From the NCBI RefSeq assembly GCF_964355755.1, contig NC_092677.1:23466101-23530100 (forward strand): DNA of 64,000 nt, written 5' to 3'. The DNA is from Antedon mediterranea. Its lineage: Eukaryota > Echinodermata > Crinoidea > Comatulida > Antedonidae. The notes beneath the pieces were generated by a model. The model saw only the letters and a list, made by a program, of their open reading frames with translations. It ran no database searches and was not told the DNA's origin. A program made the position numbers and the translations under genes. Shown one piece after another: positions 1-64,000 of the stretch; position 1 is the stretch's first letter; each line of letters begins with the position of its first letter.

Positions 1-807
1 GATGCGCTCTATTCAATGTGATGAGCTATGACGAAAGATACAAAAATCCTAAATTTTATATTCGCGTGGCCATACGATGACGTCACAATGTCCGGTTAGC
101 CATATTAATACCTGATCCGACATCTACAACTCATCTACTTCCAGAATATGTCATCCACAAAAAGTTGACCGTCTAGTTTAGAAATTACGACTGTTTAAAA
201 AAAGGCATATTTTAAACGAATTGTTTAACCTTTTCATAAAAAACGCGCGCAAATTGTCCAATTCGACGTGCTCGTATGACGTATCTTTAAGTCGAAATTG
301 TTTAAAATTTGGTAAAATTACTAGAAAAGGCTGGAAAAACATAAATTACGCGAAAAAAATACGTTTTCAATGCTACGTGCGCACCGCACACGTAAAAATG
401 TGCGCACGCGTGGGAATTTTTGACATGCTTAAAACGACATGAAACGCGTAGAAAGTTGATTATAAATTAATTTTGCGCAATTTGAAATTTTAAATGCGCG
501 TGCGCGCGTAACTTTGTGTAAAACACGCAATTTTTTTTCAACAGAAAGTTAGCGCATGATATAAATTAAACTTTTGCAAAGTTTCACTTTAAAATGTTAT
601 TTGGTTTTCGACATATGTTAAATACGAGAAAATCGTTAAATCGCGCGTACGTCACGTTGCGCAATTGTAAACGTCATGAAAAGCTTCGCATGACGACGTT
701 ACGTAAATGTCAAAATGTTAACATAGTTAACGAAATGTTATGTTTGCGAGTTTCAGAGAAAAGCGTTACACAAAAATCATACAGAAAGAAAGAAGAACTA
801 GACATGA

Positions 808-828
808 AACTCGTCACTTTGACGAGTT
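808..828. repeat. Conserved small hairpin at the monomer junction
   Basis: Perfect 8-bp stem AACTCGTC/GACGAGTT around the loop ACTTT, next to an actagacatg motif. The same hairpin recurs near 2382, 3905, 5428, 7182, 8705 and 11817, and inverted near 11580, always just downstream of the agaaagaaagaag tract. It marks the site where extra cassettes are found in some monomers. Confidence 0.8.
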
Positions 829-2342
829 AGTTATCCGCACGACAAACGCCACGTGCACGTCATACGTTGGAATATTGCACACGGAAAAAGATTATGGCAT
901 TGTGACCTGAACTGAAGAATATGATATGTTTTTAGTGCTGAATTCTGTTATTTTGTGTCATATAGTATACACAGTATAATCTGTATACATATCACATACA
1001 GTGTAGAATAGGTGAAATTACGGGACCCGCTATTTATTCAAATTTTTAACATATTGACGGTTTCAAAATGAAACGCGAATGTAGCAATTTCGGAAGGAAA
1101 TTATCTCAGCAACAACATATTAACGTGTGGAAGAAATTTGAACACGTGAAATATTGATGCACGTTCTTTTAAATGTAATGAACTATGACGCAAAAGATGA
1201 AAATACGACTTTTTTTATTTAACTGGCCATATGATGACGTCACAACATCCGATTGGCAAAATGTTTACATGATTTCGTATCTACAATCCAATAGCTTCCA
1301 GAAAACATTTTAATCGTGATTATCCCATTTTGTTCTTACGAGCGATAACAGATTAAAATTTACTGTAAAGATGAAATTAATGACCCAAGTAATTAACATT
1401 TTTAGGCATGATGACGTTACAAATATTAAAATATTTTTAGCTCATGCGAAAGGTAGTTGATTGACCTAGACAATATTAAAATCTCGGAGAAAATGGAATA
1501 CGGATAAGCGTGATGCGCTCCATTGAATGTGATGAGCAATAACGAAAGAGACAAAAATCCTATATTTTATATTTGTGTGGCCATACGATGACGTCAAAAT
1601 GTCCTGTTAGCCATATTAATGTATGATTTGATATCTACAACTCATCAACTTCCAGAATATGTAATAAAAATAACTTTCACCGTTTAGTTTAGAAACTACA
1701 ACTGTTTAAAAAAAGGCATAATTTTGACGATTTTTTTAGCTTTTTGATCAAAAACGCGCGTAAATTTTCCAATTCGACGTGCTCGTATGACGTAATTTAA
1801 AGTCACAAATGGTTTTAAAATGGTAAAATTACTCTAGAAGGCTGGAAAAACATAATTCATGAGAAAAAAAGATGTTTTTCACGGTACGTGGCCACCGCGC
1901 GCGTAAAAAAATGCGTGCACGTGGGAATTTTTGACATGCGCGAAATGTCATGAGTCGTGTAAAAAGTTGATTAAAAATTAATTTTACGCATTTTGAAACT
2001 TTAAATGCGCGTGCGCGCGTAACTTCTTGTAAAACATGCCATTTTTAATCAATAAAAAGTTTGCACTTGATATGACTTAAATTTTCACAAAGTGTCAAAA
2101 CTAAATTATGCTTGGTTTTTAGTCTATGAGCAATCATAAAAAATCATGAAATCGCGCGTAAGTCACGTTGCGCAACTCTGACGTCATTAAAAAATAGGAG
2201 GTGCACAACTTCACGTAAATGCCCATATGTTGACAAAGTTATGAAATGTTATGTTTACCCATTTTAGAGATACGCTCTGCACAAAAAGTGAGGGAGAAAG
2301 ACAGAAGAATAATATAAAATTGAAACAGGACGATTACAAGGA

Positions 2343-2366
2343 GTTATCCGCTACTAAGCGGATAAC
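2343..2366. repeat. Hairpin-ended cassette, single copy
   Basis: A perfect 10-bp stem GTTATCCGCT/AGCGGATAAC with a 4-nt loop lies directly before actagacatg. The preceding bases (gaaacaggacgattacaaggag) match those before the hairpins at 7053 and 13367. Monomers at 780 and 3890 lack this insert, so it is a variable cassette at a fixed junction. Confidence 0.75.
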
Positions 2367-5300
2367 TAACTAGACATGTAACTCGTCACTTTGACGAGTT
2401 TGGTTATCCGCCGCGCAAGTGGTGCAACATTAACATTAAGGGGATAGGTTGAGGACAAAAGGAAGTGTTCACGTTGGCATTATGACCTGAACTGAAGAAT
2501 ATGATATGTTGCTGAATTTTATTATTTAAATTCATATATAGTATACACAGTATAATCTGTATCCATATCACATACAGTGACATACATAGAATAGGTGAAA
2601 TTACGGGACCCGCTATTTATTGCAATTTTTAACGTGTTGACGGTTTTAAAATGAAACGCGAAGTTAGCAATTCCGAAAGGAAATTATCTCAGCAACAACG
2701 TATTAGCATGTAGAAGAAATTTGAATACGTGAAATATTGATGCGCGCTCGTTTAAATGTAATGAATTATGACGCAAAAGATGAAAATACGACCTTTTTTA
2801 TATAACTGGCCATATGATGACGTCACAACATCCGATTGGCAACATTTTTACATAATTTCGTATCTACAATCCAATAGCTTCCAGAAAAAGTTTTAATCGT
2901 GATTATCACATTTTATTCTTACGAGCTATAACAGATTAAAATTTACTGTAAAGATGAAATTGATGCCACACGTGATATAAATTTTTAGGCATGATGACGT
3001 CAAAAAAATTAAAATATTTTTAACTCATGCGAAAGATAGTTGATTGACCTAGACAATATCAAAATCGGGGTGAAAATGGAAAACGGATAAGTGGAGATGC
3101 GCTCTATTCAATGTGATGAGCTATGACGAAAGATACAAAAATCCTAAATTTTATATTCGCGTGGCCATACGATGACGTCACAATGTCCGGTTAGCCATAT
3201 TAATACCTGATCCGACATCTACAACTCATCTACTTCCAGAATATGTCATCCACAAAAAGTTGACCGTCTAGTTTAGAAATTACCACTGTTTAAAAAAAGG
3301 CATATTTTAAACAAATTTTTTAACCTTTTCATAAAAAACGCGCGTAAATTTTCCAATTCGACGTGCTCGTATGACGTATCTTTAAGTCGAAATTGTTTAA
3401 AATTTGGTAAAATTACTAGAAAAGGCTGGAAAAACATAAATCACGCGAAAAAAATACGTTTTCAATGCTACGTGCGCACCGCACACGTAAAAATGTGCGC
3501 ACGCGTGGGAATTTTTGACATGCTTAAAACGACATGAAACGCGTAGAAAGTTGATTATAAATTAATTTTGCGCATTTTGAAATTTTAAATGCGCGTGCGC
3601 GCGTAACTTTGTGTAAAACACGCAATTTTTTTTCAACAGAAAGTTAGCGCATGATATAAATTAAACTTTTGCAAAGTTTCACTTTAAAATGTTATTTGGT
3701 TTTCGACATATGTTAAATACGAGAAAATCGTTAAATCGCGCGTACGTCACGTTGCGCAATTGTAAACATCATGAAAAGCTTCGCTTGACGACGTTACATA
3801 AATGTCAAAATGTTAACATAGTTCACAAAATGTTATGTTTGCAAGTTTTAGAGAAAAGCGTGCCACAAAAATCATACAGAAAGAAAGAAGAGAAACTAGA
3901 CATGTAACTCGTCACTTTGACGAGTTAGTTATCCGCACGACAAAGGCCACGTGCACGTCATACGTTAGAATATTGCACACAGAAAAAGATTATGGTAATA
4001 TGACCTGAACTGAAGAATATGATATGTTGTTATTGCTGAATTCTGTTATTTTGTGTCATATAGTATATACATAATCTGTATACATATTACATACAGTGTA
4101 GAATAGGTGAAATTACGGGACCCCCCGTTTATTCCTATTTTTAACATGGCGACGGTATCAAAATGAAAAACTAAGACAGCAATTTGGGAAGGAAATTATC
4201 TCAGTAACAACATATTAACGTGCTGAAGAAATTTGAATACGTGAAATATTGATGCACGCTCTTTTAAATGTAATGAATTATGACGCAAAAGATGAAAATA
4301 CGACTTTTTTTATTTAACTGGTCATATGATGACGTCACAACATCCGATTGGCAAAATGTTTACATAAATTCGTATCTACAATCCAATAGCTTCCAGAAAA
4401 CGTTTTAATCATGATTATCACGTTTTATTCTGACGAGCTATAACAGATTGAAATTTACTGTAAAGACGAAAATAAGTGACCCACGTTATTTACATTTTTA
4501 GACATGATGACGTCATAAAAATTAAAATATTTTTAACTCATGCGAAAGATAGTTGATTGACCTAGATAATATAAAAATTGGGGTAAAAATGGAAAACAGA
4601 TAATTGGAGATGCGCTCTATTAAATGTCATGCGCTATGATGAAAGATACAAAAATCCTATATTTTATATTCGCGTGGCCATACGATGACGTCACAATGTC
4701 CGGTTAGCCATATTATTACATGATCCGATATCTACACCTCATCAACTTCAAGAATATGTCATCCACAAAAAGTTGACCGTCCAGTTTAGAAATTACGACT
4801 GTTTAAAAAAAGGCATAATTTTGACAAATTTTAACGAATGTTTTACCTTTTTCATCAAAAACCCACGTAAATTATCCAATTCGACGTGCCCGTATGACGT
4901 AATTTTAAGTCTAAATCGTTTAAAAGTTGGTAAAATTACTACAAAAGGCTGGAAAAACATAAATCACGTGAAAAAAATTGTTTTCAACGCTACGTGCGCA
5001 CGGCGCGCGTAAAAAAATGCGCACGCGTGGGAATTTTTTACCTGCTCAAAATGACATGAAACGCGTAGAAAGTGGATTAGAAATTGATTTTTCGCGTTTT
5101 GAAATTTTAAACGCGCGTGCGCGCGTAACTTCGTGTAAAACATGCCATTTTTTTTACAAAGTCAGTTAGCGCAAGATATAACTAAAACTTTTGTTAAGTT
5201 TCAATTTAAATTGTTATATGGTTTTCGATGTATGTTAAATACGCGAAATTCGTTAAAACGCGCGTAAGTCATGTTGTGCAATTCTGACGTCATTCAGAAA

Positions 5301-6944
5301 TAGAAAAGCACAACTTCAGGTGAATACCCATATGTTGACAAAGTTATGAAATGTTAACTTTACACGTTTTTGAGATATGCTCTGCACAAAAATGACAGAA
5401 AGAAAGAATAATACAGACTAGACATGTAACTCGTCACTTTGACGAGTTTGGTTATCCGCCGCGCAAGTGGTGCAACATTAACATTAAGGGGATAGGTTGA
5501 GGACAAAAGGAAGTGTTCACGTTGGCATTATGACCTGAACTGAAGAATATGATATGTTTGTTATTGCTGAATTTTATTATTTAAATTCATATATAGTATA
5601 CACAGTATAATCTGTATCCATATCACATACAGTGTAGAATAGGTGAAATTACGGGACCCGCTATTTATTGCAATTTTTAACATGTTGACGGTTTTAAAAT
5701 GAAACGCGAAGGTAGCAATTTCGAAAGGAAATTATCTCAGCAACAACGTATTAGCGTGTAGAAGAAATTTGAATACGTGAAATATTGATGCGCGCTCTTT
5801 TAAATGTAATGAATTATGACGCAAAAGATGAAAATACGACCTTTTTTATTTAACTGGCCATATAATGACGTCACAACATCCGATTGGCAATATTTTTACA
5901 TAATTTCGTATCTACAATCCAATAGCTTCCAGAAAAAGTTTTAATCGTGATTATCACATTTTATTCTTTCGAGCTATAACAGATTAAAATTTACTGTAAA
6001 GATGAAATTGATGCCACACGTGATTTAAATTTTTAGGCATGATGACGTCAAAAAAATTAAAATATTTTTAACTCATGCGAAAGATAGTTGATTGACCTAG
6101 ACAATATCAAAATCGGGGTGAAAATGGAAATCGGATAAGTGGAGATGCGCTCTATTCAATGTGATGAGCTATGACGAATGATACAAAAATCCTAAATTGT
6201 ATATTCGCGTGGCCATACGATGACGTCACTATGTCCGGTTAGCCATATTAATACCTGATCCGATATCTATAACTCATCTACTTCTAGAATATGTCATCCA
6301 CAAAAATTTGACCGTTTAGGTTAGAAATTACGACTGTTTAAAAAAAGGCATATTTTAAACGAATTTTTTAACCTTTTCATAAAAAACGCGCGCAAATTGT
6401 CCAATTCGACGTGCTCGTATGACGTATCTTTAAGTCGAAATTGTTTAAAATTTGGTAAAATTACTAGAAAAGGCTGGAAAAACATAAAATACCCAAAAAA
6501 AATACGTTTTCGATGCTACGTGCGCACCGCACACGTAAAAATGTGCGCACGCGTGGGAATTATTGACATGCTTAAAACGACATGAAACGCGTAGAAAGTT
6601 GATTAAAAATTAATTTTGCGCATTTTGAAATTTTATATGCGCGTGCGCGCGTAACTTTGTGTAAAATACGCAATTTTTTTTCAACAGAAAGTTAGCGCAT
6701 GATATAAATTAAACTTTTGCAAAGTTTCAAGTTGAAATGTTATTTGGTTGTCGAGCTATGTTAAATACGACAAAATCGTTAAATCGCGCGCAAGTCACGT
6801 TGCGCAATTGTAAACATCATGAAAAGCTTCGCTGCACATCTTCATGTGCACGAGGATATGTTGAGAAAGTTACAAAATGTTATGTTTGCAAGTTTTCGAG
6901 AAAAGCGTTCCACAAAAATCATACAGAAAGAAAGAAGAGAAATA

Positions 6945-7165
6945 AAAAGTTGATGTTGATGATGATTTCGTACAATCACAAGAGGTTATCCTGCAACTTC
7001 GTTGCGGATAACCAAAAAAAAAAAAAGATGATGAAACAGGACAGTTACAAGGAGTTATCCGCTGAGTGCGGATAACTAATAAAAAGTTGATGATGTTGAT
7101 GATGATTTCGTACAATCACAAGAGGTTATCCTGCAACTTCGTTGCGGATAACCAAAAATAAAAAG
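6945..7165. repeat. Cluster of three hairpin-ended cassettes
   Basis: Between the agaaagaaagaag tract and actagacatg lie three inserts, each ending in a GTTATCC/GGATAAC hairpin: 6984-7013 (imperfect 30-bp palindrome), 7053-7077 (perfect 10-bp stem, loop TGAGT) and 7124-7153 (same type as the first). The first and third share the upstream tttcgtacaatcacaagag. Their alternation and the spacing against the 2343 and 13335 clusters suggest repeated gain of modular inserts. Confidence 0.75.
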
Positions 7166-8692
7166 TTGACTAGACATGTAACTCGTCACTTTGACGAGTT
7201 TGGTTATCCGCCGCGCAAGTGGTGCAACATTAACATTAAGGGGATAGGTTGAGGACAAAAGGAAGTGTTCACGTTGGCATTATGACCTGAACTGAAGAAT
7301 ATGATATGTTGTTATTGCTGAATTTTATTATTTAAATTCATATATAGTATACACAGTATAATCTGTATCCATATCACATACAGTGTAGAATAGGTGAAAT
7401 TACGGGACCCGCTATTTATTGCAATTTTTAACATGTTGACGGTTTTAAAATGAAACGCGAAGGTAGCAATTCCGAAAGGAAATTATCTCAGCAACAACGT
7501 ATTAGCGTGTAGAAGAAATTTGAATACGTGAAATATTGATGCGCGCTCTTTTAAATGTAATGAATTATGACGCAAAAGATGAAAATACGACCTTTTTTAT
7601 ATAACTGGCCATATGATGACGTCACAACATCCGATTGGCAACATTTTTACATAATTTCGTATCTACAATCCAATAGCTTCCAGAAAAAGTTTTAATCGTG
7701 ATTATCACATTTTATTCTTATGAGCTATAACAGATTAAAATTTACTGTAAAGATGAAATTAATGCCACACGTGATTTAAATTTTTAGGCATGATGACGTC
7801 AAAAAAATTAAAATATTTTTAACTCCTGCGAAAGATACTTGATTGACCTAGACAATATCAAAATCTGGGTGAAAATGGAAAACGGATAAGTGGAGATGCG
7901 CTCTATTCAATGTGATGAGCTATGACGAAAGGTACAAAAATCCTAAATTTTATATTCGCGTGGCCATACGATGACGTCACAATGTCCGGTTAGCCATATT
8001 AATAACTGATCCGATATCTACAACTCATCTACTTCCAGAATATGCCATCCACAAAAAGTTGACCGTCTAGTTTAGAAATTACGACTGTTTAAAAAAAGGC
8101 ATATTTTAAACAAATTTTTTAACCTTTTCTTAAAAAACGCGCGCAAATTGTCCAATTCGACGTGCTCGTATGACGTATCTTTAAGTCGAAATTGTTTAAA
8201 CTTTGGTAAAATTACTAGAAAAGGCTGGAAAAATATAAATCACGCGAAAAAAATACGTTTTCAATGCTACGTGCGCACCGCACACGTAAAAATGTGCGCA
8301 CGCGTGGGAATTTTTGACATGCTTAAAACGACATGAATCGCGTAGAAAGTTGATTATAAATTAATTTTGCGCATTTTGAAATTTTAAATGCGCGTGCGCG
8401 CGTAACTTTGTGTAAAACACGCAATTTTTTTTCAACAGAAAGTTAGCGCATAATATAAATTAAACTTTTGCAAAGTTTCAAGTTGAAATGTTATTTGGTT
8501 GTCGAACTATGTTAAATACGACAAAATCGTTAAATCGCGCGTAAGTCACGTTGCGCAATTGTAAACATCATGAAAAGCTTCGCTGCACATCTTCATGTGC
8601 ATGACGATATGTTGAGAAAGTTACAAAATGTTATGTTTGCAAGTTTTAGAGAAAAGCGATCCACAAAAATCATACAGAAAGAAAGAAGACAA

Positions 8693-10021
8693 ACTAGACA
8701 TGTAACTCGTCACTTTGACGAGTTAGTTATCCGCACGACAAACGCCACGTCCACGTCATACGTTAGAATATTGCACACAGAAAAAATTATGGCATTATGA
8801 CCTGATCTGAAGAATATGATATGTTGTTAGTGCTGAATTCTGTCAATTTTGTGTCATATAGTATATACATGCAAACAGTATAATCTGTATACATGTTACA
8901 TACAGTGTAGAATAGGTGAAATTACGGGACCCGCCATTTATTCAAATTTGTAACATGGCGACGGTATCAAGATGAAACACTAAGATAGCAATTTCGGAAG
9001 CAAATTATCTCAGCAACAACATATTAACGTGTAGAAGAAATTTGAATACGTTTAATATTGATGCGCGCTCTTTTAAATATAATGAACTATGATGCAAAAG
9101 ATGAAAATACGACTTTTTTTATTTAACTTGCAATATGATGACGTCACAGCATCTGATTGGCAAAATGTTCACATGATTTCATATCTACAATCTAAGAGCT
9201 TCCAGAAAATGTTTTAATCGTGATTATCACATTTTATTTTGACGGGCTATTACAGATTAAAATTTACTGTAAAGATGAAATTAATGACCCACGTAATTAA
9301 AATTTTTAGGCATGATGACGTCATAAAAATTAAAATATTTTTATCTCATGCGAAAGATAGTTGATTGACCTAGACAATATTAAAATCTCGGAGAAAAAGA
9401 AATACGTATAAGCGTGATGCGCTCCATTGAATGTGATGAGCAATAACGAAAGACAAAAAAATTCTATATTTTACATTCGTGTGGCCATATGATGACGTCA
9501 CAACATCCGTGAGGTAAAAATTCTGCATGAATTCATATCTACAACATATCTGCTTACATATTAAGTTAAAAAAATTAGGGGTAATCGTTGATCCTGAGAA
9601 GCTATAAAACATTCAAAATAGGCATAATTTTGACAACATTTTGTAACTTTTTCAACTAAAACGCGCGCAAATGGGCTAAATCAACGTGTTCGTATGACGT
9701 AATTTTAATTTGAAATGATGTCAATCTTTTTGAAAATGACTAGGAAAGGCTGGAAAATCACAATTCAAGAGAAAAAAACATGATTTTCATGCTCTATGCG
9801 CACCGTGCGCGTAATATTTTTCGCGCGCGCGGTAATTTTGTACATGCTTAAAATGACATGAAACGCGTAGAAAGTTGATTAGAAATTATTTTTGCGCATT
9901 TTGAAATTTTAAATGCGCGTGCGCGCGTAACTTTGTGTAAAACACGCAATTTTTTTCAAACAGAAAGTTAGCGCATGATATAAATTAAACTTTCACAAAG
10001 TGTCAATTAAAAATCACTTTT
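8693..10021. repeat. Left arm of a 1,329-bp inverted repeat
   Basis: This arm is the reverse complement of 10281-11609; paired positions sum to 20302 throughout, so there are no length changes, and every stretch I compared was identical. It covers one monomer from actagaca through the second gatgcgct block to aaatcactttt. The lack of any difference means a very recent event, gene conversion between arms, or an assembly artefact. Confidence 0.9.
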
Positions 10022-10280
10022 TAGTTATCCGCACTTGGCGGATAACTCCTTGTTATTGTATGGGATCAATATTTTTTTCTGTATTATTCTTCTTTCTTTC
10101 TCGCTATTTTTGTGTAGAGCGTTTCTCTAAAATGTGTAAACATAACATTTTATAACTTTGACAACATGTGGGCATTTACGTGAAGTTGTGCACCTCCTAT
10201 TTTTGAATTACGTCAGAGTTGCGCAACGTGACTTACGCGCGATTTTATGATTTTTTATGATTGATCATAGATTAAAAACT
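10022..10280. repeat. Loop of the large palindrome
   Basis: The 259-bp spacer has two parts. Positions 10023-10047 are a perfect hairpin (AGTTATCCGC stem, loop ACTTG) followed by text that recurs inverted at 13391-13457. Positions about 10089-10280 are the monomer stretch from agaaagaaag back to the arm junction in reverse orientation; the same stretch appears forward at 11610-11800. Confidence 0.8.
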
Positions 10281-11609
10281 AAAAGTGATTTTTAATTGAC
10301 ACTTTGTGAAAGTTTAATTTATATCATGCGCTAACTTTCTGTTTGAAAAAAATTGCGTGTTTTACACAAAGTTACGCGCGCACGCGCATTTAAAATTTCA
10401 AAATGCGCAAAAATAATTTCTAATCAACTTTCTACGCGTTTCATGTCATTTTAAGCATGTACAAAATTACCGCGCGCGCGAAAAATATTACGCGCACGGT
10501 GCGCATAGAGCATGAAAATCATGTTTTTTTCTCTTGAATTGTGATTTTCCAGCCTTTCCTAGTCATTTTCAAAAAGATTGACATCATTTCAAATTAAAAT
10601 TACGTCATACGAACACGTTGATTTAGCCCATTTGCGCGCGTTTTAGTTGAAAAAGTTACAAAATGTTGTCAAAATTATGCCTATTTTGAATGTTTTATAG
10701 CTTCTCAGGATCAACGATTACCCCTAATTTTTTTAACTTAATATGTAAGCAGATATGTTGTAGATATGAATTCATGCAGAATTTTTACCTCACGGATGTT
10801 GTGACGTCATCATATGGCCACACGAATGTAAAATATAGAATTTTTTTGTCTTTCGTTATTGCTCATCACATTCAATGGAGCGCATCACGCTTATACGTAT
10901 TTCTTTTTCTCCGAGATTTTAATATTGTCTAGGTCAATCAACTATCTTTCGCATGAGATAAAAATATTTTAATTTTTATGACGTCATCATGCCTAAAAAT
11001 TTTAATTACGTGGGTCATTAATTTCATCTTTACAGTAAATTTTAATCTGTAATAGCCCGTCAAAATAAAATGTGATAATCACGATTAAAACATTTTCTGG
11101 AAGCTCTTAGATTGTAGATATGAAATCATGTGAACATTTTGCCAATCAGATGCTGTGACGTCATCATATTGCAAGTTAAATAAAAAAAGTCGTATTTTCA
11201 TCTTTTGCATCATAGTTCATTATATTTAAAAGAGCGCGCATCAATATTAAACGTATTCAAATTTCTTCTACACGTTAATATGTTGTTGCTGAGATAATTT
11301 GCTTCCGAAATTGCTATCTTAGTGTTTCATCTTGATACCGTCGCCATGTTACAAATTTGAATAAATGGCGGGTCCCGTAATTTCACCTATTCTACACTGT
11401 ATGTAACATGTATACAGATTATACTGTTTGCATGTATATACTATATGACACAAAATTGACAGAATTCAGCACTAACAACATATCATATTCTTCAGATCAG
11501 GTCATAATGCCATAATTTTTTCTGTGTGCAATATTCTAACGTATGACGTGGACGTGGCGTTTGTCGTGCGGATAACTAACTCGTCAAAGTGACGAGTTAC
11601 ATGTCTAGT
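10281..11609. repeat. Right arm of a 1,329-bp inverted repeat
   Basis: Reverse complement of 8693-10021. This is the only segment of the array in opposite orientation. The forward monomer resumes immediately after it at 11610 with agtttttaatctatgatcaa, the exact continuation expected after aaatcactttt at the end of the left arm. Confidence 0.9.
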
Positions 11610-13334
11610 AGTTTTTAATCTATGATCAATCATAAAAAATCATAAAATCGCGCGTAAGTCACGTTGCGCAACTCTGACGTAATTCAAAAATAGGAGGTGC
11701 ACAACTTCACGTAAATGCCCACATGTTGTCAAAGTTATAAAATGTTATGTTTACACATTTTAGAGAAACGCTCTACACAAAAATAGCGAGAAAGAAAGAA
11801 GAACTAGACATGAAACTCGTCACTTTGACGAGTTAGTTATCCGCACGACAAACGCCACGCGCACGTCATACGTTGGAATTTTGCACACGGAAAAAGATTA
11901 TGACATTATGACCTGAACTGAAGAATATCATATGCTGTTAGTGCTGAATTCTGTCAATTTTGTGTCATATAGTATATACAGTGCAAACGGTATAATCTGT
12001 ATACAGTACATGTTACATACAGTGTAGAATAGGTGAAATTACGGGTCTTCCTGTTTATACTTATTTTTAACACGGCTTCGGTATCAAAATGAAACACTAA
12101 GATAGCAATTTCGGAAGAAAATTATCTCAGCAACAACATATTAACGTGTGGAAGAAATTTGAATACGTAAAATATAGATGCGCGCCCTTTTAAATGTGAT
12201 GAACTATTACGCAAAATATGAAAATACGACTTTTTTTATTCAACTGGCCATATGATGACGTTACAACATCCGATTGGCAAAATGTTTACATGAATTCGTA
12301 TCTACAATCCAATAGCTTCCAGAAAACGTTTTAATCATGATTATCACGTTTTATTCTGACGAGCTATAACAGATTGAAATTTACTGTAAAGATGAAAATA
12401 AGTGACCCACGTTATTTTCATTTTTAGACATGATGACGTCATAATCATTAAAATATTTTTAACTCATACAAAAGATAGTTGATTGACCTAGACAATATCA
12501 AAATCGGGGTGAAAATGGAAAACAGATAATTGGAGATGCGCTCTATTAAATGTGATGAGCTATGATGAAAGATACAAAAATTCTATTTTTTATATTCGCA
12601 TGGCCATACGATGACGTCACAATGTCCGGTAAGCCGTATTGATGGATGATACATGATCTACAACTCATCATCTTCCAAAATACGTAATAAAAATAACTTT
12701 TACCGTTTAGTTTAGAAACTACGACTGTTTAAAAAAAGGTATAATTTTGACAAATTTTGACAAATTTTTGAACTTTTTCATCCAAAACGCACATAAATTA
12801 TCCAATTCGACGTGCCCGTATGACGTAATTTGAAGTCGAAATTGTTTAAAAGTTGGTAAAATTACTAGAAAAGGCTGAAAAAACATAAATCACGCAAAAA
12901 AATCTGTTTTTAACGGTACGTGTGCTCCGCGCGCGTAAAAATTTGCGCGCGCCTGGGAATTTTTGACATTCTCAAAATGACATGAAACGCGTAGAAAGTT
13001 GATTAGAAATTAATTTTGCGCATTTTGAAATTTTAAATGCGCGTACGCGCGTAACTTTTTGTAAAACACGCATTTTTTTTTCAAAAAAAAGTTAGCGCAT
13101 GATATAAATTAAACTTTTGCAAAGTTTCAATTTAAAATGTTATTTGGTTTTTGACCTATGTTCAATATATGAAATTCATAAAATCGCGCGTAAGTCATGT
13201 TGCGCAACTCTGACATAATTCAAAAATAGGAGGTGCACAACTTCACGTGAATGCCCTCATGCTGACAAAGTTATAACATGTTATGTTTACAAGTTTTTGA
13301 GATACGTGAGACACAAAAATGGGGGAGAAGGAAA
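11610..13334. repeat. Last forward monomers of the array
   Basis: Forward orientation resumes here with the tail of the interrupted monomer, then a type 1 junction hairpin at about 11817, the acgggtcttcctg block near 12042, and a final monomer start at 12535. These copies are more diverged than those at 1-8692, as is usual for the edge of a tandem array. Confidence 0.75.
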
Positions 13335-13589
13335 GAAAAAAAAAAAGTAACAGGACAGTTACAAGGAGTTATCCGCTCAATGCGGATAACTAATAATACA
13401 GAAAAAAATATTGATCCCATACAATAACAAGGAGTTATCCGCCAAGTGCGGATAACTAATAAAAAGTTGATGTTGATGATTTCGTACAATCACAAGAGGT
13501 TATCCTGCAACTTCGTTGCGGATAACCAATGATGATGATGATTTCGTACAATCACAAGAGGTTATCCTGCAACTTCGTTGCGGATAACC
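13335..13589. repeat. Terminal cluster of four hairpin-ended cassettes
   Basis: Four inserts follow one another, each ending in a GTTATCC/GGATAAC hairpin: 13367-13391, 13433-13457, 13498-13527 and 13560-13589. The last two are copies of one cassette sharing atttcgtacaatcacaagag. Array-type sequence ends right after the last hairpin. A CTAG followed by T lies at 13604-13608, 14 nt downstream, the arrangement expected of a Helitron 3' end, but no 5' TC end or Rep/helicase gene is visible. Confidence 0.75.
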
Positions 13590-14419
13590 AAATAGTAACT
13601 ACACTAGTTCAATAACTTATTAAAAGGTAGTTTTCCCTACAAAAACTATTTGAGGTTTTATGCGAGAGGTTACCCTAAAGGTAGCAAAACAAGACCTTAT
13701 TGATGAATATTACTAAAGGGCTCAACTTTCATTTATAGTATACTTGTATTGTTATCAAGCATGAAAACATGAGCTGGTTGACTAAATCCATTCTTGTGGA
13801 AAATTGTTTGCAATCACGCACAGATTAGATGACAATGCTTTATTTCTTTAGAGTAAACTAAAGACTGAGTCAGTACTATTAAAATATTCACATACTTGTA
13901 AATATAAAGAACACTTTGGCTACCAAATCGGAAGTATAAATACCCTATACTACAGGTATTGTCTACATATCTGATCCTTTTTAAAAAACATCAACTACTT
14001 ATTGATGTTGAAGATGAAAGTTTCCTTGTATATAGGCCTATTGTTAAATAATTTATTTTTATCTAACATTTATTTTACTTACAGTACTCTGGACGCACCT
14101 TCATTCAAGAAGTGTGTCACTGTTTTAAAAATGTAGCTTCCAAAAAAATTATTATTAAATTATTATATTTTTAATCACACCAGTTAATTGTTGTATTCGA
14201 TTGAAAACTTTCGTAGTCAACATAAAGATTCGTCGAGTACTTTTTTGTATTTGAATGGCAAATTGCTCAACAGAAAATCATTCGAATAAAAACGTTAAAC
14301 AAGGCAAGCTTTTTCATTGAGAACACTCTCAACACTATTGTGTCAAGTAAGTACTCAACGGAAAAACTATACTCAACGGTAAAATCCCAATTGAATACGA
14401 CAATTAATAATTTTTTTTT
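13590..14419. other. No gene seen
   Basis: AT-rich unique-looking sequence right of the array. I see no ORF with family resemblance, no tandem repeat and no clear terminal inverted repeat. Confidence 0.6.
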
Positions 14420-14578
14420 TTAATGTAAATTGTAAATTGTAGCCATAGAGTAATTCATATCTGCCAATGTGCCATGTCCTTGTCCTTTTAAGGATGGACA
14501 TTTAGGCTGTCTAATCAAAAATGTATCTGCAAAAGCTCCAGGTCTGTTAACAATGACAGACACTATCTGTGGATGGGC
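14420..14578 (-). pseudogene. Possible Harbinger-type (DDE) transposase fragment
   Basis: A 53-residue open stretch reads AHPQIVSVIVNRPGAF, then FADTFLIRQPK, and near its end LADMNYSM. In PIF/Harbinger transposases (HARBI1-like, DDE_Tnp_4) one domain has the order V-x-x-x-PGS-x-HDS-F followed about 20 residues later by LLGDsGY. Here PGAFADTF and TLADMNY fit that spacing and keep the Asp of the second block. The fragment is short, flanked by AT-rich non-coding DNA, and has no transposase N-terminus or later catalytic Glu, so it would be a dead remnant. The opposite strand is also open (14469-14771), so chance is possible. Confidence 0.35.
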
Positions 14579-14623
14579 TAAAATAGTACATTTTAATGTA
14601 TACTCAATATATACACAATACAA

Positions 14624-15937
14624 TACAGTATACAGTACTGTATTGGAATTTCATAATTACAGTCGTGATTGCAATGTCAATAATCCTGTTAACAACATAC
14701 AATATACAGTATATGTATCTTTTAGTTCAAAAGTGTCTTGTATTGTAAAAGTACATGGTGGTACATTTTAGCTATTCTACATAGAGATGTTTTTATTATT
14801 AAACGGTGCATTTTAATGGCAATATCACTTATCACATTCTCTCCCACTTTACTACACAAAGCTCTGTCTATACAAACAAGTTTGATTAAAAAAATGTGAT
14901 GTGCCTAAATATGGTAGTGTCCATATATGAGCATGTCACATTTGATAATGTAGACATTTATAAATTTCACATTAGGTATACCAGATTCAATAATGTGTAA
15001 ACTTGTGAAGGAAGTCAAGTGATGGTTTACAATGGTTCACTCACGGTCATATAATAATCGTTATTTTGTGTTGAAGCTTTTTGAATAAATTGGAGGCGAG
15101 TGAGAAGAGACCAACAGGTGAAAAAGTACCTGTACAGTAGAGTGGTCAGAACTCAACAAATTTATAACTTAATTTTTAATTAACTATTATTTAAAAAAAT
15201 GAATTACTGTACAAAAGTTAACCAACAACAAAAATTGAACTTTGTATTAATTATTACGAAGTTCAATATACAGTAGAATGATTTAACTCCACTTTTAAAA
15301 ATATAAACACTGGAGGCATTTCTTATGTTTTAAGGTAAAGCATTCCACATAGCATTCCACATAAGCACAATACGTACAAAAGCAATGTAGTTTACTATAT
15401 CTTAATTAATGAACAGTACCCTATACATTACATGAAAGGAAAACCTGAAAATGACGAATGTAAAGAAATGTCTGCTAAAGTAATCTAAGGTACTGTACTA
15501 CTGTATTAATACAAAATGTTTATGAACTAGAAGAGGAAATAAATAAAGAGCTGATGAATTGTTTCCAAATACCACTACAATGGTCGCAAACCCCTTGCGT
15601 GCAAGGCATACAATACACTTTTACAACAGCTTGCTTTGGATTCAATTTCAAGTGTACTATAGTACATATTGTATGAGTGTCAAAGAGCTCCTAGATTTTT
15701 AGTATGCACGTATTTCAAAGACTTGACATTGGAATCTAATCCTACCAATACAATTACCTATTATGCAGTGGACAAACTAATAAATTAATTACTTTAGATA
15801 TACAATATATACCTATATCAACTTGTAATAATTAATCTGCAGGAAAAACTACAGTAAAAGTAGACCCATAATTTGTGAGGAAAGTGTAAGAATTTTAGTT
15901 GTATATTTATTATGTAATTAAAGGCTATAAAAGATGG
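14624..15937. other. No gene seen
   Basis: AT-rich, with many tacagta/tactgta words. No supported coding region, RNA gene or element was found. Confidence 0.6.
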
Positions 15938-15941
15938 TCAA

Positions 15942-17149
15942 CCAGACCTTGATTTAAAAGGAGCGCCATGGCGCTGACGCTCCTTGGCGCTCCTGAAAAC
16001 GATCAAAGGAGCGCCTAAAATAGCGCTCCCCAACCTGTTACAGTGCGTCATAAAAATAATAAGAATATTAACCCCGAATACAACACACAGTCTATATAGT
16101 CGCGCAAACGATCTTTGTTATGGCTACCCCCGATAGGCTAGGCGCGCCTACGATCTTTGATGTTGCGAGAAAAATATCGTAAACAATTCATTCTAAATAT
16201 AGGAGTATCAGAACGTTCAATCGGTCGCTCAAAAAGACTGCCGACAGAAGACCGTAATTATACAGACCTAGTTTTTTTGGTCACATGGCATGAAACGCGA
16301 TACTCTCTGCTTTACCGCAACATCTCACATGTTTTTTTGGAGGGTGGCTGCCGACGATAAACAGTAATTAAGATCGTGTACCTGGATTTTGTGTCACATG
16401 ACATGAAACATAATACTCTCTGATCTTAACTGCTCACATGTTTTCCCCTCCAAATTCTGGTCGTAATCATTTTAAAAGGCTTAAGCCTTTATGTTAAATC
16501 TTATAGTAATTAATAATAATATGGAATATATATTTATTTTGCATATATTTTGTTGGTGTCCTAGCCTAGGCTAGGTGTCGTTGTTTTTATAATTCGCTAA
16601 CCCAAGGTAGGATTAAATAATTTATAGTGTAGGCCGCCGAAACTAGACTAGATAGCCTCGACTCTCTCTGCGTGAGCTGAGGTCCACGGACCCGATGTCG
16701 TCTCGTCGGCGGATTTCCGTCCAAATTAGGATAACCGATGCGTAGGCCTAGCTAGGGTGGCTACAAAAATTGACGTCTACTATCTTTAGATATGATTTTA
16801 ATTAGCAAACAATACATTGTTTGTTTGCATTGTCCATGCTTCTAAAGGCGATGACAATGGTGTTTACTAACCCTACGAACCACCCTACGATCGACGCGTA
16901 GCGGCGTAGATAATTATCATAACAATACATCGTAGACTACGTTCAGAGAACAATGACCTACGATGAATTTTACGTGCGAGAGTACCATTTCCGGCCATCT
17001 AGAGGTGTCATTTATCAAAATTCGGCTCGCCACAGGCCCAACCATGGTGGGCCTGTGCCTCGGTTACTTAATCAAAATAATGGCTCTCCTCAACATATTG
17101 AGGAGAGCCATTAGGAGCTCTCCTCTTATATTTATAAATCAAGGTCTGG
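15942..17149. mobile_element. 1.2-kb TIR element with TCAA flanks
   Basis: The left end ccagaccttgattta (15942) is matched in reverse at 17135-17149 (taaatcaaggtctgg). The 4-bp word TCAA lies on both outer sides (15938-15941 and 17150-17153), a possible target duplication. Inside are several gcgctcc/ggagcgc words close to the left end and two strong hairpins close to the right end. No transposase ORF is seen; the longest open stretch (16157-16360) resembles nothing known. Around 16963-17015 a ~50-bp stretch is shared, inverted, with 42720-42780. It is a non-autonomous DNA transposon of unassigned superfamily. Confidence 0.6.
17080..17111. repeat. Perfect 14-bp-stem hairpin inside the TIR element
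   Basis: ATGGCTCTCCTCAA and its exact reverse complement flank the 4-nt loop CATA. A second hairpin (CACAGGCCCA/TGGGCCTGTG) lies just upstream at about 17032-17058. Both are near the right end of the 15942-17149 element and may be part of its terminal structure. Confidence 0.75.
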
Positions 17150-17592
17150 TCAACTCTCAATATTACTCCAAAACAAGATTTGAAGTCTAAAATGTCCCAA
17201 ATTCTTCTTTTTTATATTATAAACACATATTACAATACTATAATTTCTGGAAAACTAGACTTTAAGCATGCCTAATAGTATCCGGTTTTAGGTGAGGCCA
17301 CTGTCCAGTAGGACTGCAGTAGTATGATAGAGTACAAATCCCCCTTCCCCTTTAGTTAATTCAAAAGAAAGGAAACACTGTACTTCTCATAAATCTAAAG
17401 GTAACAAAGGGTGTCAGACAGTGACAAAGAATATTGTTATATATGACAAATTTAACTTTAAATCAAAAATAGAGTATAGGGGATCTTGATTGTTAAAGTG
17501 AATGCCACGTTACAATAGTCTGTAGTCTCTGTTCTTAGTAACATTATGGACAATTTTGAATATTAATATACTTCATACAATATACTGTAAAT
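17150..17592. other. No gene seen
   Basis: Short AT-rich stretch between two mobile elements, with no supported feature. Confidence 0.6.
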
Positions 17593-17637
17593 ATTCTATT
17601 TATATCTTGAAAGAATTTCATTTAGCTTCGATTTTGT

Positions 17638-17807
17638 ATAGATGACAAATTTCGTTTTTGTAAAAGCACAAGTTAACGGAGTACTTACTCGAACGTTTCG
17701 ATCTCTATCAGAGATCCTTCTCAACTGACTGCGGAGTGTTAATGCAGCTTGGTCATTCTTGACGTCATCTGTTGATGACGTTGTACGCCTCCGGTTGTAG
17801 GTTGGAG
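17638..17807. repeat. Left pseudo-LTR of the Penelope-like element
   Basis: Reverse complement of 19487-19656, with paired positions summing to 37294 and no gap. It contains one TGACGTCA palindrome (about 17760), the hairpin word gatctctatcagagatc, and on the minus strand the hammerhead-like core described for the right copy. The ORF starts two bases after its inner end. Confidence 0.85.
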
Positions 17808-17808
17808 A

Positions 17809-19555
17809 GTGGGAACCATGGTGAGCGACACTAATGTTTACGAACTGCTAAAACGTAATCCAACACAAAACTATAAACGAAAAGTGGTCAACATCATAGG
17901 CAGGTTGTTCAAAGAAAAGAAAATCAACTACAGAGAGAAAGAATGGCTGTTTCCCACGGCTGAAATTGTACCTAGGTTGTATTGTCTTCCGAAGATACAT
18001 AAACCAAATTGGCCATTAAGACTTATAGTAGATAACATCAACACCGTTTTTTACACCGTTGCACAATTCCTCACCAAAATCCTGGGTCCGCTTGTCGGAA
18101 ACACAGAACATCATGTAACTTACTCAGGAGAGTTGGCGAGTGAACTAAAAGAAATAATAGTCAAACCAAGTGAAACATTTGTCTCGTTTGACGTAGTATC
18201 TCTGTTTACAAAAACACCAGTAGAAGAGGCCCTCAAAGTTGTCGAAAATCGCCTAACAACAGATCCGACACTTCTGGATAGAACTAAACTACATGTGACA
18301 GACATAATGGAGCTCCTCGGTTTAATTGTGAACAAAACCTATTTCTCGTTCAATGGTAACATTTATAGGCAAATACAAGGCATTGCTATGGGAAGCCCAA
18401 TAAGTCCTATATTGGCGAACTTGTATCTAGAGTGGCTCGAACATCAAGCCATAAACACGGCACCCACTAACATCAAGCCTGTGTATTGGAAACGATACGT
18501 TGATGATGTATTAGCTATCATCCCCATAGGTACAGAACATACATTTAACACACATCTTAATAACATCGATATAACTGACAATATCAAGTTCACCACAGAA
18601 TCGATGACAAACAACACAATACCTTTCCTGGACATGCTCATCACACTCAATGACAATGGAACAGTTACCACCTCAGTCTATCGGAAGCCCACTCACACAG
18701 ACCAATATTTACATTTCAACTCACATCATCCACTCGAACACAAACTGGGGCTTATAAACACGCTTGTGGACAGAGCTGAGAAGGTAGTGGGAGATATGGA
18801 TTTGAGGAAAGTTGAGATGGATAACATCAAGAAAGCGTTACACAACTGCCAGTATCCAGAGTGGTCCTTCCAGAGAGTTATGGAAAACCGAAAAAGAAAA
18901 AAGAACAAAGGACACGAACCACAGAAGGAAAAGATCAAGATGCGAGGTAGCATAGGAATCCCCTATGTAAAAGGAATGGCAGAAAGAATACGACGCACTC
19001 TCTCCTATCACAATGTCGGAACCTATTTCCTACCCCAAAATAAAATCAAGAATAGCCTCGTCCACCCAAAAGATAAAATCGAGAAGATGGATACATGTGG
19101 AGTAATCTACGAAGTCACCTGCCGCAACTGTCCACAAGTTTACATTGGGGAAACAGGGAGGGCATTACAAACACGAATTAATGATCACAAAAAAAGATGT
19201 TACAACAAACACGGGGGGAGTAATGACTAGGGCCTCCAGAACATCCACATCTTCGATCATACACAAATCTGCCATTACAGAACATGTCATAAAACACAAT
19301 CATGTACCGAACTGGGAGGCTACCATCTTAACCAAAGAGCCTAAACGCAAAGACAGACAGATTAGAGAATCATTACATATAAGGAGAAATAAAGAGAAGA
19401 CCATGAACCGGGACACTGGAGCCCACGAACTCTCGCATTTGTACAATGATTTGATAGACACACCACCTGGCCGAGCCCCGCACAACCTCCAACCTACAAC
19501 CGGAGGCGTACAACGTCATCAACAGATGACGTCAAGAATGACCAAGCTGCATTAA
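17809..19555 (+). pseudogene. Penelope-type reverse transcriptase/GIY-YIG, frameshifted
   Basis: The first frame (17809-19230, 473 codons) shows reverse transcriptase blocks in order: LPKIHKPNWPLRLIV (about residues 57-71), motif A VSFDVVSLFT (about 124), motif B QGIAMGSPISPILANLYLE (about 189), motif C RYVDDVLAI (about 229) and a block E region VYRKPTHTDQYLHFNS (about 288). It then enters a GIY-YIG domain: CGVIYEVTC, then VYIGETGRALQTRINDH. That frame stops at 19228. The rest of the endonuclease (SAITEHVIKHNHVPNW, then REKTMNRD-type and HELSHLY blocks) continues in the next frame to 19555. The switch lies at a run of six G (19213-19218), so a one-base indel there is likely. The N-terminal domain usual in this family is absent and the last codons overlap the right pseudo-LTR. 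It is a recent but dead copy. Confidence 0.9.
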
Positions 19556-19656
19556 CACTCCGCAGTCAGTTGAGAAGGATCTCTGATAGAGATCGAAACG
19601 TTCGAGTAAGTACTCCGTTAACTTGTGCTTTTACAAAAACGAAATTTGTCATCTAT
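19487..19656. repeat. Right pseudo-LTR of the Penelope-like element
   Basis: Inverted copy of 17638-17807. It includes the last 23 codons of the endonuclease frame, a TGACGTCA palindrome (about 19527) and the hammerhead-like core at 19583-19599. The two copies look essentially identical, arguing for recent insertion. Confidence 0.85.
19579..19610 (+). ncRNA. Hammerhead-ribozyme-like motif in the pseudo-LTR
   Basis: The order CTGATAGA-GATC-GAAAC (19583-19599) resembles the hammerhead core CUGANGA-stem II-GAAA, but with one extra base or substitutions in the first block and almost no stem II. Hammerhead motifs are described in pseudo-LTRs of Penelope-like elements, which is why it is noted. 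The palindrome gatctct-gat-agagatc overlaps it and could compete. Activity cannot be judged from sequence. Confidence 0.4.
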
Positions 19657-19666
19657 TCTATTTATA

Positions 19667-21020
19667 GATGATTGTTTTAAAAGCAATGAATAGTAACAGA
19701 TTTTCAGCGCCCTGAGCAAACATTTTGAAATGGCGCACTAGAAATGGAACGATTGATCGATTTCCAAAGTTGACATTACAGTCAGAAATATTATACTGTA
19801 CCATTCCTCAGTGAAAATGTTATAATTTATGTTGCTCCAATAGTTGGATATGTTCCAGCATTTTACACATCATACCATAATAAAACTTCACCTCTATGAT
19901 ACACTTCTTTGTAGTGCTAAAATCAAAACACCTGCCTTATCACTAACACCTTGATAATTGTACATACTGTACACAAAGTAGTACATGGTGAATATCTACA
20001 GTACACAGTGTTCTCTGTTGTTCTATGAAATTTCACAAAGATGAACAGGAAAAGTAAAAAAAGCTAAAAAATGTATTGGCATAGAATTATAACATTTAGA
20101 CTAACAAGGCCATATACTGTACATGGCTGGAATCGCGTGCTCAAATTTGAGTTAGTGTTTACCGACCAACATAGTGAGCTGTATGAGGCTAAAAATAGAT
20201 TGCTGCTGAAATTAAAAACTACAGTTAGTTGATCCCAATTAAGGAGACATCTTCGGACCAATTCCCTTAATAGATATGCTCCGAAATTAGAGGTTGGCCA
20301 GTACAGTATAGTGTACAGTAAACATTTACTCCAGTTTCGTTTCATAGGGGTAAAAAAGGAGGGGGTGCAGTACTGCATCGCTTTGTGATGGTTTGACCCA
20401 ACTTACAACTGCATTACATTATACAGTAGGAATTCGTTAGAGGTGCATAGGATTATATTTGGTCATATGGTAGTATAAACAAAAGTAATCTCAGAATCAG
20501 AAAAAGTTTTTCCAATTAAAAAGCAAATTTTAGATTTATTAGCCAACACCTCTCTGGGCAAATCAAAAGATCTTTCAACACAAGTTTCTCACTGCAAATT
20601 CAGAAAAAAAAAATCTATTAAACTTTTCAACTTTTGATATATCCTAGGGCCAAGTCAGGTCAGTTTATGTAGTTTAACCAAAGCCTATGGCTGTTACTGT
20701 TAATTTAATCAAAAATGCACACAAGACAGAGCTTTCATCATGAACACAAAGTTATTCTGTGTTGGAAGGTAATTGTTCTTACCAAAGATCTTTACTAGAT
20801 TACTTTTTCTTGACAACAATAGTTAAACGAAACATACTTATTATACTTTTATATCATATTATTTTGTAAGTACAGAACACTGTCGTACAAAAGAGTTCAA
20901 TTTATATAAAAGCCTTGCCTACTGTACAGTACTGATATTTTGAAGTTCAAATTTAACAAATAATGATAAAGGAATATGCCATATCTACAATAATATTTCT
21001 CAAAATTCATAAATAATATA
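19667..21020. other. No gene seen
   Basis: AT-rich sequence with scattered tacagta words. The open stretch at 20064-20378 (minus) has no family features. Confidence 0.6.
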
Positions 21021-21680
21021 AACTAGAAAGCCACTCCGAGAGGGCATATCTCCGCCTACTGTAAAATTCTCTTACATAAGATTTCTCCGGTAAAAAAAAA
21101 AATATATATATATTTCTGCGTGTCTTAATGCTGTTTGTGATTTAGGCTAATTTCATTACAAGCATGTGTATGCGAGTTTGGTGTAATGGTTATGTAACAA
21201 GCCTTTCAATTAACAATAGCTTCAGTCGACTAACAATAGAACAGCAACGCGAAAATCAAACGAGTGAATTTGAAAAGAAATAGGTTTTTTAAACTACTCG
21301 CATCAAAAAACGTGCACATTATATCAGATTATGTTTTAAAATTACAAATCACAAATTATAACTCTTGCCTCTTGTTAAAAAATGAAGTTTTTTGGACAAG
21401 TAGTTTGAGAAAATGCAATTTCAGTTTACTTGTTACTTTAAGACTGCTCGCCGGCTTTTGAAAAATTCTGTCCTATCTTTTAACACTAGCATGTCTAAAA
21501 AAGTATACTAAAAAGTGGTCCAGAATTGGGACTGTGTTCCCAAATGGTCCCAAAATCTAATGGAATGGTCCTTGACCACATATCTACAGTGTATATGTCT
21601 ATTCATTTTGGTAAAGATCGTGTAATTACTTTTTGAGTAATCCTGCTAACAAACAAACAAACAAACAAACACACGCTACC
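21021..21680 (+). repeat. Dispersed repeat, copy 1
   Basis: Starts with aactagaaagccactccgag and ends in a (caaa)n tract after aatcctgctaac. It matches 50683-51357 in the same orientation over about 650 bp, and a partial inverted copy is at 41141-41290. The 50683 copy shows end motifs acctctgcc and ggcagaggt, so the family has short inverted ends. No coding potential is visible. The word order near the (caaa)n tract resembles a repeat seen widely in marine invertebrates. Confidence 0.75.
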
Positions 21681-23418
21681 GATTACATATACATATCTAG
21701 AGTTTATAAAATATGTGGTAGAAGAACCCAAACTGTTACCACAAACCAGCTTTGATTCTACTATTACTATACAATATGGCTTGGAGCGATGCAAAATCTG
21801 CTATTGCTAGTACATTACATTATGGAATATAAAAATAGTTTTATAAGCTCAGCAATTGTTGTACTCTATTAATATAAATGAATTGAATTTAATTCATAAA
21901 GAAATAAGATAGAATTTTTCAACAATTATGAAGGTCATTGCTATACTGTATAAATACTAATATAGTAATATCATTGTTCTAATATTGATTATCAGAATTA
22001 AAGATCCCACGTACAGTACACTATGTTGTAACTGTATCCATGGAAACCAACTATTTACTCAATGATTGAAAGCTTCAAAATAAATTATTTAAAATCAATT
22101 AATATTGATAAATAATAAATAGAAGAAAATAAATTTTGAGATTATGCATAAAAATAAGAAAAAAAACCTCACAAACTAAGCACAAAGACTATTGTAAAAC
22201 AATCCCAATAAAATACGAGAATTTAAATACTGTACATACTGTACTACTGTACTGTAGATAGTAGTAGCGATTATTAAAATTGGTCAAGGGTTATTTAACA
22301 ATTATTGTAAGGAACCTCTTATGATGATTACAAATCCTATCCAATTAATCACTCTTATGTAGTTATTCAACATTATAAAAACATATATATTAATAATTAA
22401 TTTCTACCACTTAAATTTCCAATCTAGTTTTTAAATGTAGTACACATTCTATTCAAAAACTATCTCATAGTCTTATAAATTCATAAAATGATATTAAATT
22501 AAAAAAGATAAAAAAGTACTGTAGTCGTAAAGATTTATTCCAGTTACTGTTCACTAATAACATAACTATCAAAATACAGTATAAGTTTAAATTCACTGGG
22601 TACTGTACTATAGTATATTATGTTCTAATATGCAATATATTTCTTTACAAACCAAGATATAATGTAAGTGCTATAGACCTAAAGTCAGTACAAATTTAAA
22701 TTCTGTATTCGCCATTAAAATACAAAAGTACATGGCAAGGAATGACCAAAGTTTAAAATAAAACTTTGACCCTCAGGCTGGTTACCGTACTCTGTCTCAG
22801 AACCCAGAAAAATCATAGACATCACTGGAATATTTAAATTTCTAGAAACTGGGTCATTCAAGTCCAGGTTCTGAGCAACATATGATAAATCATTTTGAAG
22901 TCCACAACTTCTCTGACAACCAAATACCTCACAACAACCACCCTAATTTAACAGCAATAAGTACAAAGAATGCTAAAAATTGAATTATGAACTATAATAA
23001 AGTTATATTGAAATTGAATACAGGTTGGTAGGTACAAGATTGTGTCAGTCTGCAGGTGTCCAGAATACCTGATCTCTCATGTGCCACCACAGACTGGTCT
23101 AAATTTCCCCCCAAGGAGTATAATTTCCTACTGTATGTCCAAGTTTCAATACAGCTGGTGAAATACTAGTCATAAACACTACAGACTTCATACTTTACAC
23201 TATTCATGTACTTTAACCTCAATTTCAAACTATTATAATTTATAGCTGCTTGTGTGAAGTCACTGCCAAGTTTAGGAAAATAAAGTTGCAGATGTATTTT
23301 CAATGACGTAAATCCTACTTCCCCACAGAGATCATCAACCTATTTTGTACTAATCTTCTGGTTTGGTAATTGTAAAGTTGGCAAGCTCTGGTCAAGTACA
23401 GTAGGAATGCTAAATACA
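21681..23418. other. No gene seen
   Basis: AT-rich, no supported feature. Coding exons could be missed, in particular the 3' exon of the PSKH1-like gene, which should lie left of 27197. Confidence 0.55.
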
Positions 23419-23830
23419 CAGTAGAGCCTCTGTTTTACGTACCCCGATTTTACGTTCCCTTGATTTTACGTACGCTAAAAATGACCAATGATATCATCAT
23501 TTTCTTACATTGAGGGCGCAATTTAACAACAAAATACAAGACCACTTTACTTAAACACCGCACAGCCTGTATACAGTCACGATATAGACACAGTACTTTT
23601 ATAGTTAGGCTTCGCATCTTGCTAGGCCTGCTAGCCTAGTCTAGGAAAGGCCTAGCTAAGCTAGTGACCACCTGCATGCTGTACAGTAAAGCAGGTAAAC
23701 ACAGCAGCCTTTTATGTAACTACAATCTACGTATTTGGGAGTCAATTTAAGGTCAACCTGGATTTTACGAATCCCATGTTTTATGCATGCCTTTCGGTCC
23801 CGTACCGTTCGTAAAATGAAGGTCCTACTG
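23419..23830. mobile_element. pogo/Tigger-like MITE
   Basis: The left end cagtagagcctctgttttacg and the reverse complement of the right end (cagtaggaccttcattttacg) are alike. They resemble the cagtngaacctc termini of pogo/Tigger elements. The 412-bp interior has no transposase. Target duplication is not clear. Confidence 0.5.
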
Positions 23831-24577
23831 TACCTAAACATTTCTTTCTTTCTACTGACCTCTAGGTCAAATACGTAGAAAACAACAATGCAATATTAAA
23901 ATAGTTCAATTTATAATTGAACAATAACAGCTCAGGAAAAAATGCACAGAAATAGTAACCATTATAATTATTCAAAAATGTTAACTGTTTTCATTTTAAA
24001 ACAGAATTCTCAAGTCTAAAATTAATGATCAATGGTTTCGATAACAAATGTCTGCAGTACAGTAAATAGAAAACTTCAGTTTTACGCATCATTTCCAGCA
24101 GTTATTTTACACATGCGGACGTGTTTTTGATGCGGAGAATGATTTGGGATTTGATGTGCATTGTAGTTACTTTGTATTTTTTTAATATAAAAGGCAACCA
24201 CGCTATGTTTTAATGCTTGTACAGTACGATCAGGAAAGAAAATACTGGAAGCAGTACAGTAGTTTATATACAGTTATCCTTATTTTTGTACATCCATAAT
24301 TGGGCCAAATTTCCGTATATTTATTGGAACTCTGTCATAATTCAAGATGGAAGTGTTGCGATTGATTATAATTAATCAATCTACAGTATTGTGCTTTTTT
24401 CATAAATTGTCTTTTATAGTTGTAGTTGTGATATAATTGATATTAAATGGTTTGAAAGAGGTTTGTGCAGTGTTTTTGGGGTTTGCACAGTTTAGCAATA
24501 ACCCATGCACACTCCTTCCTTGCTGTCAAATTATTATATTGCACCATGGAGTAAAACTCAAGATTGTACTGTACAGT
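23831..24577. other. No gene seen
   Basis: Non-coding by inspection; no element ends or tandem repeats recognised. Confidence 0.55.
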
Positions 24578-24701
24578 ATATTGTATTCTATAGTAGGCAC
24601 AGCAGCCTTGCCCATAGACACAGCCACAACCTACTGTCTATACAATATATTGTATTCTATAGTAGGCACAGCAGCCTTGCCCATAGACACAGCCACAACC
24701 T
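24578..24701. repeat. 55-bp direct duplication
   Basis: Positions 24578-24632 recur at 24647-24701 (period 69), with core gcccatagacacagccacaa. The high identity points to a recent local duplication. It lies in the putative PSKH1 intron. Confidence 0.9.
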
Positions 24702-27196
24702 TTAAGCTGTTGCTCCATTCTGTAACACATGCTGTTTTAATCTCTGCATTTCTTATTGTTTTTAGGGTAATATATGCATGCATACACAATAGCAAAATTC
24801 ACAACTGAACTGCTATGGGCAAAAAATTGGTATGGTTCATTCATTGAAGTTGTGGGTTAATTAAGCACTAAATATAAGGTACACTGTACATCAACATTGC
24901 TAAACAGTTGTTACAGTATATGAACATATAGTAGTTACAGTAACTGTTTAAAAAAACAGATGAATACACAAATATGTATTACCAATATATTACAAGTATT
25001 AATGTGTTAAGTATTTCTTTAGAGTACAATAATAAAGTAGTTCTGAATTACAGTAAAACAGATATTGTCTCATACTAAATACAGTTAAAAAACTGAAAGA
25101 TAAAACTTGCTAAATGCAAACACGTCTCTATAGAATTTAAAAATGTATATGTTTGATTAAAAATCATAATTTTGTTGTTTTAAAACATTTTAAAGTTGTT
25201 TACATCCTTTTAAATTAATATTGAAAAATAATTACAATATTTGTGGTTATTACGGTATATTAAATAGTTCTTTCATACAGTTACCAAATTTACATTAACT
25301 GTAGTTTTGTTTAATTGGAGCATTCTTTCAAATTTGAGAAGACCCACACTAAGCTGGGAATCAATTCATTCTTTGCAGGGTATAACATGCAGTTAATTTG
25401 AAAATTTAAATTTGCTGGCTTGAATTGAGCTCATGTACTACTTATAGTAGGAAGGTAAAGAGGAAGATGGAACTAATCTCTCAAATTTAACAGAAACTGC
25501 ATTCAAGAGCAGCAAATGCGGTATACTCTCTCAAAAATAATATAACTGCAGGTACAGTACAGTATCAAAAAGTAATTCATAATTTCATTTACAGGTAGCT
25601 GTTAAAAGAGGATAGTGCCACCCTCCCTCTCTGGTAGTGTCCCATCTTAGGCAAGTTTTTAAGCCCGTTTGATGTGATGTTGTACAGTACTGTTAAGTGT
25701 ACAATTGCTTTTGTGTTTCTTTATTTTTTAAACTGTCCAGACACCAGCAAAAGTGTGTTTCCATAGATCAAGATTGAGCCCCAATGAAACCAAACCATTT
25801 TTACCTGCACTATACCACCATATTGAAAAAAAAGAAGTTCCTGCCAAATATTGCAATTCCTCAATTAACCTTTTCAAGTAGCCTTTCCAGATGGTTTTGT
25901 TCAGTACAAAACACATAATCCTTCTACTACTACACAGTATATATGTGAATTTAAGCGTAGAAATGTTCTGCAATTTTCTTTTTATTCTCCATACCTTTAG
26001 TACAGTACTATGTACAGTATTATAAATATTTTAAAAAGAAAATATACTTTATAGTGAGGTACTGTGGTGCAGTATTTAGAGTATTGGGCATACAGTTGGC
26101 AAGTTCCGCCTTGTTCTTCTCCACCCCAGGTATAGGTACGGGTACTGGTATGTACCGAGAAGGTAACTGTAAGGTGAAACTTGTTAGAAAAGAGTGGCGT
26201 ACAATATGTACCAGGTACCAGTCAGTGTACTGTAAACATGCACAATACTGTAAATTAAGTCTGGCCCAAACGCTAAAGAAAATGGAGATGGGCAGTACAC
26301 AGATTTTCCAACCATCATATCCAAGGGTGTGTATATTGGCAGACATACAGCAGACTTTCACCATGTTAAACATTTATGAGAAAATTGTCTTCCTTATCCT
26401 CCAAGATAAGAAGATGTTAAAAATACATTTAAAATTGGGGTAAACAAGCGTACAGTACACATGCATGTCATTTCTAAATTTAAAATGTAAGATAAACAAA
26501 CCTATCAAACATTCGGGTTAGGGTTAGGTTAAATATAACCGAGGGATACAAAAAGTGTTTACTGGTTGTAACCTGAAAAAAAGTTGAGGCTTGATCTGGC
26601 AATTCAACTTGTAGAATTTTGAATTAATATTTTCGATTTGTTCATTTACTATTTATTTGCTACTGTTGTCGGTTTAAAGTTCATTTTGCTAATGTGATTT
26701 TTACTTGCTTGCTAGTGAAAAAAGGAAGTGAATTTCGATGACAGGTACAATACGAGCTACTGTATTATTATTGTGATTTAGTAATATTCGATAAGGTTTC
26801 ATCTTTGTAACACACACACGACACATGTCACTGTAGTATCGCATCACAGTTAACACATGATTCTACAGTACATTACAGTACATCGCGATCACTATCGCAT
26901 TACTACCAATGGTTTGTTTTTTTAATTTCGCCAACCATGCAATTCGACCAATCAAAAGTTCACCATTCATCGTATCGTCGCACTCATCATCTCGGCCGTT
27001 AAAAAAATGTTTTGATACTGTATCAGTCCTACTGTATACTAGCCTACTGTATTAATTATTTTAAAATATTGTCTTAAGTGCAAATTCAAATTTGAATGTT
27101 TTTTTTTCTGCGAAAAATGTTTACATATGATATTATATCAATTTTTTTTAATTTAAAGTATTAAATTTACAAGAAAAATTTGAAGAAAAAACCTAC
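24702..27196. other. Putative intron of the PSKH1-like gene
   Basis: Everything directly left of the splice donor at 27191-27196 should be intron on the minus strand. I searched for the next exon (kinase subdomains X-XI ending in a HPW motif) and found no convincing one here or further left. 26515-26530 has two and a half TTAGGG-like units, too few to matter. Confidence 0.5.
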
Positions 27197-28045
27197 CTCT
27201 CCAGTATATGAATATTTTGCCCGTAATATTTTTCTATATAATCTAGTTCTATTGTCATCATCAAATGGCATTCTACCACTTAAGAGGATATAGGTAACTA
27301 CACCTAGTGCCCAAAGGTCTACTGCGTTTGTATACGACTTCCGACATAAAATCTCCGGTGCAATATATTCAGGAGTTCCACACGTTGTATTCATCATTAC
27401 ATCATCACCACCTTTACGACAACTTGCTAATCCAAAGTCTGTTATCATTATTTTGGAATTTTTTCCTGGATGATAATATAGTAAATTTTCCGGTTTAATG
27501 TCTCGGTGTGTAATTCCTAAATTGTGCAAGTACTTGACAGCATCCAACACCATTCTCAGTACCTGAGTTGCATCCCTTTCATTAAAATTTCCCTTAGCAA
27601 CAACACGGTCAAATAGTTCTCCACCAGTTGCGAGTTCCATTACCATATATATTCTGTCTTTACTATCAAAAACTTCTATTAATTGGATAATGTGTGAATG
27701 CCTTACTCTTCTAAGAATTGATAGTTCTGTTTCACAAACCTCTTTGCCCTCCTTTCTTTTTTCTACCATTTTAATTGCATAAGGTTGCTTAGTCGTTCGA
27801 TGTTCAACACGAACCACCCGGCTAAAACTTCCAGTTCCAATTAATGCTTTAATTACATATTTAGCCGTCACTCTCGGATCAACCTTTACTTTGTATTTAT
27901 GTACTTTTGGTCTGCTGGTATTGTCTGGTTTAGAGTAAGGAGTTACAACTCCACTTCCAAAACCCGTAGTTTCCACATGTTTTACGAAGTCCTTCTTACC
28001 AATAATCGGGGAATCAGGGGCTAGCTTTCCACTACCGCAGCCCAT
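27197..28045 (-). CDS. PSKH1-like Ser/Thr protein kinase, first coding exon
   Basis: This exon encodes 283 residues of a CaMK-group kinase most like PSKH1, a Golgi/centrosome and nuclear-speckle kinase in vertebrates. Start chosen at 28045: MGCGSGK gives Gly2 and Cys3, the myristoylation/palmitoylation signal of PSKH1; the in-frame upstream ATG at 28132 would bury it. Motifs: PRVTAKYVIKALIG then the glycine loop GTGSFSRVV (about 70-78), Lys92 in AIKM, alpha-C Glu in CETELSILRRV, HRDIKPEN (180-187), DFG (203-205), TCGTPEYIAPE (221-231), and DLWALGVVTYILLSG. The frame ends at TYTGE-type text, where GAG|GTAGGT is a consensus splice donor (27196 downward). PSKH1 continues with PWPSV at this point, so the last kinase subdomains and C-tail are on a further exon not found in the window. 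Catalytic residues are intact. Confidence 0.93.
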
Positions 28046-29452
28046 CTTGGAAGCGATTGCCCGTGTTGGATCGACTGCCAGAACTAAGTACGGTAGGCTC
28101 AGGCATAACTCGATATAAGCAAGCACAAACAACGAATTTTCATTGCAACTAGATGCTTAAAATATCTATCAACCATCCAAGATCCATATCAGTTTAAAAG
28201 TTAAGGTTACTTCTTATTACTAGAATCACAATTCTGTGTTTTAACACTTAAAGTTCACTACCCAACGCCTGTCATATTCACCATGCTAACCACTATGTTT
28301 TTCTTATGTTTTGGTAGGTTCTTTGGTAGTTGCTTACGATCGGAGAAGACGATATTCATCCGCGGTGGTACCAAATGTAATGCGGTTTCTATATTCTCTT
28401 TTGACCTTCAAGAACACAAGATTACTACAGTATTTGAAGTGTATGTTTTAAATTACAAACAGCCAAAAACAACAGATTTATTTCTTTATTTTAACTTTAT
28501 CTATTGTTTGAATCGATGACTCATAATTTAAACAGTTGTAAATGATCATAGTTAAAATGAGTAATACACTCATCTCTGTGTTTACAAAATTATAATTTGT
28601 ATTTTGTGGTTGGTAAAACTTAGAAGAGACAGGACATTTTATGTACAGTAACAGTAATGTATATATATTTTTCTAAATAAGCAAAAAAAAAGTATCATTC
28701 CAATTTACAGTTTTGTTAAATGTTTCAGTTGAAAGAAAGAGGTTGGAGAGGGCGACAAAAGGTTGCAAACTTTGTATATATTTTTATTTTTATGAAAACT
28801 TCAATCATCATCATTAATTTAATTGTGTACTGTAGGCCTACTATAAAACATAGTTTGAATTTATTTGTCAGTTACAATTATTAATAATTTTCCATATAGT
28901 TCAGTCGTGGGAATATAATCGCAATAATGCGAAGAGTGGTTAAAACGTCACAAATGTGTCAAAGTACGGTATGCACTATCGCACCGCTTATCTTATGTTG
29001 ATTAATTGAAACAGACACTGATTATTTTTTTCTAATAGAAAAAAAATGTAAAACATGTCACCATGATTGTAGATTTTCAGTTGGTAAAAAAAGAGAGATT
29101 ATTTATAGACTCTAATGAATTCAAATACAGTGGAAGCAATTTGCCAAAAGGAAATTTCAGATCTAAATTTGGTAATGAAGTTAGCTAAGCTTTTTTTAGT
29201 TTACTTGTTATAACATAATAAGGCAATTACATGCCGAACGAGAGATTTAATTTACTCTGGAACACAAGGGAACTAAAGTGCAGCATTATAGTATTTGAAA
29301 ATTATATATCTAGGGCAGTACATGACCTGTTGATGTATTAATACATATGGACATACTAATAAATATATTAACTCTGATAACAAAAAGTGTTTATTAGAAG
29401 TGTAAACACATATGGTTCTTGGAAACTTACAATGCCTCACATAGTGGCCAAA
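28046..29452. other. Upstream region of the PSKH1-like gene, no exon identified
   Basis: This would hold the 5' UTR and promoter of the minus-strand kinase gene. I see no TATA box with usable spacing or CpG cluster. The open stretch at 28283-28519 (plus) has no family features. Confidence 0.5.
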
Positions 29453-29810
29453 TCTGGCATAATTATGCCGTCTGGCATAATTTTGACCATCTGGCATCTG
29501 GCATTTATGCTAGGCATAATTTTATGAAATCTGGCACAATCTGGCATAATTTGAAAAACGCAAACATACAACATATTCACCACGATTTAGCATATTATCT
29601 GGCATAATTTGTACACAATCTAGCATAATTTGGCTGAAAACCCGAAGAGCTTTTTTTTTTTTTTTTTTTTTTTTGGCTTCCCACCTTTGTGGTACATAAA
29701 ACATACACATAAACCGCCCTCTTATTCACTGTTTTGGTGCACTTTTAGCCTTAATTGTGTCTGGCATAATCTGGCATAATTTTGTGCTGCCACCTAGCAT
29801 AATTTCATTT
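29453..29810. repeat. ctggcataat-rich low-complexity block
   Basis: The word ctggcataat and close variants (tagcataat, aggcataat, ctggcacaat) recur over a dozen times at irregular spacing, with a run of about 24 T at 29651-29674 in the middle. Short ORFs on both strands are by-products. It may be a decayed minisatellite or the interior of an unknown element. Confidence 0.7.
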
Positions 29811-30852
29811 CGCTCGCTGGCCACACTGATGCCTCAGGAAATTTACTTAAGTGGGAAGTATGAAGGAATGAGCACCTATCATCTCTTGATAATTTGAAAA
29901 CAATCATAACGGTACCATTACGTCAGAGTATGGCAAAACGTCTGACCAATTAACATAGCTCCTTGACACAAACTACATATTTCTCAGTAGTTAACATTTA
30001 CTGTATCAACAATCAAATTACGTTAAATGCCAGCCACCTGTACCAACTATACAATAACATTTATATTGCCACCATTACTATCAAATAGATTTAACCAAAC
30101 ATTCATTTTTTGATTATTATTATTATTAATTAGAGGAATAATGAACAAATTGTGGTGTTGAGAATTTAAATTTATTTATTTATTTATTCAGCATCCATTC
30201 AACAATACATTAAAAATACAAACAAAGAAAAAAAACAAACATTTGGAATTTTAAAATTGAATAAAACCAAAGTGAATGGATGCAAGGACGACCCATAAAA
30301 TTGACATGTCAATTTATTTCCAATTCATTGTAACAAGTCTGCAATTTTGTAGAGGGCGTGATTTAGGAAATAATTGTGAATCTGGATGTTTCCAGAGAGT
30401 GTGTCGAACCAATCTATCTTTGGCGAAATATCTGAGACCATTAGGATAAGTAACTGAGAGGATTAATTCCACAAAAATTTAGCATTGTGTCTGTCTAGAT
30501 TCCATGCTCATCTCAACTCCCAACATCATAACAAGTGGTTTGTTATAATGGCCGTCATCAAGGCACAACCATTGATAAAACAAATGTTGGTAGTGTTTGC
30601 ACACCTTTTGCTTTATTATATCATGTGAAAGACTGGATGGAGACATGGATAAAATAAGCTATTCTCCAGGTATGTAGCAGGCACATTTTTTCCATTTCAA
30701 AATCACAGGCTTAAAATTCAAATATGCTTGGAAGTTGCTATTTAAAAAAATTTAAATAAATAAAGAAAATAATGTAACAATTTAAAAATGGTAGAAGTGA
30801 GCTAAATCTAAATATTAAACTTGTAAATGATGCGTATGAGAAAAGGCTTTAC
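29811..30852. other. No gene seen
   Basis: Non-coding by inspection, with a (ttta)n tract at about 30172-30188. Confidence 0.5.
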
Positions 30853-30908
30853 CTAATTTGTGATCCCGTCACAAGATTCACATATTTCTGGGATCTGCCT
30901 TCGTCCAT
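30853..30908 (-). CDS. Candidate small coding exon, unknown gene
   Basis: On the minus strand an ATG at 30908 opens MDEGRSQKYVNLVTGSQI, then AG|GTAAAG, a plausible splice donor (exon end 30853). The frame is open upstream to 31130 as well (KKQQWQEIIKK before the Met), so the start is uncertain. The composition is more protein-like than neighbouring ORFs and the DNA upstream is locally richer in CpG. I do not recognise a family and found no partner exon before the kinase exon, so this may be chance. Confidence 0.2.
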
Positions 30909-31182
30909 TTTCTTTATTATTTCTTGCCATTGTTGTTTTTTGTTACTTTTAACTCTAGGCCTAATAGTAAAATAATAGGAAGTAATGTCAATGTTATTGA
31001 CGCGGTTTACAGGCGCGATGTTATTAGCCAAAGTTAAGAAAATAATGGAGGATAACTCACACCTGTTGAATGATAAATATGTTGTTAATAAATCAGGTAA
31101 AATTCTATTCCACTTGATGTAGAAAATCATTTGTCCACAACTCTATACCCTAACCCTCAACATATCAAAGATAGTTTGTTTT

Positions 31183-31355
31183 TTGTTTTCCTTCTGTAAA
31201 CATAACTTTTTTACTAATATAGTTTTAATGTATTGTATTGATATTTTTAATGTTTTATATGTTGTATGTGTTTTTAAGCATCAAGGAAAACAAATTTCAT
31301 GTTCGCCTTGTTGTGTTCATGACAATAAAGATTTATCTTATCTTATCTTACTTTT
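31183..31355 (+). repeat. Probable LINE 3' tail
   Basis: The sequence ends with gacaataaagatttatctta followed by tatct units, the type of short-repeat tail seen at 3' ends of L2/CR1-like LINEs. No reverse transcriptase is attached, so it is a 5'-truncated copy or look-alike. Confidence 0.4.
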
Positions 31356-32094
31356 TGTCTTTTGGATGTTAATAAATGTTCTTTGAATTGAATTCTGCAA
31401 AATCTCCACTTTATTCTTGTTGAACTTATGTATGTTACCACCTACATGTTGAACTGTTGTTTAAATAAAGATATAGGATAGAAAAACAGAAAGTATATTT
31501 ACAAAACAATTTATATTTAGTATTTTACAACACATTAATATAAAGAATCAGGCATGAAAAAAAAGTATCAAATTTGTGAAAGTTTTTAAAAAGAAGAGTG
31601 TTTCAAGTCAATTTAATAAAGAAAGAGTAAAATGACTCTTTCCCAATTTAATTGTTTGAATTGCTGTAAGGAAGTGATGGAAGTAATCAATCCATCTGCC
31701 ACAAATGTTCTATGTGCTATCAGGGAAGAGTTAAATTATTATTATTAATTTAACTCTTCCCTGGTGCTACCTCTAAACAAAAACCCCCTCCCCACCCACC
31801 AAACTTCCTCTATATATATGATTTCTACTCTTCTACTCTATTTGATAACATTCTCTATTTCATTTTAATTTTTGAAAAAAATCAGAAACAAAGAGCCTTT
31901 TCTTAAGTAAAGTTTTTATTTAACGATACATTGAATAGACCGATAAAAGATTTCATATTATAATCAAAGGTATGAGTTGACATTATTCAACAAACAAGTA
32001 TTTAAAGTCTGGCTGAATAAAATTGTCACATCTATTGCTGATATGGGGTTTTTTCTATCTAAATACAGCATATCATTGTTGCAGTATAACAAAG
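31356..32094. other. No gene seen
   Basis: Non-coding. A short inverted repeat (ttaactcttccc/gggaagagttaa) lies at about 31719-31760. Confidence 0.5.
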
Positions 32095-32098
32095 TTAA

Positions 32099-32271
32099 GG
32101 CGTGGTTCCCACTAGCGACGCAACACAAGGACGTAACGCAAGTGAATTGACCAATCACAAGCGATGGCTTATTCGCTTGTGATTGCTAACTGTCTATAAC
32201 TTCGCTTGTCATTGGTTAAAACGCTTGCGTTGCGTTTACGTCCTTGCGTTACGTTCTAGTGGGAACCAAGC
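32099..32271. mobile_element. 173-bp MITE with TTAA target duplication
   Basis: TTAA lies on both sides (32095-32098, 32272-32275). The ends mirror each other: ggttcccactag near 32104 and ctagtgggaacc near 32258, with further matching words such as caaggacgtaacgcaag inside. The whole element folds on itself. TTAA duplications are typical of piggyBac and Kolobok superfamilies. Confidence 0.8.
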
Positions 32272-32275
32272 TTAA

Positions 32276-33317
32276 AGCTTCAAAAATAATATCTATCAAC
32301 CTTCAAATACTGACAGTTAATACTTTGCATTCATAAATATTGATTAACACAGTATTATATATGTTCTTATCAAATATTAGACCAAATAAACTTTGCCTTT
32401 ATTAGAATTTGCATTTAAGAGTAAGAAAAGCAAAACCTTTTTTTACTTTTTTAAACAGTTTATATTAATAAATTTAAATTTAAATATTATCAAATCTGAA
32501 GATGTAAACTTTATCAAAATTGGTTATATTGATAGAGTACAACAAATAATTGATAGAAGTGTTACAACATACATGTTTGTTTTTAAGACAGAAAAGGTAA
32601 TTGTAAATGAATTAAACACTATTTGTATGATGCGAAAAATAATAATTTAAATATACAAATTCAAATCACATACAAATACTCTTTTTATTTATATTACATT
32701 ATTATGTTGTTAATATTTATTATAATTTAGTATGTGAATATCATATTGCTTCTTGCAAATTGCTAAATATCTAAGTACATAGTTAATTAAAGGTAATTAA
32801 ACAGTAAGTAGTAGTTATAAACTAATTTATGCAAATGTATTCATGATTATTCATAAGGTGCCCATTATAAGTATGCTGGTTAAACTAGGCTGCCATTTAG
32901 AATGTCATAAAGACAGAAGATGTCCATTATAATAAGGACAAATAAAATTAATTTACAAAGTGAATTAGTTTATAGTTCAATCGTATATACATTCTTTATC
33001 ATATTCTTTTAATCCTATTCTTTGTTATCAATACAATCTTAATCAGTTGAACGCTACTACATCTATTTTTCTGTCATTAAGCTTTAAGAAACCCCTCAGG
33101 TGGTCTATTATTTGTTTGCAACCTTTTGGTTGAGGGGATAGCTCATCTTTGGGAGTATGTTGTGTACTATTTACCCCATTTGGAACACCTGTCAACTCCA
33201 CCCACTCACCCAATTTCGTCCTGAAAATAGTACTTTCACAATGACTTTATCTTATCAAATACATTAAAAAAAGTGTTATTAGTTGCGTTATATAAATGCT
33301 CATATTTTAAGGCTACA
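32276..33317. other. No gene seen
   Basis: AT-rich sequence before the satellite; no feature supported. Confidence 0.5.
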
Positions 33318-34549
33318 TCCGACTCAATGTTAGATAAGTTCTGTTCATACTTCAGGGTATGTTCAGACTCATAGTGTTAGATAAGTTCTGTTCATACTTC
33401 AGGGTATGTTCAGACCGACAGTGTTAGATAAGTTCTGTTCATACTTCAGGGTATGTTCAGACCGACAGTGTTAGATAAGTTCTGTTCATACTTCAGGGTA
33501 TGTTCAGACCGACAGTGTTAGATAAGTTCTGTTCATACTTCAGGGTATGTTCAGACTCATAGTGTTAGATAAGTTCTGTTCATACTTCAGGGTATGTTCA
33601 GACTCATAGTGTTAGATAAGTTCTGTTCATACTTCAGGGTATGTTCAGACCGACAGTGTTAGATAAGTTCTGTTCATACTTCAGGGTATGTTCAGACCGA
33701 CAGTGTTAGATAAGTTCTGTTCATACTTCAGGGTATGTTCAGACCGACAGTGTTAGATAAGTTCTGTTCATACTTCAGGGTATGTTCAGACCGACAGTGT
33801 TAGATAAGTTCTGTTCATACTTCAGGGTATGTTCAGACCGACAGTGTTAGATAAGTTCTGTTCATACTTCAGGGTATGTTCAGACCGACAGTGTTAGATA
33901 AGTTCTGTTCATACTTCAGGGTATGTTCAGACCGACAGTGTTAGATAAGTTCTGTTCATACTTCAGGGTATGTTCAGACCGACAGTGTTAGATAAGTTCT
34001 GTTCATACTTCAGGGTATGTTCAGACCGACAGTGTTAGATAAGTTCTGTTCATACTTCAGGGTATGTTCAGACCGACAGTGTTAGATAAGTTCTGTTCAT
34101 ACTTCAGGGTATGTTCAGACCGACAGTGTTAGATAAGTTCTGTTCATACTTCAGGGTATGTTCAGACTCATAGTGTTAGATAAGTTCTGTTCATACTTCA
34201 GGGTATGTTCAGACTCATAGTGTTAGATAAGTTCTGTTCATACTTCAGGGTATGTTCAGACCGACAGTGTTAGATAAGTTCTGTTCATACTTCAGGGTAT
34301 GTTCAGACCGACAGTGTTAGATAAGTTCTGTTCATACTTCAGGGTATGTTCAGACCGACAGTGTTAGATAAGTTCTGTTCATACTTCAGGGTATGTTCAG
34401 ACCGACAGTGTTAGATAAGTTCTGTTCATACTTCAGGGTATGTTCAGACCGACAGTGTTAGATAAGTTCTTCTCATACTGTACTTTAGGCTATGTTCAGA
34501 CTCACAGTGTTAAATATTCTGCTTCTATTAGGGTATTTTCAGACTCTTA
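33318..34549. repeat. 47-bp satellite, 25 copies
   Basis: The monomer gttagataagttctgttcat.. recurs every 47 bp from 33329 to 34457 with no length change. Two variants of one 7-bp segment occur (actcata, T; accgaca, C) in the order T, CCC, TT, 11 C, TT, CCCCC. Apart from that segment copies are nearly identical, so amplification is recent. Only the last copies before 34550 are diverged. The array continues beyond an inserted element at 35480. Confidence 0.95.
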
Positions 34550-35479
34550 CGCCCGTATTCTTAAACCGGACTTTAGTCGTAGTTCAAAGTTCGACTTGAA
34601 AAAGTCGTAGTTCGAGCTATTACTTCAAATTCGATTCAAAAACGAAGTATTCGAAGTTTGCAGTTCGACTTAATGAAGTCGAGCTTTTAGTCGAGTTGCA
34701 CACGTCTGGGTAACAAAGGCTAAACATTAGCCAATGACAAGAGAGTATTTGAGGAGCAGACGAAATTTTGCGCATTGATATCACTTTCCATTTTCTTACA
34801 AAACTTTTTACGCATCAGGACTATATACATGAAAAATAATTTTAATCGTTAATTATTAGAACAAGATCAGTATTAATTTAACAGTGAAGTACTTTTAATT
34901 AACAACAAACAAAATCTTCAAAATATATTTAGGAACCATGGCGGTACGGTAACTTTCATATTTTCTAGGCCCCCAACAAAGTATGATCGCGACGAACCAC
35001 GCACTTCCTAGCGTGACAAGAAAGCGCTAGGCCCCCTAAACATTCCATCGCGTGGCGAATTGCCGCATCTCCCATTGTCGCTATGGCGTGACGTAGTTCA
35101 AGTCGGACTTGCGCGAAGAAAATAATGTAATTTGTATACAGTTGTAAATAAAGATGATTTTCATTATTATAACTTATACCAATGTATATTTAATTAAGCT
35201 AATATAAATATAGATATTTCATTCTTCAATATCTGGCCAATATAACAACTCAATGACTGTTACGTTTTTTTATAAACATCGTTTAAAAACCATTTAGTCG
35301 ACCATTTAGCCTGCCCCCTCCAGGACTAAAAAAATCGATCAAAATCCGTCTCGATTTAGTCGAGGTTGGCCCGATTTAGTCGTTGATTTAGTTGAAGTTC
35401 GGTTTATGAATTAAAATGACATCATTTTTTTTAGTTTTAGCTCGAACTACGACTAAAGTCCGGTTTAAGAATACGGGCG
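34550..35479. mobile_element. 930-bp TIR element inserted in the satellite
   Basis: Perfect 36-bp terminal inverted repeats start cgcccgtattcttaaaccgg and end in the reverse complement at 35479. Satellite sequence lies on both sides. Flanking tta and ata could be a decayed 3-bp duplication (Harbinger-like) or a TA duplication. The ends carry several tagtcga/tcgacta words. Interior ORFs are absent, so it is non-autonomous. Confidence 0.85.
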
Positions 35480-35848
35480 ATAGTGTTAGATAAGTTCTGC
35501 TCATACTGTAAAGGCTGTGCTCAGAATCAAAGTTTTAGATGAGTTCTGCTCATACTGTAAAGGCTGTGCTCAGAATCAAAGTTTTAGATGAGTTCTGCTC
35601 ATGTACTGTAAATTAAGGCTGTGTTCAGAATCAAAGTTTTAGATGAGTTCTGCCGATGTACTGTAAAGGCTATATTCGGACTAACAACGTTAAATAAGTT
35701 CTGTTCATACTTTAGGGAATGTTCAGACTCACTGTGCTACTGTAAATATTCTGCTCATACTGTAATGGTATAGTCAGACTCACAGTGGTAGATAAATTCT
35801 GCTGATACTATAAGCATATGTTCAGATTCAGTGTTAGATATTGTATGT
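35480..35848. repeat. Diverged right part of the satellite
   Basis: About seven degenerate monomers of the same family, with ctgctcatactgtaaaggct in place of ctgttcatacttcagggtat, and irregular length. They contrast sharply with the uniform copies left of the inserted element. Confidence 0.85.
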
Positions 35849-37589
35849 ATATTTGTTACTATCTCTGCTGTGTATATAAGAGGTCGAATTTCTGATTTTC
35901 TATATTGAACCAAATAAAGAATAATAATAATAATTACCTACACAAACATTTTTGAATAATACTGTTCTATTTTTTATAAAATAAATGGTATCATCCCTCA
36001 CATTGCCATTGAACTCTTTCTTTATTTAGGCCTACAAGCAGGTCACTGAGCCTGAGTGTCGATCTACTGTAGGCATAGTTCACATAATACTAAATCACTT
36101 CATGGAAAACAAACCCAGTCAACGCCAACCCAATTGAGTTTTAGCCAATAAGACGTGGCACTGACAGATTGAAAGTGATAGACCCTATGTACTCAATAGT
36201 AACAACGCCTCGTATATAGATGTCCGAGATCAAAGCAGTGATAATGATTGTGGTAACTCATGAAATTTGATTGTTTCATAGGATTCACTGTTGCCTTTCT
36301 GCTTCATCAATAACATACTGCTGTAAACAACTGTAGTTGTAAATTCTATTTTTAGGTATGTCCTGTGACGATCATTTTGTCAATAATTCATTTTCTTTTA
36401 TAAACGCTTAGTTTATAAAAACTGATGTTTTTTTTTCTGTACAAAATAAATTGTTCGGAATTCAGGAATTTCTTTTTTCATACTGAAATGAGTGATACTG
36501 GGCCTTCCAGTTTGGGATGTTGGCTTTTGGAGATTCCACTGTATAACAATTTTCAAAGTATAAAAAGTTCACAACCGAAAACTTGAACATGTAATGACAA
36601 CACTTTTTGCATTCAATTACCTTCTACAAATCATTTACTCCTAAGACTATATAAATGATGAATTTGCTATTTTCATATATGTGTACAGTACTGTTTGTAC
36701 CCTTAGGCAAGGTGCTTTCTCTCATTGCCTTGCCTTTGGATTGGACATAAAGATGTTGGTCCCATGTACATAAAAATATTTGAAAGGGGTAAGAAAATCG
36801 TCTCCTGGCATGCTGATAACTCAAATTTCCCTCAATTCAAGTTAAACAGAGAACCATAATAATAATAATAAACAGTATTTATAGCGCCTAATGGATCACT
36901 GACCCCTCTAGGTGCTTTACATAGGACCTTAACTAATGGTAATAAACTATCCCCCGCCGGACACCATTCCGGTATTTCTTAGTCGAGGTTTCGGGGATAC
37001 ATTTGAATGTTGAAGATGATAAGTATGTAAACAATGCTGGTTCTATTGTCAGTGGCTTCCGAGAAAAATCATTGATACGTTTCCATTGAATGCTAAATTG
37101 GTCAATATCTACAAAACATCTATTATCTGATACACATGATACCAAATGTTTGCATATTTATAAAGCTCAAATCAACGTGGAAGTTCAAAGTCAACAACTT
37201 GCATACATAAAATGTACATTTTTACAAATTCATTGTCGTTTTAAAAGCAATTTTGAAAAATATTGCAAAAGCCTCAGTTTGAACATACGGCGAAAAAGCA
37301 GACTGTTCCAGCGTATAAACGCATATTATAAGTTCTTTCTTCTTGCGTTTCTTTGATTCTTTGCATACTAGTTCCAGCTATCTTGTTATACTGTTAATCG
37401 CTGTAGTCGTTTTGTTGTCTTTTCAAAGGGCTCCTGTAAAATATAAAATGAAGTATTTAATATTATAATTAACTTTATTGCACAAGTATTGTGGTGTTCA
37501 AATAAGTAATAGTTTTCATTTGTTGTCAATCAAAAGTACTTTATATTTATCCTCCTTGTTTAAGTTTAACGACTCCCTCAACCTGAAAT
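35849..37589. other. No gene seen
   Basis: Contains a probable retroelement tail (aataaagaataataataat at about 35914-35935), an (aat)n tract near 36858 and short dispersed-repeat text after it (tttatagcgcctaatggatc). The open stretches 36933-37145 (minus) and 37090-37356 (plus) lack family features. Confidence 0.5.
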
Positions 37590-38030
37590 GCACCGTAGCC
37601 AAAGTTGTAAAACATTAACAACACCAAATTGGAAAAATGCTCAAGGTAAAGAACATTTTTAAATGTACAGATTTAAATATTTAAAAATACAGATCAACAA
37701 AAAATGGAATCTTTTACCAACTGAAATTAGAACAAAAGTAACTGGGAAAAATATTTATAAATTCAAAAATATATCAACTTAAATATCATCTAAGTGATCT
37801 ACTTTTTAAATTTTATTTCGTATATATGTCTTTTATACAAAAAAAAAATTGTTTTTAACTGTTCTGTAAATATCTTTTAAAATAGGCCTATGTATGCTTT
37901 TATTTTCTGTTTATATATTATAATTTTTCTTTGCTTTTAAACCTTGTAACTGGACCATTTTGAAAAGCAGTACTAGTACATTACTGAAAATGCAATCCAG
38001 TCAAAGAAAGAATAAATAAATTATTACATT
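37590..38030 (+). mobile_element. LINE 3' fragment with reverse-transcriptase C-terminus
   Basis: From 37705 the plus strand reads WNLLPTEIRTKVTGKNIYKF, the W-N-x-LP-x-x-I-R signature at the C-terminal end of many non-LTR retrotransposon ORF2 proteins (Jockey/CR1 type). It is followed by about 250 bp of AT-rich 3' UTR and an aataaataaatt tail near 38020. Upstream reverse transcriptase is missing, as in a typical 5'-truncated dead copy. Confidence 0.5.
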
Positions 38031-39490
38031 AATACTGATTTTGTTCTAATATAAATAAGTTATTAAAATTACATATTTCATGTATTATATGCTTAAAAAA
38101 CAAAATGGAAAGTGAAGTTAATGCACTAAATTTTATCCACTCCTCTAATAATGTTCGATCATTGGTCTATCTATAGCATTTCAAAAAATTATTTTTATTA
38201 AAGACATGCATAAATCCTTAGTCCTAAAACGAAAAATGTTATAATTACTTTTGTTTTTTGTAAGAAAAATGTATGTTTATCTATTTATCATTGATCGTTT
38301 TTCCTCCTCACTGTAGCACTACCTTTAGGACACTAGCCTAAAGATACGTCTGTAAATTGATGTTTAAATATAGACTAATATATAAGATAATCAGTGAAAC
38401 TTGACAAGAGGGACATTTTCTGTTTCCTTGGAGAGTTTTGTTTTCTGAACTGTATGAACTTACATTTATTTTACTTCATACGCAAGCCACTCACCAATTA
38501 CAGGATGAAGACACTATTTTAAATTGATCGCACTTGTAAACTAAATCTTGTTTGAGGCATTGAGGAGTTGAAAGCAGGATTGAACTCCTTAAACTACTAC
38601 TTTAACTTCATGAAACTTAAATCTACTAGTAATTTCAATAATAGAACTGGTTACAAAATTTGATAAGGTGCCCACTGATTTAACCAGTTTGTAAAAGTAA
38701 CACATTAATTTTTTTTTAAATTTTAATTTATTTGAAAATAAATATATATTCAGTGTTTAAGTAGTAAGAACTAACTAGCCATAAAAGAGGTGCATGTGAC
38801 ATGTTTGTTGACAAGGAACACCAGTGGCATAGCAGCTATGAGCACTCACTGGTTGAACTTAGGGGCCCCAGAGCTCAAGGGGCCCAGAGTATGCATGAGT
38901 ACTACCCAGTGTTGGAGGGTTTATATAGAGTTCTAAACCAGGGCCTTTTTCCCTGCATTACGCCGCTGACAAACACTATAAATTATCTACCAAGTTAACT
39001 GTTACTGACTATGATTTTATTAACAGTAACACTGTAAATGGCTAAACCATCAAAATCAATGCTGAATATGGCTACAGGGGCAAATTACACTACAGTACAA
39101 TAGTACAATTGTAATTTCAGCCGAGCTAGGAAAGATACCTTTCATCACAGACTTTATAACGAAAATTGAGCGTCAATGGTTAAACGTGTAAACAAAAAAA
39201 GGACAATGCAATGTCATTGACTTAGATGTCGATGACCTCCATCAAATCATGACAAATTACTGGCATTTGACAAACATGATATAAACAAAAAGGAAAATAA
39301 TAGTGAGTTTAAGAAAGGAACATCAATCACATTAACTGATATGTGTGTCAGACAACATGAGGTACATCAAAAGGTTTTACAAAAACATTACTAATTGTCA
39401 GTATATTGTATTTAAAGTAGTGCACTTAACATTAAGTTTTTCATAAAGAATGCACTTTATAATGTGTATTATAGCATATTACAACATATA
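38031..39490. other. No gene seen
   Basis: AT-rich. 38790-38960 contains text such as caccagtggcatagc and ggggccccagagctcaagg that looks like a fragment of a dispersed repeat. Confidence 0.5.
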
Positions 39491-39492
39491 TA

Positions 39493-39831
39493 AAGATGTA
39501 TTCTCCCTCTGACTAATTAAAAAAAAAATGAATAAAAAAAAAATGTCAAAAAAAAGTGGGTCATTTTGAAGTATCATAGTTATTAACTTTCACCAAAAAT
39601 TAGTCAGAAAAAAAAAATTTACCTGAAATACAGATTTTTTTTTGTTCAAAAAATAACTTTGACTTTCGACCAAAACATGTCTCATAATGCAATGCGCTTG
39701 ATGGCTACTCTGTATGCACAATCATAAAACTTTCTCGCGATCTGTGTGAAAACACCTTGACCGTGACGAGTTGTAAACAATCCTAATTAGCATCATGCAT
39801 AATTTTTGTGTTTCAAGGGACAATACATCTT
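39493..39831. mobile_element. 339-bp MITE with TA target duplication
   Basis: The ends aagatgtattctccct (39493) and agggacaatacatctt (ending 39831) mirror each other with few differences. TA lies on both sides (39491-39492 and 39832-39833). This is the pattern of Tc1/mariner-derived MITEs. No ORF. Confidence 0.75.
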
Positions 39832-40099
39832 TAAGTAGTATGATATTCAATAAATATTCTATTTAACTCTTAATGTGATTGAGAGTACTGAAATTTAGTT
39901 TTGGAACAAATAAGTGAAATGGAACAAATAATTTTATTCGGTCAAATATGTAAATGTGTTATATTTTCTTTGGGCTTCGCTCATAAAAATAAAATCTTTC
40001 ATCTCATGAAATTATTTGTACCATTACACTCATAAACCTTATTTGTATACTGTATTGTATAATTCCTGTCATTTTATTGGACGATTGTGATACTATTAA

Positions 40100-40403
40100 C
40101 ACGTTCACTGCCACGGCGTATTTATACGTCAAAAATTGCGTGTCGCTACTTGCCAAGACGTAATACTACGTCAAAATCGTAGCACTTTTGTATTGTATGT
40201 AGAATCACTGGCAGTGGTGATTGGAACAGGAATTATCGCATGGCAGTTTATGAATGATGTACGTAAACGATAATCTAAAAATATTTTGAATGACATCATG
40301 ATAGTCTGTGACCAGATGTTACACTTTCAAACTGTAATTTAATATGTAAACGGGACTTGGCACTGGGACAGAAATTACGGAAAATGCCTTGGCAGTCAAT
40401 GTG
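40100..40403. mobile_element. 304-bp MITE with TTAA target duplication
   Basis: Ends cacgttcactgcca and tggcagtcaatgtg are inverted matches (12 of 14). TTAA lies on both sides (40096-40099, 40404-40407). PiggyBac- or Kolobok-type non-autonomous element, unrelated in sequence to the one at 32099. It lies just past the 3' end of the WDR89-like gene. Confidence 0.8.
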
Positions 40404-40923
40404 TTAAACAATCGTGCGATAGTACCTTTTTCTCCATTTATTTCGCAGGAAAAATCTTCTGTACGAAAAAGAATTATTTAAAGACCGATTGATCGCAATC
40501 GAACTCACTTTTTTGGTCAAAAAGCACTTAGATATTAGCTACCTGTATAAATCGTTTGTATGATTTTAATTAATTAATAGAAACAACTCTAAAAGACGTG
40601 GAATCGTTGGAAAAAACAGAATATCTCCATCAGTTTCAGTTGCCTGGCGTCGTTTTGGAATAATACCACTACCTTTCTAGCCTAGGCCTAGAATAAATAA
40701 TGATGATATAGAGAATCCTGATGTACTATAGCCTGGTGCATAATCTGATGTACAGTAGTCTGGGACACAGTCTGAGAGATTTAGTCTGGGGCATAGTGCG
40801 ATAAGTTGCTGATGTAGTCTGGGACACAATCTAAGAGGTAACATAGTTTGGGGCTAAATACAAAGAGTTATTGATGTAAACTGGGACACAATCTGGGACA
40901 TAAAGTATGCTAAAGTTTGGTAA
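40404..40923 (-). other. Likely 3' UTR of the WDR89-like gene
   Basis: Downstream of the stop codon on the minus strand. 40690-40905 contains three to four imperfect tandem units with core tgtcccagactacatcag (minus strand). An AATAAA on the minus strand at about 40436-40441 is the first candidate polyadenylation signal, but the distance to the stop (about 480 nt) makes this only a guess. Confidence 0.35.
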
Positions 40924-41091
40924 CTATACCCTTAATGGTGATCCTCTCTTCTCTGATTTCCTAAGTGAGTGTGCTGCGTTGGACTGTTCCATTCTTCGCT
41001 CGTCTAAAATTGTTTTATTCTCCATAATGTTATCTTGTTGTTGCCATAGTGATATAACAGAATCCTCACCCCCAGTTACCAGGCTTCCAGT
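40924..41091 (-). CDS. WDR89-like, last coding exon
   Basis: Acceptor tttctag at 41092 upward; phase 0 start. Encodes TGSLVTGGEDSVISLWQQQD and a charged tail ending SEKRGSPLRV, then TAG at 40924-40926. SLVTGGEDSVISLW is the final WD blade. Human WDR89 likewise ends with a short basic tail. Confidence 0.88.
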   Translation of the reverse strand, partial: TGSLVTGGEDSVISLWQQQDNIMENKTILDERRMEQSNAAHSLRKSEKRGSPLRV

Positions 41092-44000
41092 CTAGAAAAT
41101 AAAAATGTTTTTCATTTAATGTGGTTAAGAGTACTTTATTACCTCCGTCAAGGAGGTTATGTATTCGATCGCATGTGTTTGTTAATGTTATGTTAATGTT
41201 AGCAGGATTACTCAAAATTTTGCTAGATATTATTTTCAGACTTGCTAGTGTTAAAAAATATGAGAGAATTTTCAAAAGCCGGCGATCTGGTAACACTATG
41301 TTTATTAAGAACAACTGGATATATAACCATTAAAGTTTGTAGTGCAATTAGCATAAAAACCACACTCAAAATTTGGGCGAAATCATAGGGAATTATACTT
41401 ATGGTGTAGGTATTGTACTCTCGGAGTGTCTTTTTTTATTTCAAAGTTAATAATCTGCTACTGGAAATCGGCAGGTCATACTCTCTAGACTACTAAGCAA
41501 CTACTGTATGATAATCATTCAGGTTATTGGATTGTTAAAAGTGTCTTTAACTAGAAAATCCTAGGTTTTAGAATTCTTGGATTCTCACCATTTTAATTAA
41601 AAGAACTCAATTCAATCCTAGTATATTGTTAATGCGCCTTCCAAATGAGATATTAATGGTTATTGGAAAATTTAATAGACTTTGGGAATAATGTTAAAAT
41701 GAGCAATATAAAACGCCCACTCAAAGCCTATAGCCTTTGTAAAAGAAAAACAGTCTGTTTCTCATGAAATATGGACTATAGAGGGCTCTGTTTTGTTAGT
41801 TACCAAAAAAAACCCAATAGGATAGATTACAATTCAATGCAAAATTAGAGAATCGGCATATCCTATGTAGGTCGTGTTTCCGCAGCCATAAAAAAATTAT
41901 TAATTTTTTAACCAATCAGATAATTATTACAAAAATAAAATGTGCATGATCAGACTTTATCGAACAACCTAAAAGCCCTCCCACAATGACACTATTTGTC
42001 TTTCAGGTGAAAGGTTAAAAATTATCGCATTTATCCAATAATTATCTGATTTGAATGAGATAATTTTTAGTTAATTTTCCTTGAGTGGAATCGGTTAAAC
42101 CCCTTTTCCACAGGCAGTTTATTTTATTTTAATTATCGGTTAATTTGTATTGGTTAATTTTTGGCTGCGGAAACACGGCCAGAGTTATGATTGGTCATCA
42201 GTCATAATGTATCTATTGTAAGAATTTGTTTGGATTATTATCATATTGTGTATAACAGGTGTATAACAGGTGTATAACAGGTGTATAACAGGTGTATAAC
42301 AGGTGTATAACAAGTGTATAACAGGTATACTACAGTGTTGACAAGTATTTCTACTATAACATGGGCTTTTAATTACCATCTGGTAGAGTTTTTTAATGTG
42401 TGAATTTTGTGTTGTATATGTGTTGCTAAGCCTTTTTGTAAGCATTGTACATATGCCGGATTTACAATATTGTTTAGCTGAAATAATTTATTGTTATTTT
42501 ATGGTGCTATATTTTTTTGTACACAGTTATGGGCATTTACACCCATTATTTTACATTGATTATGGTACAAGGCAATCTACATATTTAATGCAGTAACTTC
42601 ACTTTTAGTTTTAGTGTACAAGTGTTAAACTATTGCTACATTCCAGGGACGGATCTAGGTTTTTGGTGGAATAGGGAATAGGTGGAAGGGGAGGGGGTGG
42701 TGTTTCAGACATCCACATTAGGTAAATGACACCCAAGAAGGTTGGAAATGGTACTCTCGCATATAAAATTCATGATAAAATGGCACCTCCCACTAGTCTG
42801 GTTGGCCCGAAATGACACTTCAAGTATCATGCGCAGTTTTGATTTGCATTCAATGTGTAGTAAGTATACTATTTTGAGCATTTCGAAAAAAACTTTCATC
42901 ATACAAAAACATTAAAGTGCACAGAATAGCTTAAAATCGCATTTTGAAACGTTTTAGACCATTATGAGCGTTTCGAAAACCTTGTTAACATAAAAAGCCT
43001 GTTTAGCTCCACTGATTAAATCCACGCCTGCATTCAACACAAATTCTGTGATGTGGATCTTCACAATAGAAAACACTAACAGTTTATAGCCATAATGACA
43101 TACCAGGAATTTCCTATCCATAATTATTATTTGTCTTGTGTTAGGTTTTTACAAGCATTATAATTATATTTATCTATAACACCCACTTACGTATCTGACG
43201 AATGTATATGATGAAAAGGTTTTACTGTTATTATATACTGTTTATTTATTGAAGTTTGCGTCATGGGATCATAGGCCTCATTATGGTACGGTGTTCATTA
43301 TGTATTACCTGATCGTTCCAATGTAAACATCGTACGGTTGATGAGTGGGCTCCAGATAAACGATGTACAGGATAAAGCTTATCTTTACCTATCGTTAAAA
43401 GTGTTTGTTCACCACTGAAAAAAAAAAAAAAACAAAGATAAAGAAAGCAATCACATTAAGTTAAAATCTTTAACATTTACAGTATGCAGTACCGTAAAAT
43501 CTTGAAAAAAAGTCGATATACTACTTTTTTTTGTGGGCTTTTTTCCAATATGAATAAAGTGATCATTTAAATGATGTAGACATGATGATACAAGATCTCA
43601 TGAATAAAGTAAAGTGATCATCTCTTTTAAATTCATGTAGACATGGCAATACAAGATCTCATGAATGAAGTGATCATCTTCTAAATTCATGTAGACATGG
43701 CAATACAAGATCTCATGAACGAAGTGATCATCTTCTAAATTCATGTAGACATGGCAATACAAGATCTCATGAACGAAGTGATCATCTCTTCTAAATAATG
43801 TAGACATGATGATTCTACAAGATCTCATGAATGAAGTGATCATCTCTTCTAAATAATGTAGACATGATACAAGATCCCATGAATGAAGTGATTACATCTC
43901 TTCTAAATAAGGTAGACATGATGATTCTACAAGATCACATGAATGAAGTGATCATCTCTTCTAAATGATGTACACATGATACAAGATCTCATGAATGAAG

Positions 44001-47000
44001 TGATCATCTCTTCTAAATGATGTAGACATGATACAAGATCTCATGAATGAAGTGATCATCTCTTCTAAATGATGTACACATGATACAAGATCTCATGAAT
44101 GAAGTGATCATCTCTTCTAAATGATGAAGAAATGATACAAGATCTCATGAATGAAGTGATCATTTCTTCTAAATGATCTAGACATGATACAAGATCTCAT
44201 GAATGAAGTGATCATCTCTTCTAAATTATGTAGAAATGATACAAGATCTCATGAATGAAGTGATCATCTCTTCTAAATGATCTATATATTATACACAACT
44301 TCAGGAATGAAATGATCATCTCTTCTAAATGATGTAAACATGATACAAGATCTCATGAAAGGAGTGATCATCTTTTCTAAATGATGCAGACATGATACAA
44401 GATCTCATGAATGAAGTTATCATCTCTTCTAAATGATGTAGACATGATGATTCTACAAGATCACATGAATGAAGTGATCATCTCTTCTAAATGATGCAGA
44501 CACAATACAAGATCTCATGAATGAAGTGATCATTTCTTCTAAATGATCTAGACATGATACAAGATCTCATGAATGAAGTGATCATCTCTTCTAAATAATG
44601 TAGACATGATGATACAAGATCACATAAATGGAGTGATCATCTCTTCTAAATTCATGTAGACATAGAAATACAAGATCTAATGAATGAAGTGATCATCTCT
44701 ACTAAATGATGTAGACATGATACAAGATCTAATGAATGAAGTGATCATCTCTACTAAATGATGTAGACATGATACAAGATCTCATGAATGAAGTGATCAT
44801 TTCTTCTAAATGATCTAGACATGATACAAGATCTCCTGAATGAAGTGATCATTTCTTCTAAATGATCTAGACATGATACAAGATCTCATGAATGAAGTGA
44901 TCATCTCTTCTAAATTATGTAGAAATGATACAAGATCTAATGAATGAAGTGATCATCTCTACTAAATGATGTACACATGATACAAGATCTAATGAATGAA
45001 GTGATCATCTCTTCTAAATGATGTAGACATGATACAAGATCTAATGAATGAAGTGATCATCTCTTCTAAATGATGTAGACATGATACAAGATCTAATGAA
45101 TGAAGTGATCATCTCTTCTAAATGTTGTACACATGATACAAGATCTAATGAATGAAGTGATCATCTCTTCTAAATGTTGTACACATGATACAAGATCTAA
45201 TGAATGTAGTGATCATCTCTTCTAAATGTTAGATATGGTGATACAAGATCTCATGAATGAAGTTATCATCTCTACTAAATCTCTTAGTTACAGAAGCTTA
45301 TAACCATAGATCAAATTGAATTCTGCTAAAGTAATATTCAAATACCACTTGGTTTCTACACAGTTAAAAATACTCCATTGAATCTATTTTTGAAAATCGA
45401 TTATGAAAATACATCTATATTACAAGGTGTTACATAGCTGTAGACGATACCGGTCCATCATTTCTCGTACCAATAGGTTTTGTAACATCTTTTATCTAGC
45501 TGCCATTCAGTCACTGAATGCTTGTCAGTATACCGTATGAGAGTGATGTGACACTTTGAATTGTAATTGCGTTTATTTATCTGTTTTTGTATATATCAGA
45601 GCAAACATAACTTCTATGTATGTTTTATATGCATATGACAATAAATGGAAATAATTTTCCGCTGATGAATGAAGTGTCATCTAATCTCTTATATGACATG
45701 ACAAAATACAGGATCCTGTCATAACCATCTCTTCTAAACACAGACATGACAATATCCAGGAACTCATCTTCAGATCTTCGCTGCTAAACCTCTTGTTTCT
45801 GATTTACTTTGTAACATGCTCCTTGTCAACATATTATTTTAACTAAAACTTAGATAGTTAAATAGTATGTTGTATGTGTTGCTTCTCCGTTTTTGGACAA
45901 CCTTCTTGTTTTTTTCAGTTTGATTGCTTGAGAGTGAATTGAATAATGTATACCTGAGTATGATAAATGAAGACATCTCATCTACTAAAGGATGTATATA
46001 TTGTTTTTTAATTATCTATGACCTACCACAGCAAATATTTTTACTGTATTTGCAACATTGTATCAAATAAAATTTGACTAGTCTCTAACATCACAAGATT
46101 GTACCTGTGATGATGAGTGTGATGATGGTCTTAAAGGATTGTGAAAATTTGTTATAAATTCATCAGTTAATGTACTCTGGAAATATTTTAAAGCCAATGA
46201 ATCATCAGTAATCAGTAATTAGTAATTACTTGTATTTTTACAGTCACTCTTCGCTGAGATAAAAGGTGAGCAAGCGCTTCCGGAGAAAAAAAGTAATTCC
46301 TAAAAGACATCAAATTTTATAATGTTCTTTATAACATTATATTAGTCTGTTAGAAGACGCACAGTTCTCAAAATGCTAAATTTAATTTCTGTAGTCCAAT
46401 GAAAGTCAATTTAATTCAGTAAATAGAAAATGTCAGTAGTTTTTTACGTATCCCATTAAACATTCATTCTGCACATGCACAGATATTTCTGGTCATGCAC
46501 AGAACGATATCCTTATGTTATTTATCTCCATTTAAGTTTGTACGTAATTGATCCGAATTTCTGTAGTAATTGAGTGGTAATTGAGTAGTAATTGAGTAGT
46601 AATTGAGTAGTAATTGAGTAGTAATTGAGTAGTAATTTGAGGCACCTTCTTATACCTTATACCAACTCTCACATGAGGGCCGATATTTTGGCTATTTCCC
46701 ACGCATCCATAAAAATATTCAGAAAAAACATTTTGAAATTAACTATTTTGAAATAGCCTAGGACTGCACATTATTTAATTGAATTGAGCATAATTAGCCT
46801 AGGCATACGTTTATTTGTATGTTATGATTGATGTAGTACAGGAAATCCAACTCAATATGTCGAAAAATTAAATATAGAGGGCATCTTTGCGAATTTTTTG
46901 AGTTAAAATAACATAGAGGGGGTTATGTATTATTGTAATTGAATGTCTCACACATTGGCTACAGAAAAAGTTGGCAAGTATACCTTCTATTCTAACCATG

Positions 47001-50000
47001 TAGGGCTGTTAGGGAAGATTCTCACTCACTCCTACAGCCAAATCCTGCATCTTTCCCTACCTGATTTCAGTCATTTGATCATGCAGTAGAATCTGTATAC
47101 AAAGTTGTCCTAAATTATTGCTATTTTAAAGAAGATTATGATGCAATATGTTACTCACCGGTGATTTCCCGCCAAAACAATAAGTGTCTTCAGTGACGAA
47201 TGGTAAAATCCATCAACTAAATAATCAATAGAACAGGCATCCTACAAAATTAAAATAATATTATTAAATTACATAGCCTAGGAGGTTATATTTTTGTCTG
47301 AGATATTTGTGTGTGTGACGAATCTTTACTAAATTCACAGACATGACCATACTTCTGACTATATTTGACAGAAAATTGAATTTGTTGGCATTATTTTTAT
47401 TATTGTGAAATATCCAGATCTTTTATGTTTTACAGTTTGTGATTATATGAAAAGTATACAGATTGTACTTTAAATGTTATCGATAACGATATGTTTAAAA
47501 TTAATTAGTAATTTTATCAAATGTTCATGGTATTTGGGTATTTAAATTGAAAAGTTTTAGTGTACTTAAAAAAATATATTTAAAATGAAATGAATTCTTT
47601 CCAAAATCATTTTCAATTCATCATAAAAATAAACAATATATATTAAATTACTAATCCGGTGTAATCTAATCCAATTTACAGATTTTCAACTGTAGATGGT
47701 CTGTTAACATTACTAATGACAACTGCTAGTTGCTTATTTTGCATTTGCACTTACCATAGGAAATAGAGAACAGATTGACCAATGGAAAGTGAATGCCAAA
47801 TTAAGTGGATTTGTGTACTTTTTGTGATAAATGATTACACGTGCAGGTTCTTTAAAAAAATCTTGAATTATCAAAACTAGTTGAAAAACAGCTTTAGAAT
47901 TCTTATATCATATACACCTGTATTGAATCTAATCCAATGGAAATGTACAGCAGAATTTAATCATAAGTATCTCGTCCTCGAATTACAAAAGTAGACAATA
48001 GTTTGACCGCGGCTGATGATACCACGCTAGCTAAAAATTAATCCTAAACGGTGAAGCGACTTATTAAGCAGGCTTAACAGTTAATTTCACTTATCATCAA
48101 TTACCGAGTACCGAAGACGCAATTTAATCATGTGTGTTATAGTGTACTTACCCCGGAGACAGATTCTCGAACGTCGTCAAATCTTGTTAAGATGTTTGAC
48201 TGCAACAAAATAAATGTGCCAAGTCAGTATTAGGTTTTTCAAGAAAGGTTTTTATTTCTCATAAAAGTAATAAATCATAAAAATATAACATTAATACTAT
48301 AATTAAAAGAAAAAAAAAACCCTGAATCATTAAAAATAATATAATATATTAAAAAATAGTAGTTTATTTAGGGGATGTCCAAATTGAACTTGATTAACTA
48401 AAGATAAGTCAAGGATAATCCACTAAGTCCTTGATTTATTTCAGGTGGTGAATTGGACAGTACCCCGGGTATGAAGAGTGTTACGGTACTTTAACATACA
48501 CACAGGCAATGCAGCACACAGAACCAATGGCTTAATGTCTCATCTGAAAGACAGTGCTCTATATCATAGAGATTATAATAAAGTCACTACTACTACTCAT
48601 GTTACACTAGTTAGTTAGTTAGTAAACTCATCAGAATACCGTTCAATTATTATTGTTTATAACGAATTGAAATTATCAATTAGAAATGTTTAGTTGAATG
48701 GATTTAGTTATCCCATGAGGGAGTATTTAACGGATAACGATAGACTTAACACTACAGAGAAGAAAAAACTAATTTATTAAAAAAAGTAAAAACATGAAAT
48801 AAATACCAACCTTCCCACCATCCCCAACGATTTTATATACATATACTAATAATTAAATTATTTAAAAGTTTAACCCTTTGAAGAAATCGCCCGTATACCA
48901 TACAGGGGTAATTTACTATCCCAGGATACGAGGCCCGTTTATTGCACTTTTTGAGCATTTGACTTTTGACCTAGGTAAAAAAATTTGTTTGTTGCAATCC
49001 AAAACATTTCACATAACAAAAAAACAACAATTGCAGAAAGGAAAAATACAACATCCACATTCAAGGGACACCACTTTCAAGAGGACACTTTGTCTGTTGG
49101 GTCAAGAATGTGTCCTCTTAATGTACTCATAATTATATATTATAATTAAGCACTTTAAAAGTATAATTTGACTGATATTAAAGATAGGCAGAATGCAATT
49201 TCTTAATCTAGCAATCATTTCCATCAAATTCAATTATTAAAAGAAAGTATTTATAATATAATTGACTATCCCGGGACTAAGCTACTCAACAATTGCTCTA
49301 GCATATAATTGATTAATAAACAAACCAATTTCAATCCAATGGTATGGATTAGCTAATAATCTGAATTCTGACGGTAAGATAAATCCCTAAATAATATATT
49401 GCAATTTAAAATTATTGGAAATATCCCTTTTGTCTTAGAGAACAGATTTCACCATGTATTGGACAATAGATATCCAAACCTTTAAAGTCATAGTTTTCAA
49501 AGAGTTTCTATATTTTGATATAAAGTTTGCGGACACCACATATATTAGTTCTGAAAAGAGAGAATAAAGAAAGTCCAGGACTTTCTGCATTCGCACTCCT
49601 GCGGACGATCAAAGCATATTGATGTGTAAACTGACTTTGGGGTTGGGTCAACCGGCTCAGCTACAGTGAAGTTCACTTAAGGTTGACCCTGGTCTCCCCA
49701 ATTTCAGTTTTTGTTTGTTTTGTATATACTTAAATAGATCAAATAAATAATGAAATGAAATGAAATGATCAAAACGTTCAATTATGACTTGTCTTGGAGA
49801 ACAGATTTCACCATGTATTGGACAATAGACCAAGTTCAAGTTTAAAAAACATTTATTTGTTTAATAATGGCATATTATTTTACAGTATAATACATAGGTA
49901 TGTACATTATTTAAATGAACATGGTAATTAGCCATCATTTGGGGTCTTCTCTAGAAGAAATCAAGTGTATAGTCATTTTCAAAGACTATAAGTTTCTATA

Positions 50001-53000
50001 TTTTGATATAAAGTTTGCGGTACACCACATATGTTAATTGTGAAAAGAATGAAGAAAGTCCAGGACTTTCTGCACTCTCACTCCTGAGGACGATCAAAGC
50101 ATATTGAGCGAAACATCAAGAAACTCAACAGTTCTTTTCAGAACTAATATAGGTGGTGTACCGCAAACTTTATATCAACATTTGACTTCACCATGCAAAC
50201 CTTTAAACAATATATTTCTATATTTTACTTTCCCTTTTTTTACTTATTATTTTAGTATTTAATTTTACAATGAACACAATACAATATGCATCATGTTATA
50301 TTTGCACAGATAAGTTCGTTTTTTTTTTCTTTTTTATACAGTATTTGTTAGCTTTTATCCATCATTATTTTTATACTATTGTAAATCTTTTATGATGAAT
50401 ATTTAATTGAAAATTTAAATTAAAAATTGTATTCAAACTTACTTCAACTGCATCCCAAATGAGCAACGTTTCTGTGTGTGTCAGACAATACAAGTACTCG
50501 CTGTTAGTTCCACACCAACCTATGTGACTCTAATAAAGAAAAGACATATGTGATAATACTTTATATTTCCGAGTTCAAATTAGAATTAAAAAGAGAATAG
50601 TTGCAAGAAAGCAAAATACACTAAAACCAATATAAGTAAAGAAACAAATATTAGTTTAAAACAAAAATAAGAAACATTTGTTAACTAGAAAGCCACTTCG
50701 AGAGTGCATACCTCTGCCTACTGTAAAATTCTCCTTAAGATTTCTCCAGGAAATATATATATATTTTTGTGTGTCTTAATGTTGTTTGTGATTTAGGCTA
50801 ATTTCACTACAAGCATGTGTATGCGAGTTTGGTGTAATGGTTTATGTAACAAGCCTTTCAATTAACAATAGCTTTGGTTGACTAACAATAGAACAGCAAC
50901 ACGAAAATTAAACGAGTGAATTTGAAAAGAAATAGGTTTTTTAAACTATTGGCATAAAAAAAGGTGCACATTAAATCAAATTATGTTTTAAAATTACAAA
51001 TCACAAATTATAATTCTTGCCTCTTGTACAAAAATGAAGTTTTTTGGACAAGTAGTTCTCGAGAAAATGCAATTTCAGTTTACTTGTTACTGCTCGCCAG
51101 CTTTTGAACAATTCTGTCCTATCTTTTAACACTAGCAGGTCTGTAAAGTATACTAAAAAGTGGTCCCGAATTGGGACCCTGGTCCGAAATGGTCCTAAAA
51201 TTTAATGGAATGATCCTTTACCACATATCTATCTGTATATTAATTTTGGTAAAGATCTTGTAATTACTTTTTGAGGAATCCTGCTAACAAACAAACAAAC
51301 AGAGAGACAAACAAACACATCGATCGATAAATACATGTACCTCCTTGGCAGAGGTAAATAAATTAACATATATTATTATTAATGAACAAGAAGAACATAA
51401 ATGTGAAGCAACTTCATCTGGTTTAGATACCTTTCCTGCTATAATACTCTTACAGTAAATTTCATATTGTACGTTTCTTATTCTATTTAAATACAGAATG
51501 TGACTACCACATTGTTTTTTTTCACCTAGTTATGGCAGCTTTAACAAATTGGTTGCTTAGGTTATCAAGCTCCAAAGAATATCCTCTTTCAAATTGGACT
51601 TGCCGATTAAAATACCTTAAACATACTTTTGATCATTTTATTTTTTGTTTATGAATCTGAATGCTCTAGGCCATTGCATTTTGCCTTTTAAAGATCTCAA
51701 ACTTCTTATATTGGCTCAAACTAAAGAAAAAATTATCTTTTCTTTTCATTAAGGTTGCTACTTACCCACTTACTATTGTATTTTACATTCTTACCAACAT
51801 ATTATTATAAAGCCTTGTAAAGTTTCTGTGGTTCGCTTGCTTGTTCTTTCCTTTCTGCTGTTTGTCTGTACAACACAACAATAAATTAGTTCTGATTCTA
51901 CTTTTATAATATTTATTAAATCAACTTCATCTGCATGGAACGCCAAAAGGGTAACTTAGAATTGCATCAACTAAAGAATCAACTCAACTGAAAAATCACA
52001 TGAGCTGGATCACAAATCTAATGAGCTACCACAAAATGAAAAAAGAGCAACCTAGCATTAAATATAACCTATAAACAAAAAATATAAACTAAACTAAACA
52101 TATACCCTATACAAAATTAACATTTTAATCAAATTATGCTGAAAAAGCAACCAGAACCATATAATTTGGAGAATCACAACTATTAAAGAAATACCAAGCA
52201 ATTGAATCAGTACAAATGTATCACATCCCAGCTTCAGAATAATTATACTAAAATAAAACTTCAACTAAAGAATTACCTCAAATAAATGCCCATCTCAACT
52301 TTAAAATAATCTTATCTAAAGAATAATCTGAACTAAATGCCCATCTCAAAAAATAATCTCTGAGAGAGATTTTTAGTTGAGGAGAGTATTTAGTTGAGAT
52401 TATTCTTTAGTAGAGATTATTCTTTAGTTGAGATTGTTCTTTAGTAGAGATTGTTCTTTAGTTGAGGCAAGAATTTAGTTGAAATTATTCTTTAGTAGAG
52501 ATTATTCTTTAGTTGAGGAAAGTATTTAGTTGAGATTATTCTTTAGTTGAGATTGTTCTTTAGTAGAGGCAAGAATTTAGTTGAGCTTATTCTTTAGTAG
52601 AGATTATTCTTTAGTTGAAGAAAGTATTTAGTTGAGCTTATTCTTTAGTAGAGATTATTCTTTAGTTGAGGAAAGTATTTAGTTGAGCTTATTCTTTAGT
52701 AGAGATTATATTTTAGTTAAGGCAGGCATTTAGTTGAGATCATTCTTTAGTTGAAATTAATGTTTAGTTGAGATTATTCTTTTAAGTGTTTAGTTGACGG
52801 TCCTGTAGTTGGTGATTTTTTATGTTCTTCTTTAGTTGAGGTGATTTTTTATGTTCTTCTTTAGTTGAGGTGATTTTGTAGTTGGTATAATTTTAGGTTA
52901 CCATTTTGACGTTCCATACATCTTTAGAAGGAATTCCGGAATAGAAATTTCCAGAATTCCCTTTTAAGCTGGATAAAGCCCATTATCAAATTAGCAATAG

Positions 53001-56000
53001 TATGCGCTGTATACAGAGATCACAATTACCTTACTCCATATAGTAATGATGCACGCCACCATGACCTCTAGGCAACAGCTCTCCTACTCAAATTGCTCTG
53101 TTTAAAATTCAGAACAGGAGGATATTCAACCTTACTGGTCATGGACTTTGGTATTTCTTGTTTAATCAAACTTGACTGTTTATCCCCCTTTTAATACTAA
53201 CCTTTACAATTGATCCTAATTTATTCTGTTGTTAAGTCTTAAAAATGTTAGAAAGCTTTCAATTTTGTTTTAATGCTTTTAACATTAGGTGTATTTTTCT
53301 TTCTTAATTAAACCTGACTGTTATTTTTTTCCTCCTTGTTTTGCTGGTCCTCCTATTTGACACTAATTATTCAGTTAGGTCATTTAGGTTCCAATCAGAA
53401 AGCTTTTTATTTAAAAAAATCAGAATAGAAAGATTTATAATATTATACCACCTTGTTTTACTGGCCCTACTATTGAAACAAATTAATATTATTCTGTTAG
53501 GTCATTTGGTCTTCCAATAGAATATGAAATCCCAATTAGAAGATTTCAAGAACTCCATCATGATATGTTATATTTTGCTTAAGCTAAACTGTTCTTAAAA
53601 CCTTATTTTTATCCTATTCAAACAAGCATTTAAATTTGGCGACAACCTGGACCTGGGACTTAGTGATGACATAGTTGATTGTCTTTGCAATTTAGAAAAT
53701 AATTACCCGAAGTAATGTCGGTTTAAAGGCCAAGCCAGTAGCCAGGAATTTTATAAGGGGGTTCTTTTTTTCCAGAAGGGCACATCAAGGGTTTATTCTA
53801 CCAAATACAACAAGCTACGTAAAAGGAAGTTTTAAACATTTAAAAAGTGATGGTCACACGAGATGCAAGGGGTAAAGTAAGCAGGGCCTAGAATGGTGAA
53901 CCATTTTATTTTTTCCAGGCTTGTTGGGATCTCAGAAATTTGATTGTATGTGATCAATATCTTGATTCTTGGACATAAAAATCATTCATTTATAATTGAT
54001 AATTAGTAGGACTTGGTGATCACAAGTTGGAAAAAGTTAGTTGGATTTACAGCTGATCACCTAATTTGTATAGGTTCAGGTTGTTGTGAAATCAAAGACT
54101 CTTGAATGAATATTAACTACTCCAAACAATATAAAAAATATTTACCTTACCTAATAATATTTTAAAAAAGACTTAACTGGAAATAAGAAAAAAATCATTT
54201 TATTTAGATATTCATTTACAAACACAGTTTTCTATAACCACTAAGTTGAGAAAAAGCCTATGGCTTGTTTTGAATAATTTGTTTAGAATATACTATATCT
54301 TGTATATTTTCAGTTTTACATTCAGTACATGTTAGTACATACAATTAACAGACAACGAAATGAAAAATAACACATTGAACAAAAAATTAATAGAAAATGA
54401 ATAACAAATATAGATGTTGTAGATTAGAAACAAAATATTATTAATTACTATAGCAATTAAAGTTTGGTAAATTATGATTATTATATGAATGCTTTTATGT
54501 TGAATAATCAATTACTTGAATGTGTTTTATAGATACTTAAACAAAATTGCATTTTTGTTCAAGTGTCTAGAACACACTGTACATATCCATTCAAGTAAAA
54601 TTAGCCACTGAGACAATTTTTTCAGATGTGTATAGGCTGGTAATGGTAGGTACTAAGTACTAAAAGACTAAATTGTGATATAATATTTTATTTCATAGGC
54701 TATCTCTGAATCATCGGTTCAGCTAGGCCTAGCTTTATCCACAAATCTACTCCAAAAAATGTCTTTAGAAGGCTTAGTTTATTTAAAAATTGTGTACTTC
54801 TTGTGAATGGTATCAGAGAGTGATTTTATTTTCTATCCTTAGCTGTGGACCCATAATGATATGTTTAAAATCATCCTCTAAATAATCATTAATGAATAAC
54901 TTACCACAGATGATTCAGAATTTAGCGTGGTCACAAGTGCATCATCCTCGCTTTTCTCGCAAATGTCAAAAACACAAACTAGACCATCAGTTGACCCTGT
55001 TGCAAGGCTATTTGCTTTTGTTGGATGGAATTTTACCTGCATAAATAAGAAATTAATAGGGACACTATCAATATATAAAGTTCAAATAAAAACTACAAGC
55101 AAATTATCTAAATTTAATACAATCTGAGGCTTTAAGAAATATTTATGTTAAGACTGTAAATCAGGAGGTTTTAAATGTCACATGTCACAATAAAAGTATC
55201 TTAAAAGAATTAAGATATAGTATAGCATCATTTATTACAGACAAACAAACTGTATACTATAAACGAACAAAAACCAAGCAAATGCATTTTCTGAAACCGG
55301 AAACTGTGTGATGAATTATGAAATTTCAACATTTTAAACAATTATGTTGGGAGTTATTTGATTACTATGATTGGTCAATTTAATACCAGGTTAATTAGTC
55401 ATGTGCAGAAATAACTAGGGACATCTCGAAAAAAAAAAAAAAATTAAAAAAAACAGGCCTTTCACTTCAGTATGTTTTTCTCCAGAGAGGTATAGAGCAA
55501 AATTTAAAATTATTTCTTATCTTTAAATGTAGATGCTGTTAAATTTTATGTCTCATCTGTTTTATAATTTAGCAAATGTTAAATTATTGAAAAAAGGCAA
55601 ACTGTATTAAAATGCACAGCCTCAGGGAATAACAACCCTGTGTTGATCTGGGCCTCCGTCGTCGATAAATAAAGTTGAACTAGTATTAGAACAGCTGTCC
55701 TGTCAAATAGATGATATTCATTTGCTTCTAAATATTGATTTCTACTGGCCGTTTAGTATCTTATACTGTATACTGATGTCTTGTGACACTCTTCAGATAA
55801 TCAGGTAACTGACAGAAATCATTACACAGACATCCTTATGTTACCGCAGTATACAGTGACATAGAGAGTTAAATTGCATATCAGCCAATCAGCAAGATTT
55901 TAGGCCAAATATCGATCAGTATACAGTTATTAGTGCTTTCATTTAAATTCATTAGGTTGATTTGTCATGCAGATTCTAAAAGATTTTGCCAATAATGTTG

Positions 56001-59000
56001 TAATATACGTTGTATTATAGAATCAAGATCACCAAATTTCATGTTCATCTCTCTGAGTGTCAATGACACTTAATTTCTAATCTTAATATCTCTATCTTAA
56101 TTATTCTTCTAATCTTCTTTAATATAGAGATAATAAATCTCAAAAGATGAGATTGTGAATATAGTATTATTAATGTATTCACATCACAAAAAGTCGTGAA
56201 AACTAACATTTGTGGTGATCTTTAAAAGGATACCAAGTTTTTCATAAGCTTGCCATGTTTTATTTTACACTTAGGAGGATTTGATTAAAAAGACATCCTT
56301 AAAATCGAGAAAGTCTCCTATTTAGTAAACTACTTTAGAGAGATCCTTCAAATAATACTGAAATACTTAATATTGAGGGAAAATATATCAGTGCGGATGA
56401 CACATACAACACCTTTCATCTCAAAGATTCCCTTCAGGTCAAGTAACCAAACAACGCTCAATCGTCTGTACACAATGACAGGGGCTATAGACCAGTTCAC
56501 ACCAGGGTTAGTCCCCTACTCTTACAGAAGATCAGCTACTGAAGTAGCTTTAAAATATACATGAGCCAGATAATACTCTGGACTAACACTCTTATCAAAA
56601 AGACTTACCATAAGTTTTACATTTTTGTATATATTTATATTGGCTTATATTTTATAGTTTAGTTATTTTATTTTCAACCTGTTATTGGTGTTTTACACTG
56701 TTGGCTTGAAATAAAGAATAAAGAAAATAAAGAAAGAACTATGGGCAAAGAGCGCCTAAACCTGTGCCGATATTCTATGGATTGAGGTTCTCTTGCCACT
56801 GTGGTTTGTGCAGACCATTTTCAGTATAGATCATTGGTGTTTTTGGCCTGTTTGTATGATTATGTGCTGATGTTTTAATATGCAAATATACGATTCAGTG
56901 ACTAAAGTCACAGTCACAATGCTTTATATCATGTTGTATAACGGAATATAGCATAAATAAAATGGTAATTATATCACCACATTTGTTTAATAGCAAATAT
57001 CATGAGCTAGTATTAAGGCCTATGATCTCAGTTACCTCAATTAATACTTGTGTGTGTTGAGAAGCTTCACAGGGAATTACATTATGAAATTTGGTTCAAA
57101 TGATTACAACAAAATGTTCTATAACTGCAAGGGACTTTGTCAAAACTATTCTACTGGAGTAACTGCAGTAAAGTACATTTTATTTATTATTTAACCCGTT
57201 ACATTTTAGGTAATCATACACATTATTGCAGTGACTGTCTCATATACATTCCTGAACATTGAACAGTATAAAGAATAAATATAGAAATAAAACTAAAATC
57301 ATATGTTTTTTGTAGTATAAATATTGAAGTTACTGCATTTACTTAAGGTACAATAATGTTTACATGACTCCTAATATCTTAGATATGTATTTAGTTTTTC
57401 TATAACTACCACAGAAGATTTGTGCCTCAATCGCACCCAGGCCCCTGGAAGGGAAATATTACGTCTGTCAGTAAGCCAACATGACATTTTTTGGCTTGCT
57501 GAATTTTAATACAACATTCAAGAGAAAAACTGAGTGTGAAAAGCATTCATGTGTGGCAACAAGTGAAGCAGAGTAATTAAAAGCTAGGCTAGGTGAGGTT
57601 TACCACAGCCTCTGTTAAGTGCAAAAACCCTTTAGTAAGTGACTCAGTCAGTCATTTTTTTAAAAACTAGATTTGTTGGTTATGCAGACTATCTTTAAGT
57701 TTTCACTGAGCAAGCACGACTCAATAAAACTTGCGCATCTGTTTTCCGAGTCAGAGAAAGTTACTTAGCTGTTCGCACAAATTACGTTACTATTCAATCA
57801 GTAATTTTTTCACAAAAATCTAGAGCGATTACGACTTTAACATACAACAACCATGCAATTCACAAATACTGTATAATAATATACCTGTTTAATAGAGAAA
57901 TTGTTTTGCTAGCGAAAAAAGAAAAGAAGGAAAGTATTAGTCATTTTTCATAGTAACACAGAAAAAAATGATATAATAAACAATGAATGTTTATAAGTTG
58001 AATGTGGAAATATATTCTCCACATTCAATACAGTAGCCCTACAAAACATTCAATATTTGTTTATACAACTAAACTATTCTATATAAGTCTGATTTGATTT
58101 GAATTTATTCGGAAGTACACAAATATACATTACAATTGGTAAATAAGAACAATTAAAACATACGGTAGTCTTCCATGGATAACCCAAAAACCCGGTAAAT
58201 ATTCCAGCTTATTTCCATTGGAGTCCATAAGTCAATTTTAATTCATTTAATTCGTCATTTTCATCTTGGATTAAATCCTTTGAAGAAAGACAGCGCTTGG
58301 ATTTTGGTTGCAGAGCAGTAAGTTAAGGTTTTTTTGGTTGCATAAATTATCAAGCTATCATAATGCACAAAACCACCATATTTTTTTTAAAAGGTAGATG
58401 TGTAAATAGAACTACTGTACATTAGAACTTTACTGGTCAATATAACCCAATAACCAACGCCATGTGATAAGAATTGAACCAATTTAATGGTAAAGATACA
58501 ATAAGCTTTAGATGTGTTATAAACAACATTGAAACAACAATACTGTTTATGATATTCAAAAGTATAGAAAACTAACATAACAATAATATACATGTAAAAA
58601 TGAGTACTTGTTAGTTATAGAAAAAGTAAGGATGTAATCATGAATGGATTAAGCATAAATACAATTATAAAATCAAATAACTTTTTAAAACAAATAACGT
58701 GTGTTTAAATAACAATTCTACATATGGTGTCCTATTAAAATAAAAATTACAGGGATAAATTTACAATACAAATATCATGATACAAAACAATTATATTATT
58801 GGCTATCGCTACAAATGTACTGTACAGAGTTGGTGAGACACACCTTACCGGTGACAGCGTTTTGTTTAATGCTTTTGTCTTTCCTCGGCCTCGTGTCTTG
58901 TTTTTCATATATATATATATTTCTATGTTTTTTTTTGTAATTATTATTTTATGTTTATTGCCGAAATGAATAAAATTAAAATAAATAAAACTGACAGTAT

Positions 59001-62000
59001 CTAGCATAGAGTAGACCTCCTAGCATGATACTTTGAGTAAAGTGCAATTTGTCCCTATTGTTTAGTAGGCAAACAAAATGTTGATATACATGTATAAATG
59101 TATCACACTAGACCTTGAAGTTTATTAACTTTTTGTGGCAAAAACACACATTTTTTTCAGCCTTACCTAGCCTGAAAAGTACCAACCATTGATGGTGAGA
59201 TGCATTCTAAAATGTTGATTATAGTGCCCTGTTTTGTTTGGCAATGAATTCATAAACTTCGGTATTTCACTTTCGCGCCTTTAGGCAGTTATATTCAAGA
59301 GGATGGGAGCATTAGTAAACTTTATCATGAAGAAGCTGTAGTATTACAGGCTGACAGAAATGGGAATTTGGGAACTAAGATCCAAAGAATGTCTGGGAAA
59401 AAAAAGTCTATGAGATGTATGATGGAAGAATGGCCAGTAAAAATTAGTTGGAAAGTCCAATGCCAAACAGATTAGGTGGTTCACTGGGTGTCACGAAACC
59501 TAAGACCACGAAAGCCAAGACCCCCTAAGACCACGAAAGCTAAGACCCAAGACCTAAGATTACAATATTTATCTTTCGCACCTGCCTTGTATTTTAACTC
59601 CCTACATTTATTCTGAATACCACACCTTAGAATTAGCACTTTTATGAAAAAGAATCACATAAAAAGTAACAAATACATTTTGAAATTGATGATTTTACAG
59701 ATGTTTTTCTCGCACACATACTGTTTGCGAATTTTGCATGACTAGCCTACAGTACAGTAGGCCTACCCAATGTTCAATGTTTTTGTTTCTATGGAACGTC
59801 AAAAAAGCAAAAATTATATAGAGGGCTGAAAACTCTGTGGAGTCCATCTACAGTGTGGATGGAACAATGTAAAATTAAAATTGTAATGATAATAGTATAA
59901 TCATGCTAGTACGAAGAAATAAATACTCGCAAATAAACTTTAATTTAAAAATCATGATAATAAGTTTTTTTTTCGTTTTTTTTTTCGTTTTCTTTCTGTT
60001 TTTATACTTTTTCTATTATTGTTGCTCTTTTGGCGCTCCATAGAAACAAAAACATTGAGCATGGGAGGAGTTACAGTATACAAAGAAACATGTCTGTAAA
60101 ATCATCAATTTAAAGGATTTATTTATTTGTTTTTATGTGTTTCTCCTTCTGAAAGTACTTATAAGTCCTAATTTTAAAGTGTGGTATTCAGGATAAAGTC
60201 AACAAATTTGGAGTCAAAATACAAGAAAGGCAGGTGCGAAAGAAAAACATCCTCTGAACCAACACAATTGGAGTAATATACATTTACTCAACGGGCGAAA
60301 ATAATGTGAGTTTATCTATGTTTTGCGGTAGTATTTAATTATATTTATGGTAATAAATGAAACCTACTATGTTTAAAATTATGTATGGATAAACAAGTAT
60401 TGTTTTTAAGCTGTAGTATATCTTTGTATTTGTAATCTTAGGTCTTGGGTCTTAGCTTTCGTGATCTTAGGTCTTAGGGGGTCTTAGCTTTCGTGGTCTT
60501 AGGTTTTGTGACACCCGTGGTTCACTATGTCAATGGATAAAGGACAGAGTTCCTACTGTATATTTGGCCCCCGACATAAGTGCTGCTTTTTATAGTCCTT
60601 AAGGTCCGTTTATACTACAAACAATAACAAATTATGATAAATTGATAAACACGCATTTTTCTTAGAGAAAACAAGATATTAGAAAGACAAAAAAAATCCA
60701 ATCAAATGACATCGTGATCAATATAAATCATTGCATGATCACATTATTATTGCTCCTACTGATCATGTCGTCATTTGATTGGACTTGTGAAAATAATATT
60801 TTCACCAAAGACGGAATATGGTTATCTTACAGTTCTAGAGTTTTTTATTTCTCTTGTTTTCTGTAAGAACTTATCATTGATTGTTATCATCCTACTATAA
60901 TGGGCTATTAGTCAAATAGTGTTTTTATTTGTCTATTAGTCAAATAGTGTTTTTATTTGTCTGTTAGTCAAATAGTGTTTTTATTTGTCTGTTAGTCAAA
61001 TAGTGTTTTTATTTGTCTGTTAGTCAAATAGTGTTTTTATTTGTCTGTTTAGTCAAATAGTGTTTTTATTTGTCTATTAGTCAAATAGTGTTTTTATTTG
61101 TCTGTTAGTCAAATAGTGTTTTTATTTGTCTGTTAGTCAAATAGTGTTTTTATTTGTCTTTATGCAAACGAGGACATCTGTGATTGGAGCTAACAATAAC
61201 ACGAGACTTTTCCCTGCAGGTTCTTTACAATGCCTGATAAGACAATACCTGTTTTTGTTTCACAGTCACAAGTATAAAAGATGTTCTATATTTTTGTATA
61301 ACTTTGAAATCGGTTCAAATTTTATTAAGTGGCATGAAGCAAGTATGCAATAATAATTTGAAGCATACCCTTAATATTTTAGTGTACTTTATTTAGGCTA
61401 ATCTAAAAAAAAAATATACATAAAAAAAAAAGATTGTAAAACCCAAAACTTTTCATTGAAAATCTATGTGATATCATAAATGATCAAGTACGCACCACAC
61501 TGCACAGTTATCAAGAAGCTCATTGCCTGGATTTTTTAAGAGTTCTTTTATCTTCAGAGGGAAAAATGCGAGCAAAGAAGTGAGCCCGCTTTTACTGCTG
61601 GTCTCTGGTTTAACTTATGTATTTAGGCACATGTAGCCAAGGATTACCAATAGTAAATTATTCACTGTCCTACATATCAGATAGGTAGTAATCCCACTGA
61701 CACAGGCGCTATTTTGTTAACCGGTTCACCGGGGTAAGCCCCTACTCATCTCGAATGATGCATATAGGTAAACTGTGTACACCGTATCTAAAAAGAATTG
61801 TTCCACCACCAGAAATAGGTGGTATTGTTGGCTCTTTAAGTACAATAAACGCCGTCACTGCCTTAAAACTGCTTAGCCATTTGACACATTTGAAAAGGGT
61901 ACTTAGGAAAAGGGGGGTTTGTTTGAATCTTACGAACCTCTCCGGCTATGAGGTTAGGTATAGGTTTATCGTTTCAAGTTAGATGTAAATAAACTTATTT

Positions 62001-62607
62001 CTGTAGGTATTTTCAATTATTTTAAAAGTGGAACTCCAGTCGAGTGGGCAATGCGCTAAATCTTTAAAAGTGTTGTGGTACTTGTTTGATCATTTATGGT
62101 AAATTGTTGCAATGTGAACAGACTACTGTACTGCTATTATAAGTATGTGCAAAAAATTGTAAATAAAGACATGCCAAGGCTTTTATATACTGGTAAATGA
62201 ATACATCTGCAAAATGGCTATACACATATTGGTTACCTTTGGAATACAGAGCAGAGATTTGAAGAGAGTTCCACAAGCAAACTGAACAAAGCAGAAAAGA
62301 AGTCTTGTATAAGTAGTAGTGCGAGCTACAGATGCAAATTAACTAGATTAAACTAGTAAAAACTTGTTTGTAGCATTAGAAAACAACAAAGGCCATGTTT
62401 AAGCTGTAGTGGTATAGATGTTGCTGAACTGACCAAATGATAAACTAGTTGAAACCAGTCTAAACTAGCATAAAACAACACAAAACAATGATGACTGATG
62501 CACTTTGTTAAATCTAGATAGGACCATTAGTGCTAAAGCTTACCTGAGTGATGTCATCCGAATGCGATTCTTTGTAGGCTCCTAAGATATTTGTTGAACG
62601 ACAATCC
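40924..62607 (-). CDS. WDR89-like WD40 protein, seven 3' coding exons
   Basis: Exons 62544-62607, 54905-55036, 50443-50529, 48152-48199, 47159-47241, 43309-43414 and 40924-41091 join in frame on the minus strand (688 bp, 228 residues plus stop). All six introns have GT-AG ends. The order of blocks matches vertebrate WDR89: (W)DCRSTNILGAYKESHSDDITQ, VKFHP, GSTDGLVCVFD, DDALVTTLNSESSV, GWCG, YLYCLTHTETLLIWD, DYLVDGFYH, GAHSSTVRC, then SLVTGGEDSVISLW before a short basic tail. These are the C-terminal blades of a WD40 propeller, a scaffold fold; the function of WDR89 is little known. The first exon here begins inside a Trp codon (TG|G), so the preceding exon must end in TG; I found none up to 64000, so the N-terminal blades lie beyond the edge. 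No stop or frameshift is seen; the gene looks intact. Confidence 0.9.
41141..41290 (-). repeat. Dispersed repeat, partial inverted copy
   Basis: The minus strand shares the end region of the 21021 and 50683 copies: gctcgccggcttttgaa-like text, ttaacactagca, then aatcctgctaac and acctccttgacggaggtaat. It lies in the last WDR89-like intron. Confidence 0.65.
41870..42180. mobile_element. 311-bp MITE with cgtgtttccgcagcca ends
   Basis: The left end ggtcgtgtttccgcagcca and the right end tggctgcggaaacacggcc are inverted matches with one change. The interior is AT-rich and partly self-complementary (aattatcggttaat words). No clear target duplication. It lies in the last WDR89-like intron. Confidence 0.7.
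42248..42324. repeat. 11-bp tandem repeat, 7 copies
   Basis: gtgtataacag repeated seven times, with one base change at the start of the last copy. Intronic. Confidence 0.95.
42640..42900. repeat. Dispersed repeat fragment
   Basis: Begins with gggacggatctaggtttttgg followed by a G-rich stretch. Its minus strand at 42720-42780 matches 16958-17012 (atgaatttta..gcgagagtaccatttcc..ggtgtcattta). The shared stretch links it with the interior of the 15942-17149 element. Confidence 0.55.
43309..43414 (-). CDS. WDR89-like, penultimate coding exon
   Basis: Acceptor ttttttcag after 43414, donor CAG|gtaata below 43309. It completes the split Arg codon (CG|T) and reads GEQTLLTIGKDKLYPVHRLS, then GAHSSTVRCLHWNDQ. 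GAHSSTVRCLHW is a standard WD blade opening. Confidence 0.88.
43551..45284. repeat. 52-bp minisatellite, about 32 copies
   Basis: The monomer gatctcatgaatgaagtgat.. recurs every 52 bp with moderate divergence and some 47- to 56-bp variants at the left. Each canonical monomer holds three 6-bp palindromes: AGATCT, TCATGA and TGATCA. Short ORFs through it (for example 43598-43843, minus) are products of periodicity. It fills the intron between 43414 and 47159 and decays into loose copies up to about 45790. Confidence 0.95.
45285..47158. other. WDR89-like intron, no other gene seen
   Basis: Contains a retroelement-tail-like stretch (gacaataaatggaaataa, about 45637) and degenerate minisatellite copies at 45665-45790. 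Remaining sequence is AT-rich and featureless apart from the 11-bp repeat listed separately. Confidence 0.5.
46565..46640. repeat. 11-bp tandem repeat, ~7 copies
   Basis: gtaattgagta units in an uninterrupted run; intronic. Confidence 0.95.
47159..47241 (-). CDS. WDR89-like, internal coding exon
   Basis: Acceptor attttgtag above 47241, donor CG|gtgagt below 47159. Reads DACSIDYLVDGFYHSSLK then TLIVLAGNH and two bases of a split Arg codon. DYLVDGFYH corresponds to the conserved DYL-x-GG-x-YH block of WDR89. Confidence 0.88.
47242..48151. other. WDR89-like intron, nothing else seen
   Basis: AT-rich intron sequence. Confidence 0.6.
48152..48199 (-). CDS. WDR89-like, 48-bp micro-exon
   Basis: Acceptor tttgttgcag above 48199, donor GGG|gtaagt below 48152. 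Encodes SNILTRFDDVRESVSG. VTRL..DVRE is the corresponding block in vertebrate WDR89, just before DYL. Its 48-bp length and phase 0 keep the frame. Confidence 0.8.
48200..49431. other. WDR89-like intron with dispersed-repeat fragments
   Basis: 48450-48600 contains text of a dispersed repeat (taccccgggtatgaagagtg, then cttaatgtctcatctgaaag) related to fragments near 56500, 61730 and 62920. 48878-49132 is open on the plus strand but has no family features. Confidence 0.5.
49432..50195. repeat. Rearranged repeat cluster with hammerhead-like motif
   Basis: A 38-bp direct repeat (core gagaacagatttcaccatgt) lies at 49432-49469 and 49791-49828. Two related blocks (tttctatattttgatataaa to aaagcatattga) lie at 49506-49621 and 49991-50107. 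An inverted copy of the block start (gtggtgtaccgcaaactt) lies at 50153-50178. A gaaatgaaatgaaatga tail at about 49748 looks like a retroelement 3' end. It probably derives from Penelope-like pseudo-LTR pieces, a guess based on the ribozyme-like core. Confidence 0.6.
50071..50135 (+). ncRNA. Hammerhead-ribozyme-like motif
   Basis: CTGAGGA (50084-50090) fits the hammerhead block CUGANGA exactly. A stem II of GATCAA/TTGAGC (one A-G mismatch, loop AGCATA) follows, then GAAAC at 50110-50114. One extra C sits between CTGAGGA and the stem. Stems I and III cannot be assigned with confidence. The related block at 49506-49621 has CTGCGGA and lacks GAAAC, so it would be dead. Confidence 0.45.
50443..50529 (-). 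CDS. WDR89-like, internal coding exon
   Basis: Acceptor tttattag above 50529, donor GAA|gtaagt below 50443. Reads SHIGWCGTNSEYLYCLTHTE then TLLIWDAVE, a complete WD blade end (LLIWD). Phase 0 on both sides. Confidence 0.9.
50683..51357 (+). repeat. Dispersed repeat, copy 2
   Basis: Full-looking copy of the 21021 family: aactagaaagccacttcgag at the start, and ctccttggcagaggtaa at the end, giving short inverted ends (acctctgcc near 50710, ggcagaggt near 51346). Intronic. Confidence 0.75.
51358..51931. other. WDR89-like intron, nothing else seen
   Basis: AT-rich intron sequence. Confidence 0.55.
51932..52920. mobile_element. 989-bp foldback element with internal 17-bp repeats
   Basis: The left end tgcatggaacgccaaaaggg matches the reverse complement of the right end (tgtatggaacgtcaaaatgg) with few changes, and the similarity runs on for about 35 bp. 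The right arm has a 17-bp minisatellite (tttagttgagattattc and variants, about 52372-52790). The left arm has the reverse words (caactaaaga, catctcaact) in fewer copies. Intronic, no ORF. Target duplication unclear. Confidence 0.7.
52921..54904. other. WDR89-like intron, no gene seen
   Basis: AT-rich. 53735-53800 (gccagtagccaggaatttta followed by a G-rich stretch) resembles a dispersed-repeat end. Confidence 0.5.
54905..55036 (-). CDS. WDR89-like, internal coding exon
   Basis: Acceptor ttatgcag above 55036, donor GTG|gtaagt below 54905. Reads VKFHPTKANSLATGSTDG then LVCVFDI, and later EDDALVTTLNSESSV. These are the most conserved WDR89 blocks (V-x-FHP, GS-x-DGL-x-x-VFD, DDALVTT), so identification rests mainly on this exon and the next one upstream. 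Confidence 0.92.
55037..59485. other. WDR89-like intron, left part, no gene seen
   Basis: Contains possible retroelement tails (tcgtcgataaataaagttga, about 55659; aataaagaataaagaaaata, about 56711; ttgccgaaatgaataaaatt near 58960) and a dispersed-repeat fragment near 56500 (accagggttagtcccctact). No exon or RNA gene supported. Confidence 0.5.
59486..60516. mobile_element. 1,031-bp foldback element with 10-bp target duplication
   Basis: The 10-bp word gtggttcact lies on both sides (59476-59485 and 60517-60526), perfect. The ends gggtgtcacgaaacctaaga and the reverse complement of ttaggttttgtgacaccc match. Inverted similarity continues over several hundred bases per arm (for example aattgatgattttacag at 59684 against 60100, and tttctatggaacgtcaaaa at 59786 against 60030), leaving a ~200-bp spacer. 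The termini carry internal repeats of taagaccacgaaagc. No ORF. Long TIRs with 9-10-bp duplications suggest a Mutator-like non-autonomous element. Confidence 0.85.
60600..60906. mobile_element. Possible palindromic MITE
   Basis: The two halves are roughly reverse complements: tccaatcaaatgac at 60697 against gtcatttgattgga at 60769, and atcattgcatgatcacatt next to the centre. The outer parts (gagaaaacaaga.. and tcttgttttctgt) also match. Ends and target duplication are not clear. Confidence 0.5.
60907..61160. repeat. 28-bp tandem repeat, 9 copies
   Basis: ttagtcaaatagtgttttta + tttgtctg units with almost no divergence; one copy has an extra T. Intronic, directly after the palindromic element. 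Confidence 0.95.
61161..62543. other. WDR89-like intron, right part, no gene seen
   Basis: 61715-61760 (ggttcaccggggtaagcccc) is another dispersed-repeat fragment. Nothing else supported. Confidence 0.5.
62544..62607 (-). CDS. WDR89-like, first coding exon within the window
   Basis: Acceptor gtttttgcag above 62607, donor CAG|gtaagc below 62544. One base completes a split codon, expected to be Trp, then DCRSTNILGAYKESHSDDIT and Gln. WD-x-R followed by LGAY-x-E-x-HSDD-x-TQ is diagnostic for WDR89. Confidence 0.9.
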
Positions 62608-64000
62608 CTGCAAAAACAAACATACCAAAACAATTAGAAAAAAACAACATGAAACGAAATATTCAACAATTAAAACAAAAACAGGACAGAAAGTGGTGTT
62701 TTCATTGAAGGGAAAAAATAACTAAATGTGAATTAGCAGAAAACTGATAGACATAATTCAAGGACTCTGGTTATATCTATCAATATGAATAAAATTCCTA
62801 TCAAATACATTTTATAACATAACATAGTTTTCATAAAAGATAGCAGGCATGCAAATAACAACTTTCTCTTTGACTACTAATTCCTTAAGGGTCATCAGCA
62901 AATGGCGCTCATTCATCGGGACCAGTAACTCCCTACTCTTCCAAAGACTAGCTGGGTCCTTTTGTGCACGTAAGCCAGGTGTGTACACTGGACCTTCAGT
63001 TTTAGGTCCTTTTCTGTTCTATCATCAGAACTATGGTCGAGGAGAGCCTTGAGCCTGCTGATTTTGTGGCTATGGTTTACAAGGGCACTCCCCCTTAACA
63101 GCTCAGCTGTCGACTTGACTTATTTTACTGTACTGTACTACTTGAAAAAAATTTTTCCAGACTTTTAAAACTACTGTATACAAAAAGATTAGTGGAAACC
63201 ACCTACAGTACTATGACATGACTTGGATTGAAAACTCATGGTACAGTACTACATTAGTAAACGACACTAATGACACGAAAGTCATGTATCAATGATCCCT
63301 CTCTGTTTAATACCATTTTCAAGCTTGACAACATTCTGTAATTTCCTTTCCAGAATGAAAGAGTTTATTACCAAATGTCAACTTATTTCAAATTAAAAGC
63401 AATGTCCAAGCCGCCTTCCAAAAAGTCAATCATCCTAAACCATGTATCTAAAAGCTACTATAGTGGTTTATAATTATATTTAATTGACTGGTAGAACAAT
63501 GAATAATATAAAGTTGCCCAAGAAGTAGTAGGACTAAAAAATCATTGACATCAAATGAACCACTGAGAAGTTACATCAATGATCTTACTTGTTGCTACAA
63601 AATAAATCCCACAATCCATCCTGTGCCATTAAGCAGTCAGAAGAACTTGTGGCTTTGTCAAGAAAATAAACATGTTGCAGCCAATGGCGTCATCAAATAG
63701 AACCGCTGACAGCTGTTGTCATGCAAGTTATCAACGATTGTCAGAAGCAAAAAGCCCATGTTTCTAATAAACAACTTTTTTTCAATAAACAAATTGGAGT
63801 TAGATCATCAACTTAAAAACATTAAGTTCATACAATGTTGACACTAAAAATAGTAAGATGCAGCGTTGTCAGAAGTTAGTATTAACCTATAAGGAGGTTT
63901 CGCAACTTTACTAATACGATAATGAAAACAGATACATCAAAAATTTGTTTAGCTTTCATATTTGTTTTGACGAATATCATTTTAAGTCTATTTTATTGTT
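62608..64000. other. WDR89-like intron running off the right edge
   Basis: I looked for the preceding exon (ending in TG before a GT donor on the minus strand) and found none without a stop codon. 62905-63050 is a dispersed-repeat fragment (agtaactccctactcttcc, then ccttttgtgcacgtaagcc). Confidence 0.5.

What the first reader, a model, noticed from the sequence alone, without database searches (positions are those of the whole stretch)
8693..11806. A monomer carrying a reverse-complement copy of itself
Call the left arm X' (8693-10021), the following monomer stretch L' (11610-11800), and their reverse complements X and L. Elsewhere the array reads X' then L'. Here it reads X' - L - X - L', which is X' and L' with the reverse complement of the whole X'L' unit inserted exactly at the X'/L' joint. 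The arms are 1,329 bp with no difference found. A simple inversion would not give this order; insertion of an inverted copy at one precise point would, as would template switching during replication. The L part of the insert also carries one extra hairpin cassette (10023-10047) that the forward L' lacks.
Basis: partly seen in the sequence, partly recalled or inferred. Interest (0 to 1): 0.75.

Follow-up and report, generated by a model that had tools for sequence, protein, structure and literature searches.

The report
Jumping element inserted backwards into its twin
The palindrome is one complete rolling-circle transposon (Helitron-like) that inserted in reverse into an identical copy of itself, inside a cluster that looks like a tandem array but reads best as elements inserted one inside another near their front ends; self-insertion is known behaviour, the orderly nest is the less usual part.

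Summary
The arms 8693-10021 / 10281-11609 are 1,329 nt, 100% complementary, and the L pair is 195/195. The unit is a non-autonomous Helitron-like element: 5'-TTAG/TTGG, a 12-14-nt asymmetric terminal inverted repeat, a 3' hairpin, 3'-CTAG followed by T, no target duplication. The insert (INS) is 10021-11608 on +; its uninterrupted target site is preserved inside INS itself. The "extra hairpin cassette" is the host element's own 5' end, found at 13394-13459, cut off by another insertion, U1. Rejoined, the host equals INS letter for letter (1588/1588). That excludes an inversion, and excludes template switching on the present array. The surrounding 13.6-kb "array" parses as nested insertions, 7 of 8 in the same sense and 63-79 nt inside a host's 5' end. 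Only U1-in-U2 is proven to the letter; the other pairings are not settled by score. The host animal is probably a crinoid. The own genome could not be searched, so copy number and polymorphism are untested. Known kind, unusually clear example.

The parts
10021..11608 (+). INS: complete inserted Helitron-like element, 5'-TTAGTTATCCGC...CATGTCTAG-3', 1588 nt, opposite in sense to the other elements of the array
8693..10021 (.). left palindrome arm (3' part of host element U2, plus one shared base at each end)
10281..11609 (.). right palindrome arm (3' part of INS, plus one shared base)
8694..10020 (-). host element U2, 3' part
13394..13459 (-). host element U2, 5' end (66 nt, hairpin cassette), cut off by U1; completes U2 to 1588/1588 identity with INS
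11804..13393 (-). U1, intact A-type element (1590 nt) inserted in U2 after nt 66 at A|T
7170..8693 (-). U3, B-type element, body
13460..13529 (-). 5' piece (70 nt, B-type) assigned to U3
   Evidence: assignment inferred, not settled
5418..7015 (-). U4, intact B-type element (1598 nt)
7016..7079 (-). 5' piece (64 nt, A-type) assigned to U5
   Evidence: assignment inferred, not settled
3896..5417 (-). U5, A-type element, body
7080..7158 (-). 5' piece (79 nt, B-type) assigned to U6
   Evidence: assignment inferred, not settled
2370..3895 (-). U6, B-type element, body
798..2369 (-). U7, intact A-type element (1572 nt)
13530..13592 (-). U8 (outermost element), first 5' piece; outer flank ends ...AGTTACTA|TTTGG
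   Evidence: assignment inferred
7159..7169 (-). U8, second 5' piece (11 nt)
   Evidence: assignment inferred
1..797 (-). U8, start of body, running off the window

Best explanation
A 1.59-kb non-autonomous Helitron-like element (INS), identical to the element U2, inserted in opposite orientation into U2 after nt 261, at T|T if CTAG is taken as the 3' end, without target duplication or loss. This made a 1.33-kb perfect palindrome. Inferred mechanism: a rolling-circle transposase supplied in trans peels off a single-stranded copy ending at the 3' hairpin/CTAG, the copy closes into a circle, and the circle's joined ends are inserted in front of a T. Shown here: the ends, the empty site, identity with the reassembled U2, and that INS matches a U2 not split by U1. 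Inferred: that the donor was U2 itself or its immediate sibling; that the same process, in the other orientation and close to hosts' 5' ends, built the surrounding nest.
For: INS runs exactly from 5'-TTAGTTATCCGC to CTAG-3'. The 8 complete 3' ends in the array (7 minus, 1 plus) carry GACGAGTT(A/T)CATGTCTAG, and each is followed by T (7, INS). The host flanks joined at 10020/11609 occur uninterrupted inside INS. The U2 pieces 13394-13459 + 11609-11803 + 8694-10020 equal INS at 1588/1588, while the best other A-type match to INS is 84.5% (U7). 5' and 3' inverted repeats match by type (TTAGTTATCCGC/GCGGATAACTAA against TTGGTTATCCGC/GCGGATAACCAA): 4 of 4 intact elements (INS, U1, U4, U7) and U2 rejoined exactly; also U3, U5, U6 as I reassembled them.
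Against: No transposase, circle or activity was seen. The site of INS is T|T, whereas 5 of the other 6 junction sites are A|T (the sixth, U4 in U5, is also T|T, in a T-run); shared T bases leave the exact cut ambiguous by a base. Identity with U2 would be less telling if the genome holds many identical copies; the genome could not be searched. No reads were available to confirm the assembly.
Confidence: 0.9

Rival explanations
1. Template switching or a replication-based rearrangement copied the neighbouring unit backwards into the joint.
For: Perfect identity and local origin.
Against: The insert joins the 66-nt cassette straight to L, but in the array those lie on either side of the 1,590-nt U1. 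One breakpoint is the CTAG end shared with 7 minus-strand elements, the other the TTAGTTATCCGC 5' end shared with U1 and U7. Possible only if it happened before U1 arrived and happened to stop at both termini.
Confidence: 0.04
2. Two tandem units, one partly inverted, with the spacer flipped by recombination between the inverted arms and the arms homogenised by gene conversion.
For: Flip-flop and conversion between inverted repeats are established in general (own knowledge).
Against: Needs several events with breakpoints exactly at element ends. The 66-nt 5' piece outside the arms, 1.6 kb away behind U1, is also identical (66/66): probability about 1e-4 at 12.8% divergence, that of the closest other A-type pair (U1-U5), though 0.13 at 3%.
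Confidence: 0.03
3. Assembly or library artefact (missed-adapter palindrome or amplification chimera).
For: Perfect long palindromes are a known artefact form (own knowledge); no reads available.
Against: A fold-back artefact would give X'L'LX around a centre (own knowledge), not X'-L-X-L'. It would not restore a 5' end that the local copy lacks, nor stop at element ends.
Confidence: 0.03
4. For the array as a whole: a true tandem array made by rolling-circle read-through or unequal crossing-over, not a nest.
For: Head-to-tail, same-sense units; such arrays are described for bat and silkworm Helitrons as termination bypass (PMC4067079 section 15, read). The neighbours U3 and U4 are 97.0% identical, as a duplication would give.
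Against: Of 7 head-to-tail junctions only U6|U7 joins CTAG to an intact 5' end; the other 6 join CTAG to a point inside a 5' end, and five 5' pieces (one in two parts) lie where nesting predicts. U1-U7 then measure 1572-1605 nt. U1-in-U2 is exact. Five of the six neighbour pairs compared differ by 16.5-20.2%. Against my own reading: in the pairing test the bracket pairing only ties for best of 120, B-type pieces being interchangeable, and the piece given to U5 scores 67 with U5, the same as with U8 and lower than with U2 (92), U6 (72) or U3 (70), no intact reference of its kind being at hand.
Confidence: 0.15

Closest known systems
proto-Helentron-Pi (Phytophthora infestans; PMC4067079, passages seen)
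   Same: 5' TT and 3' CTAG, insertion between A and T, no target duplication
   Different: About 14 kb and protein-coding; ours is about 1.6 kb, with no long frame seen, in a probable crinoid, with a palindromic 5' repeat
HINE / DINE-1-like elements, non-autonomous Helentrons (PMC4067079, passages seen; section 15)
   Same: Palindromic subterminal inverted repeats, a 3' stem-loop, preference for T-rich targets, variable number of Ts at the 5' end (as assigned: U3/U4 TT, U8 TTT, U6 TTTTT)
   Different: 3' end is CTAG; the 5' repeat starts 0-2 nt from the end and its partner lies 29-30 nt from the 3' end (2-4 and 38-60 in the mite HINEs); most sites are A|T; partner Helentron not seen
FoHeli self-insertions, Fusarium oxysporum (PMC5148889, passages seen, section 16)
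   Same: Nested self-insertion, several 5' termini in front of one 3' terminus, insertion in opposite orientation proposed; a three-copy tandem in Metarhizium explained as either repeated 5'-end insertion or rolling circle
   Different: In what I read there the route is inferred; here an intact sister copy (INS) shows one 5'-end insertion letter for letter, and eight insertions lie in one place
Helraiser (bat Helitron, PMC4778049, passages seen)
   Same: 3' hairpin and CTAG followed by T; circle with joined ends as intermediate
   Different: 5'-TC end and an active reconstructed element with its transposase; ours begins TTAG/TTGG with an asymmetric inverted repeat

Membership tests
Helitron superfamily (rolling-circle transposons) | Hairpin about 10 nt before a 3' CTRR end | tested here: met
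   AACTCGTCAAAGTGACGAGTT + 6 nt + CTAG in 8 of 8 complete 3' ends (7 printed, INS; pattern count)
Helitron superfamily (rolling-circle transposons) | No target-site duplication; host T after the 3' end | tested here: met
   T after CTAG in 8 of 8; empty sites found for INS and U1, the two insertions where an intact reference exists
Canonical Helitron1 | 5' TC and insertion strictly A|T | tested here: not met
   5' TTAG/TTGG; T|T at INS and at U4-in-U5
Helitron2 / Helentron group | Asymmetric terminal inverted repeat with hairpins at both ends | tested here: met
   12-14 nt repeat at the 5' end (2 nt in for U6) and 29-30 nt from the 3' end in 8 of 9 elements, of which 4 are intact and 4 reassembled by me; U8 runs off the window. 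Hairpins at both ends seen in the printed sequence
Helentron (HINE) proper | T|T insertion and an endonuclease-bearing partner | tested here: inconclusive
   Mixed A|T and T|T; the partner was not sought because the genome search did not complete
Helitron superfamily (rolling-circle transposons) | Rep/helicase protein in the autonomous partner | not tested

The most novel reading that the evidence does not exclude
This Helitron-like family targets a spot about 70 nt inside the 5' end of its own relatives, in the same sense, and so builds satellite-like head-to-tail arrays by serial insertion rather than by rolling-circle read-through; the palindrome records a copy that went into its own donor the wrong way round.
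Probability: 0.43. Interest if true: 0.6.

Novelty: new member of a known kind. Interest (0 to 1): 0.42.

Why it matters
Helitron tandem arrays have been put down to a bypassed end signal, and a published three-copy case left repeated 5'-end insertion and rolling circle undecided. Here one insertion can be checked to the letter, because the reversed copy preserves both its host's undamaged 5' end and its own empty target site. If the 5' hot spot holds genome-wide, some satellite-like arrays are nests whose order of growth can be read like brackets. A perfect 1.3-kb palindrome of a transposon could also yield double-stranded RNA against its family (inference, untested).

Tried and rejected
Simple inversion: wrong order. 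Template switching, flip plus gene conversion, artefact: see rivals. Circle integration by homologous recombination: it would leave CTAG joined to an intact 5' end and mosaic elements; 6 of 7 head-to-tail junctions are not of that form. Canonical Helitron1: 5' TC not met.

Led nowhere: the 21-nt 3' hairpin word scanned exactly in viral contigs (0 matches) and genome contigs (1 match, a Niallia contig, taken as chance and not followed up); both outputs warn that records of the window's own genome may be left out. Rfam at gathering thresholds gave 0 matches, ARAGORN 0. Paper search for crinoid + Helitron + genome assembly gave 0. The first attempt to rejoin U2 used boundaries off by one and gave 139 mismatches of 1589; with ends set at CTAG and TTAG it gave 0 of 1588. 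The pairing test over 120 permutations did not single out the bracket pairing: it ties at the top score, and the piece assigned to U5 fits U5 no better than others. The regular expression for the joint hit another place in U2 and INS; for INS the joint rests on the string test in the same call.

Full report
Observation. The palindrome is real and as described: arms of 1,329 nt with no mismatch, 259 nt apart, and a second identical pair of 195 nt. Of 26 inverted pairs (25 listed), the others inside the array are 74-99% complementary; the 99% one is the 71-nt cassette match to 13392-13462, and the only other 100% pair lies outside the array. The window is animal DNA: the kinase frame at 27167-28156 is nearest to serine/threonine-protein kinase H1-like of the feather star Anneissia japonica (95% over 86% of the query), then a starfish (76%; best 120 of 2368 hits listed), so the host is probably a crinoid.

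What the unit is. Read on the minus strand, the units end in the hairpin AACTCGTCAAAGTGACGAGTT, then (A/T)CATGT, then CTAG. There are 7 such ends on minus and 1 on plus, each followed by T. The 5' ends are TTAGTTATCCGC + hairpin (A type) or TTGGTTATCCGCAACG + hairpin (B type). A 12-14-nt stretch at the 5' end (2 nt in for U6) recurs inverted 29-30 nt from the 3' end, and the two types match their own 3' repeat: in the 4 intact elements INS, U1, U4, U7, in U2 rejoined exactly, and in U3, U5, U6 as I assigned their 5' pieces; U8 runs off the window. These are marks of non-autonomous Helitron-like elements of the Helitron2/Helentron group. The combination 5' TT, 3' CTAG, A|T is that reported for proto-Helentron-Pi (PMC4067079, passage seen).

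The insert. With these ends INS is 10021-11608 on plus, 1588 nt. Joining the host at 10020/11609 gives a sequence that occurs, unbroken, inside INS itself: the element carries a copy of its own empty site. There is no duplication and no loss. The site is T|T with CTAG as the 3' end; shared bases leave it ambiguous by one.

The cassette. The host U2 lacks, where it stands, the 66-nt 5' end that INS has. That 5' end is found, exact, at 13394-13459, on the far side of U1 (11804-13393). Piece + middle + 3' part of U2 equals INS at 1588 of 1588 (an earlier try with boundaries off by one failed). So U1 inserted into U2 after nt 66, at A|T, and INS matches a U2 not yet split. The best other A-type element is 84.5% identical to INS, so the donor was probably U2 itself or its immediate sibling; that is inference, since the genome could not be searched.

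The array. The same logic parses 1-13592 as U8[U3[U2[U1 ] with INS reversed inside ] ] [U6[U5[U4 ] ] ] [U7 ]. U1-U7 then measure 1572-1605 nt. The same-sense insertions lie 63-79 nt inside their hosts, at six places: 63 (U3), 64 (U4), 66 (U1), 70 (U2), 74 (U6, with U7 beside it), 79 (U5). Three hosts (U3, U6, U8) are hit at the same site CAACTTTTTA|TT. A|T or T|T sites number 777 on both strands of U2, 9 of them in nt 63-79 in the sense direction; at random, 7 or more of 8 has probability 2e-13. That figure treats insertions as independent, counts U6 and U7 apart, chooses the interval after seeing the data and leans on the bracket parse, so it is an indication, not a test.

Strength of the parse. 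U1-in-U2 is proven. Elsewhere the A/B types fit, but by alignment score the bracket pairing only ties for best of 120, because the B-type pieces are interchangeable, and the piece assigned to U5 scores 67 with U5, no better than with other bodies. Of six neighbour pairs compared, five differ by 16.5-20.2%, which does not look like fresh concatemers; U3 and U4 differ by only 3.0%, which could. U6 and U7 stand side by side at one site, so one of them landed at the other's edge, or they came joined.

Known context. Self-insertion, several 5' ends before one 3' end, and insertion in opposite orientation are discussed for Fusarium Helitrons (PMC5148889 section 16, read; passages). Tandem Helitron clusters are ascribed to bypassed termination in bat and silkworm, and Helitrons directly next to distantly related ones are noted in bat and maize (PMC4067079 section 15, read). 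Circles with joined ends are shown for Helraiser (PMC4778049, passages). In four Helitron searches of the paper library (listings of 20 of 45, 20 of 161, 15 of 29 and 15 of 20 papers; three papers opened) I saw no title on a letter-for-letter nest like this one; the library holds only open-licence papers.

Verdict. A real feature, well explained: a reversed self-insertion of a Helitron-like element in what is most likely a nest of its kin. The mechanism class is known; the clarity of the record and the apparent 5' hot spot are the points of interest.

Noticed in passing
17638-19656: Probable Penelope-like element (name is my inference): reverse transcriptase match plus a GIY-YIG match just under its cut-off, between 170-nt perfectly inverted repeats (17638-17807 / 19487-19656).
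   Followed up: partly
13394-13592: Three stacked 5' hairpin cassettes (13530-13592, 13460-13529, 13394-13459) in front of the intact element U1: a chimeric element with several 5' ends could be mobilised from here to the first CTAG (inference).
   Followed up: partly
33328-34544; 43568-45280; 52389-52772; 60908-61159: Minisatellite arrays with units of 47, 52, 51 and 28 nt (25.9, 32.1, 7.5 and 9.0 copies).
   Followed up: no
21021-21674 and 50683-51312: Direct dispersed repeat of about 650 nt at 88% identity, not classified.
   Followed up: no
27167-28156: Frame of a protein kinase H1-like (PSKH1) gene on the minus strand, 95% to Anneissia japonica over 86% of the frame.
   Followed up: partly
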